Below, in pieces: positions 1-64,000 of a stretch of 64,000 nt of DNA. Position numbers and translations under genes: made by a program. Source of the stretch: Clostridiales bacterium (GTDB taxonomy: Bacteria > Bacillota > Clostridia > Lachnospirales > Lachnospiraceae); NCBI GenBank assembly GCA_020860715.1, contig JAJBTU010000013.1, positions 1 through 64,000 of the forward strand, read 5' to 3'. Below the pieces are notes generated by a model that saw only the letters and a program-made list of their open reading frames with translations, did no database searches and was not told the origin of the DNA. The first letter of the stretch is position 1. Every line of letters begins with the position of its first letter.

Positions 1-364
1 CAATAGAAGCAAATATTGAAATCCACTCTATCAAATTTCTTAATAAATTATTATCAATTAAACCTAAAGATATGGCAAGAATATTTAAAATCAACGTTAT
101 AATGATTATTTTGCCTTCTATAGTATCGATATAATTTACTATGTAAACATAATACATTAGTAAAGGTAATATAACAGACGGTATTTTTAAAAATTCAACC
201 ATTCCGGAAATCAATACAAAAGAAGCATATACAGCCCCTACGCAAATTAAGACTGTTGCAATGTTTACATTTAATAACGGCATATTATACATAAACGCTA
301 TCATCAAAAAAGCAATCGCTATTGTATATAATTTGTTGTTTCGAATTTTTATCTTTACCCTCAT
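1..364 (-). CDS. Partial membrane protein, probable Wzy-like polysaccharide polymerase
   Basis: The reading frame starts at the ATG at 364 behind a good ribosome binding site (GGAGAGG, 5 bases upstream) and runs open off the left window edge, so only about 121 N-terminal residues are visible. After a basic start (MRVKIKIRNNK) there are several hydrophobic segments in succession, the pattern of an integral membrane protein. It is the last visible gene of the minus-strand polysaccharide operon, beyond a flippase and glycosyltransferases. A Wzy-type or EpsG-like polymerase is the role still missing from the set, so that is the best guess. No diagnostic motif is visible in this fragment. The DNA is very AT-rich, like its neighbours up to about 7.5 kb. 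Confidence 0.6.
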   Translation of the reverse strand, partial: MRVKIKIRNNKLYTIAIAFLMIAFMYNMPLLNVNIATVLICVGAVYASFVLISGMVEFLKIPSVILPLLMYYVYIVNYIDTIEGKIIIITLILNILAISLGLIDNNLLRNLIEWISIFASI

Positions 365-616
365 TCTAGCCTCTCCATTTTTCTACCATCATTTCGCGAA
401 GAACCGTATTTAGGCCTTCCCGATCCTTGCAGCAAAGATGACGTGTTATTAAAAAGCAGTAGAGAATTATAGATTATCCGATCCTATGTTTGACTTCTTA
501 CAAAATATGACAAGTTCATCTCACATTTCAGCATAACCTGTCATATCTCTTTCATAATTTGATATATTATATGCCAATTGTTATGCTACTGTGCTGTCAG
601 ATAATACAGATTATTC

Positions 617-1180
617 TCAACCATTATTAAATATATTTTTAATATTTAACGGAATAGTTTTTAAGATTAATTTTGGCAAAAAGACTATCGCGTTTCTCAT
701 CAGGAAGTATTTCTCTATAGACGGATATCCTTTTTCATTATATAACTTTTTATATTTATCCCTCCGTCCTGAATAATCTGGTGGTTGCTGCAATTGCTTA
801 TGGCTCTTCTGAACCTTATTTATATCTACCTCTTTAAGCCAAACATACCTCTGCGCTTCTCTTAACAGATCATGACCTTTATCCGTGTGGACAATAATAC
901 AGGAAATACCCTCACTTATATCTATCGCATCCTCCCCCACAAACATTTCCGGATAATCATCTTTCAATTCAAAATAATCTCCGATCGTCAAGTCAGCTGG
1001 CTTATCCAAAGAAGCATACGGACATTGATAACATGCTTCGCGATAGCTGTCTTCGCTCATAAACATTCTATAATATCCCGATTTTCTCATCGGTATTCGA
1101 ATTTCTTTCAACACATCATTCCTCCACTTTAGTACTATGTCTATTGAGAATCTTGCTTTTGAATAATACCCCCCCGGCAC
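617..1180 (-). pseudogene. C-terminal piece of a frameshifted F420 hydrogenase beta-subunit-like protein
   Basis: This 187-codon frame carries the C-terminal half of a coenzyme F420 hydrogenase/dehydrogenase beta-subunit (FrhB-like) protein. It contains the cysteine stretch CYQCPYA and the segment LTIGDYF that are usual in the family, and it ends in a basic tail. The ORF overlaps the N-terminal piece and opens at a GTG with no good ribosome binding site. The two pieces join in sense if one G is removed from a run of seven G (plus-strand C run, 1169-1175). Either the gene is broken, or it switches by slippage at the run, or the read carries a homopolymer error. Proteins of this family often sit beside pyruvyl transferases in Clostridia and Bacteroidetes glycan loci, as here. 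Confidence 0.75.
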
Positions 1181-1937
1181 CTATAATATTCGAGTCATCC
1201 AAGGTTATACTTTCCGTATAACTTATTTGTGTCGGCTCCTTAATTCTGAACGAAAATTTAATAATGCTACCCTTATATTTTCTTTGTAGATAATCTACGT
1301 AATCATTGAACAATTCTATCCCAGGTGTACCATGACATATTAAGTCTATCGTATAGAGATTTGTCGTATCAATATCGCTTAGATAACTTAACAATCCTTC
1401 TATCTGGCAGGAACAACCCGAGAACAAAACCATACTCCCTTTTAGAAGTTCTTTCTTTGCTTCTCGGTACGCCCTTATACAATCGCTTTGTACATATTTT
1501 GACCCAAGTATCCGTGATAGCTCCTTAATTTCCGTAATACAACTATGTTCAACAACAGCTTTTCCTCCTTCAAATCTCATTTCTGCGCCAAAGACACAGC
1601 CGCCATGGTCTAATATATATGTAGCTAATGCAGAGAAAACTCCGCCACTTGCAGATTGACGCCTAGTTTTCATATTTCGGTTATATGCCACATAAGCTTC
1701 TCCAGAAGATTCTTCCCTTCTTTTAACTGTATCCAAATCAAATGAATCAGTGCCATAAGAACATACCTTCTCACATAGTCTGCATCTCACACAAAGGCTC
1801 TTATCTATTTCAGGGAGCCAAGCTCCAAAGCCAACTTTCTTTTTTTGGATTGCATTCTTCGGACAGACCGCAATACAAGCTCCACAACCGGTACATGTTT
1901 TCTCATCTTTTAAAATCGGCTGACTTTTAGATTCCAT
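1116..1937 (-). pseudogene. N-terminal piece of a frameshifted F420 hydrogenase beta-subunit-like iron-sulfur protein
   Basis: The N-terminal part has two ferredoxin-type 4Fe-4S clusters, CTGCGACIAVCP near residue 15 and CVRCRLCEKVC near residue 50. They are followed by the FrhB-like N-terminal domain (SASGGVFSAL; FSGCSCQIEGLL; DLICHG). The reading frame runs off-frame at the G7 run near 1170 and stops shortly after. ATG at 1937 is preferred over 1946 because GGAG lies 9 bases before it. The gene sits 15 bases after the pyruvyl transferase gene in the same operon. Known members are predicted flavin/iron-sulfur oxidoreductases of polysaccharide loci whose exact reaction is unclear, so no specific function is claimed. 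Confidence 0.8.
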
Positions 1938-1952
1938 ATCCCTCATCTCCTA

Positions 1953-3125
1953 TTAATCATCATCCCTAAAAATGGCGGATTGAGAAAATGAATTTGTTAA
2001 ATACAAAATTGCTTCCCTCTTTTTCTCATCAATATATCTATCTGCATAAGCAAAATTATATGTTCTCTCATTTCCCATAATAGTATCCGGCTCATACATC
2101 TCTTCCATATTTATAAACTTTAAAATAGAGGCAACCCTAGAATTCTGATCAGAGAGGGCATAGTTCCTCCGATAAACATAAAATACTTTATGTAAAATCA
2201 CGGAAAACGCGACAGCATGAAATGAATCTGTAAATATTATTTCTGCCGAATCTATAAAATTTAAAAATCCAAATGGATCAACTTTCACATTTTCATACTT
2301 ATCAAATACATCATATTCTCGATAATCATCTCCCAATATCACTACATTCAGATTGTTTTGTCTGGTATATTCCGCTATTTTTTTTATTATCTCTAAACGT
2401 GGAAAATCCAGAAAATAACAGACTATATATTTATGTCCAGGTATTTTAAATCTTTCATGTATATAACTCTCCCATTCAGTTTTGCTTAACATGAAAACAG
2501 GATCTATAAGGCATATACTGTCTCTTGATGTCAAATTTTTTATAATATCAACTCCATTCTGCTCCCTTACAGAAAGACAATTATATTCTGAAATATATTT
2601 CTGATATCTATCTTTGTTATATTTAGCAATGTCTTGTGTGCCGAAACTTGGTACCCATGCAATTCTTTTACATTTTGGTGCAAACCTTAAAAAAAACATT
2701 TCATTCACAGGAAATGCATGCCCAGACCATATTTGATCACTTCCACTTAAGAAAGTCAGATATTCATTTGATTTCCCAATCTCATACAATTCAGGTTCAC
2801 TCAAAAAAGCCACATTCAAATATTGGTCAATAAAGTCATTCATCAATTCAATGTTTTTATTGTTTTGATATTCCCTGAATTTCTTTCCTGCATTCTTTCT
2901 TATTTTGTAAAAATCCGCTGCGTACAAAGGGTGTCTAAGAGCTTCCTTTAGCATTTGTTTATGTTTATCCGATTGGAATTCGACCTTTTCATCCAATACA
3001 ACCGGAAGATAACCCATTGTTCGAATCATTTCAGAAGTGGCAAAACATTGCAAAATAGATCCATAATTGTCTTTATATAAAGTTACTATACCTATTTTAG
3101 CTTTCATACCTCTGCGACCTTTCAT
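1953..3125 (-). CDS. Polysaccharide pyruvyl transferase family protein
   Basis: The protein belongs to the CsaB/WcaK-type pyruvyl transferases (PF04230), which put a ketal pyruvate from phosphoenolpyruvate onto a sugar of a surface glycan. The hallmark segments are visible: an N-terminal GIVTLYKDNYGSILQ, then SGSDQIWSG near residue 133 and TDSFHAVAFS near residue 300. Length (390 aa) is normal. Two starts are possible: 3125, or the ATG at 3107 (MKAKIG), which has AGAGG very close to it. The FrhB-like gene follows directly, a pairing seen repeatedly in glycan loci of Firmicutes. The substrate sugar cannot be told from the sequence. Confidence 0.85.
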   Translation of the reverse strand: MKGRRGMKAKIGIVTLYKDNYGSILQCFATSEMIRTMGYLPVVLDEKVEFQSDKHKQMLKEALRHPLYAADFYKIRKNAGKKFREYQNNKNIELMNDFIDQYLNVAFLSEPELYEIGKSNEYLTFLSGSDQIWSGHAFPVNEMFFLRFAPKCKRIAWVPSFGTQDIAKYNKDRYQKYISEYNCLSVREQNGVDIIKNLTSRDSICLIDPVFMLSKTEWESYIHERFKIPGHKYIVCYFLDFPRLEIIKKIAEYTRQNNLNVVILGDDYREYDVFDKYENVKVDPFGFLNFIDSAEIIFTDSFHAVAFSVILHKVFYVYRRNYALSDQNSRVASILKFINMEEMYEPDTIMGNERTYNFAYADRYIDEKKREAILYLTNSFSQSAIFRDDD

Positions 3126-3154
3126 CTACTCTACTAAATTTATTTCAATATTCT

Positions 3155-4576
3155 TCACCTTTTTACTACTTTTCGTGTCTTTTTGAAAACTTCGCAAAGT
3201 TCTTTTTTATATAAAATAATCGCAAAAATAAAGAGCATCCCTTCAATCGCATATAATATCATAGTCACTTTCATTATTAATAAAATAAGAGATTGTAAAA
3301 CGAGTAGTACATAAGAAAATAAATCTCTAGTCAAGTTAATCTGTAGATAGATATATTTTCTAGAATGCAAAAGTCTTATAAGCCATATTACGAAATAGGA
3401 AATCGTAGTCGCAATTGCTGCACCTATTGCCCCAGTATAAGGGGTAAAAATAAAGTTTAAGATGATATTACATAGAGCACCGATCACTGAAGATTGAGCA
3501 AAAATCTTTGAATTTTTTACAGCGGAGAACAGGCCGCCTATATATCCAGACATAGACCCAAAAACAATAGCAATTGTGAGCCATGGGACATATCTCCAAG
3601 CTAAATAAAATTCTTTTGCATACAGAATGCCTGCTAGAACTTTGTCAAATAAAATTATTGCAGAGCACCCTATAACCATAACAGCATTATACAGACAATA
3701 CATATTACTAAAAAATCCATCACTATCTTTCGCATCAAAATTTTTCACAGCCGACTGAGTCCACGCCTGTGAAAAAATTGATTGAAGTACGTTCAAGATA
3801 GAAGGAATTTTTGAAGCAACTGAATAGATTCCGTTCTCGGAAATTCCAAGAAAATATGTAATAATATAACGATCTGAAACATTATTTAACCACCATGCAA
3901 TAGAATTAGCAATTAACGGTCTGGAATATAATAACATTTCTTTTGTTTGTTTTTTATAAGAGTTTCCAATCCTCACACCACTTATCATTCTTGTTTTAAC
4001 AACAAGATAAATGCTTTGCACAATTGGCCCGAATATATTTGCCATAAAGTAGCCATTCATACCCCATTTAAAAACAATCAGGAATAATAGGTTGCAGAGA
4101 ATTACCACAGCTGATGTGATAACACTGGAAGCAGCTAAATCTTTAATAAATTCTCTACCCCTTGCATAAGCAATTGACATACTAGATAGATTTTGGCCAA
4201 AAAACATTAAAAAGAAAAAGACAGCATACTGGTCCAAAGCTAAAGATATTTTAAATAAATGGTTAAATATGAGTAAAATTATTATAATTAACAAACTAAC
4301 CACAAAATATCTTAAAGAAACTGAAGTAAGTGCATTATTATCATAATTTTTATCAAGAGTGAAGCGAAGCAGTGCTTCAGATATATTTAAGGTTAGGATG
4401 GGAATGAGAAGACTTATTGTTGTGCTTAGCAAGTCATAAGTTCCATATTCAGAAGTCGTAAGTATATTAGTATAAAGCGGGACAAGAAAAAAACTAAGTA
4501 GCTTAGTAGCAAAATTACTTAACGTCAGTAAACCTATATTTTTGGCCAAATACCTATATTTTCCTTCCTTGGACAT
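3155..4576 (-). CDS. Oligosaccharide flippase, Wzx/MATE-like
   Basis: This is a polytopic membrane protein of about 473 residues with roughly 12-14 hydrophobic segments. It begins with the typical Wzx N-terminus (LLTLSNFATKLLSFFLVPLYTN), in which the first helix is followed by a proline and a polar loop. It is predicted to flip the undecaprenyl-diphosphate-linked repeat unit across the membrane. The start at 4576 is chosen because GGAGGTAG lies 8-9 bases upstream. A longer frame opens at 4678, but its extra 34 residues are translated from a hairpin and are probably not real. It is followed by the pyruvyl transferase gene. Confidence 0.88.
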   Translation of the reverse strand: MSKEGKYRYLAKNIGLLTLSNFATKLLSFFLVPLYTNILTTSEYGTYDLLSTTISLLIPILTLNISEALLRFTLDKNYDNNALTSVSLRYFVVSLLIIIILLIFNHLFKISLALDQYAVFFFLMFFGQNLSSMSIAYARGREFIKDLAASSVITSAVVILCNLLFLIVFKWGMNGYFMANIFGPIVQSIYLVVKTRMISGVRIGNSYKKQTKEMLLYSRPLIANSIAWWLNNVSDRYIITYFLGISENGIYSVASKIPSILNVLQSIFSQAWTQSAVKNFDAKDSDGFFSNMYCLYNAVMVIGCSAIILFDKVLAGILYAKEFYLAWRYVPWLTIAIVFGSMSGYIGGLFSAVKNSKIFAQSSVIGALCNIILNFIFTPYTGAIGAAIATTISYFVIWLIRLLHSRKYIYLQINLTRDLFSYVLLVLQSLILLIMKVTMILYAIEGMLFIFAIILYKKELCEVFKKTRKVVKR

Positions 4577-4629
4577 GTATATATATCTACCTCCACATTT
4601 CTGTTGGAGCGGTCTTGGAAACTCTGGCG

Positions 4630-4693
4630 CTCCGTGAAATGGCGGTGATTTCGCGGTATTCAGGTACACGATTTCCACCGCCTTTTCACGGAG
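4630..4693. repeat. Long imperfect inverted repeat upstream of the flippase gene
   Basis: Arms of 18 bases (4630-4647 and 4676-4693) match at 17 positions around a 28-base loop. Beyond the arms the flanks stay weakly complementary, and a copy of GGAGCGGTC occurs outside each end (4606 and 4690). The structure lies in the untranslated stretch just upstream of the flippase start. There is no T-run, so it is not a plain terminator. It could be an mRNA processing or stability hairpin, or the trace of a small mobile element. Confidence 0.6.
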
Positions 4694-4705
4694 CGGTCCC
4701 AGCTT

Positions 4706-4873
4706 TCACAGACGCCTCATAATGTCTAAATATTGCTGTCCCCTGGCGGAGATCCTTTCGTCAAAAAAAAGCCGCCCCATCCACTAAGTTCCTTCTGCAT
4801 TCTTGCTTATCACTGCCGCATCCTTTTCCATTCTCTCAAAGATTTCTTTTCTGATCTCCGGATGTTTCTTCAT
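4706..4873 (-). pseudogene. Short degraded coding remnant of unknown origin
   Basis: One minus-strand frame reads as plausible protein on both sides of a single TAG codon (4784-4786). The first part begins MKKHPEIRKEIFERMEK and the second contains DERISARGQQYLDIMRR. Codon choice and residue mix look coding, and the GC content is higher than in the AT-rich genes around it. The 425-base gap between the two flanking genes holds nothing else that looks like a gene. It is best read as the tail of a deleted gene, perhaps from the glycan locus. The family is not recognised. Confidence 0.3.
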
Positions 4874-5001
4874 ATATTTAATATTTCTGATCTTTTTTAT
4901 TTCTCTTTTTTATTTCTCTTTTTGCTTCCTCTGTATCTCGAAAAAAAATATAAATTATTCAGAAAACATATTGACTCATGAAATTAATTTTCATTGCTAC
5001 C

Positions 5002-6078
5002 TCATTTCTGAGTCCTCAACATTAATAATAACTCTTTCTCGAATTCTTTTGCGTGTATATCAAACGTGTATTTCTTGGAAACTAATTTCCAAGCTGCATT
5101 TCCTATTTGTGTTCTCATTTCATAATCATCTATAAGTAAAGTGATTTTAGTTTGTATCTCGTTAATATCGTGGGGATCTATCAATTTTATGCAATTCTCA
5201 CCATCTACGCCAAGTTCAGCAATTGCTCCGGAATCGTGCGCCAATACAGCACATCCATGAGCCATGGCTTCCAAAGATGGTAACCCCCAGCCTTCATACG
5301 TGCTTGGCACGTAAAAAATGTCTATCATGTTGTAATAATTATTTAACTGCTCTCTTGACGGATTTATTATAAAGTCAAAATCATCTGGCCATGTTTCTGG
5401 TTTTTCAAATCCATAAGATGAAATATGAATCCGATTATCATCTCTTACCAAATCCTTTAACAGCGAAATCGCGAAATCACAGTTTTTATGTTCTCCTTCT
5501 CTATATGGAAATCCGATAAAAATTGTATTGTTTTCTCCAATTGTCCTTTCTGATTTTCTTATCTCATTGGAAGGAATCCCATTACAGATCACTGTGGATT
5601 CAAGTCCAGTCTCATCCAATAATCTATCATGTAAAGCTGTACTCACGGATAATACTTTGTCCCATTTCATATAATAAGTCTTTATAACATTTTTATTTCT
5701 GAAATCATCATACCAAGTTTCAAAGTCTTGGACAAAATACGTTTTTCTTCCTTTATTATCTGATAATTTCTGTACCCAATCACACGTACCCCAAAGCGTA
5801 GCAATCACTATATCTCCGTCCTCTACAGAAAAATTGCTTATCGAAACAGGGTGTCTTAACTCAAATTTACAATCAAACCAATTGCCATCACTCTCATTCC
5901 TAATGAATAGCAACTGATAAATATTAGCTAAATACCTTAATTTACCTGTATGACATCCTGTTTTTGTATAATAGCAAAATACAGTATGCCCTCGGTCAAC
6001 CAGATAATTTGCATATTGGAATATCATGCGGATTCCTCCAGATATTTCAGCATCTGGCAGAATGATGTTAATTCTCAT
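5002..6078 (-). CDS. Glycosyltransferase family 4 (GT-B)
   Basis: The protein is a retaining-type GT-B glycosyltransferase of 358 aa. The N-terminal domain starts with INIILPDAEISGGI, a common acceptor-side glycine motif. The C-terminal donor-binding domain carries the E-x7-E signature in STYEGWGLPSLEAMAHG near residue 275, followed by GENCIKLIDP. It should add one sugar to the lipid-linked repeat unit on the cytoplasmic face. It lies 3 bases downstream of the family 2 gene and is probably translationally linked to it. Donor and acceptor cannot be assigned from the sequence. Confidence 0.88.
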   Translation of the reverse strand: MRINIILPDAEISGGIRMIFQYANYLVDRGHTVFCYYTKTGCHTGKLRYLANIYQLLFIRNESDGNWFDCKFELRHPVSISNFSVEDGDIVIATLWGTCDWVQKLSDNKGRKTYFVQDFETWYDDFRNKNVIKTYYMKWDKVLSVSTALHDRLLDETGLESTVICNGIPSNEIRKSERTIGENNTIFIGFPYREGEHKNCDFAISLLKDLVRDDNRIHISSYGFEKPETWPDDFDFIINPSREQLNNYYNMIDIFYVPSTYEGWGLPSLEAMAHGCAVLAHDSGAIAELGVDGENCIKLIDPHDINEIQTKITLLIDDYEMRTQIGNAAWKLVSKKYTFDIHAKEFEKELLLMLRTQK

Positions 6079-6081
6079 CTT

Positions 6082-7017
6082 TTACTCTATCCTTCCTAAA
6101 ATTACCACCATATAGTAGAATATACGACTATAAGTGAAATTTTTTATCAAGGTTTTATCATGCAATAAAATTCTTTTACTTTCAAAACTTCCATCATAAT
6201 TAGCCAGTTTCTCTAGATGACCCACATTTTCCTCAACTATATTTGAACCATAAATTTTGATTATCTCCTGCGCCCATATTTTATAAGTACACTTTTTCCC
6301 GGATACGAGGAATCTAAAAGCATGTATCATTTTATCTTTAAAATTATATTTTGTTGCTGTTGTTACATTTGAGTCATGTCTTCTAAAGTCCATAGAAGGT
6401 TCGCTGTCATATATAAAAGTACCTAAGCATCGTGATGAAATATTAATCCAGACATCATGCATAACATATTTAAACACCCTATCATCTGGTCTGTTCTCAA
6501 TTTTGCTTAACGTCTCCCTTAATTTTTTATTTAACACCATTGTGCAACCTGAAATATCACTGTTAAAAAAAATATCAAAAAAGTCTGCATTAGCCTTATC
6601 ATTAGTAAAGCGAATTCCTATATTGTTGCCCTTTTTATCAATCATGTTTTGATTCGAAGCATACAACACGCATTTATCATCTGGATAATTATTTATCATT
6701 CTGATTGCTCTAATCAATTTCTTCGGGTACCAAATGTCATCTTGATCAGAGAAAGCATAAAAATCCGCACTTTCCGCATTATATAATAATTCCATAAAAC
6801 TTCTTGCTGATCCTTTATTCTCTCCACGGTACCATGTTACATTTCTTCCATAATTATTTAAGATATCAACAGTCGAATCACTTGAACCATCGTCTCTAAC
6901 AATAAGTTTTACATGAACTTCTTCCTGATTTAATATGCTGTCAATTTGCTCTTCCAGAAACCTTTCTCCATTATATGTACTCATCAAAACTGCTACCGTA
7001 TATATACTCTTATCCAT
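6082..7017 (-). CDS. Glycosyltransferase family 2, rhamnosyltransferase-like
   Basis: The GT-A fold is clear: VAVLMSTYNGERFLEEQIDS near the N-terminus, RDDGSSDST near residue 42 and a SDQDDIWYP metal-binding DxD region near residue 95. This QDDxW form is common in RgpB-like rhamnosyltransferases, so rhamnose transfer is possible but not shown. The length (311 aa) fits the family. It stands between a hexapeptide acetyltransferase gene and the family 4 gene in the same operon. Confidence 0.87.
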   Translation of the reverse strand: MDKSIYTVAVLMSTYNGERFLEEQIDSILNQEEVHVKLIVRDDGSSDSTVDILNNYGRNVTWYRGENKGSARSFMELLYNAESADFYAFSDQDDIWYPKKLIRAIRMINNYPDDKCVLYASNQNMIDKKGNNIGIRFTNDKANADFFDIFFNSDISGCTMVLNKKLRETLSKIENRPDDRVFKYVMHDVWINISSRCLGTFIYDSEPSMDFRRHDSNVTTATKYNFKDKMIHAFRFLVSGKKCTYKIWAQEIIKIYGSNIVEENVGHLEKLANYDGSFESKRILLHDKTLIKNFTYSRIFYYMVVILGRIE

Positions 7018-7045
7018 CTGATAATAACTACTCCCGACAAATATA

Positions 7046-7516
7046 TCATTTTCTGTTCTCTATAGCCTTTACATACCCATCATATGTCCCGATCACTTTA
7101 CACGGAACGCCTACGCAAACACTGTTATCCGGCAAATCTTTATTAATAACGCTACCGGCACCAACGATAACATTCGAGCCGATTTTTACTCCCGGTAAAA
7201 TGATTGCCCCTGCACCTATGAACACATTATCTCCAATTATTATTTCGCCTTTGTTCTCTTCTACAGTCACGCCGCTGTGCCCATCGTTATTGATAACTTC
7301 ATGGATAGCATCATGAACCACGAATCGAACACCGCTCGCCACCTCCACGTTATTACCAATGGAAACAAGCTCCGGATAGAGCGGCATTATCATCGTAGGA
7401 AGCCTTACATTATCTCCAACACTTTTAAATATCTTTCGTGATACACCCCCCCGACCAAGCGACGACATATGCAAGTTGTACCGTATGTTCTGAATCAGTC
7501 TTTTTATATCCATCAC
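7046..7516 (-). CDS. Hexapeptide-repeat O-acetyltransferase
   Basis: A 156-aa left-handed beta-helix acyltransferase. Hexapeptide repeats fill the middle and C-terminus (IIIGDNVFIGAGAIILPGV, IVGAGSVI), followed by the usual CVGVPCKVIG end. A central loop contains the histidine-bearing FVVHDAIH segment. Such enzymes O-acetylate sugars from acetyl-CoA, as in serine acetyltransferase-like WcaF or NeuO relatives. It is probably a decoration enzyme for the repeat unit. The gene marks the approximate right border of the AT-rich part of the operon. Confidence 0.85.
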   Translation of the reverse strand: MMDIKRLIQNIRYNLHMSSLGRGGVSRKIFKSVGDNVRLPTMIMPLYPELVSIGNNVEVASGVRFVVHDAIHEVINNDGHSGVTVEENKGEIIIGDNVFIGAGAIILPGVKIGSNVIVGAGSVINKDLPDNSVCVGVPCKVIGTYDGYVKAIENRK

Positions 7517-7547
7517 GATTTTCTCCTATCAAAATCTGAAGTATTTC

Positions 7548-8315
7548 TTATATATATTCCCCTGCATTTATCCGCAGCGTACTCCCCGTCATCATGGAGC
7601 TTGCATCGGACAGCATATAGACAATACCTTCAATATAATCATTTCTCTCGCACATCCGCCCCATCGGTAAGATTCCGGCAGCTTCTTTTCTAAGCTCTGC
7701 TTCCGTCATACCCTGTGTCTTACGGAATGCCACTTCACCTTCGGTCGGCGTCCAGCCAAGCACGAGGTAATTACAGCGAATCTGCTCCGAAGCATAGTTG
7801 TGAGCGATATGCTCCATCAGTGTCCGCAACACACCCTTTGAACAGGCGTAAGCACATCGGTCTTTTTGGCCTCCCCAAGCATGGGTAGAACCTGTCAGGA
7901 CGATAGAACCTTTCCCATTCATCCTCATGTACTTGATGGCGCTCTGGCAGCAGAAAAATGCAGCTTTAAAGTTGATGTCCATAATCGCATCAAATGTCTC
8001 TTCATCACAGGTGTCCAGACCGGATACCGGCGTTACACCGGAATAATTGAAAAATCCGTCAATCTTCCCGAACTTCTCATATGCCTGGTCAAACAGTTTT
8101 GCGCAATCCTTAATGTCCGTCAGTTCCGTGTGTACAAACAAACCATCGCTTCCATATGTACGCATCAACCGAATGGATTCCTTTGCGGCTTTCTCGTCAC
8201 GGCCGCCAATTACAACTTTTGCACCCCTTAAAGCACACTCTTCCGCCATTGTCTTGCCGACGCCTTTTGTGCCGCCCGAAATTACAATGACCTTATCTTT
8301 TAATACTTTCTCCAT
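7548..8315 (-). CDS. SDR-family oxidoreductase
   Basis: A classical short-chain dehydrogenase/reductase of 255 aa. The cofactor motif GGTKGVGK lies near residue 14, the NAG-type position reads NYSG, and the catalytic Ser and Tyr-x3-Lys are in LTGSTHA and YACSKG near residue 160. It uses NAD(P)(H) on an alcohol or ketone. The start is 1 base past the stop of the ATP-grasp gene, so the two are tightly coupled and probably act on one substrate. The substrate is not known. It differs clearly from the second, FabG-like SDR at 17.2 kb. Confidence 0.87.
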   Translation of the reverse strand: MEKVLKDKVIVISGGTKGVGKTMAEECALRGAKVVIGGRDEKAAKESIRLMRTYGSDGLFVHTELTDIKDCAKLFDQAYEKFGKIDGFFNYSGVTPVSGLDTCDEETFDAIMDINFKAAFFCCQSAIKYMRMNGKGSIVLTGSTHAWGGQKDRCAYACSKGVLRTLMEHIAHNYASEQIRCNYLVLGWTPTEGEVAFRKTQGMTEAELRKEAAGILPMGRMCERNDYIEGIVYMLSDASSMMTGSTLRINAGEYI

Positions 8316-8316
8316 A

Positions 8317-9624
8317 TTACTGCCCCGCTGACTTTTCTAACTCCAATGCCTTGTCTACATCAAACCCTTTCAGCAGCATACTGTTCCCGGCTTCACCGTA
8401 AACTTTTACAGTGTCCATATAATATTTCAGCTTCTCAGCCAGCTCCGCCCTCGAGTCGCAGACCAGATACATACGGGTCAGCACCTGTTTTTCGTTTCCA
8501 ATCCACTCAGGCAGAACCGCATCCCCTTCATGAAGGCGCTGGATGTTGTCAACTACGCATGCATCCGCTTCTGCTTCCTTCAAACCTTCAATCTTTGCAA
8601 TCTTGCCTTCTTTAAGGAGGAACCATAGGGTTGCTGCCCATTTGCCGCGCAGATAGGTATCATCCGCTTCTTTCAGGTCGATGTCTCCCTCTGAACCGGT
8701 TAATGCGAAGCGAATCAGCATCTCTCGCTGATCGAATCCGTGAATCGCCTTCATCAAAAGATGAGGTGCTTCTCCCTGGAGACGGAAGCCTGTGTCGTAC
8801 ACATAAAACTCCCCGTCCTCATAGAAACCGGAAAGCATCAGAACGCCATTGCGAATGCCGATGTCACTGAAAAGCCTAACCGCGTTCTCATGCATACGTT
8901 CAAAGTACTCATTCAGATGTTTGGACGGATATGTTCCGCCCAGGCAGACACGGCTAAGCCCCGGCTGCTCATCTGTTGTATAACGGTCATAGATACAGGA
9001 TGCACTGCAATATCCATCCTTGAATGTGTAATACATTCCCATGTCATCGCACTGCATATACTTCTCAACAATGAAGCGCTTTTTGTTCGATGCTTCCAGT
9101 GCCTTTTCTACCGCCGGGCGGAGTTCTGCCTCGTTGTATACGACTGTCATCCCGACACCACCGCCGTTATCGACTGGCTTGATCATGACGGGGTACTGAA
9201 TCTTATCAATGTCCTCCTGCTTCATAGAAGCATCCAGGTAATACTCCGGAATCCCATGAACACCATACCGCTCACAGGTAGCCTTGAACACATCCTTAAA
9301 TGCGAACACGTCCACGATCTTCTGCGTCGCATAGCAGGGCAGGTCAAGAGCATCGCAGACCTTGCAGTATGCCGGTACAAGAATGTCCGCCACGCCAACG
9401 AGAACACCGTCTACTTTTTCTTCCCTTGCCAAAGCAACAAGTCCCGGAACGTCCATGCCATCTACATCGTAGCTTTTCCATGCCACCTTTTTGGCGGCAT
9501 CCGTATGCCTTGCGCTGCTGACGATGGTCAGGATTCCCATATTGTTTGCTATTTCAACCAGAGGCACTGTCTCCGGATTACCGCCAAGGATTAATAATTT
9601 TTTTCCTTCAAACTCTCTGTTCAT
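8317..9624 (-). CDS. ATP-grasp ligase
   Basis: A 435-aa protein with an N-terminal Rossmann-like pre-ATP-grasp domain (KLLILGGNPETVPLV). The ATP-grasp core follows: YPVMIKPVDNGGGVGMTVV near residue 145 and FIVEKYMQCDD near residue 190. Family members (PurT, carbamoyl-phosphate synthase and BL00235-type relatives) activate a carboxylate as acyl-phosphate and join it to an amine or thiol. In this operon it could attach an amino acid or an acid to an amino sugar. That is inference from context. The SDR gene follows almost without gap. Confidence 0.85.
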   Translation of the reverse strand: MNREFEGKKLLILGGNPETVPLVEIANNMGILTIVSSARHTDAAKKVAWKSYDVDGMDVPGLVALAREEKVDGVLVGVADILVPAYCKVCDALDLPCYATQKIVDVFAFKDVFKATCERYGVHGIPEYYLDASMKQEDIDKIQYPVMIKPVDNGGGVGMTVVYNEAELRPAVEKALEASNKKRFIVEKYMQCDDMGMYYTFKDGYCSASCIYDRYTTDEQPGLSRVCLGGTYPSKHLNEYFERMHENAVRLFSDIGIRNGVLMLSGFYEDGEFYVYDTGFRLQGEAPHLLMKAIHGFDQREMLIRFALTGSEGDIDLKEADDTYLRGKWAATLWFLLKEGKIAKIEGLKEAEADACVVDNIQRLHEGDAVLPEWIGNEKQVLTRMYLVCDSRAELAEKLKYYMDTVKVYGEAGNSMLLKGFDVDKALELEKSAGQ

Positions 9625-9667
9625 AGTCGTTCTCCTCTTTGCTTGTGTCTTTACAATGTCGGTGTGT

Positions 9668-10435
9668 TCACAGTGCCAGCATTTCGCCCTGTGTCATAAT
9701 AAGGAACTTATTATCCGGATACTGCTCCCTCATGATGTCAAAGAATTTCCCTGGATTCCCGCCATGTGAAGCAAACATCCCATAGTGACATGGAATCGTA
9801 ATCCCCGGCTTCAGAGTGCCGCTTAATTCCGCACATTCCTGCTCGTTCATATTTCCGTATGCACCATTGATGGGAGCGATCATCACATCAAGTTTTCCCT
9901 TTGACAAATATTCCTCTTTTCTGTCCAGCCGCAGGCAGGTATCACCGGCTTCCATGACGCGTTTTCCATCCACTGTAACGATTACACCCACAGCGTCAGG
10001 TGCTCCGTTTCCATGGTCACAGTTGATAAAATCAAGTTTGAAATCTCCTGCCGTGCAACTGTCCCCCGGTTTCACATATGTAATACCGATATTTGACATT
10101 TCAAGCCGCTTCACATCCTTCTCGCAGTCAACCGATGCAAAAAGCTTTGTCCTGCCATTCGCCATAAGTTCCGGAATGATATCCGGGTCAAAATGATCCC
10201 TGTGAGGGTGCGTGGCTATGACGACATCAAACTCTAGGTCGTAGGCACCCTGTATTTTAGGCAGCATACGTTTATAACCCATATGCCCCTCAATCCGTTC
10301 CACGCTGTCGGACAGATACAAATCAATTCCTAACAGCTGGCCGCTTTTGCTTTTTAGAATGTACCCGGCTTGTCCGATGGAAAACAGATATGTCCTCCCA
10401 AGCGGAGCCGTAAGCACCTTTTTCGCAAAATCCAT
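9668..10435 (-). CDS. MBL-fold metallo-hydrolase
   Basis: A metallo-beta-lactamase-fold protein of 255 aa. The zinc motif HPHRDHFD lies near residue 80. Further metal ligands are suggested by MEAGDTCLR and by the histidine in TIPCHYGMF. It resembles UlaG-type lactonase/phosphodiesterase relatives rather than beta-lactamases. Cytoplasmic, as no signal peptide is seen. Within the operon it might hydrolyse a thioester, lactone or ester made by the acyl module, but the reaction cannot be read from sequence. Confidence 0.83.
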   Translation of the reverse strand: MDFAKKVLTAPLGRTYLFSIGQAGYILKSKSGQLLGIDLYLSDSVERIEGHMGYKRMLPKIQGAYDLEFDVVIATHPHRDHFDPDIIPELMANGRTKLFASVDCEKDVKRLEMSNIGITYVKPGDSCTAGDFKLDFINCDHGNGAPDAVGVIVTVDGKRVMEAGDTCLRLDRKEEYLSKGKLDVMIAPINGAYGNMNEQECAELSGTLKPGITIPCHYGMFASHGGNPGKFFDIMREQYPDNKFLIMTQGEMLAL

Positions 10436-10446
10436 ACACTCTCACC

Positions 10447-11688
10447 TCACTCGTTTTTGTATAAGTACTGCTGCAATAAAAATTTCCTGATATTCTCCGG
10501 ACACTTTACTGATAATATTTTTTTGGGAGATATCCCGCAATCTATAAGCCTGTCCGTGATTTTCTCCGCAACATTGCAGTCTACTGCAGCAATGAGGATA
10601 TAATCAAAATCAGTCCTTACTACGCTTTCGACGGGGTCAACATCCATGCAGCACCTTCTGTACTCCCAGTAGTCATCATCGATCCAGCCAACCACTGTAC
10701 AATGATCTCCCTCGTCGAGCCGATTCTTAAGCTGCTGCCCAAATGTGCCTGCGCTGTAGATAATTACCTTTTTCCCATAATAGGAATCGTCAAATGTGGA
10801 ATAGCTGCTCTCCGCATTTCCCGGCAATCTTCCGCCCGAACGCATAATGCAGATGCCAAGGATATATTCGTCAAACTGCTTCTGCAGGCCATACTCATTG
10901 TCTGCATCCAACTCTTTTGCACATCTGCTCATATATTCATGCAGGTACCGGAGCCTCTCGGCTTCGCTGGCAAAAGAGCCACATTTCTTCAGCATGGAGT
11001 CTTCCCTCTGCCGATAGTGGTACGCACTGCTGTCTATCACACAAACCCTTTGGCTCTCCATCAGCACCGGATAGGTAACCGCCGCATCTTCGCCAATCGT
11101 AATCCGCTCATCTACAGCCATCTGATACCTGTAAAGAAGCGATCTTTTGAAGAGTTTATTCCAGACATATGTGGTGATGCCCGGCTTGTAAAACGCTCCA
11201 TAGGAAACCATGTTCTTTTTTATGTTCGCAAGATTATCACCTTCGTATATACCGCAGGGTATATAATTTGTGAAGTGAACGCACTTGTTAAACAGTTCCC
11301 TGCTTTGGCCCGCACAGACTACATCAGCGTCAGAGGATGCGATCGCCGTATAAAGGGAATCATAAAATCCGGTCCCTATCCAGTCATCTCCATCTACGTA
11401 GCCCACATACTCTCCATGAGACAGTTCAAGACCGGCTTTTCTTGCTGACACAAGCCCGCCATTTGTTTTATGTATTACTTTGATGCGGGCATCCTTCCTG
11501 GCGTAAAGGTCACAGATTTCCGGACATCGGTCAGGAGAGCCATCCTCTACTAAAATGATTTCCAGATTCTTATACGTCTGGTTTATGATGCTTTCAATGC
11601 AAAGACCGATGTATCGTTCTATTCCATATATCGGAACTATGACACTTATGAGCGGCGGATTTATTCTATTATTTGATTTCTTTGCCAT
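10447..11688 (-). CDS. Glycosyltransferase family 2 with C-terminal Rossmann-like domain
   Basis: The N-terminal GT-A domain shows VIVPIYGIERYIGLC, VEDGSPDRCPEIC and YVDGDDW, as in CpsIV/EpsJ-type transferases. After about residue 310 a second domain begins with KKVIIYSAGTFGQQL and contains VVGWIDDDYWEY. It looks like the small nucleotide-binding domain often attached to family 2 transferases in Clostridia. The ATG at 11688 is chosen because AGGAG lies 7-8 bases upstream. An in-frame ATG at 11724 has no good binding site. The sugar transferred is unknown. Confidence 0.85.
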   Translation of the reverse strand: MAKKSNNRINPPLISVIVPIYGIERYIGLCIESIINQTYKNLEIILVEDGSPDRCPEICDLYARKDARIKVIHKTNGGLVSARKAGLELSHGEYVGYVDGDDWIGTGFYDSLYTAIASSDADVVCAGQSRELFNKCVHFTNYIPCGIYEGDNLANIKKNMVSYGAFYKPGITTYVWNKLFKRSLLYRYQMAVDERITIGEDAAVTYPVLMESQRVCVIDSSAYHYRQREDSMLKKCGSFASEAERLRYLHEYMSRCAKELDADNEYGLQKQFDEYILGICIMRSGGRLPGNAESSYSTFDDSYYGKKVIIYSAGTFGQQLKNRLDEGDHCTVVGWIDDDYWEYRRCCMDVDPVESVVRTDFDYILIAAVDCNVAEKITDRLIDCGISPKKILSVKCPENIRKFLLQQYLYKNE

Positions 11689-11724
11689 CTCGCCGCTCCT
11701 TTCCTGCAATTTATAAAACATCAT

Positions 11725-12378
11725 TTATAAAATTTCCCGAATAACCATAAATGCCTCCGCGTATCCTACACATACTGTGCTTCCGCGATGCATCGCCAAT
11801 GCCCTGATTGCTTCTAATGAGCGTGGGTGTGGATATTCACAAAGCTGACTGGCGTGGCATTTCATTGCTTCCAGCTTCAGTTCAATTTCATCAGTAATAT
11901 CATTATAAACAGTTGGGATAAAAGCGTTGTCAACGCAAGGAGTATTCCATTCAGTTTCGGAAAGTGTCTCATATGCATAAATTGCCTTTAACTGCGGACA
12001 ACTAACCGGACGCAACGCAACCATAGCAGCCTCAATCACCATTCTGTGATCAATATGCATATCCCCCTTGTGTGGAATAAAAACTATCTCTGGACTTATT
12101 TTCTGTACCATTTGCAAAAATCTGGCATTCAATTCTCTGGTCTGCATCTCCCTCAGGCCAACGACCGGAAGATCCATAAATACTGTCTGAGCTACGCCCA
12201 ATATAGAATGGGATTCTTTTGCTTCCCGTTTCTGTAATTGTACAACTGGATCCTTAAGATCACCTGCTGTCACTTCACATACAATTACTTCATTGCCATC
12301 CTTTGCATATTTGGCTATCGTTCCTCCGCACCCCAGTACTTCATCATCATTATGCGGAGCGATTATCAATATCCTCAT
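11725..12378 (-). CDS. PIG-L (LmbE-type) deacetylase
   Basis: This 217-aa zinc deacetylase has the metal motif APHNDDE at residues 7-13 and the second site HIDHR near residue 108. The family removes N-acetyl groups from GlcNAc-containing lipids, thiols and glycans (PIG-L, MshB, BshB). It follows the phosphoglycosyl transferase gene, so a likely substrate is an undecaprenyl-diphosphate-linked or nucleotide-linked N-acetylhexosamine, freeing an amine for later acylation. The exact substrate is inferred only from position. Confidence 0.87.
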   Translation of the reverse strand: MRILIIAPHNDDEVLGCGGTIAKYAKDGNEVIVCEVTAGDLKDPVVQLQKREAKESHSILGVAQTVFMDLPVVGLREMQTRELNARFLQMVQKISPEIVFIPHKGDMHIDHRMVIEAAMVALRPVSCPQLKAIYAYETLSETEWNTPCVDNAFIPTVYNDITDEIELKLEAMKCHASQLCEYPHPRSLEAIRALAMHRGSTVCVGYAEAFMVIREIL

Positions 12379-12416
12379 GTCAAATCCTCTTGTGTATTTC
12401 GAATAATTCCCCTCTG

Positions 12417-13091
12417 TCAGTAAACTTTATTTAAATTTGTTCCATCAAATTCCGCTCTGGATGCATTTTCTCTAAACTTTTCATGCTTGAAAACCGTATA
12501 AACAGCCGTGAACACCATTTTCACATCCAATGAAAAACTGACGTTTTCAACATAAAAAATATCATCCTCAAATTGTTCTCCCCAGGTTCTCATTCTGTCC
12601 AAATGTACTTTATTCTTATCCGCTCTGATACAACATAAGCCGGGTCTTACACAATGACGCATTTTATGACGCGGAGAATAAAATTCCATATATTTGCATA
12701 ACAGGGGTCTTGGACCAATAATGGACATATCTCCTTTTATTACATTAATTAATTCTGGCAATTCATCAATTGACCATTTTCTGATAAACCGGCCAAATGC
12801 CGTGAGACGTTCTGCGTCAGGAAGCAGTTCTCCGTTTTCATCCTTTGCATTCGACATGCTTCGAAATTTGTACATGTTAAAATTAACGCCATATAGTCCT
12901 GGCCGTGCCGAACAATACAAAACAGGTAAGCCTTGAAATATTACTTCCAAAACAGCTGTTATAAAAAGCACAGGGCTTAAAACAATCAATGCCAGCAGGC
13001 AAAGAATGATATCCAACATCCTCTTTATGTATTTTGTGTAAATACTGACCCGAGGTTTTACCTCCGGTTCTGCGTACATATTTTCTGTCAT
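12417..13091 (-). CDS. Monotopic phosphoglycosyl transferase, PglC/WcaJ-type initiating enzyme
   Basis: A bacterial sugar transferase (PF02397) of about 224 aa. A single N-terminal hydrophobic re-entrant segment (ILCLLALIVLSPVLFITAV) precedes the catalytic domain. KFRSM, the Asp-Glu pair in DELPELINVIKGDM and the GPRP motif are all present. It transfers a phospho-sugar from a nucleotide sugar to undecaprenyl phosphate, the first membrane step of glycan assembly. The small PglC-like size, together with PglF- and PglE-like genes upstream, suggests a bacillosamine-type donor. The start at 13091 has GAGGAG 7 bases upstream and is preferred over 13106. Confidence 0.9.
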   Translation of the reverse strand: MTENMYAEPEVKPRVSIYTKYIKRMLDIILCLLALIVLSPVLFITAVLEVIFQGLPVLYCSARPGLYGVNFNMYKFRSMSNAKDENGELLPDAERLTAFGRFIRKWSIDELPELINVIKGDMSIIGPRPLLCKYMEFYSPRHKMRHCVRPGLCCIRADKNKVHLDRMRTWGEQFEDDIFYVENVSFSLDVKMVFTAVYTVFKHEKFRENASRAEFDGTNLNKVY

Positions 13092-13106
13092 ATAAATGCT
13101 CCTCAT

Positions 13107-14342
13107 TTATCCCACCGATATCACTCTAGTCATTCGTTCAAACAGGTTATACCCGTCCCAGATCAAATCAAAATCCATCGTCTTTCCTACCGGAACGATT
13201 CGGTCAACTCCTTTGATTCCGCTTCTTAAAAGAGGCAGAAACATCTCTTTACAGCCTATGTAAGAAATTGTCTGGCATCTGGCATCATCGCAGATTTCCT
13301 GAAGTTCCATCACATCCCGGCAATCATACTCAAAAAAGTATCCCGAGTTGTCTTTCAGCTCCATCAGTTCCGAATCCAGCCTGTCCACTTTTACGCGGAC
13401 AATTCGATTATCTTCGATCCCGTCTTTGTCTGTTACCTTCCGGATATTTTCCCTTTCTGCCGCTGCCAGATATACGCTTGTCAGCTTATTCACGGCCTGT
13501 ACTCCCTGGATCTCGTATTTCTTTCTGACCAGCTTTGACAGGCTTCCCCAGAACTGCTCTTTTGCTTCCTCCGTCCGGCTTCCCATCCATATAACTGCAC
13601 GGGGGGATGTGCATGCATTCTGGTCAGTCAGGTATGTATCATTGTAAAAATCATTTGCGGTTTTTTCCCTGGAAGCGTCATTCCCGGAAACAGCTTTCAG
13701 GTAAGCATCGGAGTCTATCACTGCAAGGGAATACCGGTCCGCAAAAGTGATTTCCGCAGCCCTTGGCTTCAACGGCGACTTACGGAATTCCTGTATGGTA
13801 TTGTCCCCGCCCCAGATCACCCGCACATCGGCAAAGGATGACAGGGCATCATTGATTTCTCTTTCATGTCCATAGCGGACTAATCCTATATAGGGCCGCA
13901 TCCGCTGGATTTCCTGCAGGCTTTCCCGGACTGCCCGGTTTATAATCGTTATCTGTGGAAACTCTTTTGACGGTATCCTCACTACATTCGCATTGCCGCA
14001 GATCAAACCCGCTGCCATGGAGTAAGCATAATTTACAGGGACATTTGACGGTGCCACATGGAATGCCACCCCACGCCCCAGGTGGATTGTTTCATCCGTA
14101 AACCGTCTCCGCATCTGTTCCACTGATGCCTTCCGGATCCAAAACGCAAATGTAACCACATCCGGATATGATTTTGCTGCAGGGTCTGAAAGCAGTTTCC
14201 TTGACACGGTATTCAGGAATTCTACCGTTTCTTTTGAAAATGGTTCCTGCATGGGAATCCCCGGCATCCGGTTCAGTGTTTCCGCGCTTCCAACTTCCCA
14301 TGAAATATGAAACTGGTTAAAATCAATGTTGCTTTGCCGCAT
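13107..14342 (-). CDS. LuxC-like acyl-CoA/acyl-protein reductase
   Basis: The 411-aa protein matches the LuxC family (PF05893), an aldehyde-dehydrogenase-fold enzyme that reduces an activated fatty acid to an aldehyde with NADPH. Visible marks are VAPSNVPVNYAYSMAAGLI near residue 100, GNANVVRIPSK, and QNACTSPR near residue 240, whose cysteine fits the acylated catalytic residue. No luxAB luciferase genes are present. The neighbours instead are a LuxE-like synthetase, an AMP ligase and an ACP, so the aldehyde probably serves glycan biosynthesis. Length is slightly below that of the bioluminescence enzyme. Confidence 0.85.
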   Translation of the reverse strand: MRQSNIDFNQFHISWEVGSAETLNRMPGIPMQEPFSKETVEFLNTVSRKLLSDPAAKSYPDVVTFAFWIRKASVEQMRRRFTDETIHLGRGVAFHVAPSNVPVNYAYSMAAGLICGNANVVRIPSKEFPQITIINRAVRESLQEIQRMRPYIGLVRYGHEREINDALSSFADVRVIWGGDNTIQEFRKSPLKPRAAEITFADRYSLAVIDSDAYLKAVSGNDASREKTANDFYNDTYLTDQNACTSPRAVIWMGSRTEEAKEQFWGSLSKLVRKKYEIQGVQAVNKLTSVYLAAAERENIRKVTDKDGIEDNRIVRVKVDRLDSELMELKDNSGYFFEYDCRDVMELQEICDDARCQTISYIGCKEMFLPLLRSGIKGVDRIVPVGKTMDFDLIWDGYNLFERMTRVISVG

Positions 14343-14358
14343 TCTTTTGGATCACCTT

Positions 14359-15465
14359 TCAGTTGAATTTTGCTGCATAGGTATCGCTGCAGCCTCTGAT
14401 TTCCGCATTTTTCAGTCTGCCCAGCACTTTAAAATATTTCCCTTTCCTTCCGCATGGGCAGTCGTCTTCGCCGAGCAGGACACCCTCGTCCTCGGTCAGA
14501 AGGGAATGTCCCGGATAGGATTCCGGGAGCATGGAGAGTACCTGTATGATTCCCGGTTCGCCAACATCACAGACAGAAAAATCAGCTGCACGCCGCATGA
14601 TCACATCCGAAAATACGCTGGCGTGCAGATGGCCGCATTCGCATTCCATGTAAATACATCCGGTCTGCTCTACCATCCCATAATAATCGTGAATAGAATA
14701 CAGGCCGCAGACATCCCGCAGCCTCTGATGAAACTCCTCCGGGGAAACTGCTTCACTTATGAGTTTTTTCCAGCCGCCGCCATGAATCAGGATCCCTTTT
14801 GACAGATCGATTGTGATCCCTTCCTTTTTCAGGCCGGCCAGTTCTTTATAAAAGTGCTGCCAGATCATGAATGTAAAACCAAAAAGGAAGATTCTCTCTC
14901 CTTTGTGCTTTTCAAGAAAAGCCTTCACTGCATCCACATTCAGCTTCATATCATCATCCAGTGCATAAGTCCTGTCTGACCCGAAAATAGAAAAGCCCAG
15001 TATACCGGCACCCCTGGCAGAAAACATTGCACGGTTTTTCACTACTGACGGGCAGTCGATAATCAGCATCGGCATCCGGTTCGCCCCGGTAAATGAGGAA
15101 ACAATCCTGGCCAGGGTTTTCTGCTGGTTGTTTGCTGTGCTCCGGTCAAGATAAATCTTCGATACTGCCTGGCCCGTCGTCCCGGAAGAGGTCAGCGTCT
15201 TAAAAACCTCTCCTGGCTCCACACTGCAAAGCGGCAGTTCCTTAAACAGGCGTACCGGCAGGAACGGGATATCATAGTAGCTTCTGGCTGAATCCGGTTC
15301 ATAGCCAATGCTGTCCATCATCCGCCTGTATTCCTGGCAATGGCTCATATGAAACCCGGTCAATTCTTTCATCCGTGCAGTCAGCAGCCCTGTTTTTTCT
15401 TCTTTTCCCAATGAATAAGGAGGGATTTCGATAATCTCATTGTAATCCATGTAGCGTTTCTCCAT
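14359..15465 (-). CDS. LuxE-like acyl-protein synthetase
   Basis: A 368-aa member of the acyl-protein synthetase/LuxE family (PF04443), related to AMP-forming adenylating enzymes. The nucleotide loop is TLTSSGTTGQ near residue 90, and conserved parts include DIPFLPVRLFK near residue 65. LuxE activates a fatty acid with ATP and hands the acyl group by a cysteine to LuxC. The LuxC-like gene lies 16 bases downstream, the same order of activity as in lux operons. An in-frame ATG at 15450 has GGAG 9 bases upstream and may be the true start. Confidence 0.85.
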   Translation of the reverse strand: MEKRYMDYNEIIEIPPYSLGKEEKTGLLTARMKELTGFHMSHCQEYRRMMDSIGYEPDSARSYYDIPFLPVRLFKELPLCSVEPGEVFKTLTSSGTTGQAVSKIYLDRSTANNQQKTLARIVSSFTGANRMPMLIIDCPSVVKNRAMFSARGAGILGFSIFGSDRTYALDDDMKLNVDAVKAFLEKHKGERIFLFGFTFMIWQHFYKELAGLKKEGITIDLSKGILIHGGGWKKLISEAVSPEEFHQRLRDVCGLYSIHDYYGMVEQTGCIYMECECGHLHASVFSDVIMRRAADFSVCDVGEPGIIQVLSMLPESYPGHSLLTEDEGVLLGEDDCPCGRKGKYFKVLGRLKNAEIRGCSDTYAAKFN

Positions 15466-15522
15466 GCTTTTTCGTACATTAAAAATGCCAGCTGCAGTCT
15501 ATATCCGGTTCTTTTACAGGCG

Positions 15523-16947
15523 TCATTTATGCACTGTCCCCGTATAATACTTAGCCAGTTCTGTATACAATACTTTTCCAGAATCATTCTTCGGGATTGA
15601 CTCAAGATGCACCACCTGAAAAGCGCTGGGATTCAGGGAAGTCTTTTCTGAAATAAACTTCCGCACTTCTTCCGCTTTCGTGTCATCTGTCATAAAAATA
15701 TAAATATGATCATCCACCCCGGCGCTGGCGCAGTCCATGTAATCAAATTTTGCCTTGATCAGGCGGTCTACCTCATCAAGGTTCACGCGGTTCCCATATA
15801 CTTTCAGAAATCTCTTTTTTCTTCCTACGATGTAGTAGAACCCGTCTTCATCGCGCTTTGCCATATCACCTGTTTCCAGGCGGCCATGGCGTTCATCCCC
15901 TTTAGCAAGGTCTTCCGGACATTCCGCATATCCAAGTGTGACATTATCGCCCTCATACACCAGCTCACCGGTCACGCCTGCGTCTTCTATCACATGATTG
16001 TCTGCATCGATCAGGGAAAATTTCCCGCGGGGGACGGCGATCCCACAGCTGCCATACTTTTCAATGGCTTTTTCGTGTGGAAGATATCCCATGCGGGCCG
16101 TGGCCTCGCAGGCACCATACATGACAATAAATTTCTTCCCGTTTGCAGATGCGTACTCGGAAAATTCCTTCTGGAGTTCCGGCGACAGTTTACCGCCGGC
16201 CTGCGTCATTGTCCGAAGATGCGGGAGATCCATACGGAAGAAGCGCAGCTTTTCCAGCATCTCATATGTATACGGAACGCCCGCTATGGATGTAGCCTTC
16301 TGTTCCTTCATAAATGACCAGAATTCCCGCGTCATTACTGCCTTGTCTGTCAGCAGGATGGCTGCCCCGACATACAGGTGCGTGTTTATGACGGAACACC
16401 CGTAAGTGTAATTCATCGGCAGTGTCGTGACCGGGCGTTCTGCCTCATCCAGTCCCAGATACTCAACGATCTGCTCCGTGTTTACCCTTATATTCTTGTA
16501 GGATTGGCGCACAAATTTCTGGCTGCCTGTTGAACCGGATGTAGTCAGAAGAAGTGTCAGTTCCTCATAAAGCGGCCAGTCCCGGCCATCCGGGTTTCTC
16601 ATCAGGGAATATCCATAAGCTGAATAGACTTTTTCAAAGCTGTTATGCGCTTCTGCCTGCTTATCCGGCATCCAGACAAAAGAAGGGCGATAGGCTTTCA
16701 GCAGATTCTTGAATAGTTCACTGTCCAGATGGGCATTCAGCAGGACAGGCACAATATGATGTTCCAGGAAAGCAGCATACCCCAGCACCGAACCTATTGT
16801 GTTGCTGCACATGGAAAAGACCAGGCAGCGTTTTCCTGCTGCTTCCGCCAGTTTGTCCATCTCGGACTGCAGTCTCCCATAGGTGATACTCTGCCCGTCA
16901 TCTGATATTAATGCGGTATTATCCGCGTACTGCTTAAAATTCCACAT
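15523..16947 (-). CDS. AMP-forming acyl ligase (acyl-CoA synthetase-like)
   Basis: An ANL-superfamily enzyme of 474 aa. The P-loop TTSGSTGSQK lies near residue 135, the aromatic/acyl pocket region near YGACEATARMG, the ATP-binding ETGDMAKRDEDGFYYIVGRKKR near residue 350 with the hinge, and the C-terminal catalytic lysine in NDSGKVLY. It should activate a carboxylic acid as acyl-adenylate and load it on CoA or a carrier protein. The start lies inside the end of the ACP gene (14-base overlap), so ACP is the likely acceptor. Substrate chain length cannot be judged by eye. Confidence 0.87.
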   Translation of the reverse strand: MWNFKQYADNTALISDDGQSITYGRLQSEMDKLAEAAGKRCLVFSMCSNTIGSVLGYAAFLEHHIVPVLLNAHLDSELFKNLLKAYRPSFVWMPDKQAEAHNSFEKVYSAYGYSLMRNPDGRDWPLYEELTLLLTTSGSTGSQKFVRQSYKNIRVNTEQIVEYLGLDEAERPVTTLPMNYTYGCSVINTHLYVGAAILLTDKAVMTREFWSFMKEQKATSIAGVPYTYEMLEKLRFFRMDLPHLRTMTQAGGKLSPELQKEFSEYASANGKKFIVMYGACEATARMGYLPHEKAIEKYGSCGIAVPRGKFSLIDADNHVIEDAGVTGELVYEGDNVTLGYAECPEDLAKGDERHGRLETGDMAKRDEDGFYYIVGRKKRFLKVYGNRVNLDEVDRLIKAKFDYMDCASAGVDDHIYIFMTDDTKAEEVRKFISEKTSLNPSAFQVVHLESIPKNDSGKVLYTELAKYYTGTVHK

Positions 16948-17173
16948 CGTATTTTTCCTTCAGGATTTCCATCCCTTTTTCAAAAGAGCTAAGGTCAATG
17001 ATATCGTCCGTGTCCATCATGATGTCAAAAGTCTCTTCCAGTGAAGCAATGAGGTTCATATGCCCGACAGAATCCCATTCAGATATTCCCGTGTAGACCA
17101 GTCCTTCCGTCTGTTCCGGTGTAATATTGAGTGCCTCACAAAACGCTTTTAAATATTTTTCTTTGTTATTCAT
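16934..17173 (-). CDS. Acyl carrier protein
   Basis: A 79-aa acidic four-helix carrier protein. The phosphopantetheine attachment serine is Ser35 in SEWDSVGHMNLI, in the expected place after helix 1. The sequence differs from housekeeping AcpP, which has DSLD, and is typical of dedicated ACPs in natural-product or glycan loci. It overlaps the acyl ligase gene by 14 bases. It would carry the acyl chain between the ligase, the FabG-like reductase, LuxE/LuxC and the LpxD-like acyltransferase. A 4'-phosphopantetheinyl transferase is not encoded in the window. Confidence 0.9.
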   Translation of the reverse strand: MNNKEKYLKAFCEALNITPEQTEGLVYTGISEWDSVGHMNLIASLEETFDIMMDTDDIIDLSSFEKGMEILKEKYDVEF

Positions 17174-17219
17174 AGTATTGCTTTGCCTCCTCTTAATTTA
17201 TTAGTGATCTGTTATTTTC

Positions 17220-17966
17220 TTACAGAAACCATCCGCCATTAACACCAATGATTTCTCCTGTCACATAACTGGAAAGATCCGATGCCAAAAATACCGCTGT
17301 ATTGGCTACCTCATCAGGAGAACCCAAGCGCTTCATACCTACATCCTTTATCTGCTCTGCCACCTTTTCTTCCCCAATAGAATGGAACATGTCTGTATCA
17401 ATTTTTCCCGGTGCTATGCCATTTACCCTGATGTTGTCTTTAACCAGTTCACGTGCCCACGTTTTTGTCAGTGTGGCGACTGCTCCTTTTGAGGACGCAT
17501 ATACCGTTTGGCCTTCACTCCCCCGCAATCCAACAATCGAAGAAAGATTTATAATGCTTCCGCAACTTTCTTTTCCCATAATCTTTATTGCCATCTGCGT
17601 AACATGGATCATTGCGAAGACATTGGTCTGAAAAGTATCTTCTATTGTCTTATCATCCACCATCCCAATCAATGCATCCCGCATGACCCCGGCGTTATTA
17701 AGCAATATATCCAAACGTGCATTTTCCTTTTTAATACGCATGATTGCTTTTTTTATCTCAGCCTTATCCCTGATATCAAAATAAAGCGGCGTTACAGTTG
17801 TACTAAACTGTTCTGACAGGTACGCTGTTTCTTCATCCAACTTTCCTTCCGATCTGCAATTTGCGTATACGATTGCTCCTTCCTCTGCAAAACGTCGCAT
17901 GGAAGCCCGTCCAATCCCTTTTCCGCAGCCTGTTATCAGTGCGACCTTACCTTTTAATAGCTGCAT
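17220..17966 (-). CDS. SDR-family reductase, FabG-like
   Basis: A 248-aa short-chain reductase close in layout to 3-oxoacyl-ACP reductases. It has TGCGKGIGRAS near residue 12, LLNNAGVM near residue 90, SSIVGLRGSEGQTVYASSKGA with the Ser/Tyr/Lys triad near residues 137-155, and the FabG-type end VNGGWFL. It lies just upstream of the ACP gene in the operon. It probably reduces a 3-keto group on an ACP-bound acyl chain, which would supply a 3-hydroxyacyl-ACP for the LpxD-like enzyme. A sugar ketoreductase role is the alternative. Confidence 0.85.
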   Translation of the reverse strand: MQLLKGKVALITGCGKGIGRASMRRFAEEGAIVYANCRSEGKLDEETAYLSEQFSTTVTPLYFDIRDKAEIKKAIMRIKKENARLDILLNNAGVMRDALIGMVDDKTIEDTFQTNVFAMIHVTQMAIKIMGKESCGSIINLSSIVGLRGSEGQTVYASSKGAVATLTKTWARELVKDNIRVNGIAPGKIDTDMFHSIGEEKVAEQIKDVGMKRLGSPDEVANTAVFLASDLSSYVTGEIIGVNGGWFL

Positions 17967-17983
17967 GACATCCTCCTTTCAAA

Positions 17984-18925
17984 CTATCTGAAAAATGCAT
18001 TTTTGAAACGTTCACCATAATATTTCGCGTTTTCCTGAACCGCCAGGCATCCCGGATCCAAATTTTTAGTAATCAACGCATTCATTCCTGTTGCCGCATC
18101 ATTTCCGACAGTCACCTGGTTTTTTATGGATGTACCGGGAGCCATCCAGACATTGTCCCCCACAACTGAACTGCCTGCCAACTGGCATCCAGAAACAATC
18201 ATCGTATTCTTCCCAATCTTTACGTTATGCGCGATATGGCACAACGTATCAATTTTCGAATCATCTCCAATCTCTGTATCGTCCAAGCAGCCTCTGGCTA
18301 TACAGGTATTTGCCCCTATCCTGACTCTAGCTCCTATCCTAACGCCGCCCAGATGTGGTACTCGGATATTAATTCCTTCTTCATCCTTATAATGTCCAAA
18401 TCCGCAGCCTCCAATAGCCACTCCTGGTTCAATAATAGAAAAGTCTCCAATCACTACATGTCCCTGAATAACAACATTCTGCAAAATCTGCACATGATTC
18501 CCTATTGTGACATCTTTTCCAACAAAAGAATGATGTCCGATATACACGTCCTGGCCAATATTTTCTGTTTCGACAATAGCCGTATTCTCAATTCCGGGGA
18601 TTCGGTTTTCCGGATCATCCTCAGCAAAAAAGCGTTGCAAAATTCTGAAAAAAGTCCGGTGTGCATTTCCCGCATAAATAACGGGAAACTGCGCACCGGG
18701 AATCTCTGCTCCCAGTTCAGCAACTAAAAGGACATCCTGCAGCCTGTTTAATTCAGTCACTGGCGTGTCCGATGCATGCCTAACCCAGGTAATGGAATTC
18801 TCCTTTAAATTACTTAACGGACAATAATTGGATATCGTAACTTCTTGATCCCATGTAAACTGATACGTAATGTTGTATTCATTTAACAATGCAATTATTT
18901 GGGCAGAACGTATTTCTTTCGTCAT
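17984..18925 (-). CDS. LpxD-like N-acyltransferase (left-handed beta-helix)
   Basis: About 313 aa, made of an N-terminal alpha/beta domain (to about residue 110), a long run of hexapeptide repeats and a short C-terminal helix. The layout is that of LpxD, which N-acylates a UDP-amino sugar with 3-hydroxyacyl-ACP. The segment LCHIAHNVKIGKN carries the histidine that acts as base in LpxD. Start 18925 has AGGAGGAG about 6 bases upstream. The longer frame to 18985 lacks a binding site. In a Gram-positive without lipid A this is unusual. With the adjoining ACP, it suggests transfer of an acyl group to the 4-amino sugar made by the two upstream enzymes. Confidence 0.83.
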   Translation of the reverse strand: MTKEIRSAQIIALLNEYNITYQFTWDQEVTISNYCPLSNLKENSITWVRHASDTPVTELNRLQDVLLVAELGAEIPGAQFPVIYAGNAHRTFFRILQRFFAEDDPENRIPGIENTAIVETENIGQDVYIGHHSFVGKDVTIGNHVQILQNVVIQGHVVIGDFSIIEPGVAIGGCGFGHYKDEEGINIRVPHLGGVRIGARVRIGANTCIARGCLDDTEIGDDSKIDTLCHIAHNVKIGKNTMIVSGCQLAGSSVVGDNVWMAPGTSIKNQVTVGNDAATGMNALITKNLDPGCLAVQENAKYYGERFKNAFFR

Positions 18926-19092
18926 TTCGCTCCTCCTGAGATATTTTCTCCTGATTAACAATTCCGCAGCTGCCTTCCTCAGCACTTTATAATGCCATCA
19001 ATGCACCCGATCTGTCGCCTTACGAACTAGATATTCCAGGGCAACATCAATGGCATTATAAAAAACCGCCTCATACCGGTTCTCCTCGTTGA
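18926..19092 (-). other. Intergenic segment with 13-base inverted repeat
   Basis: Between the aminotransferase and acyltransferase genes, TTTATAATGCCAT (18986-18998) is repeated in inverted form at 19050-19062, with 51 bases between. A GAGGAG followed 8 bases later by an ATG could start a 16-codon peptide on the minus strand. Neither looks like a terminator. The rest of the segment shows no recognised feature. Confidence 0.45.
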
Positions 19093-20361
19093 CTATGCAA
19101 AGCATCTGTGTACGATTTCTATGATGAGGTCCTGCTGTCTGGCTGTCATTTTATTGTCGCTCGGGAGGCACAGGCCTCTTTCAAAAATATCCATCCCGAC
19201 ATCAGCCGCTCTTCCATCTTTTCCCAGCTTTCCACCGGCAATGTAGGCATTCGTCCGACCTCTGCCGTCACCTTCTCTTGTAACAAAACCATTATTCCGG
19301 TAGATCGGCTGCATATGCATCGGTTTCCAGATCGGGCGTCCTTCTGCATTGTACTTTGCCAGGGTTTCCAGGATTTCTGTCGGGCAGCTTTTTCCTTTTT
19401 CACCTATGTACAGTGCCTGCTGTTCTCCCCGGACCTGTCTGCACATGGCATCCGGATCAAGGATCATGCAGCTCAGCCAGTAATTTGGTTTGCTGTTCAC
19501 CAGATCCATCGGATTCATCTGCACCGGCAGGTCTTTAAATCCGTCCCGGTATCGCTCGTATATTGCTTTTTTCCGGACAATGTGCGTTTCCAGATACGGA
19601 AACTGCCCGCGCACGACGCCGGCGATCACATTGCTCATGCGGTAGTTATAGCCCAGCTCTTCATGCTGGTACCAGGGAGCGTTCTCACGGCTTTGAGTGG
19701 ACCATTTCCGCACCTTGTCAGCCGCTTCTTTATCGTCCGTCAGCAAGCATCCGCCAGCAGAACCGGTGATGATCTTGTTGCCATTGAAGCTGCAAACACC
19801 GATATTTCCGAAAGATCCGGTCATTTTTCCTTTGTAGGACGCCCCCAGGGATTCTGCGGCGTCTTCGATGATGACGGCGCCATGGCGGCTGCATACCGCC
19901 CGGATTTCGTCTATTTTCGCCGGCGTGCCGTAAAGATGGGCCACTACAACAACTTTCACTTCCGGATAAATCTCAAAAGCTTTCTCAAGTGCGATCGGAT
20001 CCATGTTCCAGGTATCATATTCTGTATCTATAAATATGGGGATGCCGCCTTCGTAGACAACTGGATTGACAGTCGCATCAAATGTCATATCCGAGCAGAA
20101 TACTTTATCTCGCGGCTTTACACCGGCCAGTTTCATTGCCAGATGCAGCGCCGCTGTTCCGCAGGAAAGAGCCACCGCATAGCGGCAGCCCACCTTTTCC
20201 GCGGTCAGCCGTTCTACTTCGTTGATATTCGCGCCGACCGTAGACATCCAGTTCGTTTCATATGCTTCCATTACATAGTCCATACTGTCTGCATACATCG
20301 TCGGGCTGCTCAGCCATATTTTATTGGGAAAGGCGTTCAGTTCGTTATCTGGGTTAAACAT
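19093..20361 (-). CDS. DegT/DnrJ/EryC1/StrS aminotransferase, PglE/LegC-like
   Basis: A PLP-dependent sugar aminotransferase of about 422 aa. The family features are CGTAALHLAMKLAGV near residue 70, FIEDAAESLGASYKG near residue 165, and NGNKIITGSAGG, whose lysine forms the PLP Schiff base. It would aminate the 4-keto sugar made by the upstream dehydratase, giving a 4-amino-4,6-dideoxy-hexosamine nucleotide, as PglE does. The ATG at 20361 follows AAAGGA and overlaps the end of the dehydratase gene by 8 bases. An upstream extension to 20424 lies wholly inside that gene and is unlikely. Confidence 0.9.
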   Translation of the reverse strand: MFNPDNELNAFPNKIWLSSPTMYADSMDYVMEAYETNWMSTVGANINEVERLTAEKVGCRYAVALSCGTAALHLAMKLAGVKPRDKVFCSDMTFDATVNPVVYEGGIPIFIDTEYDTWNMDPIALEKAFEIYPEVKVVVVAHLYGTPAKIDEIRAVCSRHGAVIIEDAAESLGASYKGKMTGSFGNIGVCSFNGNKIITGSAGGCLLTDDKEAADKVRKWSTQSRENAPWYQHEELGYNYRMSNVIAGVVRGQFPYLETHIVRKKAIYERYRDGFKDLPVQMNPMDLVNSKPNYWLSCMILDPDAMCRQVRGEQQALYIGEKGKSCPTEILETLAKYNAEGRPIWKPMHMQPIYRNNGFVTREGDGRGRTNAYIAGGKLGKDGRAADVGMDIFERGLCLPSDNKMTARQQDLIIEIVHRCFA

Positions 20362-22411
20362 AGTCGTTTCCTTTCGCGTCGCTTCCTGCCGGTTTTTCTC
20401 CCGCGGGATGAAAGGTGGGCACAATCTTTTCCACCATTTTCACGATATCCGGGCTGTTTTCGTAACTGGCCTGTGCAAGTCCTTCCAGCTGCTGCAGGAA
20501 TTCTTCCACATCGAATGGAATCGGTTTTCCGATAAAGATCAACTTATTGTCGGTTTTTTTGATTCCCTCTTCCGCCATTAATTTTTCTTCGTACAATTTT
20601 TCACCGGGCCTCAGTCCGGTGAAGCGCACCTCTATATCTTCGTCCGGTTTTAACCCGGAAAGTCTGATCAGATTTCTCGCGAGCGTGTCGATCCTGACCG
20701 GCTCTCCCATGTCCAGAACGAAGATTTCGCCGCCCCAGGCATTGGTTCCCGCCTGCAGCACGAGGCTGACCGCTTCCGGTATGGTCATGAAAAAGCGTTC
20801 GATTTTCGGATCTGTGACGGTGACCGGTCCGCCTTCGGCTATCTGTTTCTGGAAAAGCGGAATCACGGAACCGTTGCTTCCGAGAACATTGCCAAAACGG
20901 ACAGCAACAAACTGCGTCCCTGTCCGTTCTTTGTTCTTAACGCTCTCTATTTTCAGTGTTTCCTGCCGGGGTGTTTCTATCCCCATGTGATCAATCGGAT
21001 CGCAGATGTTCTGGCCGTCGGTCTCCTTATCATCCCTGTGCGCATGAATGAATGGCAGCAGGTCGATCCGGCCGCTCTTGCTTACGGCGTCCATGCTCTG
21101 GATGACCATCTCGCAGAGGCGCTTGGAAGCACCCATGATGTTGGTCGGGTTCACGGCCTTGTCCGTGCTGATCAGGACGAAACGCTGTGTCCCATGCGTC
21201 AATGCCGCGTAGGCCGTTTTGTAGGTGCCGATGACGTTGTTCTTGATGGCCTCGTTCGGGCTGTATTCCATCAGCGGCACGTGCTTGTGTGCCGCCGCAT
21301 GGTAAACAATATCCGGATGATAGTTCTCAAATACCTGATTGATCCTGCGGCTGTCGCGGGCGGAGCCGATCAGGACCACTAAATTCAGTTCCGGGTGCGT
21401 CCGCTTAAGTTCCTGCTCGATCGCGTAGGCATTGTTTTCATAGATATCAAATATGATCAGCTGCTTCGGCTCATGCCCCGCGATCTGCCGGCAAAGCTCG
21501 CTGCCGATGGAACCGCCGCCGCCGGTCACGAGGATGGTCTTTCCTTTTATGTACTGGAAAATCTCTGCCATATCGACCCGGATCGGTTCGCGGCCGAGAA
21601 GATCTTCTACCGCTACCGGCTTTAATCTGCTTACCAGTACTTCATCGTTGGCAAGCTGATAAATGCCCGGCAGGCTTTTCAGCCGGCATCCGGTTTCGCT
21701 GCAGATGTCCAGAATGGCTTTTTTATCTTTTGCTGAAGCGGTCGGAATGCAGAAATAGATCTGGTCGATCCCGAATTTTTTTGCGTTTGAGAGAATCACG
21801 TCCCTGCCGCCCACCACCGGGATTCCGTCGATGTAGCGGTTCCATTTGTTGGTGTTGTCGTCAATAATACAGCAGGGGGTGCATGTCATTTTTTCTGACT
21901 GGTGCAGTTCCCTTACGACATTTCGTCCGGCCGCTCCCGCGCCGATGATCATCACCCTCTGTATGTCTGCGTGTTCGTGGGTATCCTCTTTTTTCGGAAA
22001 TGCTTCTGTATATACCCGGTAGGAGAACCGCACTCCCACCACCAGGATCATCTGCATGACCGCGCCGACGATGTAATAGGAAAAAGGCATCCGTCCAGAC
22101 GCCAGCGTGATGACGGCACTGTGTGCCAGAGAGGCTGTCAGAGAAGCGCTCGCGTAGCGGATCAGTTCATGAAATCCGGCGAATCGCCAGATCCCCCGGT
22201 ACATCCGCATATAATAGAAAAATGCGACCGCCATGATCAGGTACCATGGCAGGAACCGCACAAATGCCGACATATATTCCTGCGGAATTGCGGTATAGTG
22301 AAAGTCGAATCGAAGCCAAAGTCCAAAGAACCAGGAAAAAGAGATTGCCACGATGTCATAAAGCGCCAGACAAATGGCAATCACTTTCCAGTGACTCAGT
22401 TTCATTTTCAT
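20354..22411 (-). CDS. Membrane-bound NDP-sugar 4,6-dehydratase, PglF/CapD-type
   Basis: About 685 aa. Four N-terminal membrane helices (to about residue 115) are followed by a first Rossmann domain (IIGAGAAGRNVV) and then the catalytic SDR domain (VTGGGGSIGSEL; STDKAVNPTN; RFGNVLGSNG). It converts UDP-GlcNAc to the 4-keto-6-deoxy sugar at the inner membrane face. About 50 extra residues, rich in charged and histidine residues, are inserted before RFGNVLG (around 20915-21085) compared with usual CapD proteins. The start at 22411 is preferred because the TGA of a 26-codon leader ORF overlaps it as ATGA. The frame is open up to 22513, but that part has no suitable binding site. Confidence 0.87.
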   Translation of the reverse strand: MKMKLSHWKVIAICLALYDIVAISFSWFFGLWLRFDFHYTAIPQEYMSAFVRFLPWYLIMAVAFFYYMRMYRGIWRFAGFHELIRYASASLTASLAHSAVITLASGRMPFSYYIVGAVMQMILVVGVRFSYRVYTEAFPKKEDTHEHADIQRVMIIGAGAAGRNVVRELHQSEKMTCTPCCIIDDNTNKWNRYIDGIPVVGGRDVILSNAKKFGIDQIYFCIPTASAKDKKAILDICSETGCRLKSLPGIYQLANDEVLVSRLKPVAVEDLLGREPIRVDMAEIFQYIKGKTILVTGGGGSIGSELCRQIAGHEPKQLIIFDIYENNAYAIEQELKRTHPELNLVVLIGSARDSRRINQVFENYHPDIVYHAAAHKHVPLMEYSPNEAIKNNVIGTYKTAYAALTHGTQRFVLISTDKAVNPTNIMGASKRLCEMVIQSMDAVSKSGRIDLLPFIHAHRDDKETDGQNICDPIDHMGIETPRQETLKIESVKNKERTGTQFVAVRFGNVLGSNGSVIPLFQKQIAEGGPVTVTDPKIERFFMTIPEAVSLVLQAGTNAWGGEIFVLDMGEPVRIDTLARNLIRLSGLKPDEDIEVRFTGLRPGEKLYEEKLMAEEGIKKTDNKLIFIGKPIPFDVEEFLQQLEGLAQASYENSPDIVKMVEKIVPTFHPAGEKPAGSDAKGNDYV

Positions 22412-22488
22412 ACCCTTTTTATCATAGCCGGCAGCAGACGTACCATCTGATTTCCCGCCGACATGTTCCCTTTCTTTATTTTTTCCAT
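22408..22488 (-). CDS. Possible 26-codon leader ORF coupled to the dehydratase gene
   Basis: A start ATG at 22488 stands 8 bases after GGAGGGG, the strongest Shine-Dalgarno sequence upstream of the glycan operon. The frame starts MEKIKKGNMSAG and ends RLLPAMIKRV, with its TGA overlapping the likely dehydratase start (ATGA). That arrangement is typical of translational coupling. No known peptide family is recognised. It may be translated only to drive initiation of the large gene. Confidence 0.35.
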   Translation of the reverse strand: MEKIKKGNMSAGNQMVRLLPAMIKRV

Positions 22489-22492
22489 TATA

Positions 22493-22532
22493 ATAACCCC
22501 TCCGCGCCGTCATGCAGCGCCAAAGGGGTTAT
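22493..22532 (-). promoter_or_regulatory. Hairpin covering the Shine-Dalgarno sequence of the glycan operon
   Basis: Nine-base arms, 22493-22501 and 22524-22532 (plus strand ATAACCCCT / AGGGGTTAT), pair perfectly around a 22-base loop. In the minus-strand mRNA the downstream arm contains the GGGG of the GGAGGGG binding site. Folding would therefore hide the site and limit translation of the leader ORF and the dehydratase. This is direct from the sequence; the regulatory meaning is inferred. Confidence 0.5.
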
Positions 22533-22624
22533 CCCGTCACTCTTATATTTCCAGTTTTTAGAATCACATCCCTGCGCAGTCGTTTACGGCAGGGAAAAGG
22601 ATGCATCCCGCCGTCACAGGCCAT

Positions 22625-22672
22625 AAAAAAAGCGCCTGTGGTATAGCTTCGCCATACCGCCCCTGACAGCGC
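22625..22672 (-). terminator. Intrinsic terminator inside the glycan-operon leader (attenuator)
   Basis: On the minus strand an upper stem GGTATGGC/GCTATACC with a 3-base loop sits on a lower GCGC-TGT/ACAGGCGC stem and is followed by seven T (plus A run 22625-22631). It lies about 180 bases after the predicted transcription start and about 210 bases before the first long gene. That position fits premature termination that must be overcome to transcribe the 22-kb operon. It could also end stray transcription from the relic gene upstream. Confidence 0.7.
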
Positions 22673-22857
22673 AGTTCAGAATACACCTGTAACATCCGGC
22701 AGGGACAATAGCGACGAAGCGACTTAATGTCTCGTTCCCGGATTTTTTGAAAGCACGGCCGCTGCTTCCCCTGAAGGATGCCGGGCATCGGCCGATCACC
22801 TGATATTTGTACGATCGATGCAGCAAATCAGCCATATTTAGATCGATGCACGCGGTA

Positions 22858-22886
22858 ATTATATATCCTTCCCCCGAAAAAAGCAA
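22858..22886 (-). promoter_or_regulatory. Sigma-A-type promoter of the 22-kb glycan operon
   Basis: The minus strand reads TTGCTT, a 17-base spacer and TATAAT. The expected start is near 22850, giving a leader of roughly 440 nt with several hairpins before the dehydratase gene. No better promoter is seen between here and the first gene. Confidence 0.7.
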
Positions 22887-22961
22887 CCGTTTTTTGGTAT
22901 AAAGGAAATTCTGGCATAAACGGCCGCCGGTCCCGAACCGGCCTTTGCAATATAACCACTC

Positions 22962-23363
22962 TTACAACTGTTTAAAAAACTTATTGCTTAATTTTCCAAG
23001 AGGCTTATTGATCTGCCTCGATATCGTACCGAATTTAATCGGAGCCACTTTGCATATAGCAAGAACAAGACCCTCTCCCGCAAGTGTCACTATATTTGCT
23101 GTAACTTCAAAGCTGACTCCGACAGCGACAAGAATGATTCCAATCAGGCAGAAAATCCATTGCACCATATATCCATTACATTTTATTGGACTGATCACCC
23201 ACACAGCAAAGTCCATCAAATAGCCAAATGCTACCGCTACCACCAACTGTAAAAGCTGTATCCGTTCATGCTTTCTTCTGAGAATAATTATCTGCAGAAA
23301 AATAAACACACAATGCATAAGAATCGTGATATTTCCTACCGTCAAAGGAACAAAAAGGCTCAT
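22962..23363 (-). pseudogene. Truncated DUF6198 (YczE/YitT-like) membrane protein
   Basis: The 133-aa frame has three hydrophobic segments and the family-like stretches PLTVGNITILMHCVF, LLQLVVAVAFGYLMDF and VTLAGEGLVLAICK. Full members have about 200-230 residues. Here the first helices are missing, with a stop codon 3 codons before the first Met and no ribosome binding site. The C-terminus departs into an unrelated basic tail after the KFGTI segment. It is most likely a deletion relic beside the glycan island. Confidence 0.6.
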
Positions 23364-23459
23364 TACGTTGTTTTATTCCATTTTCTTCTGTGTTCACAAA
23401 AATACGCTTCCTTTCTGTACTCGTCATCTGTCAGAATACTTTATCCTCATTCCAATGAA

Positions 23460-23521
23460 TACAAAAGCATAAAGAAAAGCCCTTGTACGCATGCGTCCAG
23501 GGCTTTCCATATGCTTTTGTA
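23460..23521. terminator. Large hairpin downstream of rpsI, possible bidirectional terminator
   Basis: Arms of 24 and 23 bases (23460-23483 and 23499-23521) share TACAAAAGCATA and AAAGCCCT, with a short mismatch in between and a 15-base loop. It lies between the rpsI terminator and the DUF6198 relic. It may separate the ribosomal operon from the glycan locus or be a scar of an inserted element. Confidence 0.55.
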
Positions 23522-23534
23522 CTCGCAGTAATCC

Positions 23535-23619
23535 TTATCTCTTCGAAAACTCGGAAACAGGTTTCCTCGTTCGATTGATAAAAATGCTCGCAAGCGGCAT
23601 TTTTATCTCTTCGAAAACT
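23535..23619. repeat. 17-base direct repeat of the rpsI 3' end
   Basis: TTATCTCTTCGAAAACT occurs at 23603-23619, where it encodes the last residues and stop of rpsI, and again at 23535-23551, 68 bases further downstream. The second copy is outside any gene. A duplicated gene 3' end is what a site-specific integrase leaves as att sites, and the 3' end of rpsI is a known integration site for some integrative elements of Firmicutes. A local duplication is the simpler alternative. Confidence 0.6.
23577..23607 (-). terminator. Terminator of the rplM-rpsI operon, overlapping the rpsI stop codon
   Basis: An 11-base perfect stem (GATAAAAATGC / GCATTTTTATC, 23577-23587 and 23597-23607) with a 9-base loop begins at the rpsI stop codon itself. 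The T-rich downstream arm serves as the U-tract on the minus strand. Confidence 0.7.
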
Positions 23620-23995
23620 GCGGAGCGCGACGAGCGGCTTTGAGGCCGTATTTCTTACGCTCTTTCATTCTCGGGTCACGGGTGAGGTAACCAGCCGACT
23701 TCAGAATCGGGCGATAGTCATTGTCTGCCTGAAGCAGCGCTCTGGAGATACCGTGACGAATCGCGCCGGCCTGACCGGTCGTACCGCCGCCGTATACATT
23801 CACCTGCACATCGAATTTGCCGAGTGTCTCCGTAGCTACAAGCGGCTGGCGAACGATCACTTTCAGGGTCTCAAGCCCGAAGTAATCATCAATGTCTCTT
23901 TTATTTATCGTGATCTTGCCGGTACCCGGCATCAGATATACTCTGGCAACTGATTTTTTTCTTCTTCCTGTTCCGTAGAATCTTTCCTTAGCCAA
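23603..23995 (-). CDS. rpsI: 30S ribosomal protein S9
   Basis: Full-length S9 of 130 aa. It begins [14 protein letters not shown], has [17 protein letters not shown] in the middle and ends with the basic [17 protein letters not shown] tail that reaches toward the P-site tRNA in the ribosome. It follows rplM by 17 bases, the usual rplM-rpsI pair. Its last bases form part of a terminator and are duplicated downstream. Confidence 0.98.
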
Positions 23996-24012
23996 TGTTC
24001 TTTACCTCCCTT

Positions 24013-24441
24013 TCAGAATGTCAGCACTTCAGGCTTCTGTGCCTGCTGCTTGTGGTCCGGACCAGCGTAAACGTAAAGTTTCTTGTACATCTGTCTGCCC
24101 AGCGGTCCTTTCGGGAGCATACCCTTTACCGCAAGTTCGATCACTCTCTCAGGCTTCTTTGCCAGCATCTCACGCAGTGTGGTCTCTTTCATACCGCCCA
24201 CATAATCAGAATGATGATAATAAATCTTCTGATCCAGCTTTTTGCCGGTCACTTTCACCTTTTCCGCGTTTACAACGATCACATAGTCACCCATATCCAG
24301 ATGAGGTGTAAAGATTGGCTTTTTCTTTCCTCTCAAAATGCTTGCGATTTCTGATGCCAGACGGCCCAGAGTCTTATCCGCAGCGTCCACGACATACCAT
24401 TTTCTTTCAATCGCAGCCGGATTCACCATCTCGGTTTTCAT
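24013..24441 (-). CDS. rplM: 50S ribosomal protein L13
   Basis: Full-length L13 of 142 aa. Family motifs include [18 protein letters not shown] near the N-terminus, [12 protein letters not shown], and [19 protein letters not shown] near residue 110. It is an early-assembly large-subunit protein. The start follows GGAGGAAGAC and overlaps the stop of a possible 25-residue upstream ORF as ATGA. A perfect promoter and a 260-base leader precede it. Confidence 0.98.
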
Positions 24442-24515
24442 TCGTCTTCCTCCTTCTTGGTCGCCATCCTCTCCATAACACTATAAGCAATAAAGAGGAT
24501 GTCCTCGTCCGCCAT
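24438..24515 (-). CDS. Possible small ORF coupled to rplM
   Basis: A 25-codon frame starting [17 protein letters not shown] and ending KKEEDE stops with TGA overlapping the rplM ATG. Composition looks like a real helical peptide, and the frame stays open 5 codons further upstream. Its own ribosome binding site is weak. It might be a coupled leader peptide or simply part of the leader RNA. No family is recognised. Confidence 0.35.
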
Positions 24516-24708
24516 GTATTTGACGGCTTCTCAAATCAATGTTCTGTTTCCGGGCTGGCAGAGGCTTAGTTCCGTCCTCCCGATCGTCCGGCATCCGCTT
24601 TGAAAAGCGCCGCGCAGACTCTTATGAAGAAAATGTTCTACCGGGGCTTTGGTTCAAACATTTATCTATCGTCGCAAAAAACAGCGTGCTTTAAAAACAC
24701 ACTGATTT

Positions 24709-24737
24709 ATTATAGTAAGAATCCGGTTTTGTGTCAA
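24709..24737 (-). promoter_or_regulatory. Consensus promoter of rplM-rpsI with a long leader
   Basis: TTGACA, a 17-base spacer and TATAAT on the minus strand form a perfect sigma-A promoter. The -35 box overlaps the stop codon of the truncated ltaS frame. Transcription should start near 24702, leaving about 260 bases before rplM. Such leaders often bind L13 for autoregulation in Firmicutes. Here that is only suggested by position. Confidence 0.85.
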
Positions 24738-25456
24738 TCGTTTTTTTGGTAATTTTCAGCGGTTTTTTCCAGGATCTCCGCAATCGTTTCTTCCGAATAT
24801 TCTTCCGGTTCACTCATGCCCGTGTCCAATGCGCTCGACGTGAAGCTGTAGACAAAGCCATAATCCTTGTAGCCCTGCGCGAGATTGGAAAAGTACTCTG
24901 TCAGGACATTGCTGCTCTTCGCGGCATCCGTCACACCCGGCACGATGAGCGCGATTATAATTACAGCAAGAAACGCACCGGAGACACGGTGTGTCTTCCC
25001 CTGATATTTCGGCCCCCGCAGCCATAGAACCACCAGTCCCAGGCACATCGCCGCGACAAGAACAATTGCGATGACCGCCTGCCAGTCTGTAAAATAACTG
25101 CTTTTCATCGTCAGCAGATCACCGACCATTGTCAGGTCTGTCCACCCGAACGGGGAAACACGGTTCGCCAGAATAATGCCGTTCACTACGCCGAGGAACA
25201 GCCAGAACACGCTGATAAATACCCGTGCCGCCAGGCGCCGTTTCACTATGTACACGAGCATCAGCGATGCCCAGACGAGAAAGGCATTGTACAAAAAGAC
25301 CAGATTGCGGTCCACCATAAACGCGCACGCTTCAACAAACGAATGCCTTGACACCCATTCGATCACAAAACAGATGCTGCAGGCCAGAAGCGCATGAAAT
25401 AAAACAGAATATCGGTTCAGAAAAGCGATAATCTCTTTCTTATGTTGCTTCAGCAT
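24734..25456 (-). pseudogene. Truncated lipoteichoic acid synthase-like protein, membrane domain only
   Basis: About 240 aa, with five membrane helices followed by SSNVLTEYFSNLAQGYKDYGFVYSF, the linker typical of LtaS-type glycerol-phosphate transferases. Full proteins have 600 or more residues, with an extracellular sulfatase-like catalytic domain. Here the frame stops right after the linker and runs into the rplM promoter, so the catalytic half is missing. The start at 25456 has AGGAGG upstream. It is probably a relic of a deletion, though expression of a membrane-only protein cannot be excluded. Confidence 0.7.
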
Positions 25457-25514
25457 AATGTTCCTCCTGTCACATCGCGCCATTCATTCTTAAAGGTTCC
25501 TGTATCTTTTTATG

Positions 25515-25541
25515 ATTTTATTCCGGAATTTCGAATAAAAT
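25515..25541. repeat. Perfect 9-base inverted repeat between ltaS relic and nrdD
   Basis: ATTTTATTC and GAATAAAAT flank a 9-base centre. It lies 60 bases upstream of the ltaS-like start and about 220 bases before the nrdD promoter, so it could be an operator or a hairpin. Apart from this and the nrdD promoter, the 425-base divergent gap shows no gene. Confidence 0.4.
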
Positions 25542-25762
25542 GCGTTTTATTTCTAAAAAGTTCTTTAACAATCTCTGAATTTTAGCAAAACAGAATCTTT
25601 TTTTCTATCTGCAATCTGATGAATTTTCTTCCTCTTTCTGAAAAATATTTGCGCAAAAATGCACCTGCCTGCTTCACAGGATCCCTTCAGGCCGGCAAAA
25701 AGTCCAATGGATTTGTTTTTCGCCCATATCTTGTATGGATTCAGAAACATTTCAACAAGATA

Positions 25763-25791
25763 TTGATTTTCTTTTCCCGTCATGATACAAT
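25763..25791 (+). promoter_or_regulatory. Promoter of nrdD
   Basis: TTGATT, a 17-base spacer and TACAAT lie about 90 bases upstream of the nrdD start. The leader ends in a strong GGGGGAGG binding site. No NrdR-box pair was recognised by eye. Confidence 0.6.
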
Positions 25792-25881
25792 GGCTTTGCT
25801 CGCGCCCAAACCGAATACTTCTAAGGCGCCGGGCTGTCAGAATCACACAACAGAATATTTATATACTGGGGGAGGTTTGTT

Positions 25882-28311
25882 ATGTACCAGGTTAAAAAAC
25901 GAGACGGCACAATCGCGGAATTTCATATTAATAAGATCAGCACGGCGATCACCAAAGCCTTTGACGCTGAAGGCAAGCAGTACCACCCGAGCATCATTGA
26001 TATGCTGGCGCTGCGCACAACAGCTGATTTCGACGACAAGATCCGGGACGGTTTTATTTCTGTAGAAGACATACAGGACAGCGTGGAGAAGGTGCTCTCC
26101 GAGGCCGGTTATGCGGATGTTGCAAAATCTTACATCCTGTACCGCAAACAGCGGGAGAAACTGCGCAATATCAATTCTACCATGCTGAATTACAAGGATC
26201 TGGTGGATGATTATCTTCAGATCAACGACTGGCGTGTTAAGGAAAATTCCACGGTCACCTACTCCGTGGGCGGACTGATCCTGTCCAACTCCGGCGCGAT
26301 CACAGCCAACTACTGGCTCTCTGAGGTTTATGATCCGGAAGTTGCCGAAGCGCACCGCTCGGCTGCAATTCATCTGCATGATCTTTCGATGCTGACCGGC
26401 TACTGCGCGGGCTGGAGTTTAAAGCAGCTCATTCAGGAAGGTTTAGGAGGCGTGCCCGGAAAGATCACTTCCTCCCCGGCATCGCACCTGAGCACCCTCT
26501 GCAACCAGATGGTGAATTTCCTCGGCATCATGCAGAATGAATGGGCCGGGGCGCAGGCGTTTTCTTCCTTTGATACGTATCTGGCGCCGTTCGTCCGCAC
26601 GGACCATCTGGATCAGAAAGAAGTCAAGCAGTGTGTGCAGTCCTTTGTCTACGGCGTGAATACACCTTCGCGCTGGGGCACGCAGGCCCCGTTCTCGAAC
26701 ATCACGCTGGACTGGGTGGTGCCGAATGATCTGAAGAATCTTCCCGCGATCGTCGGCGGCAAAGAGCAGGATTTTACCTACGGCGACTGCCAGAAGGAAA
26801 TGGATATGATCAACAAAGCCTTCATCGAGATCATGATTGAAGGCGACGCGAACGGCCGCGGGTTCCAGTACCCGATCCCGACCTATTCGATCACGAAGGA
26901 TTTTGACTGGAGCGAGACGGAGAACAACCGGCTTCTCTTTGAGATGACCGCAAAATACGGCACTCCGTATTTTTCCAACTACATCAACTCCGACATGGAG
27001 CCGAGCGACGTGCGTTCCATGTGCTGCCGTCTGCGTCTGGATCTGCGCGAACTGCGCAAAAAATCGGGCGGTTTCTTCGGTTCCGGCGAGTCAACCGGCT
27101 CGATCGGCGTCGTTACGATCAACCTGCCGCGCATCGCGTATCAGGCGGAAAATGAAGCGGATTTCTACGCGCGTCTGGACAAACTGATGGACATCGCCGC
27201 GCGCAGCCTGAAGACCAAGCGCACCGTCATTGCCAAACTTCTGGACGCGGGACTTTATCCGTACACCAGACGCTATCTCGGCTCCTTTGAGAACCACTTC
27301 TCCACCATCGGCCTCATCGGCATGAACGAAGCCGGACTGAACGCGAAGTGGCTGCGGGCGGATCTGACGCATCCGGAAACGCAGAAATTTGCAAAGGATG
27401 TGCTGAACCATATGCGGGAGCGCCTGTCCGACTATCAGGAGCAGTACGGCGACCTGTACAATCTGGAAGCAACGCCGGCAGAGTCCACGACTTACCGCTT
27501 CGCGAAGCACGACAAAGAAGAGTTCCCGGACATCATTACGGCAAACGAGAACGGGACACCGTACTATACAAATTCCAGCCATCTGCCCGTGGGCTATACG
27601 GAGGACATTTTCTCGGCGCTTGACGTACAGGACGAGCTGCAGACACTCTACACCTCCGGCACGGTGTTCCACGCGTTCCTCGGTGAGAAGCTGCCTGACT
27701 GGAAATCCGCTGCGGCCCTTGTCCGGAAGATTGCGGAGAATTACAAGCTGCCTTATTACACGATCAGCCCCACCTATTCCGTGTGCAAAAATCATGGCTA
27801 CCTCTCCGGAGAAGTCTACACCTGCCCGCACTGCGGTGAAAAGACCGAGGTCTACAGCCGCATCACCGGCTACTATCGTCCGGTGCAGAACTGGAATGAC
27901 GGCAAATCGCAGGAATTCAAGGATCGTAAGACTTACGACATTGGAGCCTCACGGCTTAAGAAAGATGCCGTCACAGGCACGGCAAAAGCCGATGCATCCG
28001 CGGCGGCTTCGGCTCCGGCTTCTGATCGTTCAGCCTCAGATGCTCCAGTCTCAGATGTTCCGACTTCAGGTGCTCTTCTCTTTGTCAGTTCGTCCTGCCC
28101 GAACTGCAAGGCAGCGATGGCGCTGCTCGACCAGAATGCGGTCGCTTATGAGAAGATCACTGCCGATGAAAATATAGATCTGGTGAACCGCTTTGGCGTC
28201 CGCCAGGCTCCGACTCTGGTACTGGTACACGGAGATCAGTTCCAGACGCTGCGAGGCGTATCCGATATCAACGGATATCTGATGTCACAGAAGAACAGGC
28301 GCAGCGCGTAA
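25882..28311 (+). CDS. nrdD: Anaerobic ribonucleoside-triphosphate reductase with C-terminal redoxin domain
   Basis: Class III reductase of 809 aa that makes dNTPs without oxygen. The N-terminal ATP-cone (residues 1-95) is followed by the glycyl-radical barrel and by a C-terminal zinc site (CKNHGYLSGEVYTCPHCGEK). The radical-loop region RITGYYRPVQNWNDGK lies near residue 675. After an Ala/Ser/Asp-rich linker (about 700-735), a thioredoxin-like domain follows with CPNC near residue 745 and a cis-proline APTL. Such a redoxin could be the built-in reductant instead of formate. No nrdG activase gene is adjacent: the next gene is on the other strand behind a terminator. Confidence 0.95.
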   Translation: MYQVKKRDGTIAEFHINKISTAITKAFDAEGKQYHPSIIDMLALRTTADFDDKIRDGFISVEDIQDSVEKVLSEAGYADVAKSYILYRKQREKLRNINSTMLNYKDLVDDYLQINDWRVKENSTVTYSVGGLILSNSGAITANYWLSEVYDPEVAEAHRSAAIHLHDLSMLTGYCAGWSLKQLIQEGLGGVPGKITSSPASHLSTLCNQMVNFLGIMQNEWAGAQAFSSFDTYLAPFVRTDHLDQKEVKQCVQSFVYGVNTPSRWGTQAPFSNITLDWVVPNDLKNLPAIVGGKEQDFTYGDCQKEMDMINKAFIEIMIEGDANGRGFQYPIPTYSITKDFDWSETENNRLLFEMTAKYGTPYFSNYINSDMEPSDVRSMCCRLRLDLRELRKKSGGFFGSGESTGSIGVVTINLPRIAYQAENEADFYARLDKLMDIAARSLKTKRTVIAKLLDAGLYPYTRRYLGSFENHFSTIGLIGMNEAGLNAKWLRADLTHPETQKFAKDVLNHMRERLSDYQEQYGDLYNLEATPAESTTYRFAKHDKEEFPDIITANENGTPYYTNSSHLPVGYTEDIFSALDVQDELQTLYTSGTVFHAFLGEKLPDWKSAAALVRKIAENYKLPYYTISPTYSVCKNHGYLSGEVYTCPHCGEKTEVYSRITGYYRPVQNWNDGKSQEFKDRKTYDIGASRLKKDAVTGTAKADASAAASAPASDRSASDAPVSDVPTSGALLFVSSSCPNCKAAMALLDQNAVAYEKITADENIDLVNRFGVRQAPTLVLVHGDQFQTLRGVSDINGYLMSQKNRRSA

Positions 28312-28337
28312 CCGATTGAAAAAATACCAGAAAACAA

Positions 28338-28377
28338 AAAGAAGCGGCTGTCCGTTTTTCATGACAGCCGCTTCTTT
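28338..28377. terminator. Strong bidirectional terminator after nrdD
   Basis: A 15-base perfect stem (AAAGAAGCGGCTGTC and its complement, 28338-28352 and 28363-28377) has a 10-base loop. A-rich DNA lies to the left and a CTTCTTT end to the right. It lies between the convergent nrdD and YD-repeat protein genes and can stop both. Confidence 0.8.
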
Positions 28378-28401
28378 GATTAGAAATCCATGTACTTTTC
28401 T

Positions 28402-29730
28402 TTACAATTCCAGCCCCAAAGAGTACCAGCTGCCATCAATCAAAGCCGCTGATACGGTGATCGTTGCAGTTCCCGCTTCTCCTTCGTCAGGCGTAACTGT
28501 GACTTCTGTTTCCAGTTTCAGTGCCTTTTCAATCGTAATCTGCGGATATTCTCCGGCCTCAGACATCAGTGCTTCTATTTCTTCAGAAGTGTATTCTTCT
28601 TCAGCCGTTATTTCCCAGGAAGGGGCACAGTATTCCCAGAATACATTTTTCAAAGATGCGTCCAGGCTCTTCTCAATATTCTCACCCAATTGCTCCACAA
28701 GAGTTTCCTTCGTTGTATCATTGACTTCGATCATCGCAACCAGCAAATCCTCCGGCATCATATTCCAGATCCTCTCTGCATCCAGCTGAAAGGCTGCGTT
28801 GAGTGTCTCTTCCACAACTTCCTCATAGCTGTCAAACTTCAGACCGGATTCCAGAGAGGACGCATATTCCTCCACAGACATGTATTCCCAGGAAAAAATT
28901 CTCAAAATTTCTCCATCTGAAGAATAATAAGTAGTCTTTATCTGGTTCCCGGCCGCATCAAATTCTTCCTCAATTCCCGTAACGCCGTCTTCCACTAAGG
29001 ACCGCTTCGTCACATTCCCATTTTCATCATATTCATAGACATATTCCGCCTCAGTGGCCGTTCCCTCAGAATCGTAGTAAAGCACGGAGATCAGTTCTCC
29101 GTCCTGGTTGTATTCATAAGCCTCCTCTGAAACTACAGAGTCGTCAGAATCGTAATAAATATAGGATGTCTCATTTCCGTCCAGGTCGTATTCGTAGCAC
29201 AAAGAGTATATCTGTGTGGAAAGCTGATAAAATGTCTGCCGGGTCATGTTTCCATTTTGATCATATTCATAGATGGCCCTGTAATACGGATAACTGTCAT
29301 CTTCTACATAGTAAGTATCGTTTTCAATCAGATTTCCATTCGAATCATATTTATATAAGATATACGTTCCCTCTTCTCCGCCGTCATACAGATTCTCCCG
29401 CTCCAGCTGACCGTCGGAATCGTATTCATATGTATGCAGAGAAGTGCTGCAGCCTCCCTCATAGGGTGTGTTCAGAATGCTCTCTATCTCGAAAGCCTTA
29501 CGCGCAGAACCGTCAGCACTGATCTCATAAGTATAATCATAAAGATACAGCCAGCTTGCCTGATCCTCCTGACAAAATTCCTGCGACTGAGCGACCAGCA
29601 GGTATTCGGCATCGCTGCCGGAAGCAGAATCGTCAGCCGCAAAAACAGTAAATCCGCAGCCGGAAGCCGCAGCCAGAATTGCCGCACTGGCTGTAGCTGT
29701 TAATTTTATGAATCTGTAATGTTTTTTCAT
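28402..29730 (-). CDS. Secreted YD-repeat protein of unknown function
   Basis: About 442 aa. A basic N-terminus and hydrophobic stretch with a likely signal-peptidase site (VFA before ADDSASG) mark it as exported. A cysteine in ASGCGF gives only a poor lipobox. Residues about 105-265 hold seven repeats of the kind YEYDxxGNxxxxxxY, as in Rhs/wall-associated proteins. The C-terminal 150 residues resemble a small DUF5105-like domain with many acidic residues. It is the last gene downstream of pgsA. The start at 29730 has GGAGG 9 bases upstream. The repeats suggest sugar or wall binding, which is inference. Confidence 0.7.
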   Translation of the reverse strand: MKKHYRFIKLTATASAAILAAASGCGFTVFAADDSASGSDAEYLLVAQSQEFCQEDQASWLYLYDYTYEISADGSARKAFEIESILNTPYEGGCSTSLHTYEYDSDGQLERENLYDGGEEGTYILYKYDSNGNLIENDTYYVEDDSYPYYRAIYEYDQNGNMTRQTFYQLSTQIYSLCYEYDLDGNETSYIYYDSDDSVVSEEAYEYNQDGELISVLYYDSEGTATEAEYVYEYDENGNVTKRSLVEDGVTGIEEEFDAAGNQIKTTYYSSDGEILRIFSWEYMSVEEYASSLESGLKFDSYEEVVEETLNAAFQLDAERIWNMMPEDLLVAMIEVNDTTKETLVEQLGENIEKSLDASLKNVFWEYCAPSWEITAEEEYTSEEIEALMSEAGEYPQITIEKALKLETEVTVTPDEGEAGTATITVSAALIDGSWYSLGLEL

Positions 29731-29754
29731 GTAACTCATCCTCCCTGTTTTTTA

Positions 29755-30291
29755 TCACATCTGCCCGTCCATGACGCTCCAGTTCGTTTTCAGATAATCG
29801 ACGAGCGAGATCACCGTCAGAATCACGGCGATCCAGGTCACGGCCTGCGCGATCAGGTTCCACACGCTGCCAAAATCGAAGATCAGCATGATCACCATGA
29901 TCATCTGGGAAACCGTCTTAAACTTGCCCCAGTAGCTGGCCGCGATCACGGTGCCCTTTTCAACAGCCACAAGCCGGAACCCGCCGATCGCCAGTTCCCG
30001 CCCGATAATGATGATCACCATCCAGGCAGCCAGCTTTTCCTGCGCGACCAGACAGATCATCGCCGAGCAGACAAGCAGCTTATCCGCGATCGGGTCCATA
30101 AACTTTCCGAAATCCGTGATCAGGTTGTCCCTGCGGGCAATGTACCCGTCCAGCGTATCCGTCAGACTCGCCAGAATAAAAATCACTCCGGCAAAAATAT
30201 TTCCGTATGGAATCCCGGGGACCAGCATCAGTATCACAAACGCAGGAACCATGCATACGCGCAGCATTGTCAGCTTATTCGGTAAATTCAT
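29755..30291 (-). CDS. pgsA: CDP-diacylglycerol-glycerol-3-phosphate 3-phosphatidyltransferase
   Basis: A CDP-alcohol phosphatidyltransferase of 178 aa with several membrane helices. The active-site motif D-G-x2-A-R-x8-G-x3-D-x3-D is complete in TLDGYIARRDNLITDFGKFMD. It makes phosphatidylglycerol-phosphate for anionic lipids. The ATG at 30291 follows AGGAGTG, and the start lies 17 bases inside the end of rimO, so the pair is coupled, as in many Firmicutes. Confidence 0.94.
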   Translation of the reverse strand: MNLPNKLTMLRVCMVPAFVILMLVPGIPYGNIFAGVIFILASLTDTLDGYIARRDNLITDFGKFMDPIADKLLVCSAMICLVAQEKLAAWMVIIIIGRELAIGGFRLVAVEKGTVIAASYWGKFKTVSQMIMVIMLIFDFGSVWNLIAQAVTWIAVILTVISLVDYLKTNWSVMDGQM

Positions 30292-31687
30292 CTGCAATCA
30301 CTCCTATCAGATCGTATTCCTTCGCGCCGGTGATCTTCACCTGCGCGAAATCGCCGGACATCAGAGTTTCATCTGTATTGATAAACAGCAGGCCGTCCAC
30401 ATTCGGCGCGTCGCCGTATGTGCGCGCCACATATGTGTGAGCAGCAAAGCTGTCAGAGAACGCATCCTCTTCCATCAGCTCACCTTCTACCATCGCGGTC
30501 ACGGTACGTCCGATCATCTGTTCCGCGTGTTCAAAGGCAATCTCCTGCTGCAGTGCCATCAGTTCATCCCGCCAGCGCTCTTTCGTCTCTTCCTCAACCT
30601 GATCCGGCATGGCGGCCGCCGGCGTATCCTCCTCCTGTGAGTAGGTAAACACGCCCAGGCGGTCAAATTCCATCAAATCAATAAAATCCATCGTTTCCTC
30701 GTGCTGCTCCTGTGTCTCGCCCGGAAACCCGGCGATCAGCGTTGTACGAAGCACGATATCCGGTATCCGTTCCCGCAGCTTTTCTATCATTGCGGTCAAA
30801 TCCGCGCGTGTCGTCCTGCGGCCCATCCGTTTCAGTACCGCATCGGAAGCATGCTGGATCGGGAGGTCCAGATAATGACAGATCTTCGGTTCACGGGCCA
30901 TCACGTCAATCAGTTCATCATAGATTTCCTCCGGATAGCAGTATAAAATGCGAATCCACCGCAAACCCTCTATCCGGCAAAGCGCCTCCAGCAAAAGATG
31001 CAGGCATTTGTGTCCGTAGAGATCCACGCCGTAAACTGTCGTCTCCTGCGCGACCAGAATCAACTCCTTCACGCCCTGCGCGGCCAGGCTTTCCGCCTGC
31101 GCGATCAGGTCCTCCATCGGCACGCTGCAGTACGGTCCGCGCAGCTTCGGAATAATACAGTAGGTGCAGTGCTTGTCGCAGCCCTCCGCAATTTTCAGGC
31201 AGGCATAGTAGCCGCCTGTCGTCAACACACGTTTTGCTGCTTCCCCATTCTCCTTTACAGCCGGCTCATTATCGGACTGCTTCGCCGCAGAACCGCGTTC
31301 TGTCTCAAAGGAATCCACCTTCAGGCTGCGTTCTCCGCGCAATGCTTTTTCCAGCGCGGGAACAATGTCTCCCCACGCCGTTGTGCCGAGCACCGCATCC
31401 ACCTCCGGCAGTTCATCAAGAATCTCCTGGCGGTAACGCTGCGCCATGCAGCCCGTCACCAGAAGCGCCTTGCAGCTTCCGGCATTTTTATATTCCGCCA
31501 TCTCCAGAATGGTCTGCACGCTCTCCTCTTTCGCGTCATTGATAAAGCAGCAGGTATTGATGATAATGGCATCCGCTTCTGTCTCATCGTCCGTAAAGGT
31601 ATATCCCTTCGCGGCCAGCAGACCCAGCATCTCCTCCGAATCCACCAGATTCTTGTCGCAGCCGAGAGAAACAAAACATATTTTCAT
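30275..31687 (-). CDS. rimO: Ribosomal protein S12 methylthiotransferase
   Basis: A radical-SAM methylthiotransferase of 470 aa. The N-terminal UPF0004 domain begins KICFVSLGCDKNLVDSE and holds the three cysteines for the auxiliary cluster. The radical SAM motif CDKHCTYC follows near residue 165, then RGPYCS, with a C-terminal TRAM domain. It methylthiolates Asp of S12. A loop of about 25 extra residues precedes the radical SAM motif (near residue 140). The gene overlaps its upstream neighbour by ATGA and pgsA downstream. Confidence 0.95.
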   Translation of the reverse strand: MKICFVSLGCDKNLVDSEEMLGLLAAKGYTFTDDETEADAIIINTCCFINDAKEESVQTILEMAEYKNAGSCKALLVTGCMAQRYRQEILDELPEVDAVLGTTAWGDIVPALEKALRGERSLKVDSFETERGSAAKQSDNEPAVKENGEAAKRVLTTGGYYACLKIAEGCDKHCTYCIIPKLRGPYCSVPMEDLIAQAESLAAQGVKELILVAQETTVYGVDLYGHKCLHLLLEALCRIEGLRWIRILYCYPEEIYDELIDVMAREPKICHYLDLPIQHASDAVLKRMGRRTTRADLTAMIEKLRERIPDIVLRTTLIAGFPGETQEQHEETMDFIDLMEFDRLGVFTYSQEEDTPAAAMPDQVEEETKERWRDELMALQQEIAFEHAEQMIGRTVTAMVEGELMEEDAFSDSFAAHTYVARTYGDAPNVDGLLFINTDETLMSGDFAQVKITGAKEYDLIGVIADEFTE

Positions 31688-32556
31688 GACAAAATGTCTT
31701 CCCTTTCTGCGGGTATATCCGGCAGAGCCTCTGGCTCCCCTGATTTGCCGGTCAAATCGTCCGCTGAAACCTCTTCCGTTTTATCAGCCGGTTCCTCCCA
31801 CGGTTCGTCCATGGAAGTCTCTTCCGTTTCGTCAGCCGGTTCCTCCGCATCGGCCGTCTCGGCCTCCACAACGATTTCCTGACCTTTTCGTTTCTGTTCT
31901 TTCGTCTCCCGCTTCCGTTCCTTTTTCTCTGCTTTGGCGGCATCCGATTTGGCCCACTCGCTCTCGATCAGCGCTTTTACGTCCACGCCGGGATATTTCT
32001 TCTGCATCTTTTCCAGTTTTCTGGTGCGCAGCCGGATGGACAGAAGGCCGATCAGATTCGTCAGGCCGTCCGCAATCAGACAGATGCCGATATAGATCAG
32101 CATCTGATAATCTTCCGCGAAAGGAAATACCAGCAGAAAAATGCCGAGCGCAATGATAATCAGCGCCAGGATCAGCGCAATATACCAGCGCCGGATCATC
32201 AGCCGTTTCATACTGACGGCGCTCTGAATCTTGACAATCGCGCCGACCAGAAGCACTGTCGCCATTGCGAATGGAAGTACCATACGCATAAAATCCGGTG
32301 TCAGCAGGACAAAGACGCCGAAAGCCGCGCAGACAATCGCTACCACCAGTTCCAGCTGCAGATAGCCCTCCTGTCTTTTGTCGCTTGTAAAATAGATCAC
32401 ACCGTACGTGGCTCCCACCACAAGCATGATCACACCCACGCCCTTCCCAATCATCTGTATGGAAAGAGTCGGCCAGACCAGCAGCACGATCCCAACCGCC
32501 ACATAGAGGAAAGAAAGGAAGATATAGCTTCTGCTGAATTCCCTGATTTTTTTCAA
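31684..32556 (-). CDS. DUF308/HdeD-like membrane protein with long charged tail
   Basis: The first about 185 residues contain six membrane helices in the paired arrangement of DUF308/HdeD proteins. The remaining 105 residues form a cytoplasmic tail, first basic (KKERKRETKEQKRK) and then strongly acidic, with the approximate repeat EEPADETEE / EEPADKTEE. The function in Firmicutes is unknown. It is coupled to rimO by an ATGA overlap and follows rpoZ in the operon. Confidence 0.8.
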   Translation of the reverse strand: MKKIREFSRSYIFLSFLYVAVGIVLLVWPTLSIQMIGKGVGVIMLVVGATYGVIYFTSDKRQEGYLQLELVVAIVCAAFGVFVLLTPDFMRMVLPFAMATVLLVGAIVKIQSAVSMKRLMIRRWYIALILALIIIALGIFLLVFPFAEDYQMLIYIGICLIADGLTNLIGLLSIRLRTRKLEKMQKKYPGVDVKALIESEWAKSDAAKAEKKERKRETKEQKRKGQEIVVEAETADAEEPADETEETSMDEPWEEPADKTEEVSADDLTGKSGEPEALPDIPAEREDILS

Positions 32557-32584
32557 AATATCGGTCTCTCCTCTCCTGAGTGGA

Positions 32585-32929
32585 TCAGTCCTCTGTTTCC
32601 TTCTGTTCCGCTTCCGCTGTCACTTCCGCCGCGGCCTCTGCCGTCGTTTCCGGTGCCGCCTCTGCTGCGGCTTCCTGATCGGCTTCCTCGGCGGCAGGCT
32701 TAATCTTAAGCTGGCCGCTGTACAGTTCCTCCACCGCTTTCGAGAGCGGCTTGGATACGGAAAATTCCTTCATATCCTCTCCGGCTCCTGTCTGGCGCGC
32801 AATGATCTGACGCGCACGCTTGGATGTCGCCATCACAATCGAATAGCGGCTGTTGACCACCGGGGTCTCGCCTTCCTCTACCTCACTGTTAACTACCTTC
32901 ATTAAATCAGAATAAGACGGATGCAGCAT
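32585..32929 (-). CDS. rpoZ: RNA polymerase omega subunit
   Basis: A 114-aa omega subunit: MLHPSYSDLMKVVN, then SRYSIVMATSKRARQII, the segment that wraps the beta-prime subunit. Position behind gmk is the normal one. The last about 35 residues are an Ala/Glu-rich extension (AAAEAAPETTAEAAAE) not needed for the core fold. The two adjacent ATGs, 32932 and 32929, are equally plausible starts behind AGGGG. Confidence 0.92.
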   Translation of the reverse strand: MLHPSYSDLMKVVNSEVEEGETPVVNSRYSIVMATSKRARQIIARQTGAGEDMKEFSVSKPLSKAVEELYSGQLKIKPAAEEADQEAAAEAAPETTAEAAAEVTAEAEQKETED

Positions 32930-33011
32930 CATAATTTTATTCCCCTTTCATTATTAAAATCTGTAAGTTACCTCTTGGAATCCCGTCGTAAATCGGTACA
33001 TAATATTCCGA

Positions 33012-33635
33012 TTATACCAAAGCCAGAAGTTCCTGCTGAATCTGATTTGCAAAATCCAGATTCCTGTTTATCATGTTATGCTGGCTCTCAATCAGGTGGT
33101 GAAGCTGCTCCACCGCCCGGTCCAGATCCTCATTCACAATCATATAGTCATAACGGTCAACATACTTCGACTCCTCCACCGCCTGCGCGAGCCGTTCCCG
33201 GATCACCGCTTCCGACTCGGTCTCTCTCCCGCGCAGTCTCTGTACAAGCGTCTGCGCATCCGGAGGCATGATAAAGAGCATCAGTACGTCCGGCATCTTT
33301 TCCTTTACCTTAAGCGCGCCCTGCTGTTCGATCTCCAGAATCACATCGCGCCCCTGTTTCAGCTGTTCTTCCACGTAATCCTTCGGCGTGCCATAGTAGT
33401 TTCCGCAGTAATTCGCATACTCAATCAGCCGATCCCGCTCGATCAGCTCCTCAAACTCTTCTTTTGTCTTAAAAAAGTATTCCCGGCCATCCTGTTCGCC
33501 CTCTCTCGGCTCCCTTGTCGTCGCCGAGATTGACAGCGCATACCGGTCGTACCGGGCGGTCAGCGCCTTCATCAGAGTCCCTTTCCCTACTCCGGAATAT
33601 CCGGATACTACGATCAGGATTCCTTTCCTGTCCAT
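33012..33635 (-). CDS. gmk: Guanylate kinase
   Basis: A nucleotide kinase of 207 aa converting GMP to GDP. The P-loop is SGYSGVGKGT near residue 9. The GMP-binding region SISATTREPREGEQDGREYFF and the tyrosine pair YANYCGNYYGT follow, then DVILEIEQQGA. The ATG at 33635 has GGGAG upstream. The frame open to 33662 is an extension into the spacer. Confidence 0.96.
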   Translation of the reverse strand: MDRKGILIVVSGYSGVGKGTLMKALTARYDRYALSISATTREPREGEQDGREYFFKTKEEFEELIERDRLIEYANYCGNYYGTPKDYVEEQLKQGRDVILEIEQQGALKVKEKMPDVLMLFIMPPDAQTLVQRLRGRETESEAVIRERLAQAVEESKYVDRYDYMIVNEDLDRAVEQLHHLIESQHNMINRNLDFANQIQQELLALV

Positions 33636-33690
33636 AAATAATCTCCCTTCGGTGTCCCTCATTTTTAATCCGGTGTCCGACAGTATGAAA

Positions 33691-34038
33691 TCAGACGCCT
33701 GATTCCGGCCGGCATTCCCGCGCAGTCTCTTCTGCTTTCACACAGGCTTCCGCCCCGGCATCGGCCGGTTCATCCATCCGTTTCCCCCGCACAGACGCGG
33801 CTGGCAGACTCAGACGCCTCGCAATCGTGTCCGGCTGCACGGCAGAGAGCACGATCTGTTCCGTTTCCATGACAATCACGGCTTTCGTCCTGCGCCCCTG
33901 CGTCGCGTCAACCACACGCTGCTGCTCCTTCGCGTTCTGTACCATGCGTTTTATCGGCGCCGCGTCCGGATTCACCACCGCAATCACTTTTTCCGTATTC
34001 ACAAGATTCCCAAATCCGATGTTGATGAAATCCGCCAT
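33691..34038 (-). CDS. remA: RemA-family DUF370 regulator
   Basis: A 115-aa protein whose first about 80 residues match RemA: FINIGFGNLVNTEKVIAVVNPDAAPIKR and DATQGRRTKAVIVMET. In Bacillus RemA is a DNA-binding activator of matrix and osmoprotection genes that assembles into rings. Location between yicC and gmk is the conserved one. A tail of about 30 residues rich in Ala, Glu and Cys is extra compared with the usual 85-90 aa. Confidence 0.9.
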   Translation of the reverse strand: MADFINIGFGNLVNTEKVIAVVNPDAAPIKRMVQNAKEQQRVVDATQGRRTKAVIVMETEQIVLSAVQPDTIARRLSLPAASVRGKRMDEPADAGAEACVKAEETARECRPESGV

Positions 34039-34092
34039 TATTTGTTTTCCTCTGCCCGCCCTGACTTCCTGTTTTGCTGCTGTTCGGAACTT

Positions 34093-34971
34093 TTATTCTA
34101 TGTTTTGCACTTGTTCTCTTACTTTCTCGATATCTGTCTTCAGGTCGATTGCGATGTTCGACGTCTCCAGATCATTTGCCTTGGAGAGGATCGTATTCGC
34201 CTCACGGTTCATCTCCTGCGCGATAAAATCCAGCTTGCGGCCGATCGCTCCTCCGTCCGTCAGGACCTGGCGCATCGTCTGAATGTGGCTGCGCAGACGG
34301 ACCGTCTCCTCATCCGTACAGATCTTATCCGCAAACAGCACCACTTCAGAAGCAATCCGCTGCTCCTCGATCTGCGTATCCGCCAGAAGTTCTCTTACCT
34401 TATCCTCCAGCTTTGCGCGGTATTCCGCAACAATCTGCGGATAGCGCTGTTCCACGAGACTTACATTTTCATCCATAACGGCCAATTTGTCAAGAATATC
34501 TGTCTTTAAAGCCTCGCCTTCTTTTTCGCGCGCTTTTGACAGCTGCTCACACGCCCCGCGTACCGCTTCGCGCAGCATGGATTCCATCTCTTCCTCATCA
34601 ATGTCCGGATCCTCCATCGAGAATACCTCCGGGCATCGTCCCAGCCGCGACGCGGTCATATCATTCTCAATCCCAAACTGCTCCGACATCTTCCGGAAGC
34701 CGTCCATATACTCCGCCGCAAGTGCTTCATCGTACTTCAGTGCGGCCGTCCGCTCTCCGAAATCCTCATATGTCACAAACAGATCAATCTTGCCGCGCTG
34801 CAGAAATTCTTTCATCTCCGCGCGGATCTCCGATTCCAGAAAGCCGAATTTCTTCGGCATCTTAATATTAACGTCAAAATAGCGGTGGTTCACCGCCCGT
34901 ACCTCTACCGTAAATTTTTTGCTTCCCCGGAGATACTCATATCTGCCAAAGCCTGTCATGCTCTTAACCAT
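34093..34971 (-). CDS. yicC: YicC-family endoribonuclease
   Basis: The 292-aa protein shows both family ends. VKSMTGFGRYE and VEVRAVNHRYFDVNIKMP mark the N-terminal YicC domain, and GRKLDFIAQEMNREANTILSK marks the C-terminal DUF1732 domain. Family members are stress-linked endoribonucleases. It is the first gene of the yicC-remA-gmk-rpoZ-DUF308-rimO-pgsA operon and follows a good promoter. Confidence 0.94.
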   Translation of the reverse strand: MVKSMTGFGRYEYLRGSKKFTVEVRAVNHRYFDVNIKMPKKFGFLESEIRAEMKEFLQRGKIDLFVTYEDFGERTAALKYDEALAAEYMDGFRKMSEQFGIENDMTASRLGRCPEVFSMEDPDIDEEEMESMLREAVRGACEQLSKAREKEGEALKTDILDKLAVMDENVSLVEQRYPQIVAEYRAKLEDKVRELLADTQIEEQRIASEVVLFADKICTDEETVRLRSHIQTMRQVLTDGGAIGRKLDFIAQEMNREANTILSKANDLETSNIAIDLKTDIEKVREQVQNIE

Positions 34972-35064
34972 TGCCGCGCTCCCTTATATCTGCTCTCCGC
35001 CGCTGCGGATTCTGTCACTGGTCTGTCAGAAAAATATGCCGTGTCTTTTTCTCCGACATGTTCG

Positions 35065-35093
35065 ATTATACCCGATTCCAATTTTCCAGTCAA
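35065..35093 (-). promoter_or_regulatory. Promoter of the yicC-remA-gmk-rpoZ operon
   Basis: TTGACT, a 17-base spacer and TATAAT on the minus strand, about 90 bases before yicC. It diverges from the rqcH promoter, whose -35 box lies 24 bases away. Confidence 0.75.
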
Positions 35094-35117
35094 CGTATTA
35101 TTCTGTACTGCAAAACA

Positions 35118-35146
35118 TTGTTTTTTCCTGAAGGATTTGGTATGAT
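35118..35146 (+). promoter_or_regulatory. Promoter of rqcH
   Basis: TTGTTT, a 17-base spacer and TATGAT lie 37 bases upstream of the rqcH start. An AGGAGG binding site stands between them. Confidence 0.65.
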
Positions 35147-35183
35147 TTGAAGGCATAAATATATCAATGAGGAGGTCTTACCC

Positions 35184-37007
35184 ATGGCCCTTGACGGCAT
35201 TGTCATAGCAAATATCGCAGCAGAGTTATCCGAAAAACTGACCGGCGCGCGCATCAGCAAGATCGCACAGCCGGAGGCGGATGAACTGCTGCTCACCATA
35301 AAAGCGCAGACCGGACAGTACCGCCTGCTGCTCTCCGCGGGCGCGAGTCTGCCGCTGATTTATCTCACCAATACCAACAAGCCCTCGCCTATGGCTGCAC
35401 CGAATTTCTGCATGCTGCTGCGCAAGCACATCGCAAACGGCAGGATTCTGCGTATCTGGCAGCCCGGGCTGGAACGCATCCTTCATTTTGAGATAGAACA
35501 TTACAACGAAATGGGCGACCTCTGCCGCAAGGATCTGATCCTGGAGCTGATGGGAAAACACAGCAACCTGATCTTCTGTGACGAGTCCGGTATGATCATC
35601 GACAGCATCAAACATGTCGGCGCAATGACCAGCTCAGTCCGTGAGGTGCTGCCGGGACGGCCGTATTTCATCGCCGTGACGCAGAAAAAATGGGATCCGC
35701 TCACCACCTCGGAGGAGGAGTTCCGTACCGCAGTGTTTTCAAAACCGATGCCGCTCGCAAAGGCTGTCTATTCCTCCTACACCGGCATCAGCCCGCTGAT
35801 CGCGGAGGAGATCTGCTTCCGCGCCGGAGTGGAATCCGCGCAGAGCGCCAACTCATTCGACGAACTCTCGCAGATTCACCTTTATCACACGTTCGGCCTG
35901 CTGATGGAGGATGTAAAAGAAAAGAGATTTGTTCCTGCAATCATATATGAAAATACCGGGGAGGCGGAACAGATCCCGGTCGAGTTTTCTTCTCTTCCCC
36001 TTACGATGTACGGAGATACTTCCGGGACACAGACTACGGTCAGCGAACACCGTTCCATTGTGGACCGCACATCCGCTGCTCCCCACTACAGCATCCGCCG
36101 CTTCGGCTCTCCTTCCGAGATGCTCGAGCAGTATTACGCGATGAAGAACACGGTGACCCGCATCCGCCAGAAATCCTCTGACCTGCGGCGCATCACCACG
36201 ACCGCGCTGGACCGCTGCCGCAAAAAATATGCTCTGCAGACAAAACAGCTGGCAGATACGGACAAGCGGGATAAATACCGCGTCTACGGCGAGCTGATCC
36301 ACGCTTACGGCTACGGAATAGAACCGGGAGCGAAAAGTTTTGAGGCGCTGAATTATTATACGAATGAAATGATGACCGTTCCCCTCGATCCGACGCTGAC
36401 CGCGCGGGAGAACGCGCAGAAATATTTTGACAAATACAACAAACTGAAGCGCACATACGAGGCGCTCAGTGAACTGGTAGAAGAGACGAAAGCTGAAATT
36501 GAACATCTGGAATCCATCTGTGCTTTTATGGATATGGCGCTCTCTGAGGAGGATCTGGTGCAGGTAAAAGAAGAGCTGACCGACGCAGGCTACATCCGGC
36601 GGCGTTATACCGGCAAAAAGGTAAAGATCACCTCACGCCCTTACCACTACGTATCCGCAGACGGGTATGATATGTATGTCGGCAAAAACAATTATCAGAA
36701 CGACGAGCTGACCTTCCGCTTCGCCTCCGGCGGCGACTGGTGGTTCCACGCAAAGGGCGCGCCCGGCTCTCATGTCATCGTAAAGGCAAACGGCACGATG
36801 CCGCCGGATACGACCTTCGAGGACGCCGCACGCCTCGCGGCTTATTATTCAAAAAACCGCGAAGCCGGGAAAGCCGAGATCGATTATGTAGAAAAAAAGC
36901 AGGTCAAAAAGCCGAACGGCGCGAAGCCGGGATTTGTCGTATATTACACCAACTATTCAATGACGATCGATACGGATATCTCCCACATCCGGCTGGTGTC
37001 CGACTGA
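35184..37007 (+). CDS. rqcH: RqcH (NFACT-family) ribosome quality control protein
   Basis: A 607-aa NFACT protein, older name FbpA-like. The NFACT-N domain begins ALDGIVIANIAAELSEKL and contains MLLRKHIANGRI. A coiled coil (about residues 370-440) follows, then the NFACT-R domain with FRFASGGDWWFHAKGAPGSHVI. It binds obstructed 50S subunits and recruits tRNA-Ala to add alanine tails that mark the stalled peptide for degradation. Length and layout are normal. Confidence 0.94.
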   Translation: MALDGIVIANIAAELSEKLTGARISKIAQPEADELLLTIKAQTGQYRLLLSAGASLPLIYLTNTNKPSPMAAPNFCMLLRKHIANGRILRIWQPGLERILHFEIEHYNEMGDLCRKDLILELMGKHSNLIFCDESGMIIDSIKHVGAMTSSVREVLPGRPYFIAVTQKKWDPLTTSEEEFRTAVFSKPMPLAKAVYSSYTGISPLIAEEICFRAGVESAQSANSFDELSQIHLYHTFGLLMEDVKEKRFVPAIIYENTGEAEQIPVEFSSLPLTMYGDTSGTQTTVSEHRSIVDRTSAAPHYSIRRFGSPSEMLEQYYAMKNTVTRIRQKSSDLRRITTTALDRCRKKYALQTKQLADTDKRDKYRVYGELIHAYGYGIEPGAKSFEALNYYTNEMMTVPLDPTLTARENAQKYFDKYNKLKRTYEALSELVEETKAEIEHLESICAFMDMALSEEDLVQVKEELTDAGYIRRRYTGKKVKITSRPYHYVSADGYDMYVGKNNYQNDELTFRFASGGDWWFHAKGAPGSHVIVKANGTMPPDTTFEDAARLAAYYSKNREAGKAEIDYVEKKQVKKPNGAKPGFVVYYTNYSMTIDTDISHIRLVSD

Positions 37008-37048
37008 GCCTTATTCCTCCCGGTTCATCCCGCATCCATGATCATCCC

Positions 37049-37091
37049 GCATCCGGGCAAAAGTCATTCTGTCTGCTGCCCGGATGCTTTT
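37049..37091 (+). terminator. Terminator of rqcH inside the 3' end of rarA
   Basis: An 11-base stem (GCATCCGGGCA / TGCCCGGATGC, 37049-37059 and 37077-37087) is followed by TTTT on the plus strand. It overlaps the last codons of the convergent rarA gene. Confidence 0.6.
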
Positions 37092-38416
37092 GTCTGCTGC
37101 TTCCAGTCTTTGATTTTCCGGAGTTTCTCTTTATAAGCAGCCTCCTGCCCCTGTCCCGCCGGGCGGTAATACTCACGGCCGAGCAGGGAGTCAGGCAGGC
37201 ACTGCATATTCGTCAGCTTTTCTTCGGTATCATGCGCATACTGATAGCCCTCGCCATATTTTTCATCCCGCATCAGCTGCGTGACGCCGTTGCGGATGAC
37301 AAGCGGCACCGGCTCGGCAAGCTGCGTCTGCGCGTCCTCCCTCGCCTCGCCGTAAGCCACATACAGGGCATTCGACTTGGGCGCAAGAGACAGATAAACC
37401 ACCGCCTGCGTCAGATTCACGTTGCACTCCGGCATTCCCAGATAATGGCAGGCCTGATAAGCCGCAATCGCCTGCGGAAGCGCCTGCGGGTCGGCAAGTC
37501 CGACATCCTCGCTCGCGAAGCGGACGATCCGGCGCGCCACATACAGCGGGTCTTCTCCCGCTTCCAGCATCCGGGAGAGCCAGTAGACGGCCGCGTCCGG
37601 GTCGGAATTGCGCATGGATTTGTGCAGGGCGGAGATCAGGTTGTAATGCTCCTCCCCCTTTTTATCATAGAGCAGCGATTTTTTCGAAATGCACTGTTCC
37701 AGCGTCTCACGGGAGATACGCACAGCGCCGTCATTTTCTCCATCTATCTCGCCGTTTAAAATCACCATCTCCAGCGTAGAGAGTGCCGCGCGTGCGTCGC
37801 CGTTCGCAAAATTCGCGATCAGCTCCGGCATGTCCGGCTCCATCTCAATCTTCTGGCTGCCAAATCCGCGCGGGTCGCGCAGCGCCCTCTGAATGATTTC
37901 AACCAGTTCCTCCGTGCCGAGCGCATGAAGCACAAATACCTTGCAGCGCGATAAAAGAGCCCCGTTGATCTCGAAGGACGGGTTCTCCGTAGTCGCCCCG
38001 ATGAGGATGATGCTGCCCTTTTCCACAAACGGCAGAAATGCGTCCTGCTGCGCCTTGTTAAAGCGGTGAATCTCGTCCACAAACACAATCGTCCGCTCTC
38101 CGAAGCGGCGGTTCTCTTCCGCCTGCTGCATCACCTGCCGAATCTCTTTGATTCCGCTCGTCACGGCGGAAAAATCGATGAAAGACGCTTTCGTGCGGCT
38201 GGCGATAATACGCGCCAGCGAAGTCTTGCCGCTTCCGGGCGGCGACCAGAAGATCATGGAGGAAATCTGGTCGCTCTCGATCATTTTCCGCAGCACTTTC
38301 CCCGGTCCGAGCAGATGTTTCTGCCCGACAAATTCGTCCAGTGTCCTCGGCCGCAGTCTCTCAGCCAGCGGCTGCATTTCTGTATAAAGAAGATCTCCGA
38401 AATTCATCTGATCCAT
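37064..38416 (-). CDS. rarA: Replication-associated recombination protein A
   Basis: An AAA+ ATPase of about 450 aa (RarA/MgsA, also called YrvN). PLAERLRPRTLDEFVGQKHLLG opens the protein, Walker A is PPGSGKTSLA near residue 55, Walker B is FVDEIHRFNKAQQD near residue 107, and ENPSFEINGALLSRC is sensor 1. It acts at stalled replication forks. The start at 38416 is preferred, just after the tcdA stop with AGGTGA upstream. Confidence 0.95.
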   Translation of the reverse strand: MDQMNFGDLLYTEMQPLAERLRPRTLDEFVGQKHLLGPGKVLRKMIESDQISSMIFWSPPGSGKTSLARIIASRTKASFIDFSAVTSGIKEIRQVMQQAEENRRFGERTIVFVDEIHRFNKAQQDAFLPFVEKGSIILIGATTENPSFEINGALLSRCKVFVLHALGTEELVEIIQRALRDPRGFGSQKIEMEPDMPELIANFANGDARAALSTLEMVILNGEIDGENDGAVRISRETLEQCISKKSLLYDKKGEEHYNLISALHKSMRNSDPDAAVYWLSRMLEAGEDPLYVARRIVRFASEDVGLADPQALPQAIAAYQACHYLGMPECNVNLTQAVVYLSLAPKSNALYVAYGEAREDAQTQLAEPVPLVIRNGVTQLMRDEKYGEGYQYAHDTEEKLTNMQCLPDSLLGREYYRPAGQGQEAAYKEKLRKIKDWKQQTKASGQQTE

Positions 38417-38420
38417 ATCG

Positions 38421-39215
38421 TCACCTGCTCTCTCCACTCAGTTCCCGCACAACCTCGCCCGCGATGATCAGTCCGGCCACGGCCGGCACAAACGCGGTGC
38501 TCCCTGGCACCTGACGGCGCTGTTTCGAAGGCGCTCTCCGCTCCGCGGCAGGTTGCGCCGTCCATTCCGATGCGCTTTGCGCAGGACGGCGCTGCCCGCT
38601 TTGCTCCATCTCATTGTCCCTGAGAGGCTCCATCGCCGGTTCTTTTGAGTAGACGACCTTCAGCTTTTTAATGCCGCGTTTTTTCAGTTCACGGCGCATC
38701 ACGCGGGCAAGCGGACAGATGCTCGTCTCGTAAATGTCTGCCACCTCCAGCGCCGAAGCATCCATCTTATTTCCTGCGCCCATGCTGCTGATGATGGGCG
38801 TTCCGGCCGCTTCCGCCTGCTCCACAAGGGCAATCTTGCCGGTCACGGTGTCAATCGCGTCCACCACATAATCATACTGTGAAAAATCAAACTGTCCCGC
38901 CGTCTGCGGCATATAAAAGGTCCTGTATGTGTTGACCTTTGCTTCCGGATTGATCTGCCCGATACGTTCCGCGGCCACATCCACCTTATATTTCCCGATT
39001 GTATTGTGCAGCGCGTAGATCTGCCGGTTCAGGTTCGTCAGAGAGACCTTATCATCATCAATCAGGTCAAGTGTTCCGATGCCGCTTCGCGCAAGCGCTT
39101 CCACGGTATAGCCGCCCACGCCGCCGATGCCGAACACTGCCACCTTCGCCTGAAAAAGTCTCTCCATGGCGTCCTTGCCCAGCAGAAGCTCTGTTCTTGA
39201 AAACTGATCTGGCAT
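38421..39215 (-). CDS. tcdA: tRNA threonylcarbamoyladenosine dehydratase
   Basis: A ThiF/E1-like enzyme of 264 aa that cyclises the t6A base of tRNA to ct6A. The nucleotide motif is GIGGVGGYTVEALARSG near residue 30. LNRQI, VDAIDTVTGK and CPLARVMRRELKK are further family marks. About 35 polar residues near residue 205 (with the string SGQRRPAQSASEW) are inserted before the C-terminal helix PAVAGLIIAGEVV. The start at 39215 has AGGAGGG 6-7 bases upstream, and the frame to 39293 is an unlikely extension. Confidence 0.92.
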   Translation of the reverse strand: MPDQFSRTELLLGKDAMERLFQAKVAVFGIGGVGGYTVEALARSGIGTLDLIDDDKVSLTNLNRQIYALHNTIGKYKVDVAAERIGQINPEAKVNTYRTFYMPQTAGQFDFSQYDYVVDAIDTVTGKIALVEQAEAAGTPIISSMGAGNKMDASALEVADIYETSICPLARVMRRELKKRGIKKLKVVYSKEPAMEPLRDNEMEQSGQRRPAQSASEWTAQPAAERRAPSKQRRQVPGSTAFVPAVAGLIIAGEVVRELSGESR

Positions 39216-39283
39216 ATCCGCCCTCCTTTGTTTATGTAATTGTATTTTCCTTTTGATGCTGTTTCGAACTATTTTCATTCTAC

Positions 39284-39320
39284 AAAAAATCATTGCAAAG
39301 TCAATCCCTCTGCAATGATT
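39284..39320 (-). terminator. Intrinsic terminator of the ABC transporter operon
   Basis: On the minus strand a 10-base stem AATCATTGCA/TGCAATGATT with a 13-base loop is followed by TTTTT. It lies about 210 bases beyond the ABC ATPase stop. It is the first good terminator for that operon. Confidence 0.65.
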
Positions 39321-39441
39321 TCATGTTTGGTTAATTTATACCAAACTATCTTTTAATTGACTTGAAAAGGGGAATCCTACAAGGTATCATAAAAGAAATT
39401 TCAGGTATTATATGCCGAAATATCTTTTAGAGATGAATTCT

Positions 39442-39516
39442 ATGGAAATTGAGATTAAACGAGACGCATATCTGAAGCAGTTGATCAGAGGAAAAAGTGG
39501 AGCAGGAGATGTTTGA
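39442..39516 (+). pseudogene. N-terminal remnant of an AAA ATPase
   Basis: A 24-codon frame starts MEIEIKRDAYLKQLI, the usual opening of the DUF4143-associated AAA_14 ATPases (400 or more residues). It then runs into unrelated codons and a stop before the P-loop would appear. Only the first 15 residues look authentic. The rest of the 315-base gap holds a terminator and a near-palindrome around TTTGGT/ACCAAA at about 39330-39345. Confidence 0.5.
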
Positions 39517-39530
39517 AGTTCCAATCGTTG

Positions 39531-41177
39531 TCACACCTGCAGCACTGCCCCCAGCAGCTGTCTCGTATACTCATTTTGGGGATGCTCCATGAGTTTTCCG
39601 GTCTCCTGATATTCCACACAGGCACCATCCTTCATCACCAGAATATGGCTGCAGATCGCGCTCACCAGCGCAATATCGTGTGAGACAAACACTACAGCCA
39701 TCCCTTTCTCCCTGGCCAGCCGGACCAGAAGCCGGATGATGCGCGCCTGCACGGAAACATCCAGCGCGCTTGTGATCTCATCGCAGAGCAATACCTTTGG
39801 ATGCACGGCAATCGCCCGTGAGATGGCCGCTCTCTGACACTGGCCGCCGCTTAATTGAGATGGATATCGATCCCTTAAATCTGCGGACAATCCGGTCTGT
39901 TTCAAAAGTTCACCTGACACTTCTTCCGAGAAATCATTTTTCCGGCAGAGATTTTTTTGATTTTCCAGAATTGATTTCCCAATACGGATTCGGGGATCAA
40001 AAGAAGAGACCGGCTCCTGAAAGATCGTCTGCATCCGGCGGTAATCTTCTTTTGTACGTTTGGGGGCAAGGGCTTCTCCGGCAAGCAGGATCTCACCGCC
40101 GTCCGGCTTTTCCAGGCCGGCAATCTGGCGAAGCACCGTACTTTTCCCGCTTCCGCTCTCGCCGACGATTCCCAGAAATTCTCCTTCATGAACCGAAAAA
40201 CTGATATCCTGAACCGCGTGAATGTCACGACGCCCCTGATGATAGCTTTTTTCGAGGTGCCTTACCTCAAGAATCGGGGAGGTGCATGAACCCGCATACT
40301 TTTCTTTTCTCTCACCACTTCGTCCTTCTGGTCTGCTGCCTGAAAAAACGCTTTGAGATTTCGATGTGTTCTGCGGGATTCGCGGCACCGCCGCCAGCAG
40401 TTCTTTCGTATAAGAATCTTCCGGCGAATGCAAAACATTCTCTGCGCTTTGGCACTCCACAAAACGGCCCTCGCGCATCACGGCAATCCGGTCCGCCATC
40501 TTCGCGGCTACTCCCAGATTGTGCGTGACCAGCAGAATCGCAGTTCCATAGAGTTCTCTTGCGCGGAGCAATTCGTCAAGTACCTGCTCCTGCAGCGTGA
40601 CATCCAGCGCGCTGGTCGGCTCGTCAGCCAGAATCAGACGCGGACGCAGCAGCATGGTGAGTGCAATCGCGATCCGCTGGTTCATTCCGCCGCTCATCTC
40701 ATACGGGCAGCTGTCCAGAATCCGTCCGCCGTCCGCCAGTCCCAGCGAATCAAGCATACACAGGACCTCCTGCCAGGTCTCTTCTCCCCGGAACAGGCCG
40801 TTGCTTTTCAGCGTCTCCTGAAACTGTTTTCGGTATGTGCGGACAGGATTGAACGATGCGCCCGGATTCTGGAAAATCATACCGATCCCTGCATCTTTGC
40901 CGCGTCCTTTCTTCCTGTCTGTGCGCATCAGAAAAGAAGCGTTCTGGATCTCCCCGCCGCAGATTCTCACGCCGAACTCTTCCGGATTCATAATTGCTTT
41001 CAGCAGCGTACTTTTTCCGCTCCCGCTTTCCCCCACAATGCAGAAAATTTCTCCGGGCACAATCGAAAAAGAAACATCCGAGACGACCGGTGCTGCGCTG
41101 CCGTAGCTCAGGCTCAGGTGCTCTGCCGCGATCAGACGATTCCGGATTTCATCGTTCTTCTTCACTGTCCCGCCCAT
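39531..41177 (-). CDS. Fused double ATPase of a peptide/nickel ABC transporter
   Basis: A protein of about 548 aa that joins two ABC ATPase domains, DppD-like then DppF-like. The first Walker A is GESGSGKSTLLKA with signature MSGGMNQR. The second is GESGSGKSTVLRQ with signature LSGGQCQRAAIS. The Asp of each Walker B is present (ILADEPTSALD, LLCDEITSALD). It drives the two permeases encoded upstream in the operon. The start is uncertain: ATG at 41177, or GTG at 41204. Confidence 0.92.
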   Translation of the reverse strand: MGGTVKKNDEIRNRLIAAEHLSLSYGSAAPVVSDVSFSIVPGEIFCIVGESGSGKSTLLKAIMNPEEFGVRICGGEIQNASFLMRTDRKKGRGKDAGIGMIFQNPGASFNPVRTYRKQFQETLKSNGLFRGEETWQEVLCMLDSLGLADGGRILDSCPYEMSGGMNQRIAIALTMLLRPRLILADEPTSALDVTLQEQVLDELLRARELYGTAILLVTHNLGVAAKMADRIAVMREGRFVECQSAENVLHSPEDSYTKELLAAVPRIPQNTSKSQSVFSGSRPEGRSGERKEKYAGSCTSPILEVRHLEKSYHQGRRDIHAVQDISFSVHEGEFLGIVGESGSGKSTVLRQIAGLEKPDGGEILLAGEALAPKRTKEDYRRMQTIFQEPVSSFDPRIRIGKSILENQKNLCRKNDFSEEVSGELLKQTGLSADLRDRYPSQLSGGQCQRAAISRAIAVHPKVLLCDEITSALDVSVQARIIRLLVRLAREKGMAVVFVSHDIALVSAICSHILVMKDGACVEYQETGKLMEHPQNEYTRQLLGAVLQV

Positions 41178-41231
41178 TTTTTGTATCGTCACCTTTCGTC
41201 TCACCGCCTTTCCAACATGCTTTTTGTCCGC

Positions 41232-41295
41232 CGCTTTCTGTCATTCCCTCTGTCCGTCGCTTTCTGTCATTCCGTCTGCCGCTTTCTGTCATTCC
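41232..41295. repeat. Three direct repeats between permease and ATPase genes
   Basis: The 16-mer CGCTTTCTGTCATTCC is found three times (41232, 41258, 41280), 26 and 22 bases apart, with similar CTGTCCG/GTCTGC spacers. It fills the gap between the DppC-like gene and the ATPase gene. It has no coding sense and is too short for a CRISPR array. Confidence 0.7.
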
Positions 41296-41344
41296 CCCGG
41301 CCCGCCGCTTCGGTTCGTGCCAAACGGTCCCGTGTGCCCGCGGC

Positions 41345-42172
41345 CTATCCATATTCCTTTGCTTTCACATCCATCAGATCCTGCACAGAATCCCCCAGAT
41401 AATTAAATATCATCACCGTCAGCACCATCGCCGCGCCGGGTGCGAGCACCGCCCACGGAGCCAGCTGCATATATCCACGCGCCTCATTGATCATACTGCC
41501 CCATTCCGCGTTCGGCAGCTGTACGCCAAGTCCCAGAAATGACAGTCCGGCGAAATCCATCATGGTAACGCCGATCTGGGTCGTCGCGTTTACGAGCAGC
41601 GGCGGCAGGATATTCGGCAAAATATGCCGGAAAAGGATCCCTGCTCCGCTGTTCCCCCCCAGCTTTGCCGCAAGGATATAGGGCTCTTTTTTCATGGCAA
41701 GTACCTGACTTCGCGCCAGGCGGGCGTAGAGCGTCCATCCGGTGATGCCGAGCGCCGCCATGGCGTTCCCCATGCCGCCGCCCAGGATGCCGGCGACCGC
41801 GATCGCGAACACCATCTGCGGAAAGGCGAGCATTGTATCCGCCAGCCGCATCACGATGGTATCAAGCGCTCCGCCGTAAAATCCGCAGAGCATCCCCAGC
41901 ACGGTTCCGATCAGAAATGTCACCGCCACCAGAAGCAGCGCAGAGAAAACAGACGTCCGCGCCCCCATCAGCACTCTGGAAAACACACAGCGCCCCAGAC
42001 TGTCCGTGCCAAACGGAAACTGCCGGCACGGAGCCGTTTTCAGATACAGCGCGTTTGTCGCATTCGGATCGTTCGGGCACAGCCACGGAGCCAGAATGCT
42101 GACCACGAGCAGAAGAAGCGCCAGCGCGGCAAAGAAAATCGTCCTTTTTTTTGCTTTCTTTCTCAAAGCCAT
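41345..42172 (-). CDS. ABC transporter permease, DppC/NikC-like
   Basis: About 275 aa. An N-terminal helix is followed by the BPD_transp domain with about five more helices. FPFGTDSLGRCVFSRVLMGARTS is the usual DppC entry segment. The ATPase contact loop is near AAKLGGNSGAGILFRHILPN. The start at 42172 follows GGAGG by 8 bases. A longer frame to 42241 would add a polar stretch not expected in this family. It lies downstream of the DppB-like gene. Confidence 0.9.
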   Translation of the reverse strand: MALRKKAKKRTIFFAALALLLLVVSILAPWLCPNDPNATNALYLKTAPCRQFPFGTDSLGRCVFSRVLMGARTSVFSALLLVAVTFLIGTVLGMLCGFYGGALDTIVMRLADTMLAFPQMVFAIAVAGILGGGMGNAMAALGITGWTLYARLARSQVLAMKKEPYILAAKLGGNSGAGILFRHILPNILPPLLVNATTQIGVTMMDFAGLSFLGLGVQLPNAEWGSMINEARGYMQLAPWAVLAPGAAMVLTVMIFNYLGDSVQDLMDVKAKEYG

Positions 42173-42282
42173 GCATCCGCCTCCTCTCCTTGCCGTTTCC
42201 TGCATGCCCGGCCATTCCTTCTCCGAGCGTGACTCTTCCATACGCTATATGTTACCCGTATACCCGGCATTTCCTCTGCGCT

Positions 42283-43218
42283 CTATCCTTCCACATCCCG
42301 CGTCCGCGGATCAAACACCCGGTAGCTGATATCAATCAGAAGATTGATGCCGACATAAAGCACCGCCATCAGGATCACAAAGCCCTGAATCACCGGATAA
42401 TCGCGGGCCGTGATGGAATCCATAACCAGTTTCCCGAGACCCGGCCACATGAAAATTGTCTCAACGACAACACTCCCGCCCATCAGCGTCCCCACTGACA
42501 GACCGATGATCGTGAGGATCGGCATCATGGAATTGTGCAGGACATTGCCAAACAGAATGAAATGCGCTCTCACCCCGCGCACACGTGCGCCGGTCACATA
42601 CTCTTCTGAGAGCTGTTCCAGAAATTCCGCGCGAAACTGCCGGATAAAGCGGCTGATCATCGGAATCGACAGGGCAAGCGTCGGCAGAAACAGGCCCTGC
42701 ACGGTTCCCTTTGCGATGACCGGAAACAGGTTCAGACGGATACAGAAGAAATAGATCAGAAGCACCGACAGAAGAAAGCCGGGCACTGCATTCCCTGTAA
42801 ATGTCAGAAAGCGGATCAGATAATCGGAAAAACTGTTCTTTCTCACCGCGGTATAAAGCGCCAGCGGTACTGACAACAAAAGAGAAAAGAAAAGACCAGC
42901 AAGAGAGAGGATGAGCGTGTTGCCCATCCCCTCCGCGAGTTTTTCCGTCACCGGACGTTCGTCCTTATAAGAAGTCCCAAGGTCTCCCTGCAGCGCATTC
43001 GCCAGCCAGTCCGCATACTGAACGAGGAAAGGACGGTCAAGCCCCATTTCTTCCCGCACCTGCTCTACGACTTCGTCGCTGACGGCAATGCCCTGCGCCT
43101 TCAGTTTTTTCTCCGCCGGATCTCCCGGTGAAAGATACAGCAAAAGAAAAGTCAGAAAGGTCAGCCCAAACAGAACCGGTATCAACTGTAAAAATCGTTT
43201 TCCGATGTATTTTGCCAT
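42283..43218 (-). CDS. ABC transporter permease, DppB/NikB-like
   Basis: A 311-aa permease with six membrane helices. The N-terminus KYIGKRFLQLIPVLFGLTFLTFLLLYLSPGDPA is typical of DppB/OppB. RGVRAHFILFGNVLHNSMMPILT is the ATPase-coupling EAA-like loop. It forms the channel with the DppC-like partner. Confidence 0.92.
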   Translation of the reverse strand: MAKYIGKRFLQLIPVLFGLTFLTFLLLYLSPGDPAEKKLKAQGIAVSDEVVEQVREEMGLDRPFLVQYADWLANALQGDLGTSYKDERPVTEKLAEGMGNTLILSLAGLFFSLLLSVPLALYTAVRKNSFSDYLIRFLTFTGNAVPGFLLSVLLIYFFCIRLNLFPVIAKGTVQGLFLPTLALSIPMISRFIRQFRAEFLEQLSEEYVTGARVRGVRAHFILFGNVLHNSMMPILTIIGLSVGTLMGGSVVVETIFMWPGLGKLVMDSITARDYPVIQGFVILMAVLYVGINLLIDISYRVFDPRTRDVEG

Positions 43219-43374
43219 CGTTCTTATCTTTTCCCTTTCCCCTTACCTCAGCTCATCGGGTCTCTGACCTTTTCGATTCGCCATGCCCTGTCAGATGCCT
43301 GACTTTTCCTCACGCCTCTCGACTGCCTGCCGCACAATATATGCCGCAAAACCACATGCATATTTGTCCGTTTC

Positions 43375-44907
43375 CTACTCGGCTGCCGCAATATCCGTCC
43401 CCGCGTCAATCCCGTAGAAATCGAACGGGCTCGTCTCCGCGAATCCGCTCACGCCGCTTCGCATCACGGTTGTCTTGTTAAACAGCCCGACATAGCCAAA
43501 GGCGTTGTCATCAATGGCAATCTGGACAATCTCATTCGCCAGCTTGGCACGGCGGTCCGTGTCCGTCTCATACTGAAGCTGGTTGATCAGGCTCTCGCAC
43601 TCTTCACTTGCAAAGCCGCCACAGTTTAAGACCGCGCCGTCGCGCAGGGTGGAATCGATAAAGTAATACGGATCGCCGGCTTTGTCTGAGATCATGCAGT
43701 ACAGTGCGATGTCAAAATCGCCGGTGGAAATATAGGTCGCGTCCGGATCTTCTTCCACGTAAAGTTCTACGTTCACGCCAATCGTTTTCAGCTGCTCCTG
43801 CATCAGAAGCGCCAGCGTATCCAGACTGCGGGAGGCGTAATAATACAGACGTAAGGTCAGCGTCTCGCCGTCTTTTTCGTAAAAGCCGTCTCCGTTTAAG
43901 GCATACCCGTCCGCTTCCAGCAGAGTTTTTGCCGCATCCGTATCCACGGCCGGTTTCGTTATCTGTCCATACGCGGTCGAGGAGGAAAACGGACCATCCG
44001 TCGCGCTGACCGTTCCGCCCAGATAGGAAACAATCGCCTCCGCGTCCACCGTCAGATTGATGGCTTCCCGCACACGGTCGTCCAGCGTGTTTTCATTCAG
44101 GATATAAAACTGCAGACGAGTCGCCGGAATCACCGTCAGCTGATACGTATCCGGATCCATCGAATAAATTTCCACCGCGGCGGCTGTCACGCTCGTGTAG
44201 CAGTCCAGTTCGCCGGACTGCATCGCCGCCAGCTTTGTACTGTCGTCCTGCATATAGTAGAACACCGCGCCGTCCAGCTGTACCTCACCGTCCCAGTAGT
44301 TCTCATTTTTCGCCACGGTCACCGTACCCTCCGGCTCAAATGTATCCACCACAAACGGACCGGTGGCGATCGGCGCGTTGTCAAAATCCTCTGTATTATC
44401 CAGATCCAGAATGGCAAGCTCCGGACTTGCGAGGTCGTTCTGCATGGTTGGATAGACGGACGGCGTGGTGATCGTCAGCGTCTGTTCATCCACCGCTTCT
44501 ATCTCATACTCTGCCAGATAAGCGAAACGGGCGTTCACCTCAGCCGCACGCTGCAGATTGCGCACCGCCATCTCTGCTGTCACCGGCTCCCCGTTTGAAA
44601 ATGCCGCGCCCTCCGCAAGCGTGATCGTCCAGGTCAGGCCATCCTCGCTCAAAGAAGCGTCTGAGGCCAGCCACGGCTCCACCGACGAGTCGTCGCCCAT
44701 CTTAAACAGCGTTTCCGTGACTCCATAGAGGGAGGTCATCCATCCGTAGTATTCCTTATGCGCGTCCAGACTTGCATAGGAAAAATCTTCCGCCACATAC
44801 AGGATCTTCCCATCGGTCTCCGCCGCGGAAGCGCTAAGGCTGCCGCCGCCAAAAACAAACGGACACGTCATCATCACGGCAAGCACTGCAGACCATATTT
44901 TTTTCAT
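43375..44907 (-). CDS. ABC transporter substrate-binding protein (SBP family 5)
   Basis: A 510-aa extracellular binding protein of the peptide/nickel family. The signal peptide ends in SASA before AETDGK, and no lipobox cysteine is present. Most Gram-positive binding proteins are lipoproteins. Conserved parts include YGVTETLFKMGDDSSVEPWLA, a central WTITLAEGAAFSNGEPVTAE and RVREAINLTVD. The YGWMTSLYG opening is reminiscent of NikA/CntA-like metal-chelate binders, and the operon's methyltransferase fits that idea, but the ligand is unknown. Confidence 0.88.
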   Translation of the reverse strand: MKKIWSAVLAVMMTCPFVFGGGSLSASAAETDGKILYVAEDFSYASLDAHKEYYGWMTSLYGVTETLFKMGDDSSVEPWLASDASLSEDGLTWTITLAEGAAFSNGEPVTAEMAVRNLQRAAEVNARFAYLAEYEIEAVDEQTLTITTPSVYPTMQNDLASPELAILDLDNTEDFDNAPIATGPFVVDTFEPEGTVTVAKNENYWDGEVQLDGAVFYYMQDDSTKLAAMQSGELDCYTSVTAAAVEIYSMDPDTYQLTVIPATRLQFYILNENTLDDRVREAINLTVDAEAIVSYLGGTVSATDGPFSSSTAYGQITKPAVDTDAAKTLLEADGYALNGDGFYEKDGETLTLRLYYYASRSLDTLALLMQEQLKTIGVNVELYVEEDPDATYISTGDFDIALYCMISDKAGDPYYFIDSTLRDGAVLNCGGFASEECESLINQLQYETDTDRRAKLANEIVQIAIDDNAFGYVGLFNKTTVMRSGVSGFAETSPFDFYGIDAGTDIAAAE

Positions 44908-44985
44908 CAAAGCGTTCCTCCCGGTTGTACATTTTCATAACTGCCCTGGTAATCCATTCCCTTGCGGCTTCACAGCCGCAGTTTT

Positions 44986-45768
44986 TCATTTCACGCCCCG
45001 CAGCATAAACATCGGGCGGGAGGCAAAATTCACCTTCTCCTCCTCATCCCAGACCCGGTCCCCGATCTGCTCGTCCGTATAGATCAGCCTGAATCCGGCG
45101 CGGCGCATCAGCTCAATATCCGTCTGCGGCCTTTTGCAGCGGCTTAAGATCAGATTGCGGGAGATGGCTTCCATCTTATCACTCTCCGAATACTCCTCGT
45201 AATCCTTAATCTGCGCATCCTTTACCCGTTTCCGGTCTTCCTCAAAGGACTGTGCCTTTTCGTCGTCAAAAAGGTAGCTGTACCAGCCCGCGTCAAAGTT
45301 CAGCAGAACGCCGCCCTTTTTCAGCACCCGGTGCCACTCCCGGTACGCATCCGCCGGATGCTCCAGATTCCATGTCAGGTTTCTGGTGACGATCGCGTCA
45401 AAACCGGCATTATCAAAGTCCAGATTCTGCGCATCCATCTGCAAAAAGGTAATCTTCTCTGCCAGTGGCCCTGCGTTCTTTTTCGCTTCCTCCAGCATAT
45501 TCGGGGTATAGTCCACGGCCGTCACCTGATACCCCCGTTTCGTCAGACCAATCGCAAAAAACCCTGGACCTGTCCCGATATCCAGCACCTTTTTCCCCGG
45601 AATCCCCTTTAAATACTGCTCCAGCACGTCCATCCATGCCCGCTCATTTTCATGTTCCATCTCAAAGCGCACGTTCTCCGAATAGCTCTCGGCACGCTTA
45701 TTCCAGTACGCCTCGATCTCCTGCAGCATGCTAATGTTTTCATTTTCATTGAGTAGTGTCGCTCCCAT
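44986..45768 (-). CDS. Class I SAM-dependent methyltransferase
   Basis: About 260 aa. The SAM-binding glycine motif is VLDIGTGPGFFAIGL near residue 55, with VDYTPNMLEEAKK, QMDAQNLDFDNAGFDAIVTRN and HRVLKKGGVLLNFD after it. It is the first gene of the ABC transporter operon, a combination found with nickel/peptide transporters in Clostridia. It may modify a metallophore or protect the cell from an imported compound; both are guesses. The start at 45768 follows GGAGAAAG. An in-frame upstream extension to 45858 lies in the leader. Confidence 0.86.
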   Translation of the reverse strand: MGATLLNENENISMLQEIEAYWNKRAESYSENVRFEMEHENERAWMDVLEQYLKGIPGKKVLDIGTGPGFFAIGLTKRGYQVTAVDYTPNMLEEAKKNAGPLAEKITFLQMDAQNLDFDNAGFDAIVTRNLTWNLEHPADAYREWHRVLKKGGVLLNFDAGWYSYLFDDEKAQSFEEDRKRVKDAQIKDYEEYSESDKMEAISRNLILSRCKRPQTDIELMRRAGFRLIYTDEQIGDRVWDEEEKVNFASRPMFMLRGVK

Positions 45769-45910
45769 AGAATCTTTCTCCGTTTTCTGTCTGTATTTAC
45801 GACTTACGTCGTTTACTATAGCTTTACACAAATATCGTTTCGGGCGCCAAAACATCAAAAACGATATCGTATCGCTCTCTACTTCGTTTATTTTTTATCA
45901 AGCAAAAGGA

Positions 45911-45939
45911 GTATAAACGGAATCTTCAGGCCGCGCAAG
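45911..45939 (-). promoter_or_regulatory. Promoter of the methyltransferase-ABC transporter operon
   Basis: TTGCGC, a 17-base spacer and TATACT on the minus strand, about 140 bases before the methyltransferase. The leader holds GATACGATATCG and further copies of TCGTTTA. Confidence 0.5.
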
Positions 45940-46066
45940 CCCCGTGGGGGGATAAAAAATAAAAAAATACCGCCCTGAATGTGAGCGATATCTTTTAAAG
46001 CGTTCTATGTAAAAAAATGTGAAATCTGCGTAAATTTTTATGACAGCAAAATTTTATGATAGTAAA

Positions 46067-46095
46067 TCGTTTATATTGTGGTATACTATAAACGA
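46067..46095. promoter_or_regulatory. Candidate operator palindrome and TCGTTTA repeats
   Basis: TCGTTTATA (46067-46075) and TATAAACGA (46087-46095) form a perfect 9-base inverted repeat with an 11-base centre. Two more TCGTTTA copies occur at 45809 and 45884. All are in the 370-base gap between the methyltransferase and kinase genes. A metal or stress repressor site is a reasonable guess. Confidence 0.4.
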
Positions 46096-46136
46096 ATCAG
46101 ACAGGGAGATAATCAAATCCCCCTGCCTGATTTTTT
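46095..46136. terminator. Terminator hairpin after the kinase gene
   Basis: The stem AATCAG-A-CAGGG / CCCTG-C-CTGATT (46095-46108 and 46119-46132) pairs at 12 of 14 positions with two G-U possibilities. It is followed on the plus strand by TTTTTT. It begins next to the stop of the minus-strand kinase gene and probably ends the adhE transcript. Confidence 0.6.
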
Positions 46137-46137
46137 C

Positions 46138-46896
46138 TCATTGGAAATCAATGATTTCTGTCCACCTGCGAAGGAACGCTTCCTCCTCCGGAATCCCCTT
46201 GGTCATCTGCGCCGCTGCTGCGATCGGAAGCCATTTCTGCACATACTGCTTCGCGGTGTCGCTCTTCCTGCAGAAAATATCCAGATACAGATCTGCTTTC
46301 TTCTGATTCTTCAGCGCGAACTCCAGATATGTAATCGCAGCGTCCCCGCTGGCGTTCCCCTGTGTCGCGTGCGCCCAGTCCACAATGGCCATGGTGCCGT
46401 CCTCTTTCACAATGACATTGCTCGGATTGAAGTCGCCGTGACACAGCTTCGTGTGGCTCGGCAGGGACTGCAGGCGGGTGTTCAGTTCATAGCGTGTGGT
46501 AGCATCAAGTTTCTCTTTCAGGCTGTCAATCTTGCGGGCGAATTTATCCTTCTGCAGCGTCAGCCGCGGCGCGGTCTTTGCGTGCATGGAAAGCTGCGCG
46601 TCCACGAACTGCTCCATATAAGTCTCGATATTCAGCGGATCGTTTTCCATCTTCTGCTCCAGCGTCTCCCCGGCTACATACTGAATCGAGAGCGCCCACT
46701 CGCCGTCGATCTGCGTCACCTCCAGCACCGGCGGGATGGAAAGCCCACTCTCCTCCACACGCGCGGTGCAGAGCGCTTCATTAAATACGTTTGCTTTGCC
46801 GTGCTCTACCGTAAACACCTTGACAATACGGTCGCCGTCCTGATAGACCACCTTGTAGGGACGGGTCGCCAGTACTTTTTTATCCTTTAAATTCAT
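46138..46896 (-). CDS. APH-family phosphotransferase (choline/aminoglycoside kinase-like)
   Basis: A 252-aa kinase-fold protein. The catalytic loop LCHGDFNPSNVIV and the metal-binding IVDWAHAT near residue 175 are clear Brenner-type motifs. The N-terminal lobe begins VLATRPYKVVYQDGDRIVKVF, with the ATP-binding lysine. Family members phosphorylate small alcohols or amines such as choline, homoserine or aminoglycosides. It is 3 bases behind adhE and must be co-transcribed. A resistance role is not supported by anything here. Confidence 0.83.
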   Translation of the reverse strand: MNLKDKKVLATRPYKVVYQDGDRIVKVFTVEHGKANVFNEALCTARVEESGLSIPPVLEVTQIDGEWALSIQYVAGETLEQKMENDPLNIETYMEQFVDAQLSMHAKTAPRLTLQKDKFARKIDSLKEKLDATTRYELNTRLQSLPSHTKLCHGDFNPSNVIVKEDGTMAIVDWAHATQGNASGDAAITYLEFALKNQKKADLYLDIFCRKSDTAKQYVQKWLPIAAAAQMTKGIPEEEAFLRRWTEIIDFQ

Positions 46897-46899
46897 GGT

Positions 46900-49524
46900 T
46901 TAGGCCTCCTTATAATCCTTTCCGTAATACGCCTTCAGATAAATTTCCTTCAGCTCGCTCATCAGCGGGTAGCGCGGGTTCGCGCCGGTACACTGGTCGT
47001 TGAAAGCCTGCTCGGTCATCTCATCCAGTGTATCCAGGAAATACTGCTCATCCACACCGTAATCACGGATGGTCGGTTTGATCTCGATCGTGCGCTTCAG
47101 ATCTTCCAGCTTGTCAATCAGCTTATCCAGCACCTCCTGATCGGTCTCGCCGGTCAGGCCGACCGAGCGGCCGATCTCCGCGTAGCGCGCAAGGGTGTGC
47201 GGATACTGATACTGCGGGAAGGTCCCCATCTTGGCCGGAACCTCCGCGCTGTTGTAGCGCATCACATCCGTCAGCACCAGCGCGTTGGCAATGCCGTGCG
47301 GAATGTGGTGGAACGCGCCCAGCTTGTGCGCCAGAGAGTGGTTCACGCCGAGGAACGCATTGGCAAACGCCATACCTGCCATACAGGAAGCGTTGGCCAT
47401 ATGATCTCTCGCCTCGATGTCGTTGCCGTCTTTGTAGGCTCTCGGCAGATATTCAAATACCAGCTTGATCGCGCGCAGCGCCAGACTGTCTGTGAAGTCC
47501 GAAGCCATCACGGATACATACGCCTCAATGGCGTGCGTCATCACGTCAATACCGGACGCGCAGGTCAGACCCTTCGGCGCGCTGATCATATTGTCGGTAT
47601 CCACGATTGCCATATCCGGCATCAGCTCGTAGTCCGCCAGCGGCCATTTGATGCCGGTCTCTTTATCCGTGATGATCGCGAACGGCGTCACCTCAGAGCC
47701 GGTACCGGAGGAAGTCGGAATCGCTACAAAATAGGCTTTCTTCCCCATCTTCGGGAAGGTATAAATTCTCTTGCGGATATCCATGAAGTCCATCGACATG
47801 TCTTCAAAATCCGCGTCCGGATTCTCATAGAGCACCCACATGATCTTGCCCGCGTCCATCGCGGAGCCGCCGCCCAGCGCGATTACGACATCCGGCTCAA
47901 ACGCGGTCATGGCCGCCGCTCCGGCTTTTGCGGACGCAAGCGACGGATCCGGCTCCACATCGGAGAAGCAGGTGTGGACAATGCCCATCTCGTCAAGTTT
48001 CTGTTCAATCGGTCTGGTATTCCCATTCTTATAAAGGAAGGAGTCTGTCACGATAAACGCGCGCTTCTTGCCCATCACCGTGCCCAGCTCATCTAAGGCC
48101 ACCGGCATGCAGCCCCTCTTAAAGTAAACCTTTTCCGGAGTCCTCATCCACAGCATATTCTCTCTCCTTTCGGCAACGGTCTTAATGTTGATCAAATGCT
48201 TCACTCCCACGTTCTCAGAGACCGAATTGCCGCCCCAGGAACCGCAGCCCAGCGTCAGGGAAGGAGTCAGCTTGAAGTTGTACAAATCACCAATACCGCC
48301 CTGAGAAGAAGGTGTGTTGATCAGGATACGGCAGGTCTTCATCGCCGCCGCGTGCTTTGCCATCTTCTCCGTCTCGTTCGTATTAATATAGAGGGAGGAA
48401 GTGTGACCGAAACCGCCGTCCGCGACCAGACGCTCCGCTTTCGCAAGCGCTTCGTCGAAGGTCGCCGCTTTGTACATCGCCAGCACCGGAGACAGCTTCT
48501 CGTGCGCGAACTCCTCGCTGATATCCACAGACTCTACCTCGCCGATCAGGATCTTCGTCCAGGCCGGAACCTCCACGCCCGCCATCTTCGCGATGGTATA
48601 AGCGCTCTGGCCGACAATTTTTGAATTCAGCGCGCCGTTGATGAGGATCGTCTTGCGCACCTTATCCAGCTCATCACCCTGCAGGAAATAGCAGCCGCGG
48701 TACTGGAACTCCTCCTTTACCTGCTGATATACGCCCTCCAGCACCGTCACCGACTGCTCAGATGCGCAGATCATACCGTTATCAAATGTCTTGGAATGGA
48801 TGATGGAGTTCACTGCCAGCCGCACATCCGCCGTGTCGTCAATGATGACCGGCGTATTACCCGCACCCACGCCGAGAGCCGGCTTGCCGGACGAATAAGC
48901 TGCTTTCACCATGCCCGGGCCGCCGGTCGCCAGGATGATATCCGCATCCCGCATGACCATATTCGTCAGCTCCAGACTCGGAATATCGATCCAGCCGATA
49001 ATGCCCTCCGGAGCGCCCGCCTTCACCGCGGCCTCCAGTACGACCCTCGCCGCCTCAATCGTGCTCTTCTTCGCACGCGGATGCGGACTGATGATAATCG
49101 CGTTTCTCGTCTTCAGCGAGATCAGGGTCTTAAAAATCGCCGTCGACGTCGGATTCGTCGTCGGGATAACCGCCGCGATCAGACCGATCGGCTCCGCGAT
49201 CTTCTTGATGCCGTAGGTCTTATCCTCCTCGATCACGCCGCAGGTCTTTGTATTTTTATATGCATTGTAAATATATTCCGACGCGTAATGATTCTTGATG
49301 ACCTTGTCCTCGACCACGCCCATACCGGTCTCCTCCACCGCCATCTTCGCCAGCGGAATACGCGCCTTATCCGCGGCGGTAGCTGCAGCTTTGAAGATTT
49401 TGTCGACCTGCTCCTGCGTGTACGTCGCAAAAATCTTCTGCGCCTCCTTCATGGCAGCCATTTTCGCTTCCAGCGCTTCCGCCGTATCGATGATGTCCGG
49501 GATGTTGCTTTCTGTGTTCGCCAT
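46900..49524 (-). CDS. adhE: Bifunctional acetaldehyde-CoA/alcohol dehydrogenase
   Basis: A fusion of 874 aa. The N-terminal CoA-acylating aldehyde dehydrogenase (to about residue 440) has the active cysteine in NGMICASEQSV. The C-terminal iron alcohol dehydrogenase holds GGGSAMDAGK and the metal site around LAHKLGAFHHIPHG. It reduces acetyl-CoA to ethanol and regenerates NAD+ in fermentation, and the protein forms spirosomes. Length is typical. It has its own promoter with a possible catabolite-control site. Confidence 0.97.
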   Translation of the reverse strand: MANTESNIPDIIDTAEALEAKMAAMKEAQKIFATYTQEQVDKIFKAAATAADKARIPLAKMAVEETGMGVVEDKVIKNHYASEYIYNAYKNTKTCGVIEEDKTYGIKKIAEPIGLIAAVIPTTNPTSTAIFKTLISLKTRNAIIISPHPRAKKSTIEAARVVLEAAVKAGAPEGIIGWIDIPSLELTNMVMRDADIILATGGPGMVKAAYSSGKPALGVGAGNTPVIIDDTADVRLAVNSIIHSKTFDNGMICASEQSVTVLEGVYQQVKEEFQYRGCYFLQGDELDKVRKTILINGALNSKIVGQSAYTIAKMAGVEVPAWTKILIGEVESVDISEEFAHEKLSPVLAMYKAATFDEALAKAERLVADGGFGHTSSLYINTNETEKMAKHAAAMKTCRILINTPSSQGGIGDLYNFKLTPSLTLGCGSWGGNSVSENVGVKHLINIKTVAERRENMLWMRTPEKVYFKRGCMPVALDELGTVMGKKRAFIVTDSFLYKNGNTRPIEQKLDEMGIVHTCFSDVEPDPSLASAKAGAAAMTAFEPDVVIALGGGSAMDAGKIMWVLYENPDADFEDMSMDFMDIRKRIYTFPKMGKKAYFVAIPTSSGTGSEVTPFAIITDKETGIKWPLADYELMPDMAIVDTDNMISAPKGLTCASGIDVMTHAIEAYVSVMASDFTDSLALRAIKLVFEYLPRAYKDGNDIEARDHMANASCMAGMAFANAFLGVNHSLAHKLGAFHHIPHGIANALVLTDVMRYNSAEVPAKMGTFPQYQYPHTLARYAEIGRSVGLTGETDQEVLDKLIDKLEDLKRTIEIKPTIRDYGVDEQYFLDTLDEMTEQAFNDQCTGANPRYPLMSELKEIYLKAYYGKDYKEA

Positions 49525-49629
49525 TTGGAATCCTCCTGTTGTTCAGATATTAAAATTTGATAAAGAATGAAAACGCCGTGTAAAATATTGGTAAAAAATT
49601 AACGTTAAATATTTATCAATCTTAAAGCC

Positions 49630-49658
49630 ATTATATTGCACTCGCTTTCATTCGTCAA
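49630..49658 (-). promoter_or_regulatory. Promoter of adhE with cre-like spacer
   Basis: TTGACG, a 17-base spacer and TATAAT on the minus strand lie about 105 bases before adhE. The spacer includes TGAAAGCG, the conserved half of a CcpA cre site, with partial agreement after it. A TTAACGTTAA palindrome lies between promoter and gene. Confidence 0.7.
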
Positions 49659-49804
49659 GATTGAATATCTCATAAATAATTCCGGGAAATCGCCCGGTTT
49701 TGGGCAGAATTGACCATAAAACAACAGCAGGAACCAAAAAGCGGAGGAATCAGCTTTTCTGCTCCGATCATGTCCGCGAAAAATTTTCAAAAAATAATAA
49801 TGCA

Positions 49805-49834
49805 TTGCATATATCCCGCCAAAAGGGTCATACT
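49805..49834 (+). promoter_or_regulatory. Promoter of a candidate structured RNA
   Basis: TTGCAT, an 18-base spacer and CATACT, followed by the structured region that starts near 49841. Confidence 0.45.
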
Positions 49835-49840
49835 AGGATT

Positions 49841-50018
49841 AGTCTCACAGAAACACCTCCGGATCCCCCTCCGGAGATTGACCTGCATCGCACTTTGATG
49901 CAGGATGTGGCTCACAACTGTGAAACTGCGAAAGCCTGTACGAAAGATAAAAATTAATACTTATCCTCCCCTTTGACCCGCAGATTGGCCAAAAAACGGC
50001 TGATCTGCGGGCTTTTCT
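49841..50018 (+). ncRNA. Candidate structured RNA or riboswitch-like leader with terminator
   Basis: A closing helix TCACAG/CTGTGA (49845-49850 and 49918-49923) encloses two perfect hairpins: CTCCGGA/TCCGGAG (49857-49863, 49870-49876) and CCTGCATC/GATGCAGG (49882-49889, 49897-49904). About 50 bases later a strong terminator follows: CCCGCAGAT/ATCTGCGGG with an inner GGCC/GGC helix (49977-50011), then CTTTTCT. No ORF of sense lies here. The layout, a branched domain followed by a terminator upstream of a membrane-protein gene, fits either a riboswitch for that gene or a free-standing small RNA. The family is not recognised. Confidence 0.5.
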
Positions 50019-50169
50019 GTCACGGTGCTGTTTTTCGGATGCTGCGGCATAAGGAATTCCGCTTGCTAAAAATGCCGGACAATGTTATGCTAGGCAGGGG
50101 CAGTAAAGGCCCTCTTTCTTCGGCTGTTTGTATGGCAGCGAAACAATACCATATAGAGGTAATCTACGA

Positions 50170-52356
50170 ATGATCGGAATACTCTGTTTGCCTGTGCTGC
50201 TGACGCTTACAGCCATAGAGGGAAACCATTTTAAAAAATACAGGAAGATAAAAAATGGTATCTGCCTATATACCATCCTCTTTTTATTATTGGTCATAAT
50301 CGGTTATTTGCCGCTATGGAAAAATGGTTTGTCTGTCATCTGGAATGTTGACGGAATCGGACAGTATTACCCGTCCTTCTTGTATATCGGACAGTATTTG
50401 CGGAACTTCCTGAGCGGACTGATGCACGGAAAGCTGATACTGCCGGTTTGGGACCTGTCTATCGGGATGGGCGAAGATATCACAGGAGTCTTAAATTATT
50501 ATGGCTTCGGTGACCCGATCAATTTGCTTTCCGTTTTTGCTGTAAGTAAGAATGGAGCATATATTTTTACGATTTGTTTCTTCCTGCGTCTGTGGCTTGC
50601 AGGGTACACATTCCAATTATATTGTCAGGAAATCCATATCAGCCGGACGGCAGCTGTCCTGTCGTCATTTTGTTATGCCTTTTGCGGGTTCGCCGTCTAT
50701 GGCGGAGGGCGCTATATAGAATGGCTGTCTGTTTTAATTTATTTTCCGTTACTACTCTCAGGCGCTGAAAAAATCATAAAGGGGGAGAAACGGTCCGCCC
50801 GGGTATTGATCCTGGCGACGGCGTATGGAGCGCTCTGCGGATTTTATTTTCTGTACATGTCCTGCCTGTGCCTGGGTGTCTATTGCTGTGTACGGCTGAC
50901 CGCAGTCAATGGGCTGCGTTCCGTCAAAAAAAATCTGCAAAAATGTGTCTGTTTACTGTGGAATTTTTTTCTTGGACTGTTTTTGGCGGCTCCCGTATTT
51001 CTTCCGGCGGTTTCCGCATATTTCAACAGCGAACGCAGCACACAGGGCAGTTCCGTTATGGACATTCTTTTTCATGCAGAAAACTATATCCCCTGCCTGA
51101 ATACGTCTTTGATTTCCGTGATCTTTCAATTTTTCCATGATCAGAAACAAAACTTATCCGGAATTTTATTATTGGAGCTCATTGCTCTGGCGCTGCTTTT
51201 TCTGATTCACAGCCGAAAAGCACTGCAATTGAAAATTGCGGTGCTGATCGCGCTGGCAGCACTTCACCTCCCCATTACAGGCTGGCTGTTCAATGGTTTC
51301 GGAGAAACAAACGACAGATGGTGTTTCTGTATCCACTTTCTGGCAGCCGTTATTTTGTCTTATGTTTTGACCATCCTGTCCGATACGGAGATTAAGATCA
51401 CAAAAAAAGATGTAAACTATATCGGCAGAAAGACAATGACGATTGTTTTGTACGCCTTTACGGCATGCAACATCATTGTCAACCTCTGGCTTTTATATTC
51501 CGGCCGAAGTTATTCTTCCAACTGGAAAAGCGAAATGATCGCCTGTGAAGCTGCTGAAAATTATACCAGTTCTCCGGTAAACTGTTCCGATATCATAACG
51601 GAAGATGATTCGTTGTTTCGAATTTCCAACGACTCGCTGACAAATATCAATGGCCGTCCTGAAACAGTCGCCATGATAAATGATTATTACGGCACAACCT
51701 GGTGGTTCAGCATTATCAATTCTAACACACAGGCATATGCGGATATGGTCGCCCAAAAAAGTCTGAACTGGCGTTCCTACGGATTTTACAACAATCTGAT
51801 CTATGAAGCATTTGCCGGCGTAAAGTATTATCTTTCCAATAATACAGAGACTGTAAGTGATGAATATGTATTCCTTGAAGAGATCGAATTCAACGGGGAT
51901 ACCTGGTCTGTTTATGAGAACCCCTATTACTTTGGTATGGCTTATACCCGAAATGAAAAAGAAGCGGAAGCGATATTCCGTGAAGAAGAAACCTATGAGG
52001 ATTATTACAGGGAATTATATGCTCTTTATATTGATGGGCAGGAAAACATAGATGTCTCCTATTCCAGATCAGAGAATACGTTTTCCTGTACCGTGGCCTC
52101 AGAAGAGGATGACGAACTGGTATTGTTCATTCCCTACAGTAAAAACTGGAAAGCATATGTTGATGATAAGGAAGTGGAAACAGAAAAGACAGACATGATG
52201 TATATTTCTGTTTCATTAGAAGAAGGAGAACATTCCATAGTGCTAAAATATGACCCCACAGAAATGAAGATCGGATTCCTCCTTTTCCTTCTTGGAATCG
52301 TCCTGTGCTTTATACAGACAAAAAACGGGCTTCATAAATCTCGTTCAGCCAGGTGA
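50170..52356 (+). CDS. YfhO-family membrane protein (GT-C-like)
   Basis: About 728 aa. Around 10-12 membrane helices fill residues 1-450, followed by an extracellular C-terminal domain and a final membrane helix. Characteristic parts are GYLPLWKNGLSVIWNVDGIGQYYPSFLYIGQYL near the start and GMGEDITGVLNYYGFGDP. YfhO proteins are undecaprenyl-phosphate-sugar-dependent transferases that decorate teichoic acids or other wall polymers. The ATG at 50170 has AGAGG upstream, while an upstream ATG at 50128 also stays in frame. The C-terminus overlaps the convergent neighbour by 47 bases. Confidence 0.85.
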   Translation: MIGILCLPVLLTLTAIEGNHFKKYRKIKNGICLYTILFLLLVIIGYLPLWKNGLSVIWNVDGIGQYYPSFLYIGQYLRNFLSGLMHGKLILPVWDLSIGMGEDITGVLNYYGFGDPINLLSVFAVSKNGAYIFTICFFLRLWLAGYTFQLYCQEIHISRTAAVLSSFCYAFCGFAVYGGGRYIEWLSVLIYFPLLLSGAEKIIKGEKRSARVLILATAYGALCGFYFLYMSCLCLGVYCCVRLTAVNGLRSVKKNLQKCVCLLWNFFLGLFLAAPVFLPAVSAYFNSERSTQGSSVMDILFHAENYIPCLNTSLISVIFQFFHDQKQNLSGILLLELIALALLFLIHSRKALQLKIAVLIALAALHLPITGWLFNGFGETNDRWCFCIHFLAAVILSYVLTILSDTEIKITKKDVNYIGRKTMTIVLYAFTACNIIVNLWLLYSGRSYSSNWKSEMIACEAAENYTSSPVNCSDIITEDDSLFRISNDSLTNINGRPETVAMINDYYGTTWWFSIINSNTQAYADMVAQKSLNWRSYGFYNNLIYEAFAGVKYYLSNNTETVSDEYVFLEEIEFNGDTWSVYENPYYFGMAYTRNEKEAEAIFREEETYEDYYRELYALYIDGQENIDVSYSRSENTFSCTVASEEDDELVLFIPYSKNWKAYVDDKEVETEKTDMMYISVSLEEGEHSIVLKYDPTEMKIGFLLFLLGIVLCFIQTKNGLHKSRSAR

Positions 52357-52579
52357 CCGCAGCCTCGAGCCCTTCTTTGGAGACTTCAAAGGACTGAAAC
52401 GTCTTCTGCTCCCCGGGCGTGCATTCCCAGCAGTACGGCTGCGGATAGACCGCAGCCATCAGCCGTCCTTCTTCTATGAATAAATTGTAGCGCATCTTTT
52501 TACAGCTTCCCGTGAAGTTTCTCTTTTTGAGAAATTCTAAGGAGATCTGTCCCTTCAGTGTGATATACGGCTGTTCCAT
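52310..52579 (-). CDS. Small conserved hypothetical protein
   Basis: An 89-aa soluble protein of unknown function (MEQPYITLKGQISLEFLKK...). It is rich in aromatic residues (YPQPYCWECTPGEQ) and is predicted mixed alpha/beta. Codon use looks coding. Its 3' end overlaps the end of the YfhO-like gene from the opposite strand. No domain is recognised. Confidence 0.6.
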   Translation of the reverse strand: MEQPYITLKGQISLEFLKKRNFTGSCKKMRYNLFIEEGRLMAAVYPQPYCWECTPGEQKTFQSFEVSKEGLEAAVTWLNEIYEARFLSV

Positions 52580-52742
52580 TTTTCAGAATCCTTTCCATTC
52601 CTGACCTTCTTTGCCGGTCTGATCCGGCAGTCCTGTTATGCAATTCTATCATGCAGGGCCGCAAATCACAATACGCGGTACCAATTTTAAGGAGTAAATT
52701 CCATACGAAAAAAGCCCTCCGTCTTAAAAAAACGGAATGACT

Positions 52743-53159
52743 TTATTCTATCGCGGTGGTATAATGGGAAGACAATGGATGCTCCTGCGGGCAGATCCTG
52801 CAGGCGTCCAACGCACAGGAGATGGATTCGGGCGTCGCCGGAAGGAGCCCGAACCAGGTGACTCCGATCTGATACGAGCAGACGCCGTTCGCACGGTCGG
52901 AGAACCAGAGCATACGCGCGTCCCGGTTGTTATTCCGGATCTGCGCGACGATGCTGCGTCCGTGTGCTCCGGCGGCAGCGACCAGCATGATCAGGCAGGG
53001 ATTCTGGCGTACGAAATTCAGATACTCCGGCAGCGCATCAGCGCCGATGTAGGAGTGTATGAGCGGCCATTCGCCTCTCTCATGCGTTGCCCTGCGCAGA
53101 AAGATATCCAGGCCGGCAATGTCCTGTTCCCGGTCTGCATATATGACATACCGCACCAT
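52743..53159 (-). CDS. Receiver-like orphan protein of unknown function
   Basis: A 138-aa frame begins VRYVIYADREQDIAGLDIF after a strong GGAGGAGGTG binding site. It has alternating hydrophobic strands and helices similar to response-regulator receiver domains (LIMLVAAAGAHGRS; RMLWFSDRANGV). The usual phospho-acceptor aspartate is not evident and there is no output domain. A weak hairpin with a T-rich tail follows at 52702-52740. It diverges from the LytTR regulator gene, so a role as a modulator of that pathway is possible. Confidence 0.55.
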   Translation of the reverse strand: MVRYVIYADREQDIAGLDIFLRRATHERGEWPLIHSYIGADALPEYLNFVRQNPCLIMLVAAAGAHGRSIVAQIRNNNRDARMLWFSDRANGVCSYQIGVTWFGLLPATPESISCALDACRICPQEHPLSSHYTTAIE

Positions 53160-53227
53160 GTGCTCACCTCCTCCGCCGCAATCGTTTGAAACGCAGTCCC
53201 CGGGAGCCTGCTTATGTTTGCCTGCTC

Positions 53228-53257
53228 ATGACCGAAACTGTTTTCGTACTTTATACT
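53228..53257 (+). promoter_or_regulatory. Possible promoter of the LytTR two-component operon
   Basis: ATGACC, an 18-base spacer and TATACT lie about 85 bases before the regulator start. Downstream of it AAACGGT is directly repeated at 53296 and 53316. An AAGGAG binding site precedes the regulator ATG. Confidence 0.4.
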
Positions 53258-53342
53258 TTACCTTTTTTTGCCGGAAATTACAAGGGAGGCGTGCCAAACG
53301 GTCGTTTTTTCAGTTAAACGGTAAGCACGGAAAGGAGTTCCC

Positions 53343-54086
53343 ATGCATTTTGCCATCGTAGAGGATCTGAAATCGGATCAGGAAATTCTCATCAGCCGCA
53401 TCCGGGAGGACTGCGCCGCCCATCAGGAGAGCGTGGATCTGTCCGTCTATGAGAGCGGAGAGGCATTCCTTGCGGATTTCCGCCGGGGCTTCTGCAGCGC
53501 CGTTTTTCTGGATATCATGCTGAAGGGGGAGATGTCGGGACTCGATACGGCGTGGAAAATACGCGGGACGGACGAAGAGATCCCGATCATTTTTACGACC
53601 ACGGAGCGCGATTTCGCGCTCGAGAGTTACGGCGTGCACGCGATGGATTTTCTGGTAAAGCCGGTGCAGGCAAATGCGCTTTCCTGGTGCATGAAGCGGC
53701 TGCGTGAGGTGCTGGCCGCCCCCGTCGTCTTGACCGTGCGGAGCATTCTCGAGGACCGCACCGTGATCAGCCGTATGATTCCTCTGGATGAGATCCTTTA
53801 CATGGAGTCGGTGCGGAACGGGACTCTGCTCCACACCACAGAGGAGACGATCCGGGCTGCCCAGACCTATGCGGAAATCGTCCGCCAGCTGCCGGACGAA
53901 GGGCGTTTTTATGAGTGCAGCAGAGGGCTGACGGTCAATTTCTCTTTTGTCACCGCGATCGCGGACAACGGAGAGATCACCCTTTCTGCCGGAGACCGGA
54001 TTTTCTGCAGCCGGAGAAAGCTGAAAGAGACGCTGGCCGCCTATGACCGCTACCAGTTCATGATGCTGCGCAGCAAAGGTATCTGA
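53343..54086 (+). CDS. LytTR-family response regulator
   Basis: A 247-aa regulator. The receiver domain (1-125) has FLDIML with the phospho-acceptor aspartate near residue 60 and the conserved lysine in DFLVKPV. The LytTR DNA-binding domain (about 135-240) contains IPLDEILYMES and FYECSRGLTVNFSFV. It should bind direct-repeat sites and be controlled by the kinase encoded 24 bases downstream. The neighbouring glycan genes are possible targets. Confidence 0.92.
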   Translation: MHFAIVEDLKSDQEILISRIREDCAAHQESVDLSVYESGEAFLADFRRGFCSAVFLDIMLKGEMSGLDTAWKIRGTDEEIPIIFTTTERDFALESYGVHAMDFLVKPVQANALSWCMKRLREVLAAPVVLTVRSILEDRTVISRMIPLDEILYMESVRNGTLLHTTEETIRAAQTYAEIVRQLPDEGRFYECSRGLTVNFSFVTAIADNGEITLSAGDRIFCSRRKLKETLAAYDRYQFMMLRSKGI

Positions 54087-54110
54087 TGACACAAAGGGAG
54101 GAGTCCGACG

Positions 54111-55430
54111 ATGAATGTTCCTTTCCTGATCTGTTTTGTATATGAAACAATCTCTACATTGCCCTATCGACTCATGGGATATTATCCGTTTCGAAAGAGG
54201 CTGCTTTACCCCATGTGGACCATCGCGCTCCTGATCGGGAGCACGCAGCTGCTCCACTCGGCACTCTATGCCTGGCTGACCGTCCATGACATCGGCGGGG
54301 CCCGTTACCTGGAGTTTTTCTTTGCAGCGGTCTGCTTCCTGATCTACACCACCAGCGTTGACGCGGATTTCTGGAAGACTCTGTTTTTCTATATTTTCCT
54401 TTTTGACTATATCATTCTGGTCCGCGGGATCTCATTCTTTGCCGAAGCCCGTCTCTTTTACAGCCCGGAGCTGGATTTTGGCTCTCCGCGGAGTCTTTTT
54501 CTGAACCTGCTTGTTCTCGCCGTGACCGCGCCTTTTATGCTCCTGTTTCTTAAAAGTACGGCGGAACGGGTGTTTCACACAGACGCCCCGTCACTGTGGC
54601 GTGTCATCTGGCTGCTTCCGGCCTTTACCACACTGATCGTCCTGCTCTACACAGGGGATCTGAGCCCGGAAAACGTATGGCAGATCCGTTTTCTCGTCTC
54701 CCGCGTTCTTCTGATCCTCAGTATGTTCGGTCTGTTCGCCGTCCTGTTTCAGACGCTGGATATTATTCGAAATGAAGCCGCGCTCGAAGAACAGGCTGCG
54801 CAGCAGGAACATCTTCTGGCGCTCCAGCGCACCCAGTACAGCCAGCTCTCCCGGCATATGCAGGAGACGCGGCAGGCGCGTCATGACCTTGCGCAGCACC
54901 TGCGGGTCATCAACAATTACATTAATACAGGCAGTGACGCCGCGCTGAAGGAATATGTGGAGAATTATCAGCGTTCTCTTCCCCCGGACACCAGCCGCTC
55001 TTTCTGCAAACATTTTGCCGTGAATACCATCGTCAGCTACTACTTTCAGGAATCGGAACAATCGGGAATTGACTTCACCGCGCAGATGGACCTGCCGGAG
55101 CGGCTGCCCATCAGCGAACCGGATTTCACTTCCATCCTCGGCAATCTGCTGGAAAACGCACTTCTGGCCTGCCGTGATGTCGAAAGCACCGCGCCATTCA
55201 TCCGCGTCCTTGCGAAAGCGGATGAAAACAGGCTGCTTCTCACCGTTGACAATACCTCCGTCCAGCCTCCTGCTGTCAAGGCCGGGCGGTTCCTCTCCTC
55301 CCGCCATGAGGGCTGCGGCCTCGGCACCGAGTCCGTGCGCACGATTGCCCAGCGTCACCATGGGCAGGCGGATTTCCGCTGGAAGGACGGGATTTTCTAT
55401 GCCTCAGTAAGTCTGCGGGGAGAAGGATAA
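54111..55430 (+). CDS. AgrC-like sensor histidine kinase
   Basis: A 439-aa kinase. Six or seven membrane helices occupy residues 1-220. A coiled coil with the phospho-accepting histidine in RQARHDLAQHLRV follows near residue 260, then a GHKL ATPase with NLLENALLAC (N-box) and GCGLGTESVRTIA (G-box). This is the layout of peptide-sensing kinases that pair with LytTR regulators. No AgrD/AgrB-like gene is seen nearby. The last 27 bases overlap the convergent epimerase gene. Confidence 0.9.
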   Translation: MNVPFLICFVYETISTLPYRLMGYYPFRKRLLYPMWTIALLIGSTQLLHSALYAWLTVHDIGGARYLEFFFAAVCFLIYTTSVDADFWKTLFFYIFLFDYIILVRGISFFAEARLFYSPELDFGSPRSLFLNLLVLAVTAPFMLLFLKSTAERVFHTDAPSLWRVIWLLPAFTTLIVLLYTGDLSPENVWQIRFLVSRVLLILSMFGLFAVLFQTLDIIRNEAALEEQAAQQEHLLALQRTQYSQLSRHMQETRQARHDLAQHLRVINNYINTGSDAALKEYVENYQRSLPPDTSRSFCKHFAVNTIVSYYFQESEQSGIDFTAQMDLPERLPISEPDFTSILGNLLENALLACRDVESTAPFIRVLAKADENRLLLTVDNTSVQPPAVKAGRFLSSRHEGCGLGTESVRTIAQRHHGQADFRWKDGIFYASVSLRGEG

Positions 55431-56522
55431 AGAGGGGTCGTCCATATAGAACTTTTTGTACCATACGGCAAATTCCCGCAGACCGTCCCGAAGATCTGTG
55501 TTCGGACGGAATCCGAAATCCCGCTCCAGAGCCGATGTGTCTGCGTAAGTCACTGGCACATCGCCGGGCTGCATGGGGACAAGTTCTTTGTGCCTTTCAA
55601 AATCATAATCTTCCGGAAGAACCCCGGCCCGTACCAGTTCCTGCTGAAGGATATCCACAAAGCTCAATAAGTTCTCCGGATGATTGTTTCCGATATTATA
55701 GATCGCGTACGGCGGCAGCGGCAGACCGTCCCCGCCGGCAGTTCGCATTGGCGCCCCCTGCATCACACGTGTCACGCCTTCTACGATATCGTCGATATAA
55801 GTGAAATCCCGCAGGCAGTTTCCGTAATTGAAGATCCGAATCGTTTCCCCTCTGCGCAGACGGTTCGTAAAGCTGAAATAGGCCATATCCGGACGGCCGG
55901 CCGGACCATACACCGTAAAAAAGCGCAGCCCCGTGGACGGAATGTTATAAAGTTTGCTGTAAGCATGAGCCAGAAGCTCATCGCTTTTTTTGGTCGCGGC
56001 GTAAAGAGAGACCGGATTGTCCACCTTATCCTCAACGGAATACGGCACCTTCTGATTCGTACCATAGACCGACGAAGACGACGCGTACACCAGATGTTCT
56101 ACGCCGGTTTCTCCATTATCATAGGAGTGACGGCATTCCTCCAGGATATAATAAAATCCTACCAGATTCGTCTCAATATACTCGTCCGGATGGCAAATGC
56201 TGTAGCGGGCGCCGGCCTGCGCAGCCAGATTGACCACGATGTCCGGCTTACTGGTCTGAAACAGCCGGTGCAGAAGCTGCCGGTCCGAAATGCTGCCCCT
56301 GACAAATTGGAATGAGCCGGTGACGCCGGACGCCAGTTCTTCCATCTGACGCAATCGGTATTCTTTCAGCGCGACATCATAATAATCGTTCATGTTGTCG
56401 ATCCCAATCAGCGTGACCGAAGGTACGGACTGCAGAATCTTCATGGCCAGATGGGAGCCAATGAATCCCGCCGCGCCTGTAATCAGAATGGTTTTGTTCT
56501 GTAATTCAACCCGTTTCTTCAT
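55404..56522 (-). CDS. UDP-glucuronate 4-epimerase-like NDP-sugar epimerase
   Basis: An extended SDR of 372 aa. GAAGFIGSHLAMK near residue 16 binds NAD. SSSSVYG near residue 150 and YAATKKSDE hold the Ser/Tyr/Lys triad. The IDNMNDYYDVALKEYRL region and LRFFTVYGPAGRPDMA are typical of UDP-GlcA 4-epimerases (Cap1J/GAE), which make UDP-galacturonate. It supplies a precursor for the second glycan cluster and is the last gene of that set. Confidence 0.88.
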   Translation of the reverse strand: MKKRVELQNKTILITGAAGFIGSHLAMKILQSVPSVTLIGIDNMNDYYDVALKEYRLRQMEELASGVTGSFQFVRGSISDRQLLHRLFQTSKPDIVVNLAAQAGARYSICHPDEYIETNLVGFYYILEECRHSYDNGETGVEHLVYASSSSVYGTNQKVPYSVEDKVDNPVSLYAATKKSDELLAHAYSKLYNIPSTGLRFFTVYGPAGRPDMAYFSFTNRLRRGETIRIFNYGNCLRDFTYIDDIVEGVTRVMQGAPMRTAGGDGLPLPPYAIYNIGNNHPENLLSFVDILQQELVRAGVLPEDYDFERHKELVPMQPGDVPVTYADTSALERDFGFRPNTDLRDGLREFAVWYKKFYMDDPSLSFSPQTY

Positions 56523-56586
56523 GAATGCCTCCCAATTCCCGGTGTATGGCTGCCTTAGACGGTGCAGCCTCCGGATCTGTTCTGTT

Positions 56587-58047
56587 TCAGGCCATAAATT
56601 TTCGTATCATATCTGCGATCGGTTTCCTTTTCCATAATGCAGCAATGCAAAGAAGCACCAGTACAGCGTAACGGACAACCCACAGCGGATACAGCAGTGT
56701 CTCAGCAAAAGACAGAACGAGGATTCCCAGGCTCAGTGCAAGAATCATCTTTGTATCAAAAACAGGCTCCGGAATCGCTTCTGCTCTGCATACCTTCCGC
56801 ATAAAATAATAATGCAGAACCGCAAACAGTATATAACTCAGCAGCGTCGTATAGCCGCAGGCGATATAGCCCCAGATCTGAATCACAATATAATTCAGAA
56901 GGATATTCACCGCCGCACAGACGACTGACGCGTACATGATATATTTTGTTCTGGAATAATAGGACTCCACATCTGTAAAAACAGAATACAGCAGCATGAA
57001 AAACACACTGACCGCAATGGGCGGAATTACCCAGACGGCACTGTAATATTCCGACCGGAACAACAGCTTCATAAGTTCAGGCGCGACCAGAATAAAGCCC
57101 AAAATCGCGCAGGCGATGAGCAGAAGCACGCGAACAGTGTCTTTATAAATGCTCCCATACTCTTTTGCCTCGAGTTTCTGATAAATCCAGGGCTTCAAAA
57201 CCTGATGGAGCGATGTCTGCAATATAACGGTTACATTTGCAAGGCTGTAAGCCACCGAATAGAGCGCAGCCTGAGATTTTCCGATCAGACTGCCTATCAT
57301 GATCCGGTCTGACTGTGCCAGAATCAGGTAAGAAAAAGAATGGGCGACCAGAGGCAGCTGGAATTTCAGGGCAAAAGACCACTGCTCCAGCATCTGCGGC
57401 AGCCGGCCTGCCAGGCGTTTCAGGTGAATGTTCCGGATATAGAACACCAGATAGCAGATAATCTCCAGACAAAGCGCCGCCTTTATTTTAACAAGCGCCG
57501 TACGGCCCGCCACGAGAACCGCTGCCAGCGATCCAAAAGAAATCAGCGATGTAAACACAACCGTCGTCACAACCGCGATTCTGTAGTCGTAGGCAAACCG
57601 TTTCCTGTTCAGCCAGCAGGCATACGCCGGCTGAACCAGAAAATATAAAAACATCAGGCACATCGTCGCTGTATCGGTATCCGTGAGCCGCACAAATTCT
57701 TTCCGGAATACCCAGAAAACACCAAACAATGCAATCGTGATCACTGTCCACAAAAGCTGCAGCGACCATGTGAAAAAGTCCACATCCTCTTTGTATCTCA
57801 AAATCCCTCGCTGACAGGCTCCCTGCGACAGTTCCAGTGTTGTCAGGATCAGAAAAATCTGCTGGTAAGAATTATACAGGCTCACAATGCCATATTCATA
57901 TGAGGACAGAAATCCGGAAAACAAAGGAACCGTAATAAAGCTGATTCCTTCCATCAGAAAATTGCATACTGTAAACCAGAAAGCCGCTTTCAGCGGCAAA
58001 GATAATTGTCGATACCTTTTCCGGTATTGGTGCAGATATTGATTCAT
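56587..58047 (-). CDS. Oligosaccharide flippase, Wzx-like
   Basis: A polytopic membrane protein of 486 aa with 12-14 helices. The opening FWFTVCNFLMEGISFITVPLFSGFLSSYEYG is characteristic of polysaccharide flippases. It belongs to the second glycan cluster and is distinct from the one at 3.2-4.6 kb. It should move lipid-linked repeat units across the membrane. Confidence 0.88.
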   Translation of the reverse strand: MNQYLHQYRKRYRQLSLPLKAAFWFTVCNFLMEGISFITVPLFSGFLSSYEYGIVSLYNSYQQIFLILTTLELSQGACQRGILRYKEDVDFFTWSLQLLWTVITIALFGVFWVFRKEFVRLTDTDTATMCLMFLYFLVQPAYACWLNRKRFAYDYRIAVVTTVVFTSLISFGSLAAVLVAGRTALVKIKAALCLEIICYLVFYIRNIHLKRLAGRLPQMLEQWSFALKFQLPLVAHSFSYLILAQSDRIMIGSLIGKSQAALYSVAYSLANVTVILQTSLHQVLKPWIYQKLEAKEYGSIYKDTVRVLLLIACAILGFILVAPELMKLLFRSEYYSAVWVIPPIAVSVFFMLLYSVFTDVESYYSRTKYIMYASVVCAAVNILLNYIVIQIWGYIACGYTTLLSYILFAVLHYYFMRKVCRAEAIPEPVFDTKMILALSLGILVLSFAETLLYPLWVVRYAVLVLLCIAALWKRKPIADMIRKFMA

Positions 58048-58086
58048 CTCTCTTAATCCCCGGCGCCCTGCCTGCAGCTGCTGATC

Positions 58087-58941
58087 TTACCCGAATCCAC
58101 GTATCCAGTCAGAAAAAACCAGATCTGACAAATCCAGTCCTTCAGAATGATAAGGTGTTCTCATAAATTCCTGCAGATCCCTATTATCCTCTCCCAAAAT
58201 ATAAACGTTCTCTTTCCGATACCAGTCGTCCTGCCGTATTGCCGCATTGTTTGTGATCAGTTTTTTCTGAAAGAACAGCGCTTCCATAAATCGCAGACTG
58301 CATCCGGTCTGCCCCGGTACATTGATCTCCACAAGACACTTTGACCGCATGACCTGATCCAGATAATCCTCATAGCTCATATAGGTATCCATCCTCAAGG
58401 ATGCATCCCTCGTTCCATACACGAGGAAACGTGTCCGTAATCCGGCATCTTCCAGGAGTTTTCTGGCACTGCGGATCTCCGGCAGCCTGTTTTTTTCACG
58501 TCCCAGGAAAAAAGCGTCAATGTCGGTTTCGCAGTCTTTTTTTCTGATTTTCTCTGTATAAGGCGTATGTTTATACATGAGCCCGTATGTCCGGGCATCA
58601 TCCCGATCAAACGTATATACTTCCCTGCAGTATTTCATAAACCCTTTATTGTAGGATAAAATCGGGTTCATATAATATAAAATAATTCTGGTATCATAAT
58701 ATTCCTTTTTCAGCGCCTTGTAAAGGCTCGGCTGAAAAACCGCATCTGTGATCACGATGGTTTTCACATTCTCCCGGATCCTGTCTGTTCTCCAGAACCG
58801 TCCCGGCAAGGCAAGGTCAAAAACGCTGCACAGCTTGGCAGCAGCAAAATAATACCATGTATTCCCGGTAATCTGCATACACGCTTCTTCATATGGGTAA
58901 AAATAATTCTCTTTGTGTGCAACCAGAAAAACAGTCTCCAC
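58087..58941 (-). CDS. Putative glycosyltransferase (GT-B-like) of unknown family
   Basis: A 284-aa soluble protein without signal peptide. Its second half contains FLVYGTRDAS, MSYEDYLDQVMRSKCLVEINVPGQTGCSLRFMEALFFQKKLITNNAAI; the S-x-R-x-x-E-A segment resembles the donor-binding helix of CgeB/WaaG-like GT-B enzymes. The first half could be a shortened acceptor domain. It sits between a flippase and a family 2 glycosyltransferase gene, which fits a glycan role. The family could not be named with certainty. Confidence 0.6.
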   Translation of the reverse strand: METVFLVAHKENYFYPYEEACMQITGNTWYYFAAAKLCSVFDLALPGRFWRTDRIRENVKTIVITDAVFQPSLYKALKKEYYDTRIILYYMNPILSYNKGFMKYCREVYTFDRDDARTYGLMYKHTPYTEKIRKKDCETDIDAFFLGREKNRLPEIRSARKLLEDAGLRTRFLVYGTRDASLRMDTYMSYEDYLDQVMRSKCLVEINVPGQTGCSLRFMEALFFQKKLITNNAAIRQDDWYRKENVYILGEDNRDLQEFMRTPYHSEGLDLSDLVFSDWIRGFG

Positions 58942-58958
58942 GGTATCGCCTCCTGTCT

Positions 58959-61289
58959 TTACTTATCAAAGATGCGCAGTTTTTTCATTCTCCGGCTGCG
59001 TTCTCCTGCTGCCCGCAGCACGGAAAAGGTACGTACATGGCGGAGTCTGCGGTTGTTTTGCACAAAACGGGCAAATGTGAGAACCCAAAGAGCGGGCCAG
59101 AACAGAGGATTCTTTCCCCATCGCGGATAGTTCAGGTGCATCTGATGATGAAATTCCCGGATGTAATCTGCTGGCCCCGTTCCTTTCATCATCACCATTC
59201 GAGTCTTCTCCGGGCCACCAGATTCTTCTGAGTCAAGGATCTCCCGCAAAAAAAGTTCCATCTCCTCAGGCTGTACCCCGTCCGACAGCAGAAAATCCGC
59301 CCGCCATCTCTCCAGCCCCAGATAGCTGACGCAAACTTCTGTGACGAGTTCCGCAAACCGGCTCAGATGACAGTCCCGTATCATCTCCGCCAGCTGCTCT
59401 CTCTCCGAATCCGCCCACGGTTCCCGGAGGAGCACGGTCCAGTCGCAAAGCTGCTTCAGCCCGAATCCGGCATAGACAAAATGCTGAAACATATGCAAAA
59501 GGAGCTGAAATGCCTGGAAAGGACGGTCAAATACCGGAAATGAAAGTCCCATGATTTCCCGGAGGATGCAATGTTCCGAACTCTGCCCCATCCACCGCTC
59601 CATGCCCTCATTAATTCCCGGATAGGCAAACTCCTCCGCTGCCTGATAGTGCAGTTCTACATGGATCCCATCCGGCCCGGTATAGACAATGTGATGGTTC
59701 GCGTGCTGCTCATCGGCCACGCAAAACCCAGCGTTCCCCATGATCTCATCCAGCTCCTCACGCGGCGGCACATGGCTGCCGGGTGCGTCTTTCTTTCCGA
59801 CAAAAAACAGGTCAACATCCCCTGCCTTGCGAAGCTCCGGCACCGGATAATCCACAGCAGCGCTGACGCCTTTCAGCACAACCACCGGAATCTGATGCTC
59901 TTCCAGCAGGGAGACTACATATTTCGTCATAAACAGAAGATGGTAAGATCGCAGGACCGTGTTTCGGGCCTGAATCTGCCCCTGCTCATCGAGGCAGTCA
60001 TACAAAAGCGGAAGCACCGCATGCTTTCGCGCAATATGGAAGACGGTGTCCGCCTTTTCTGTTTTGCAGGGCGTTCCGCGCAGCGCATCCTGCAGCAGCT
60101 TCAGCAGCATGTGCTCCTCTTGCGACAAAAGTTCTTCCTGCGGCTGTTTTTTTGCCGTGCGATATCGTCTCCGGGTGATCCTTTTATCAGCGCCCAGAAA
60201 GCCAAGGCAGGCAATCCCAAACGCCATCAGCGTATATCCATGCAGGGAAAACAGAATCGCCGCGCCGCGAATAACGAATTTCCAGGAAACCGACTCTATT
60301 TCATCTGTATACTTTCCACGCGCCAGTTCGGCAAAGGACTGCCGGACAAGCGGATCCTTTCCGTATTCCCGCAGCACCTTCCCCGAAGCGCGGATTCCGC
60401 CTGCCCTCCTGTCTGTCCCGGACCGCTTTTTTTCCTGTGACAGTTCCTGCTGCACCAGAAAAAAAGCCCCGAAAAAGAGATGAAAAGCGATCAGATCCCC
60501 ATAGGATTTCGTGATATGGCGCTCGTTCAGGAAATCCCGGAAATTTGCCGCAATGGCAATCCAGACCGGCATCATATTTTCCTTATATCGATGTGTCACC
60601 GAGTCCTCATTTTCGCGATACAGATATACACTCTCATCGACAAAGGCATAGACCGGCTCATATGCGCAGCAGGCAATGTTGTGTGCCTTATCCTGTGTAA
60701 ACGGAACGAGGGGAACCCACAGCTCATGCTCCATAAGAAACGCTCTCCGGTACAGCTTTCCCCAATTATAGGCAAGATGCCCGTACATATAGAACCCTCT
60801 GAACCGAAAATCCGTTGTGCCGGTATAGCTTCCGCCGCGGAGATGATGGTGGTTGATCTCTGTCGTCTTCCGCTCCTGTTTCACGCACTTTCCCTGTTCT
60901 CCGGACGGTTTCTCATAAAACCGGCGGAATGACCCGACCACAATATCCGCCTGCTTTTGGGCGCCTCTTTCGGCCATAACCCGAAGCGCATCCGGGCCAT
61001 CCAGACAGTCATCCGAATCCAGGAACGTGATCCAGGTCCCCTTTGCAGCAGCTATTCCCGTGTTGCGCGCTCCGGCCAGCCCCTGGTTTGCCTGATGTAT
61101 CACGCTTACCTTCTCGTGCTCCGCAGCGTAGCGGTCGCAGAGGTCCGGAGAATGGTCCGGCGATCCGTCGTCCACCAGAATTACCTCGTAATTCGTCCAG
61201 TTCTGACAAAAGACACTTTCCATGCACTCATCCAGTGTGTGTTCTGTCTTATATACCGGAATAATAACGGAAATCTTTTCCATTTCCAT
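58959..61289 (-). CDS. Fusion of a family 2 glycosyltransferase and an NTP_transf_5 nucleotidyltransferase-like domain
   Basis: About 776 aa. The N-terminal GT-A domain shows VIIPVYKTEHTLDECMES, VDDGSPDHSPD and FLDSDDCLDG, and reaches to about residue 330. From about residue 415 a second domain with VVVLKGVSAAVDYPVPELRKAGDVDLFF matches the uncharacterised nucleotidyltransferases of PF14907, with the DxD-type pair in GDVDLFF. HHIVYTGPDGIHVELHYQ follows. These two domains are normally separate proteins. The start at 61289 has AGAGGTGA upstream. A PqqD-like gene lies two genes upstream, a partner often seen with this nucleotidyltransferase family. Confidence 0.85.
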   Translation of the reverse strand: MEMEKISVIIPVYKTEHTLDECMESVFCQNWTNYEVILVDDGSPDHSPDLCDRYAAEHEKVSVIHQANQGLAGARNTGIAAAKGTWITFLDSDDCLDGPDALRVMAERGAQKQADIVVGSFRRFYEKPSGEQGKCVKQERKTTEINHHHLRGGSYTGTTDFRFRGFYMYGHLAYNWGKLYRRAFLMEHELWVPLVPFTQDKAHNIACCAYEPVYAFVDESVYLYRENEDSVTHRYKENMMPVWIAIAANFRDFLNERHITKSYGDLIAFHLFFGAFFLVQQELSQEKKRSGTDRRAGGIRASGKVLREYGKDPLVRQSFAELARGKYTDEIESVSWKFVIRGAAILFSLHGYTLMAFGIACLGFLGADKRITRRRYRTAKKQPQEELLSQEEHMLLKLLQDALRGTPCKTEKADTVFHIARKHAVLPLLYDCLDEQGQIQARNTVLRSYHLLFMTKYVVSLLEEHQIPVVVLKGVSAAVDYPVPELRKAGDVDLFFVGKKDAPGSHVPPREELDEIMGNAGFCVADEQHANHHIVYTGPDGIHVELHYQAAEEFAYPGINEGMERWMGQSSEHCILREIMGLSFPVFDRPFQAFQLLLHMFQHFVYAGFGLKQLCDWTVLLREPWADSEREQLAEMIRDCHLSRFAELVTEVCVSYLGLERWRADFLLSDGVQPEEMELFLREILDSEESGGPEKTRMVMMKGTGPADYIREFHHQMHLNYPRWGKNPLFWPALWVLTFARFVQNNRRLRHVRTFSVLRAAGERSRRMKKLRIFDK

Positions 61290-61294
61290 CCCTG

Positions 61295-62512
61295 TCACCT
61301 CTGATCTCTTTCCCCGTAAGATCCTGATTCCCCGCTTCGTCCGTTCTCCGGCCCTTCTTTCTGGCATACGGTCTCAATGACCCGATTCCACTGAGCTGTT
61401 ATCTGCTCCGGACGATATTTTTCCATTCCCCGCGCCGCAGCATCAGAAAAGCGTGTCCGCAGCGGTTCATTCTCCAGCAGCCGCCCGATTTTTTCTGCCA
61501 TTTCAGAACAGTCAAACGGCCGGATCAGATAACCGTTCTCTCCGTCCATGATCGCATCAGCCGGATCCGCCATCGTTGCAAAGCTGACGCAGGGCAGACC
61601 GGCCGCTCTGGCTTCCAGCAGCCCCATCGGAAGCGCCTCTGTGCGGGAAGTCAGTACAAACAGCTTTGCCTGCTTCAGATATCCATATACATTGTTCACT
61701 TTTCCTTCCGCGATCAGGCGACCTTCCAGATGTCGTATCCGGATCTCTTCTTCCAGAAATTCTTTCTGACCGCCGTCCCCCAGCACCAGCCATTGCCAGT
61801 CCGGATGATTGTTTAATACTTCCCCGGCGACCCTGACCAGATAATCAATGCCCTTTTCCGGTACAAGACGGGCTGTCGTGATAATCCAGTTTTTCTGGTG
61901 TGCAGCCGCGTCCGCTTCCATTTTTTCCGATGCCGCCTTTTCCCCACATGCCATCGATGTACCGCCATGCTCCCTATGCGGATCCCGTACCGGATTGGGA
62001 ATCGCGCAGACCCGGTCTTTTCGTCCAAGGTACTTCCTATAATTCTCCAGATCACATTGTGTCAGCGTCACCACATAGTCCGATCTTCTGACTGACCAGC
62101 GCAGGATCTGTCTTCGATACAGACTCTTCTGTTCAAAAGAATAATTGAAATGTTCCCAGGAGATCACCTTCACCGGAAGTCCCCAGGCTGCCGGAAGGGA
62201 AAGTACATCCAGCACAATGTCAATGTCAATGATCACATCAATCCTGTTTTCCCGCAGATAACGGCGCAGACGCGGCAGAATCTTAAGATAGCCCGGCCCC
62301 GGGTTCATCCATTTCCGGGAAAACGCACATCTGGGTATTCGCTCATCAATCGAATAAAACGGCTGCTCTTCCTGCTCGGTGAGGCTGGCAAAGCAGATCC
62401 GATATCGTTTCTCCCGCATCAGGCCGTTCGCGACCATTGTCGCGACGCGCTCCGTTCCGCCGCTCCTGGTAATGTCTCCGGAAAAAAAACAAATGGTTTT
62501 TTCTTCACTCAT
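61295..62512 (-). CDS. Glycosyltransferase family 4
   Basis: A 405-aa GT-B enzyme. FFSGDITRSGGTERVATMVANGL is the N-terminal glycine motif; the donor domain has ITTARLVPEKGIDYLVR near residue 215 and LTSRTEALPMGLLEARAAGLPCV with the E-x7-E signature near residue 290. It resembles EpsD/CapM-like transferases. A loop rich in Ala, Glu and Lys near residues 185-205 is extra. It lies between the PqqD-like gene and the fused transferase gene. Confidence 0.88.
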   Translation of the reverse strand: MSEEKTICFFSGDITRSGGTERVATMVANGLMREKRYRICFASLTEQEEQPFYSIDERIPRCAFSRKWMNPGPGYLKILPRLRRYLRENRIDVIIDIDIVLDVLSLPAAWGLPVKVISWEHFNYSFEQKSLYRRQILRWSVRRSDYVVTLTQCDLENYRKYLGRKDRVCAIPNPVRDPHREHGGTSMACGEKAASEKMEADAAAHQKNWIITTARLVPEKGIDYLVRVAGEVLNNHPDWQWLVLGDGGQKEFLEEEIRIRHLEGRLIAEGKVNNVYGYLKQAKLFVLTSRTEALPMGLLEARAAGLPCVSFATMADPADAIMDGENGYLIRPFDCSEMAEKIGRLLENEPLRTRFSDAAARGMEKYRPEQITAQWNRVIETVCQKEGPENGRSGESGSYGERDQR

Positions 62513-62533
62513 CGATCCCGTTCTCCTGCTTCC

Positions 62534-62818
62534 TCATTCTGAAATGCCATGCGCTTTCAGCATTTCCAGAAACTCCGTCACATCCGCAGATGCCTGCTCC
62601 GGAGAAATCCCACAGGATGCGCAAAGCCAGCTGACGATCTCATCCACACTCTTTCCTTTTCTGTGCAGCTCCCAGATTTCAGCTCCCATCTCGTTCACAG
62701 GTACAGGCTTTACATAGGGAACGCCTGGCTGCTCCATGTCAAGCAGCCAGCTAAGACCCGCCGCATGGCGCAGCTGATACCGTTCATTTATTGAAGTATT
62801 GTCTTTTTTCACACCCAT
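62534..62818 (-). CDS. PqqD-family small protein
   Basis: A 94-aa protein with the PqqD/RRE-like winged-helix pattern: a strand region ending PVNEMGAEIWELHRKGKSVDEIVSWLCASCGISPEQASADVTEFLEML. Known PqqD-like domains bind precursor peptides for modifying enzymes, but free copies with NTP_transf_5 genes occur widely in Firmicutes with unknown role. No radical SAM enzyme or obvious precursor peptide is visible here. It is the first gene of the minus-strand set. Confidence 0.75.
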   Translation of the reverse strand: MGVKKDNTSINERYQLRHAAGLSWLLDMEQPGVPYVKPVPVNEMGAEIWELHRKGKSVDEIVSWLCASCGISPEQASADVTEFLEMLKAHGISE

Positions 62819-62842
62819 CTTTTTTCCTTTTTTGATCCATAC

Positions 62843-62871
62843 TTTTTTTCCAGCAGAATTTATGTTATGAT
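62843..62871 (+). promoter_or_regulatory. Possible promoter of the DUF4832 gene
   Basis: TTTTTT, a 17-base spacer and TATGAT with an extended TG element just before it, about 40 bases upstream of the ATG at 62913. Confidence 0.4.
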
Positions 62872-62912
62872 TGAGCAGAAATCACAGGCAGCATCCGGCA
62901 GGGAGATCTCTT

Positions 62913-64000
62913 ATGAAAAAACGGTCAAAACGAATCTTAATTTCCTCTTTTCTGGCAATCCTTATTCTGGCGGCCGTACTATGCGTGTATCTTGTCCGGC
63001 AGCGTTATCTGGATGTCTCCTGGTCTTCTGAAAGTTTTGCGGAAACGGACGCTTCCCTGGTCAATCCCTATCGCGGTTTTTATACGATGCGAGGCTATTA
63101 TCTGAAAGAAGAAAACGATTCTCTTGCAGGCACGCTCGCAGACCACATCAGCTACAACGAGGGACTCTCTCTCGTCCTTGTCGAGATCAACCTGCAGGCC
63201 TACGCGGAAAGCGCGCTGTCTGAAAATGCGCTCACGCAGATTGACTCCATCCTGTCCGCCTGGGCCGACAGCGGTACACAGATCATTCTCCGCTTTCTTT
63301 ACGACTGGGACGGCAACGGACCTGCCAACGAACCTTCCTCACTGGAACAGATTCTGGAGCATATGGAACAGGTCGCGGATATCGTCAACCGCTACGCCGA
63401 TTACATCCATATCCTGCAGGGCATCTTCGTCGGCAGCTATGGAGAGATGAACAACTCCGCTTATCTTAACGCGGAAGATATGACCACGCTTATCACACAC
63501 CTTTCCGAGCTGACCGACCCGTCTATCTATCTCGCGGTCCGCACGCCCGCACAGTGGCGCACTGTTACAGGTCTGTTTTCCCTCCCGGATTCTTTCCCTG
63601 CTTTTGACGGCTCCCTGATTTCGCGTCTTGGTCTCTACAATGATGGAATCCTGGGCTCCGAATTCGACCTTGGCACCTACGGGGATACCTCACGGGAAGG
63701 CTCTGACAATCTTTCTGACGCAGGAACCCGCACTGAGGAACTGGCCTTTCAGGATGAACTCTGCCGCTATGTGCCAAACGGCGGCGAGGTGGTCTATGAC
63801 TATACAGAGGGAGATCTGTCCTTCGCCATTGACGCGCTCTCTCAAATGCATATCTCCTATCTGAACATCGCCTATGACACCAGTGTCCTGGATGCCTGGA
63901 AAGAGATTACCTACGAGGGCGACGATGTCTTTAACGGCTGCAGCGGTTATGATTATATCAGCGCGCATCTCGGCTATCGCTACATCCTGACCGGTTCCGC
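62913..64000 (+). CDS. DUF4874/DUF4832 exported protein, cut by the window end
   Basis: The frame opens at ATG 62913 after GGGAG and stays open to the end of the window (about 362 residues). A basic start and one membrane helix (ILISSFLAILILAAVLCVYLV) form a signal anchor. NPYRGFYTMRGYYL, LVLVEINLQAY, IILRFLYDWDGNG and GIFVGSYGEMNNS are typical of DUF4874, a glycosidase-like barrel found with DUF4832 in surface-glycan loci. The function is not known. It diverges from the PqqD-like gene. Confidence 0.8.
   Translation, partial: MKKRSKRILISSFLAILILAAVLCVYLVRQRYLDVSWSSESFAETDASLVNPYRGFYTMRGYYLKEENDSLAGTLADHISYNEGLSLVLVEINLQAYAESALSENALTQIDSILSAWADSGTQIILRFLYDWDGNGPANEPSSLEQILEHMEQVADIVNRYADYIHILQGIFVGSYGEMNNSAYLNAEDMTTLITHLSELTDPSIYLAVRTPAQWRTVTGLFSLPDSFPAFDGSLISRLGLYNDGILGSEFDLGTYGDTSREGSDNLSDAGTRTEELAFQDELCRYVPNGGEVVYDYTEGDLSFAIDALSQMHISYLNIAYDTSVLDAWKEITYEGDDVFNGCSGYDYISAHLGYRYILTGS

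Follow-up and report, generated by a model that had tools for sequence, protein, structure and literature searches.

A LuxE/LuxC module with its own acyl carrier protein and ligase in a surface-glycan operon: a possible route to a short hydroxyacyl amide

Two groups of described systems are among those closest to the locus analysed here. In Vibrio cholerae O1, the rfbK/L/M/N/O products are proposed, in a pathway that citing papers attribute to Morona et al. 1995, to make 3-deoxy-L-glycero-tetronate (2,4-dihydroxybutyrate) for the N-acylation of perosamine, and the available text of PMC3441752 describes tetronate as the N-acyl group of O1 perosamine. An excerpt of PMC12208996 describes RfbL as activating 2,4-dihydroxybutanoic acid on behalf of the carrier RfbK, and one of PMC4772473 describes RfbN, assigned to tetronate synthesis, as having a LuxE domain. 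The second group consists of flagellar glycosylation islands: for Aeromonas Group II islands, acyl carrier protein (ACP), 3-oxoacyl-ACP reductase, AMP synthetase, luxE and luxC are listed (PMC7874193), genes of these types are also reported from enterobacterial flagellin islands (PMC4875605), and the available sections of both papers propose a liposugar. No biochemical characterisation of these islands or of RfbN is reported in the available parts of PMC7874193, PMC4875605 and PMC4772473. The sfmABCDE genes of Shewanella oneidensis (NeuB, IlvB-like, SDR and ATP-grasp genes) resemble the partner genes found in relatives of our locus, and no LuxE/LuxC is among the five genes as described in the available text of PMC3765264. 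A search of the open-licence literature for LuxE/LuxC in glycan clusters and for dihydroxybutyryl glycans gave only flagellar-island and V. cholerae-related papers.

Gene content of the module and of the surrounding operon

The locus lies in a window of 64,000 nucleotides, the whole stretch of DNA that was analysed, from the Lachnospiraceae-like genome of a bacterium with relatives among common gut species. Five consecutive genes on the minus strand, running from position 17966 to 13107, encode an SDR/FabG-like reductase, an ACP, an AMP-forming ligase, LuxE and LuxC, all five being open reading frames in the ORF table. With their neighbours they read as follows:

20354..22513, minus: nucleotide-sugar 4,6-dehydratase (PF02719, E 1.4e-118), presumably of the PglF/FlaA1 sub-family
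19093..20361, minus: DegT aminotransferase (PF01041, E 2.9e-78), its ATG overlapping the end of the PglF-like gene
17984..18925, minus: LpxD-like hexapeptide N-acyltransferase, 313 aa from ATG 18925 (NF002060, His233)
17220..17966, minus: SDR/FabG-like reductase, 248 aa (PF13561, E 6.9e-58)
16934..17173, minus: dedicated acyl carrier protein, 79 aa (PF00550, E 0.0046, sub-threshold; Ser35)
15523..16947, minus: AMP-forming acyl ligase, 474 aa (PF00501, E 1e-39)
14359..15465, minus: LuxE acyl-protein synthetase, 368 aa (PF04443, E 3.3e-55 over residues 11-367)
13107..14342, minus: LuxC acyl reductase, 411 aa (PF05893, E 4.5e-27)
12417..13106, minus: initiating phosphoglycosyl transferase, 229 aa (PF02397, E 1.8e-49), directly after the LuxC stop
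11725..12378, minus: PIG-L family N-deacetylase (PF02585, E 7.1e-25)
7548..11724, minus: GT2, metallo-beta-lactamase-fold hydrolase, ATP-grasp and second SDR (PF00535, PF13483, PF02786, PF13561)
1953..7516, minus: acetyltransferase, two glycosyltransferases, Wzx-type flippase and polysaccharide pyruvyl transferase (PF00132, PF00535, PF00534, PF01943, PF04230)

Spacing is tight, with 46 bp between the SDR and ACP genes, a 14-bp overlap of ACP and ligase, 57 bp between ligase and LuxE, 16 bp between LuxE and LuxC and 0 bp between LuxC and the sugar transferase. A previous sequence-only reading had named these five genes, noted that luxAB was missing and placed the LuxE/LuxC pair, with its own ACP and ligase, within a surface-glycan operon; the open frames, Pfam matches and spacing bear out the first point, the genome has no match to the luciferase family PF00296 and hence no luxAB of a lux bioluminescence operon, and the neighbouring gene families agree with the third. 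Upstream of the module stand the PglF/DegT amino-sugar pair and the LpxD-like N-acyltransferase, with a gap of 167 bp between the DegT and LpxD-like genes; downstream stands the initiating sugar transferase. The PIG-L deacetylase is a possible partner of the N-acyltransferase. The genes at 7548..11724 share the module's direction and have a putative part in it, and those at 1953..7516 are the remainder of the glycan operon. Among the window genes scanned there was no NeuB, TPP enzyme or thioesterase.

Catalytic residues are kept in all five proteins. S143, Y156 and K160 of the SDR are invariant in 21/21 rows (at least 50% identity, window included), as is Ser35 of the ACP, in a DS motif, in 66/66 aligned rows including the window; three further carrier-protein matches occur in the genome, on contigs C36, C2 and C39. 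The ligase conserves the residues of its TSGSTGS motif, and Lys458 is present in 74/74 rows; oxalate-CoA and 4-coumarate ligases are its closest matches among solved structures, which gives no firm pointer to its substrate. LuxE is the genome's single match to its family and is covered by PF04443 at full length; its acyl-acceptor Cys359 takes the position of Cys364 in the P. phosphoreum protein (7xc6_E) when the two are aligned and is invariant in 80/80 rows. LuxC combines the family match with an ALDH-type fold and the catalytic Cys. A sequence search of solved structures with LuxC gave no match, and fold comparison did match the lux reductase 7xc6, at 16% identity in the structural alignment. 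The active residues of LuxE and LuxC, on whose loss the sequence-only reading would have foundered, are therefore in place. Scores against the lux long-chain reductase equivalogs NF052251 and NF052244 fell far below the cut-offs (37.3 vs 750 and 61.7 vs 550 bits).

For the LpxD-like gene, ATG 18925 was chosen as start for the preceding AGGAGG; the longest ORF begins at GTG 18985 and matches NF002060 (LpxD) with E 1.9e-55, below its cut-off. Both scores of the protein are under LpxD cut-offs (188.4 vs 207 and 171.9 vs 242.5 bits). It belongs to the LpxD sequence family and retains the catalytic His: it aligns with E. coli LpxD (3eh0) at E 3.9e-26, and His233 corresponds to His239, which we take to be catalytic there. 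A role in lipid A was rejected because the genome has no match to LpxC. Where E. coli LpxD has Met290, presumably the residue limiting chain length, the 3eh0 alignment places Ala, so that the transferase by itself is no argument for a short chain.

The contiguous ACP, SDR, ligase, LuxE and LuxC match the Aeromonas Group II list gene for gene, as far as the available text of PMC7874193 gives it. The sequence-only reading had named no characterised pathway for the exact set; the set itself is already in print in this publication, and its gene types are in PMC4875605. Whereas those islands serve flagellin, the module sits with PglF, DegT and sugar transferase genes, and a flagellar role was rejected for this genome, which has no match to flagellin (PF00669). 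With RfbK/L/M/N/O, as described in the available sources, the window has in common a carrier protein, an AMP ligase, a LuxE-bearing reductase and amino-sugar N-acylation, its ACP, ligase, LuxE/LuxC reductase and acyltransferase genes standing next to amino-sugar genes. It differs in its split LuxE and LuxC, its LpxD-like transferase and its Wzx-type glycan operon in a genome lacking an LpxC match, and in having an SDR instead of an Fe-type alcohol dehydrogenase beside the reductase. We take RfbN to be LuxE and LuxC fused and RfbM to be that Fe-type alcohol dehydrogenase; RfbN is likened to LuxE/LuxC here by its published domain description, as partly available, and not by sequence. The lux LuxC-LuxE complex (7xc6) shares the LuxC fold and the LuxE catalytic cysteine with the window, whereas the luciferase of lux operons has no match in the genome and a thioesterase none among the window genes scanned.

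Conservation of the core and variation of its partners

Relatives were sampled as the closest 80 of 549 loci and as two even draws of 398 genomes each, one from the phylum to which G001 belongs (Pseudomonadota) and one from the window's own phylum. In the even draws, LuxE at at least 46% identity occurred in 17 further genomes (13 and 4, respectively; window genome and centre G001 left out). Sixteen of these were fetched (all except G152), and in 16/16 LuxC, ligase and ACP lie on the same strand within ~5 kb of LuxE, which indicates that the grouping is beyond chance and upholds the earlier expectation that the genes stay together. The aligned LuxE stretch contains one stop codon in 5/16 (G345, G353, G272, G782, G698). 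The search with LuxE gave matches in 65 of the 398 genomes of the window's phylum, five of them (its own included) at at least 50% identity; one other was at 34% over full length, and the remainder, short matches or weak ones with E no better than 1.7e-11, are probably other adenylating enzymes.

Among 61 loci drawn from the closest 80 of 549, LuxE is accompanied by LuxC in 59, the ligase in 57, the ACP in 48 and the window-type SDR in 15, while eight carry none of the counted partner genes. An ACP-ligase-LuxE-LuxC core is found across several phyla with varying partners, which is new here. L079 and L041 both repeat a gene order that runs from DegT and a hexapeptide transferase through two SDRs, ACP, ligase, LuxE and LuxC to the sugar transferase. 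In L041 a PIG-L gene stands between DegT and the hexapeptide transferase, and DegT is preceded by a helicase gene instead of PglF. LuxE and LuxC form one open frame in 6 of the closest 80 of 549 loci and, at ~820 aa, in 6 of the 398 Pseudomonadota genomes, where an Fe-type alcohol dehydrogenase is adjacent in 4/6 and contig ends cut the other two. Such a gene adjoins the fused relatives L121, L122 (frame split), L123 and L124, as well as L140, with a weak match at L053.

Partner genes in relatives encode transketolase, NeuB, IlvB-like proteins and a malate-type dehydrogenase, enzymes that act on small polar molecules. The dehydrogenase lies directly after LuxC in 15 of the closest 80 of 549 loci, with every partner type, and its cluster has Arg in 20/20 full-length sequences where the lactate dehydrogenase 3wsv has Gln, a residue that marks malate dehydrogenases. 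The nearest relative with a known structure, 1y6j, also has Arg at this position yet is labelled lactate dehydrogenase, and the one member scanned passes the NCBIfam L-LDH cut-off; no malate-type dehydrogenase occurs among the window genes scanned. These three observations speak against the route proposed below. A thioesterase gene stands between ligase and LuxE in 19 of the closest 80 of 549 loci by strict spacing, its cluster being present in 36 loci; this placement suggests a lux-like flow through ligase, ACP, thioesterase, LuxE and LuxC. A single FabF probe from the same genome found no KAS-II match in 1901 proteins of 100 loci, among which there was no positive control. A FabH probe found KAS-III-like proteins in 6/100 (L003, L012, L038, L050, L071, L074), all within the closest 80 of 549, so that some members may build a chain on the ACP.

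Strict exclusivity of partners was rejected, as SDR and NeuB occur together in 6/16 even-draw loci (five from Pseudomonadota, and L180). Exclusivity is a tendency only in the 61 loci, where two break it and the Fisher p values are uncorrected for relatedness. In the even-draw loci the genes next to NeuB are PseB/PseC-like, and NeuB there probably belongs to the synthesis of pseudaminic acid, as some NeuB neighbours in the 61 loci may do. L132, L133, L134, L137 and L138 carry a flagellar-island-type set with NeuB and DegT genes, L137 also a Maf gene.

A candidate route and the readings that compete with it

Our best reading is that the module represents a split-gene counterpart of the RfbK/L/M/N/O logic, and that the acid-to-aldehyde enzymes most likely serve to decorate an amino sugar with a short hydroxy acid and not to make a fatty aldehyde. 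From the gene set we infer a substrate, a direction of flow and each reaction. The substrate would be a small (di)acid, most likely malate, of which LuxE would turn one carboxylate into the acyl-AMP and then hold the acyl group on Cys359; LuxC would take over the acyl group on Cys244 and use NAD(P)H to reduce it to a semialdehyde, which the SDR would convert to a hydroxy acid (2,4-dihydroxybutyrate if from malate). The AMP ligase would load this acid on the dedicated ACP, and the LpxD-like transferase would join the hydroxyacyl group by an amide bond to an amino group on a UDP-sugar; PglF and DegT would make this sugar, or the PIG-L deacetylase would free its amino group. The sugar transferase encoded next to LuxC would then move the N-hydroxyacyl sugar to the lipid carrier, starting the glycan.

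A short hydroxyacyl amide made by RfbK-O-like logic is a proposition that we see as evenly balanced; the parallels to RfbK/L/N and the fused LuxE-LuxC relatives with adjacent Fe-type alcohol dehydrogenase count for it, and the absence of a KAS-II match from the 1901 proteins counts for a short product. N-acyl transfer is backed by the kept LpxD-like catalytic His, the lack of an LpxC match and the gene order recurring in L079 and L041. The exact conversion of malate to 2,4-dihydroxybutyrate is more doubtful, the Arg-bearing dehydrogenase directly after LuxC counting in favour of a malate-type route. FabG-like SDRs mostly reduce ketones and not aldehydes, which counts against the proposed route, as do the KAS-III-like loci, the thioesterase position, the 167-bp gap and the L041 helicase.

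LuxE and LuxC of lux operons are established makers of long-chain aldehyde, and LpxD is established to handle long 3-hydroxyacyl-ACP. The ligase and ACP might accordingly supply an acyl group that LuxE/LuxC turn into a fatty aldehyde or alcohol as a lipid-like decoration, in keeping with the thioesterase position and the liposugar of both flagellar-island papers. We hold this to be unlikely: the missing KAS-II match opposes fatty-acid synthesis, though not absolutely given the KAS-III-like proteins, the partners in relatives use small polar substrates, and the published accounts of the Aeromonas flagellin glycan, in their available parts, report no lipid-like mass. The long-chain or imine-linked acyl group of the sequence-only reading loses ground to the same partners and to the flanking N-acyltransferase, which suggests that the acyl group is amide-linked to an amino sugar. 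Less probable still is a division into two branches, in which ligase, ACP and SDR provide 3-hydroxyacyl-ACP (e.g. 3-hydroxybutyryl) for the LpxD-like transferase and the LuxE/LuxC aldehyde goes elsewhere. The classical substrate of FabG-like SDRs is 3-ketoacyl-ACP, the SDR gene stands between the transferase and ACP genes and N-3-hydroxybutyryl amino sugars are known, but in the 61 loci ACP and ligase track LuxE/LuxC and not the SDR. Lowest in probability we place an amine or nonulosonic-type sugar, for which the aldehyde would be transaminated or a NeuB from elsewhere in the cell would condense it with PEP. Relatives often have DegT and NeuB genes as neighbours, whereas the window genes scanned include no NeuB or TPP enzyme and DegT forms with the PglF-type dehydratase the pair that is usual for amino sugars.

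If the short hydroxyacyl amide reading is true, the 'fatty acid' genes of flagellar and polysaccharide islands would be explained as makers of short hydroxy-acid amides, and LuxE/LuxC would be recast as enzymes with a glycan use much wider than light. Dihydroxybutyryl (+102.03 Da by arithmetic) would become a testable identity for a 102 Da group that Aeromonas flagellin carries and that still lacks an explanation. A 376 Da pseudaminic derivative of Aeromonas was dropped as evidence because the same mass is known from a strain whose island lacks LuxE/LuxC.

A wider and speculative reading, to which we give a low probability, is that the core serves as an acid-to-aldehyde plug of general use, through which small organic acids are built into sugar-like chains with exchangeable partners. 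The aldehyde would go to a reductase, as in the window, to a split transketolase (+C2), to NeuB (+C3 from PEP, giving a new acid) or to an IlvB-like enzyme, which, if true, would offer a modular way from central metabolites to new surface sugars. At loci with two LuxE-LuxC pairs, two acid-to-aldehyde rounds with chain extension might yield, by an iterative route, novel polyhydroxy acyl groups or sugars on bacterial surfaces; two such pairs, each with a transketolase, are newly found here in 4 of the closest 80 of 549 loci.

Gene content of the window module and its genomic setting

All five genes claimed by the sequence-only reading were found, on the minus strand and in the transcription order SDR, ACP, AMP-forming ligase, LuxE, LuxC, within the following arrangement:

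Upstream of the five-gene set: DegT aminotransferase and PglF-like dehydratase
18925-17984: LpxD-like hexapeptide transferase, upstream of the SDR
17966-17220, minus: SDR, first gene of the five
17173-16934, minus: ACP, second
16947-15523, minus: AMP-forming ligase, third
15465-14359, minus: LuxE, fourth
14342-13107, minus: LuxC, fifth
13106-12417, minus: initiating sugar transferase, directly after LuxC
Downstream: PIG-L, GT2, metallo-beta-lactamase fold, ATP-grasp, second SDR, acetyltransferase, glycosyltransferases, flippase, pyruvyl transferase

Searches of the whole genome (2.67 Mb in 39 contigs) returned no luciferase match, in agreement with the claim that the module is luciferase-free, and no match to LpxC or flagellin; KAS-II, KAS-III and three further carrier-protein matches lie outside the module. 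Ribosomal protein L13 shares 93% identity with its counterpart in the Lachnospiraceae genome carrying locus L001 and 79 to 84% with those in the genomes of L044, L036, L014, L020, L054 and L047; on this one marker the genome would belong to a Lachnospiraceae-like member of Bacillota. The module is real and conserved and probably functional. New are its setting, with an LpxD-like transferase and amino-sugar and sugar-transferase genes in a Lachnospiraceae-like genome, the clue pointing to malate and the variable partners, the last two described below.

G+C content is 0.31-0.38 over the first 8 kb of the glycan operon (1-8000) and 0.43-0.57 elsewhere, so that the glycosyltransferase end may differ in origin from the LuxE/LuxC end. 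At 7548-10435 (minus strand) the second SDR (255 aa), the ATP-grasp enzyme (435 aa) and the metallo-beta-lactamase-fold protein are grouped; the first two resemble in size Shewanella SO_3263 and SO_3265 (255 and 412 aa), hinting at a second decoration pathway. A 445-aa protein encoded at 28402-29739 (minus strand) matches DUF2963 and RHS-repeat.

Conservation, spread and published islands

Among the 80 closest LuxE relatives, 61 loci were countable, with a called LuxE frame and sufficient flank; left out were 5 loci in which the caller preferred an opposite-strand ORF and 14 with short flanks. LuxE was accompanied by LuxC in 59, the ligase in 57 and ACP in 48 of the 61. Even draws of 398 genomes per phylum, a less biased sample, gave LuxE at 46% identity or more in 13 genomes of Pseudomonadota (G001, the genome at the centre of that draw, excluded) and in 4 of the window's phylum (own genome excluded). 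All 16 loci fetched of these 17 carried LuxC, ligase and ACP, with SDR in 10 and NeuB in 9. The 80 loci come from Lachnospiraceae, Oscillospiraceae, Treponema, Salinivirgaceae, Synergistales and Alphaproteobacteria, with LuxE identities of 68 to 82%, and such high identity over so many taxa suggests horizontal spread of the module.

By record names, two assemblies each carry two LuxE modules on different contigs: L018 and L066 in one, L026 and L038 in the other. On a Rhizobium anhuiense plasmid (L083), transketolase halves, an LpxA-like acyltransferase, a 79-aa protein, ligase, glycosyltransferase, DegT, LuxE, LuxC, SDR, GMC oxidoreductase and FabZ are clustered in a stretch lacking a wider polysaccharide operon. 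One stop codon, possibly the gene end, falls within the aligned LuxE stretch of L095, L100, L103, L104, L149 and L150.

The sequence-only reading knew of no characterised pathway with this set. Its conservation is borne out, but the set is not unreported: published gene lists contain acyl carrier protein, 3-oxoacyl-ACP reductase, AMP synthetase, luxE and luxC for Aeromonas Group II islands (98 strains; PMC7874193), and Acp, LuxE, LuxC, CaiC and FabG for enterobacterial islands (72, 73, 80, 71 and 71 strains; PMC4875605). The only function guessed there is a liposugar. In the Group II strain Aeromonas piscicola AH-3 the flagellin glycan bears a 102 Da group of unexplained nature. A dihydroxybutyryl residue (C4H6O3) has a calculated mass of 102.03 Da, and identifying the two is speculative; the available parts of the cited Aeromonas descriptions give neither an accurate mass for this group nor a luxC mutant.

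Changing partners and substrate clues

Partner genes within 5 kb in the 61 loci were a split transketolase (24), NeuB (13; 7 of these loci also had an IlvB-like TPP enzyme) or an SDR of the window type (15; identity to the window SDR at least 50%). Small polar aldehydes or keto acids are substrates of transketolase, NeuB and IlvB-like enzymes. Among the 61 loci the three partners tend to exclude one another (Fisher tests, uncorrected for relatedness: SDR and transketolase, p 0.0025; SDR and NeuB, p 0.026; transketolase and NeuB, p 0.0099). This exclusion fails, however, in the even draws, where SDR and NeuB occur together in 6 of 16 loci. The partner label, mapped on a 62-row LuxE tree with unsettled bootstrap, required 31 changes; the mean after shuffling was 34.1, and 13 of 200 shuffles were as low. 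Partners thus seem to have been exchanged repeatedly. On this unsettled tree the label of the window-type SDR, taken by itself, shows some clustering (10 changes against 13.6, with 2 of 500 as low). Four of the 80 loci contain a second LuxE-LuxC pair, and each of the four has a split transketolase, which lies ahead of that pair in L004 and L074, beside it on the strand opposite to the main pair in L055, and between the two pairs in L007, with NeuB immediately 5' of the second.

The neighbours in relatives, the above partners included, offer clues to a possible small substrate. A lactate/malate dehydrogenase-family protein lies immediately 3' of LuxC in 15 of the 80 loci, whether the partner is transketolase, NeuB or SDR. 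Where lactate dehydrogenase 3wsv has Gln, each of the 20 full-length cluster members carries Arg (one further sequence, from L012, is truncated), and Arg at this position shifts such enzymes to oxaloacetate/malate. Against the malate reading, 1y6j has the same Arg and is labelled a lactate dehydrogenase, and the scanned cluster member lies above the L-LDH cut-off.

Parallel with Vibrio cholerae O1 and probable N-acyl transfer

By analogy, the closest worked-out logic for the module is the V. cholerae O1 pathway, whose enzymes include the Fe-alcohol dehydrogenase RfbM, the acyltransferase RfbO and RfbN, in which LuxE and LuxC are fused. The N-acyl group of the V. cholerae O1 perosamine is 3-deoxy-L-glycero-tetronate (PMC3441752), 2,4-dihydroxybutanoic acid is said to be activated by RfbL for the carrier RfbK or CoA (PMC12208996), and RfbN contains a LuxE domain (PMC4772473). 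LuxE and LuxC share a single frame in 6 of the 80 loci (both domains confirmed by Pfam in L041), and a fusion of about 820 aa occurs in 6 of the 398 Pseudomonadota genomes at 36 to 37% LuxE identity (both domains by Pfam in L121). An Fe-alcohol dehydrogenase adjoins the latter in four of six (L121 to L124; frame-split in L122) and is also present in L140, a locus cut at its end; the contigs of L125 and L126 end beside the fusion, which is 825 aa long there. The L126 fusion is followed within 5 kb by a pair of nitrogenase component 1-type genes and, after these, by a homocitrate synthase-like gene. In 19 of the 80 loci a thioesterase stands between ligase and LuxE, which argues for a lux-like flow, with the ligase acting before rather than after LuxC.

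The pathway probably ends in N-acyl transfer. Within 6 kb, 35 of the 61 loci have a candidate amino-sugar N-acyltransferase of hexapeptide or GNAT type, among them 9 of the 14 loci grouped under the window-type SDR. The window LpxD-like enzyme keeps the catalytic His of LpxD; that it serves lipid A is unlikely. In L079 and L041 the order is kept as DegT, PIG-L (L041 only), hexapeptide transferase, two SDRs, ACP, ligase, LuxE, LuxC and sugar transferase, with low identity of the hexapeptide transferase to the window's (32% over part of it in L079, 23% in L041); in L041 a helicase gene occupies the place of PglF. PIG-L relatives are present in 7 of the wider set of 100 loci, which fits deacetylate-and-reacylate chemistry for a minority of loci.
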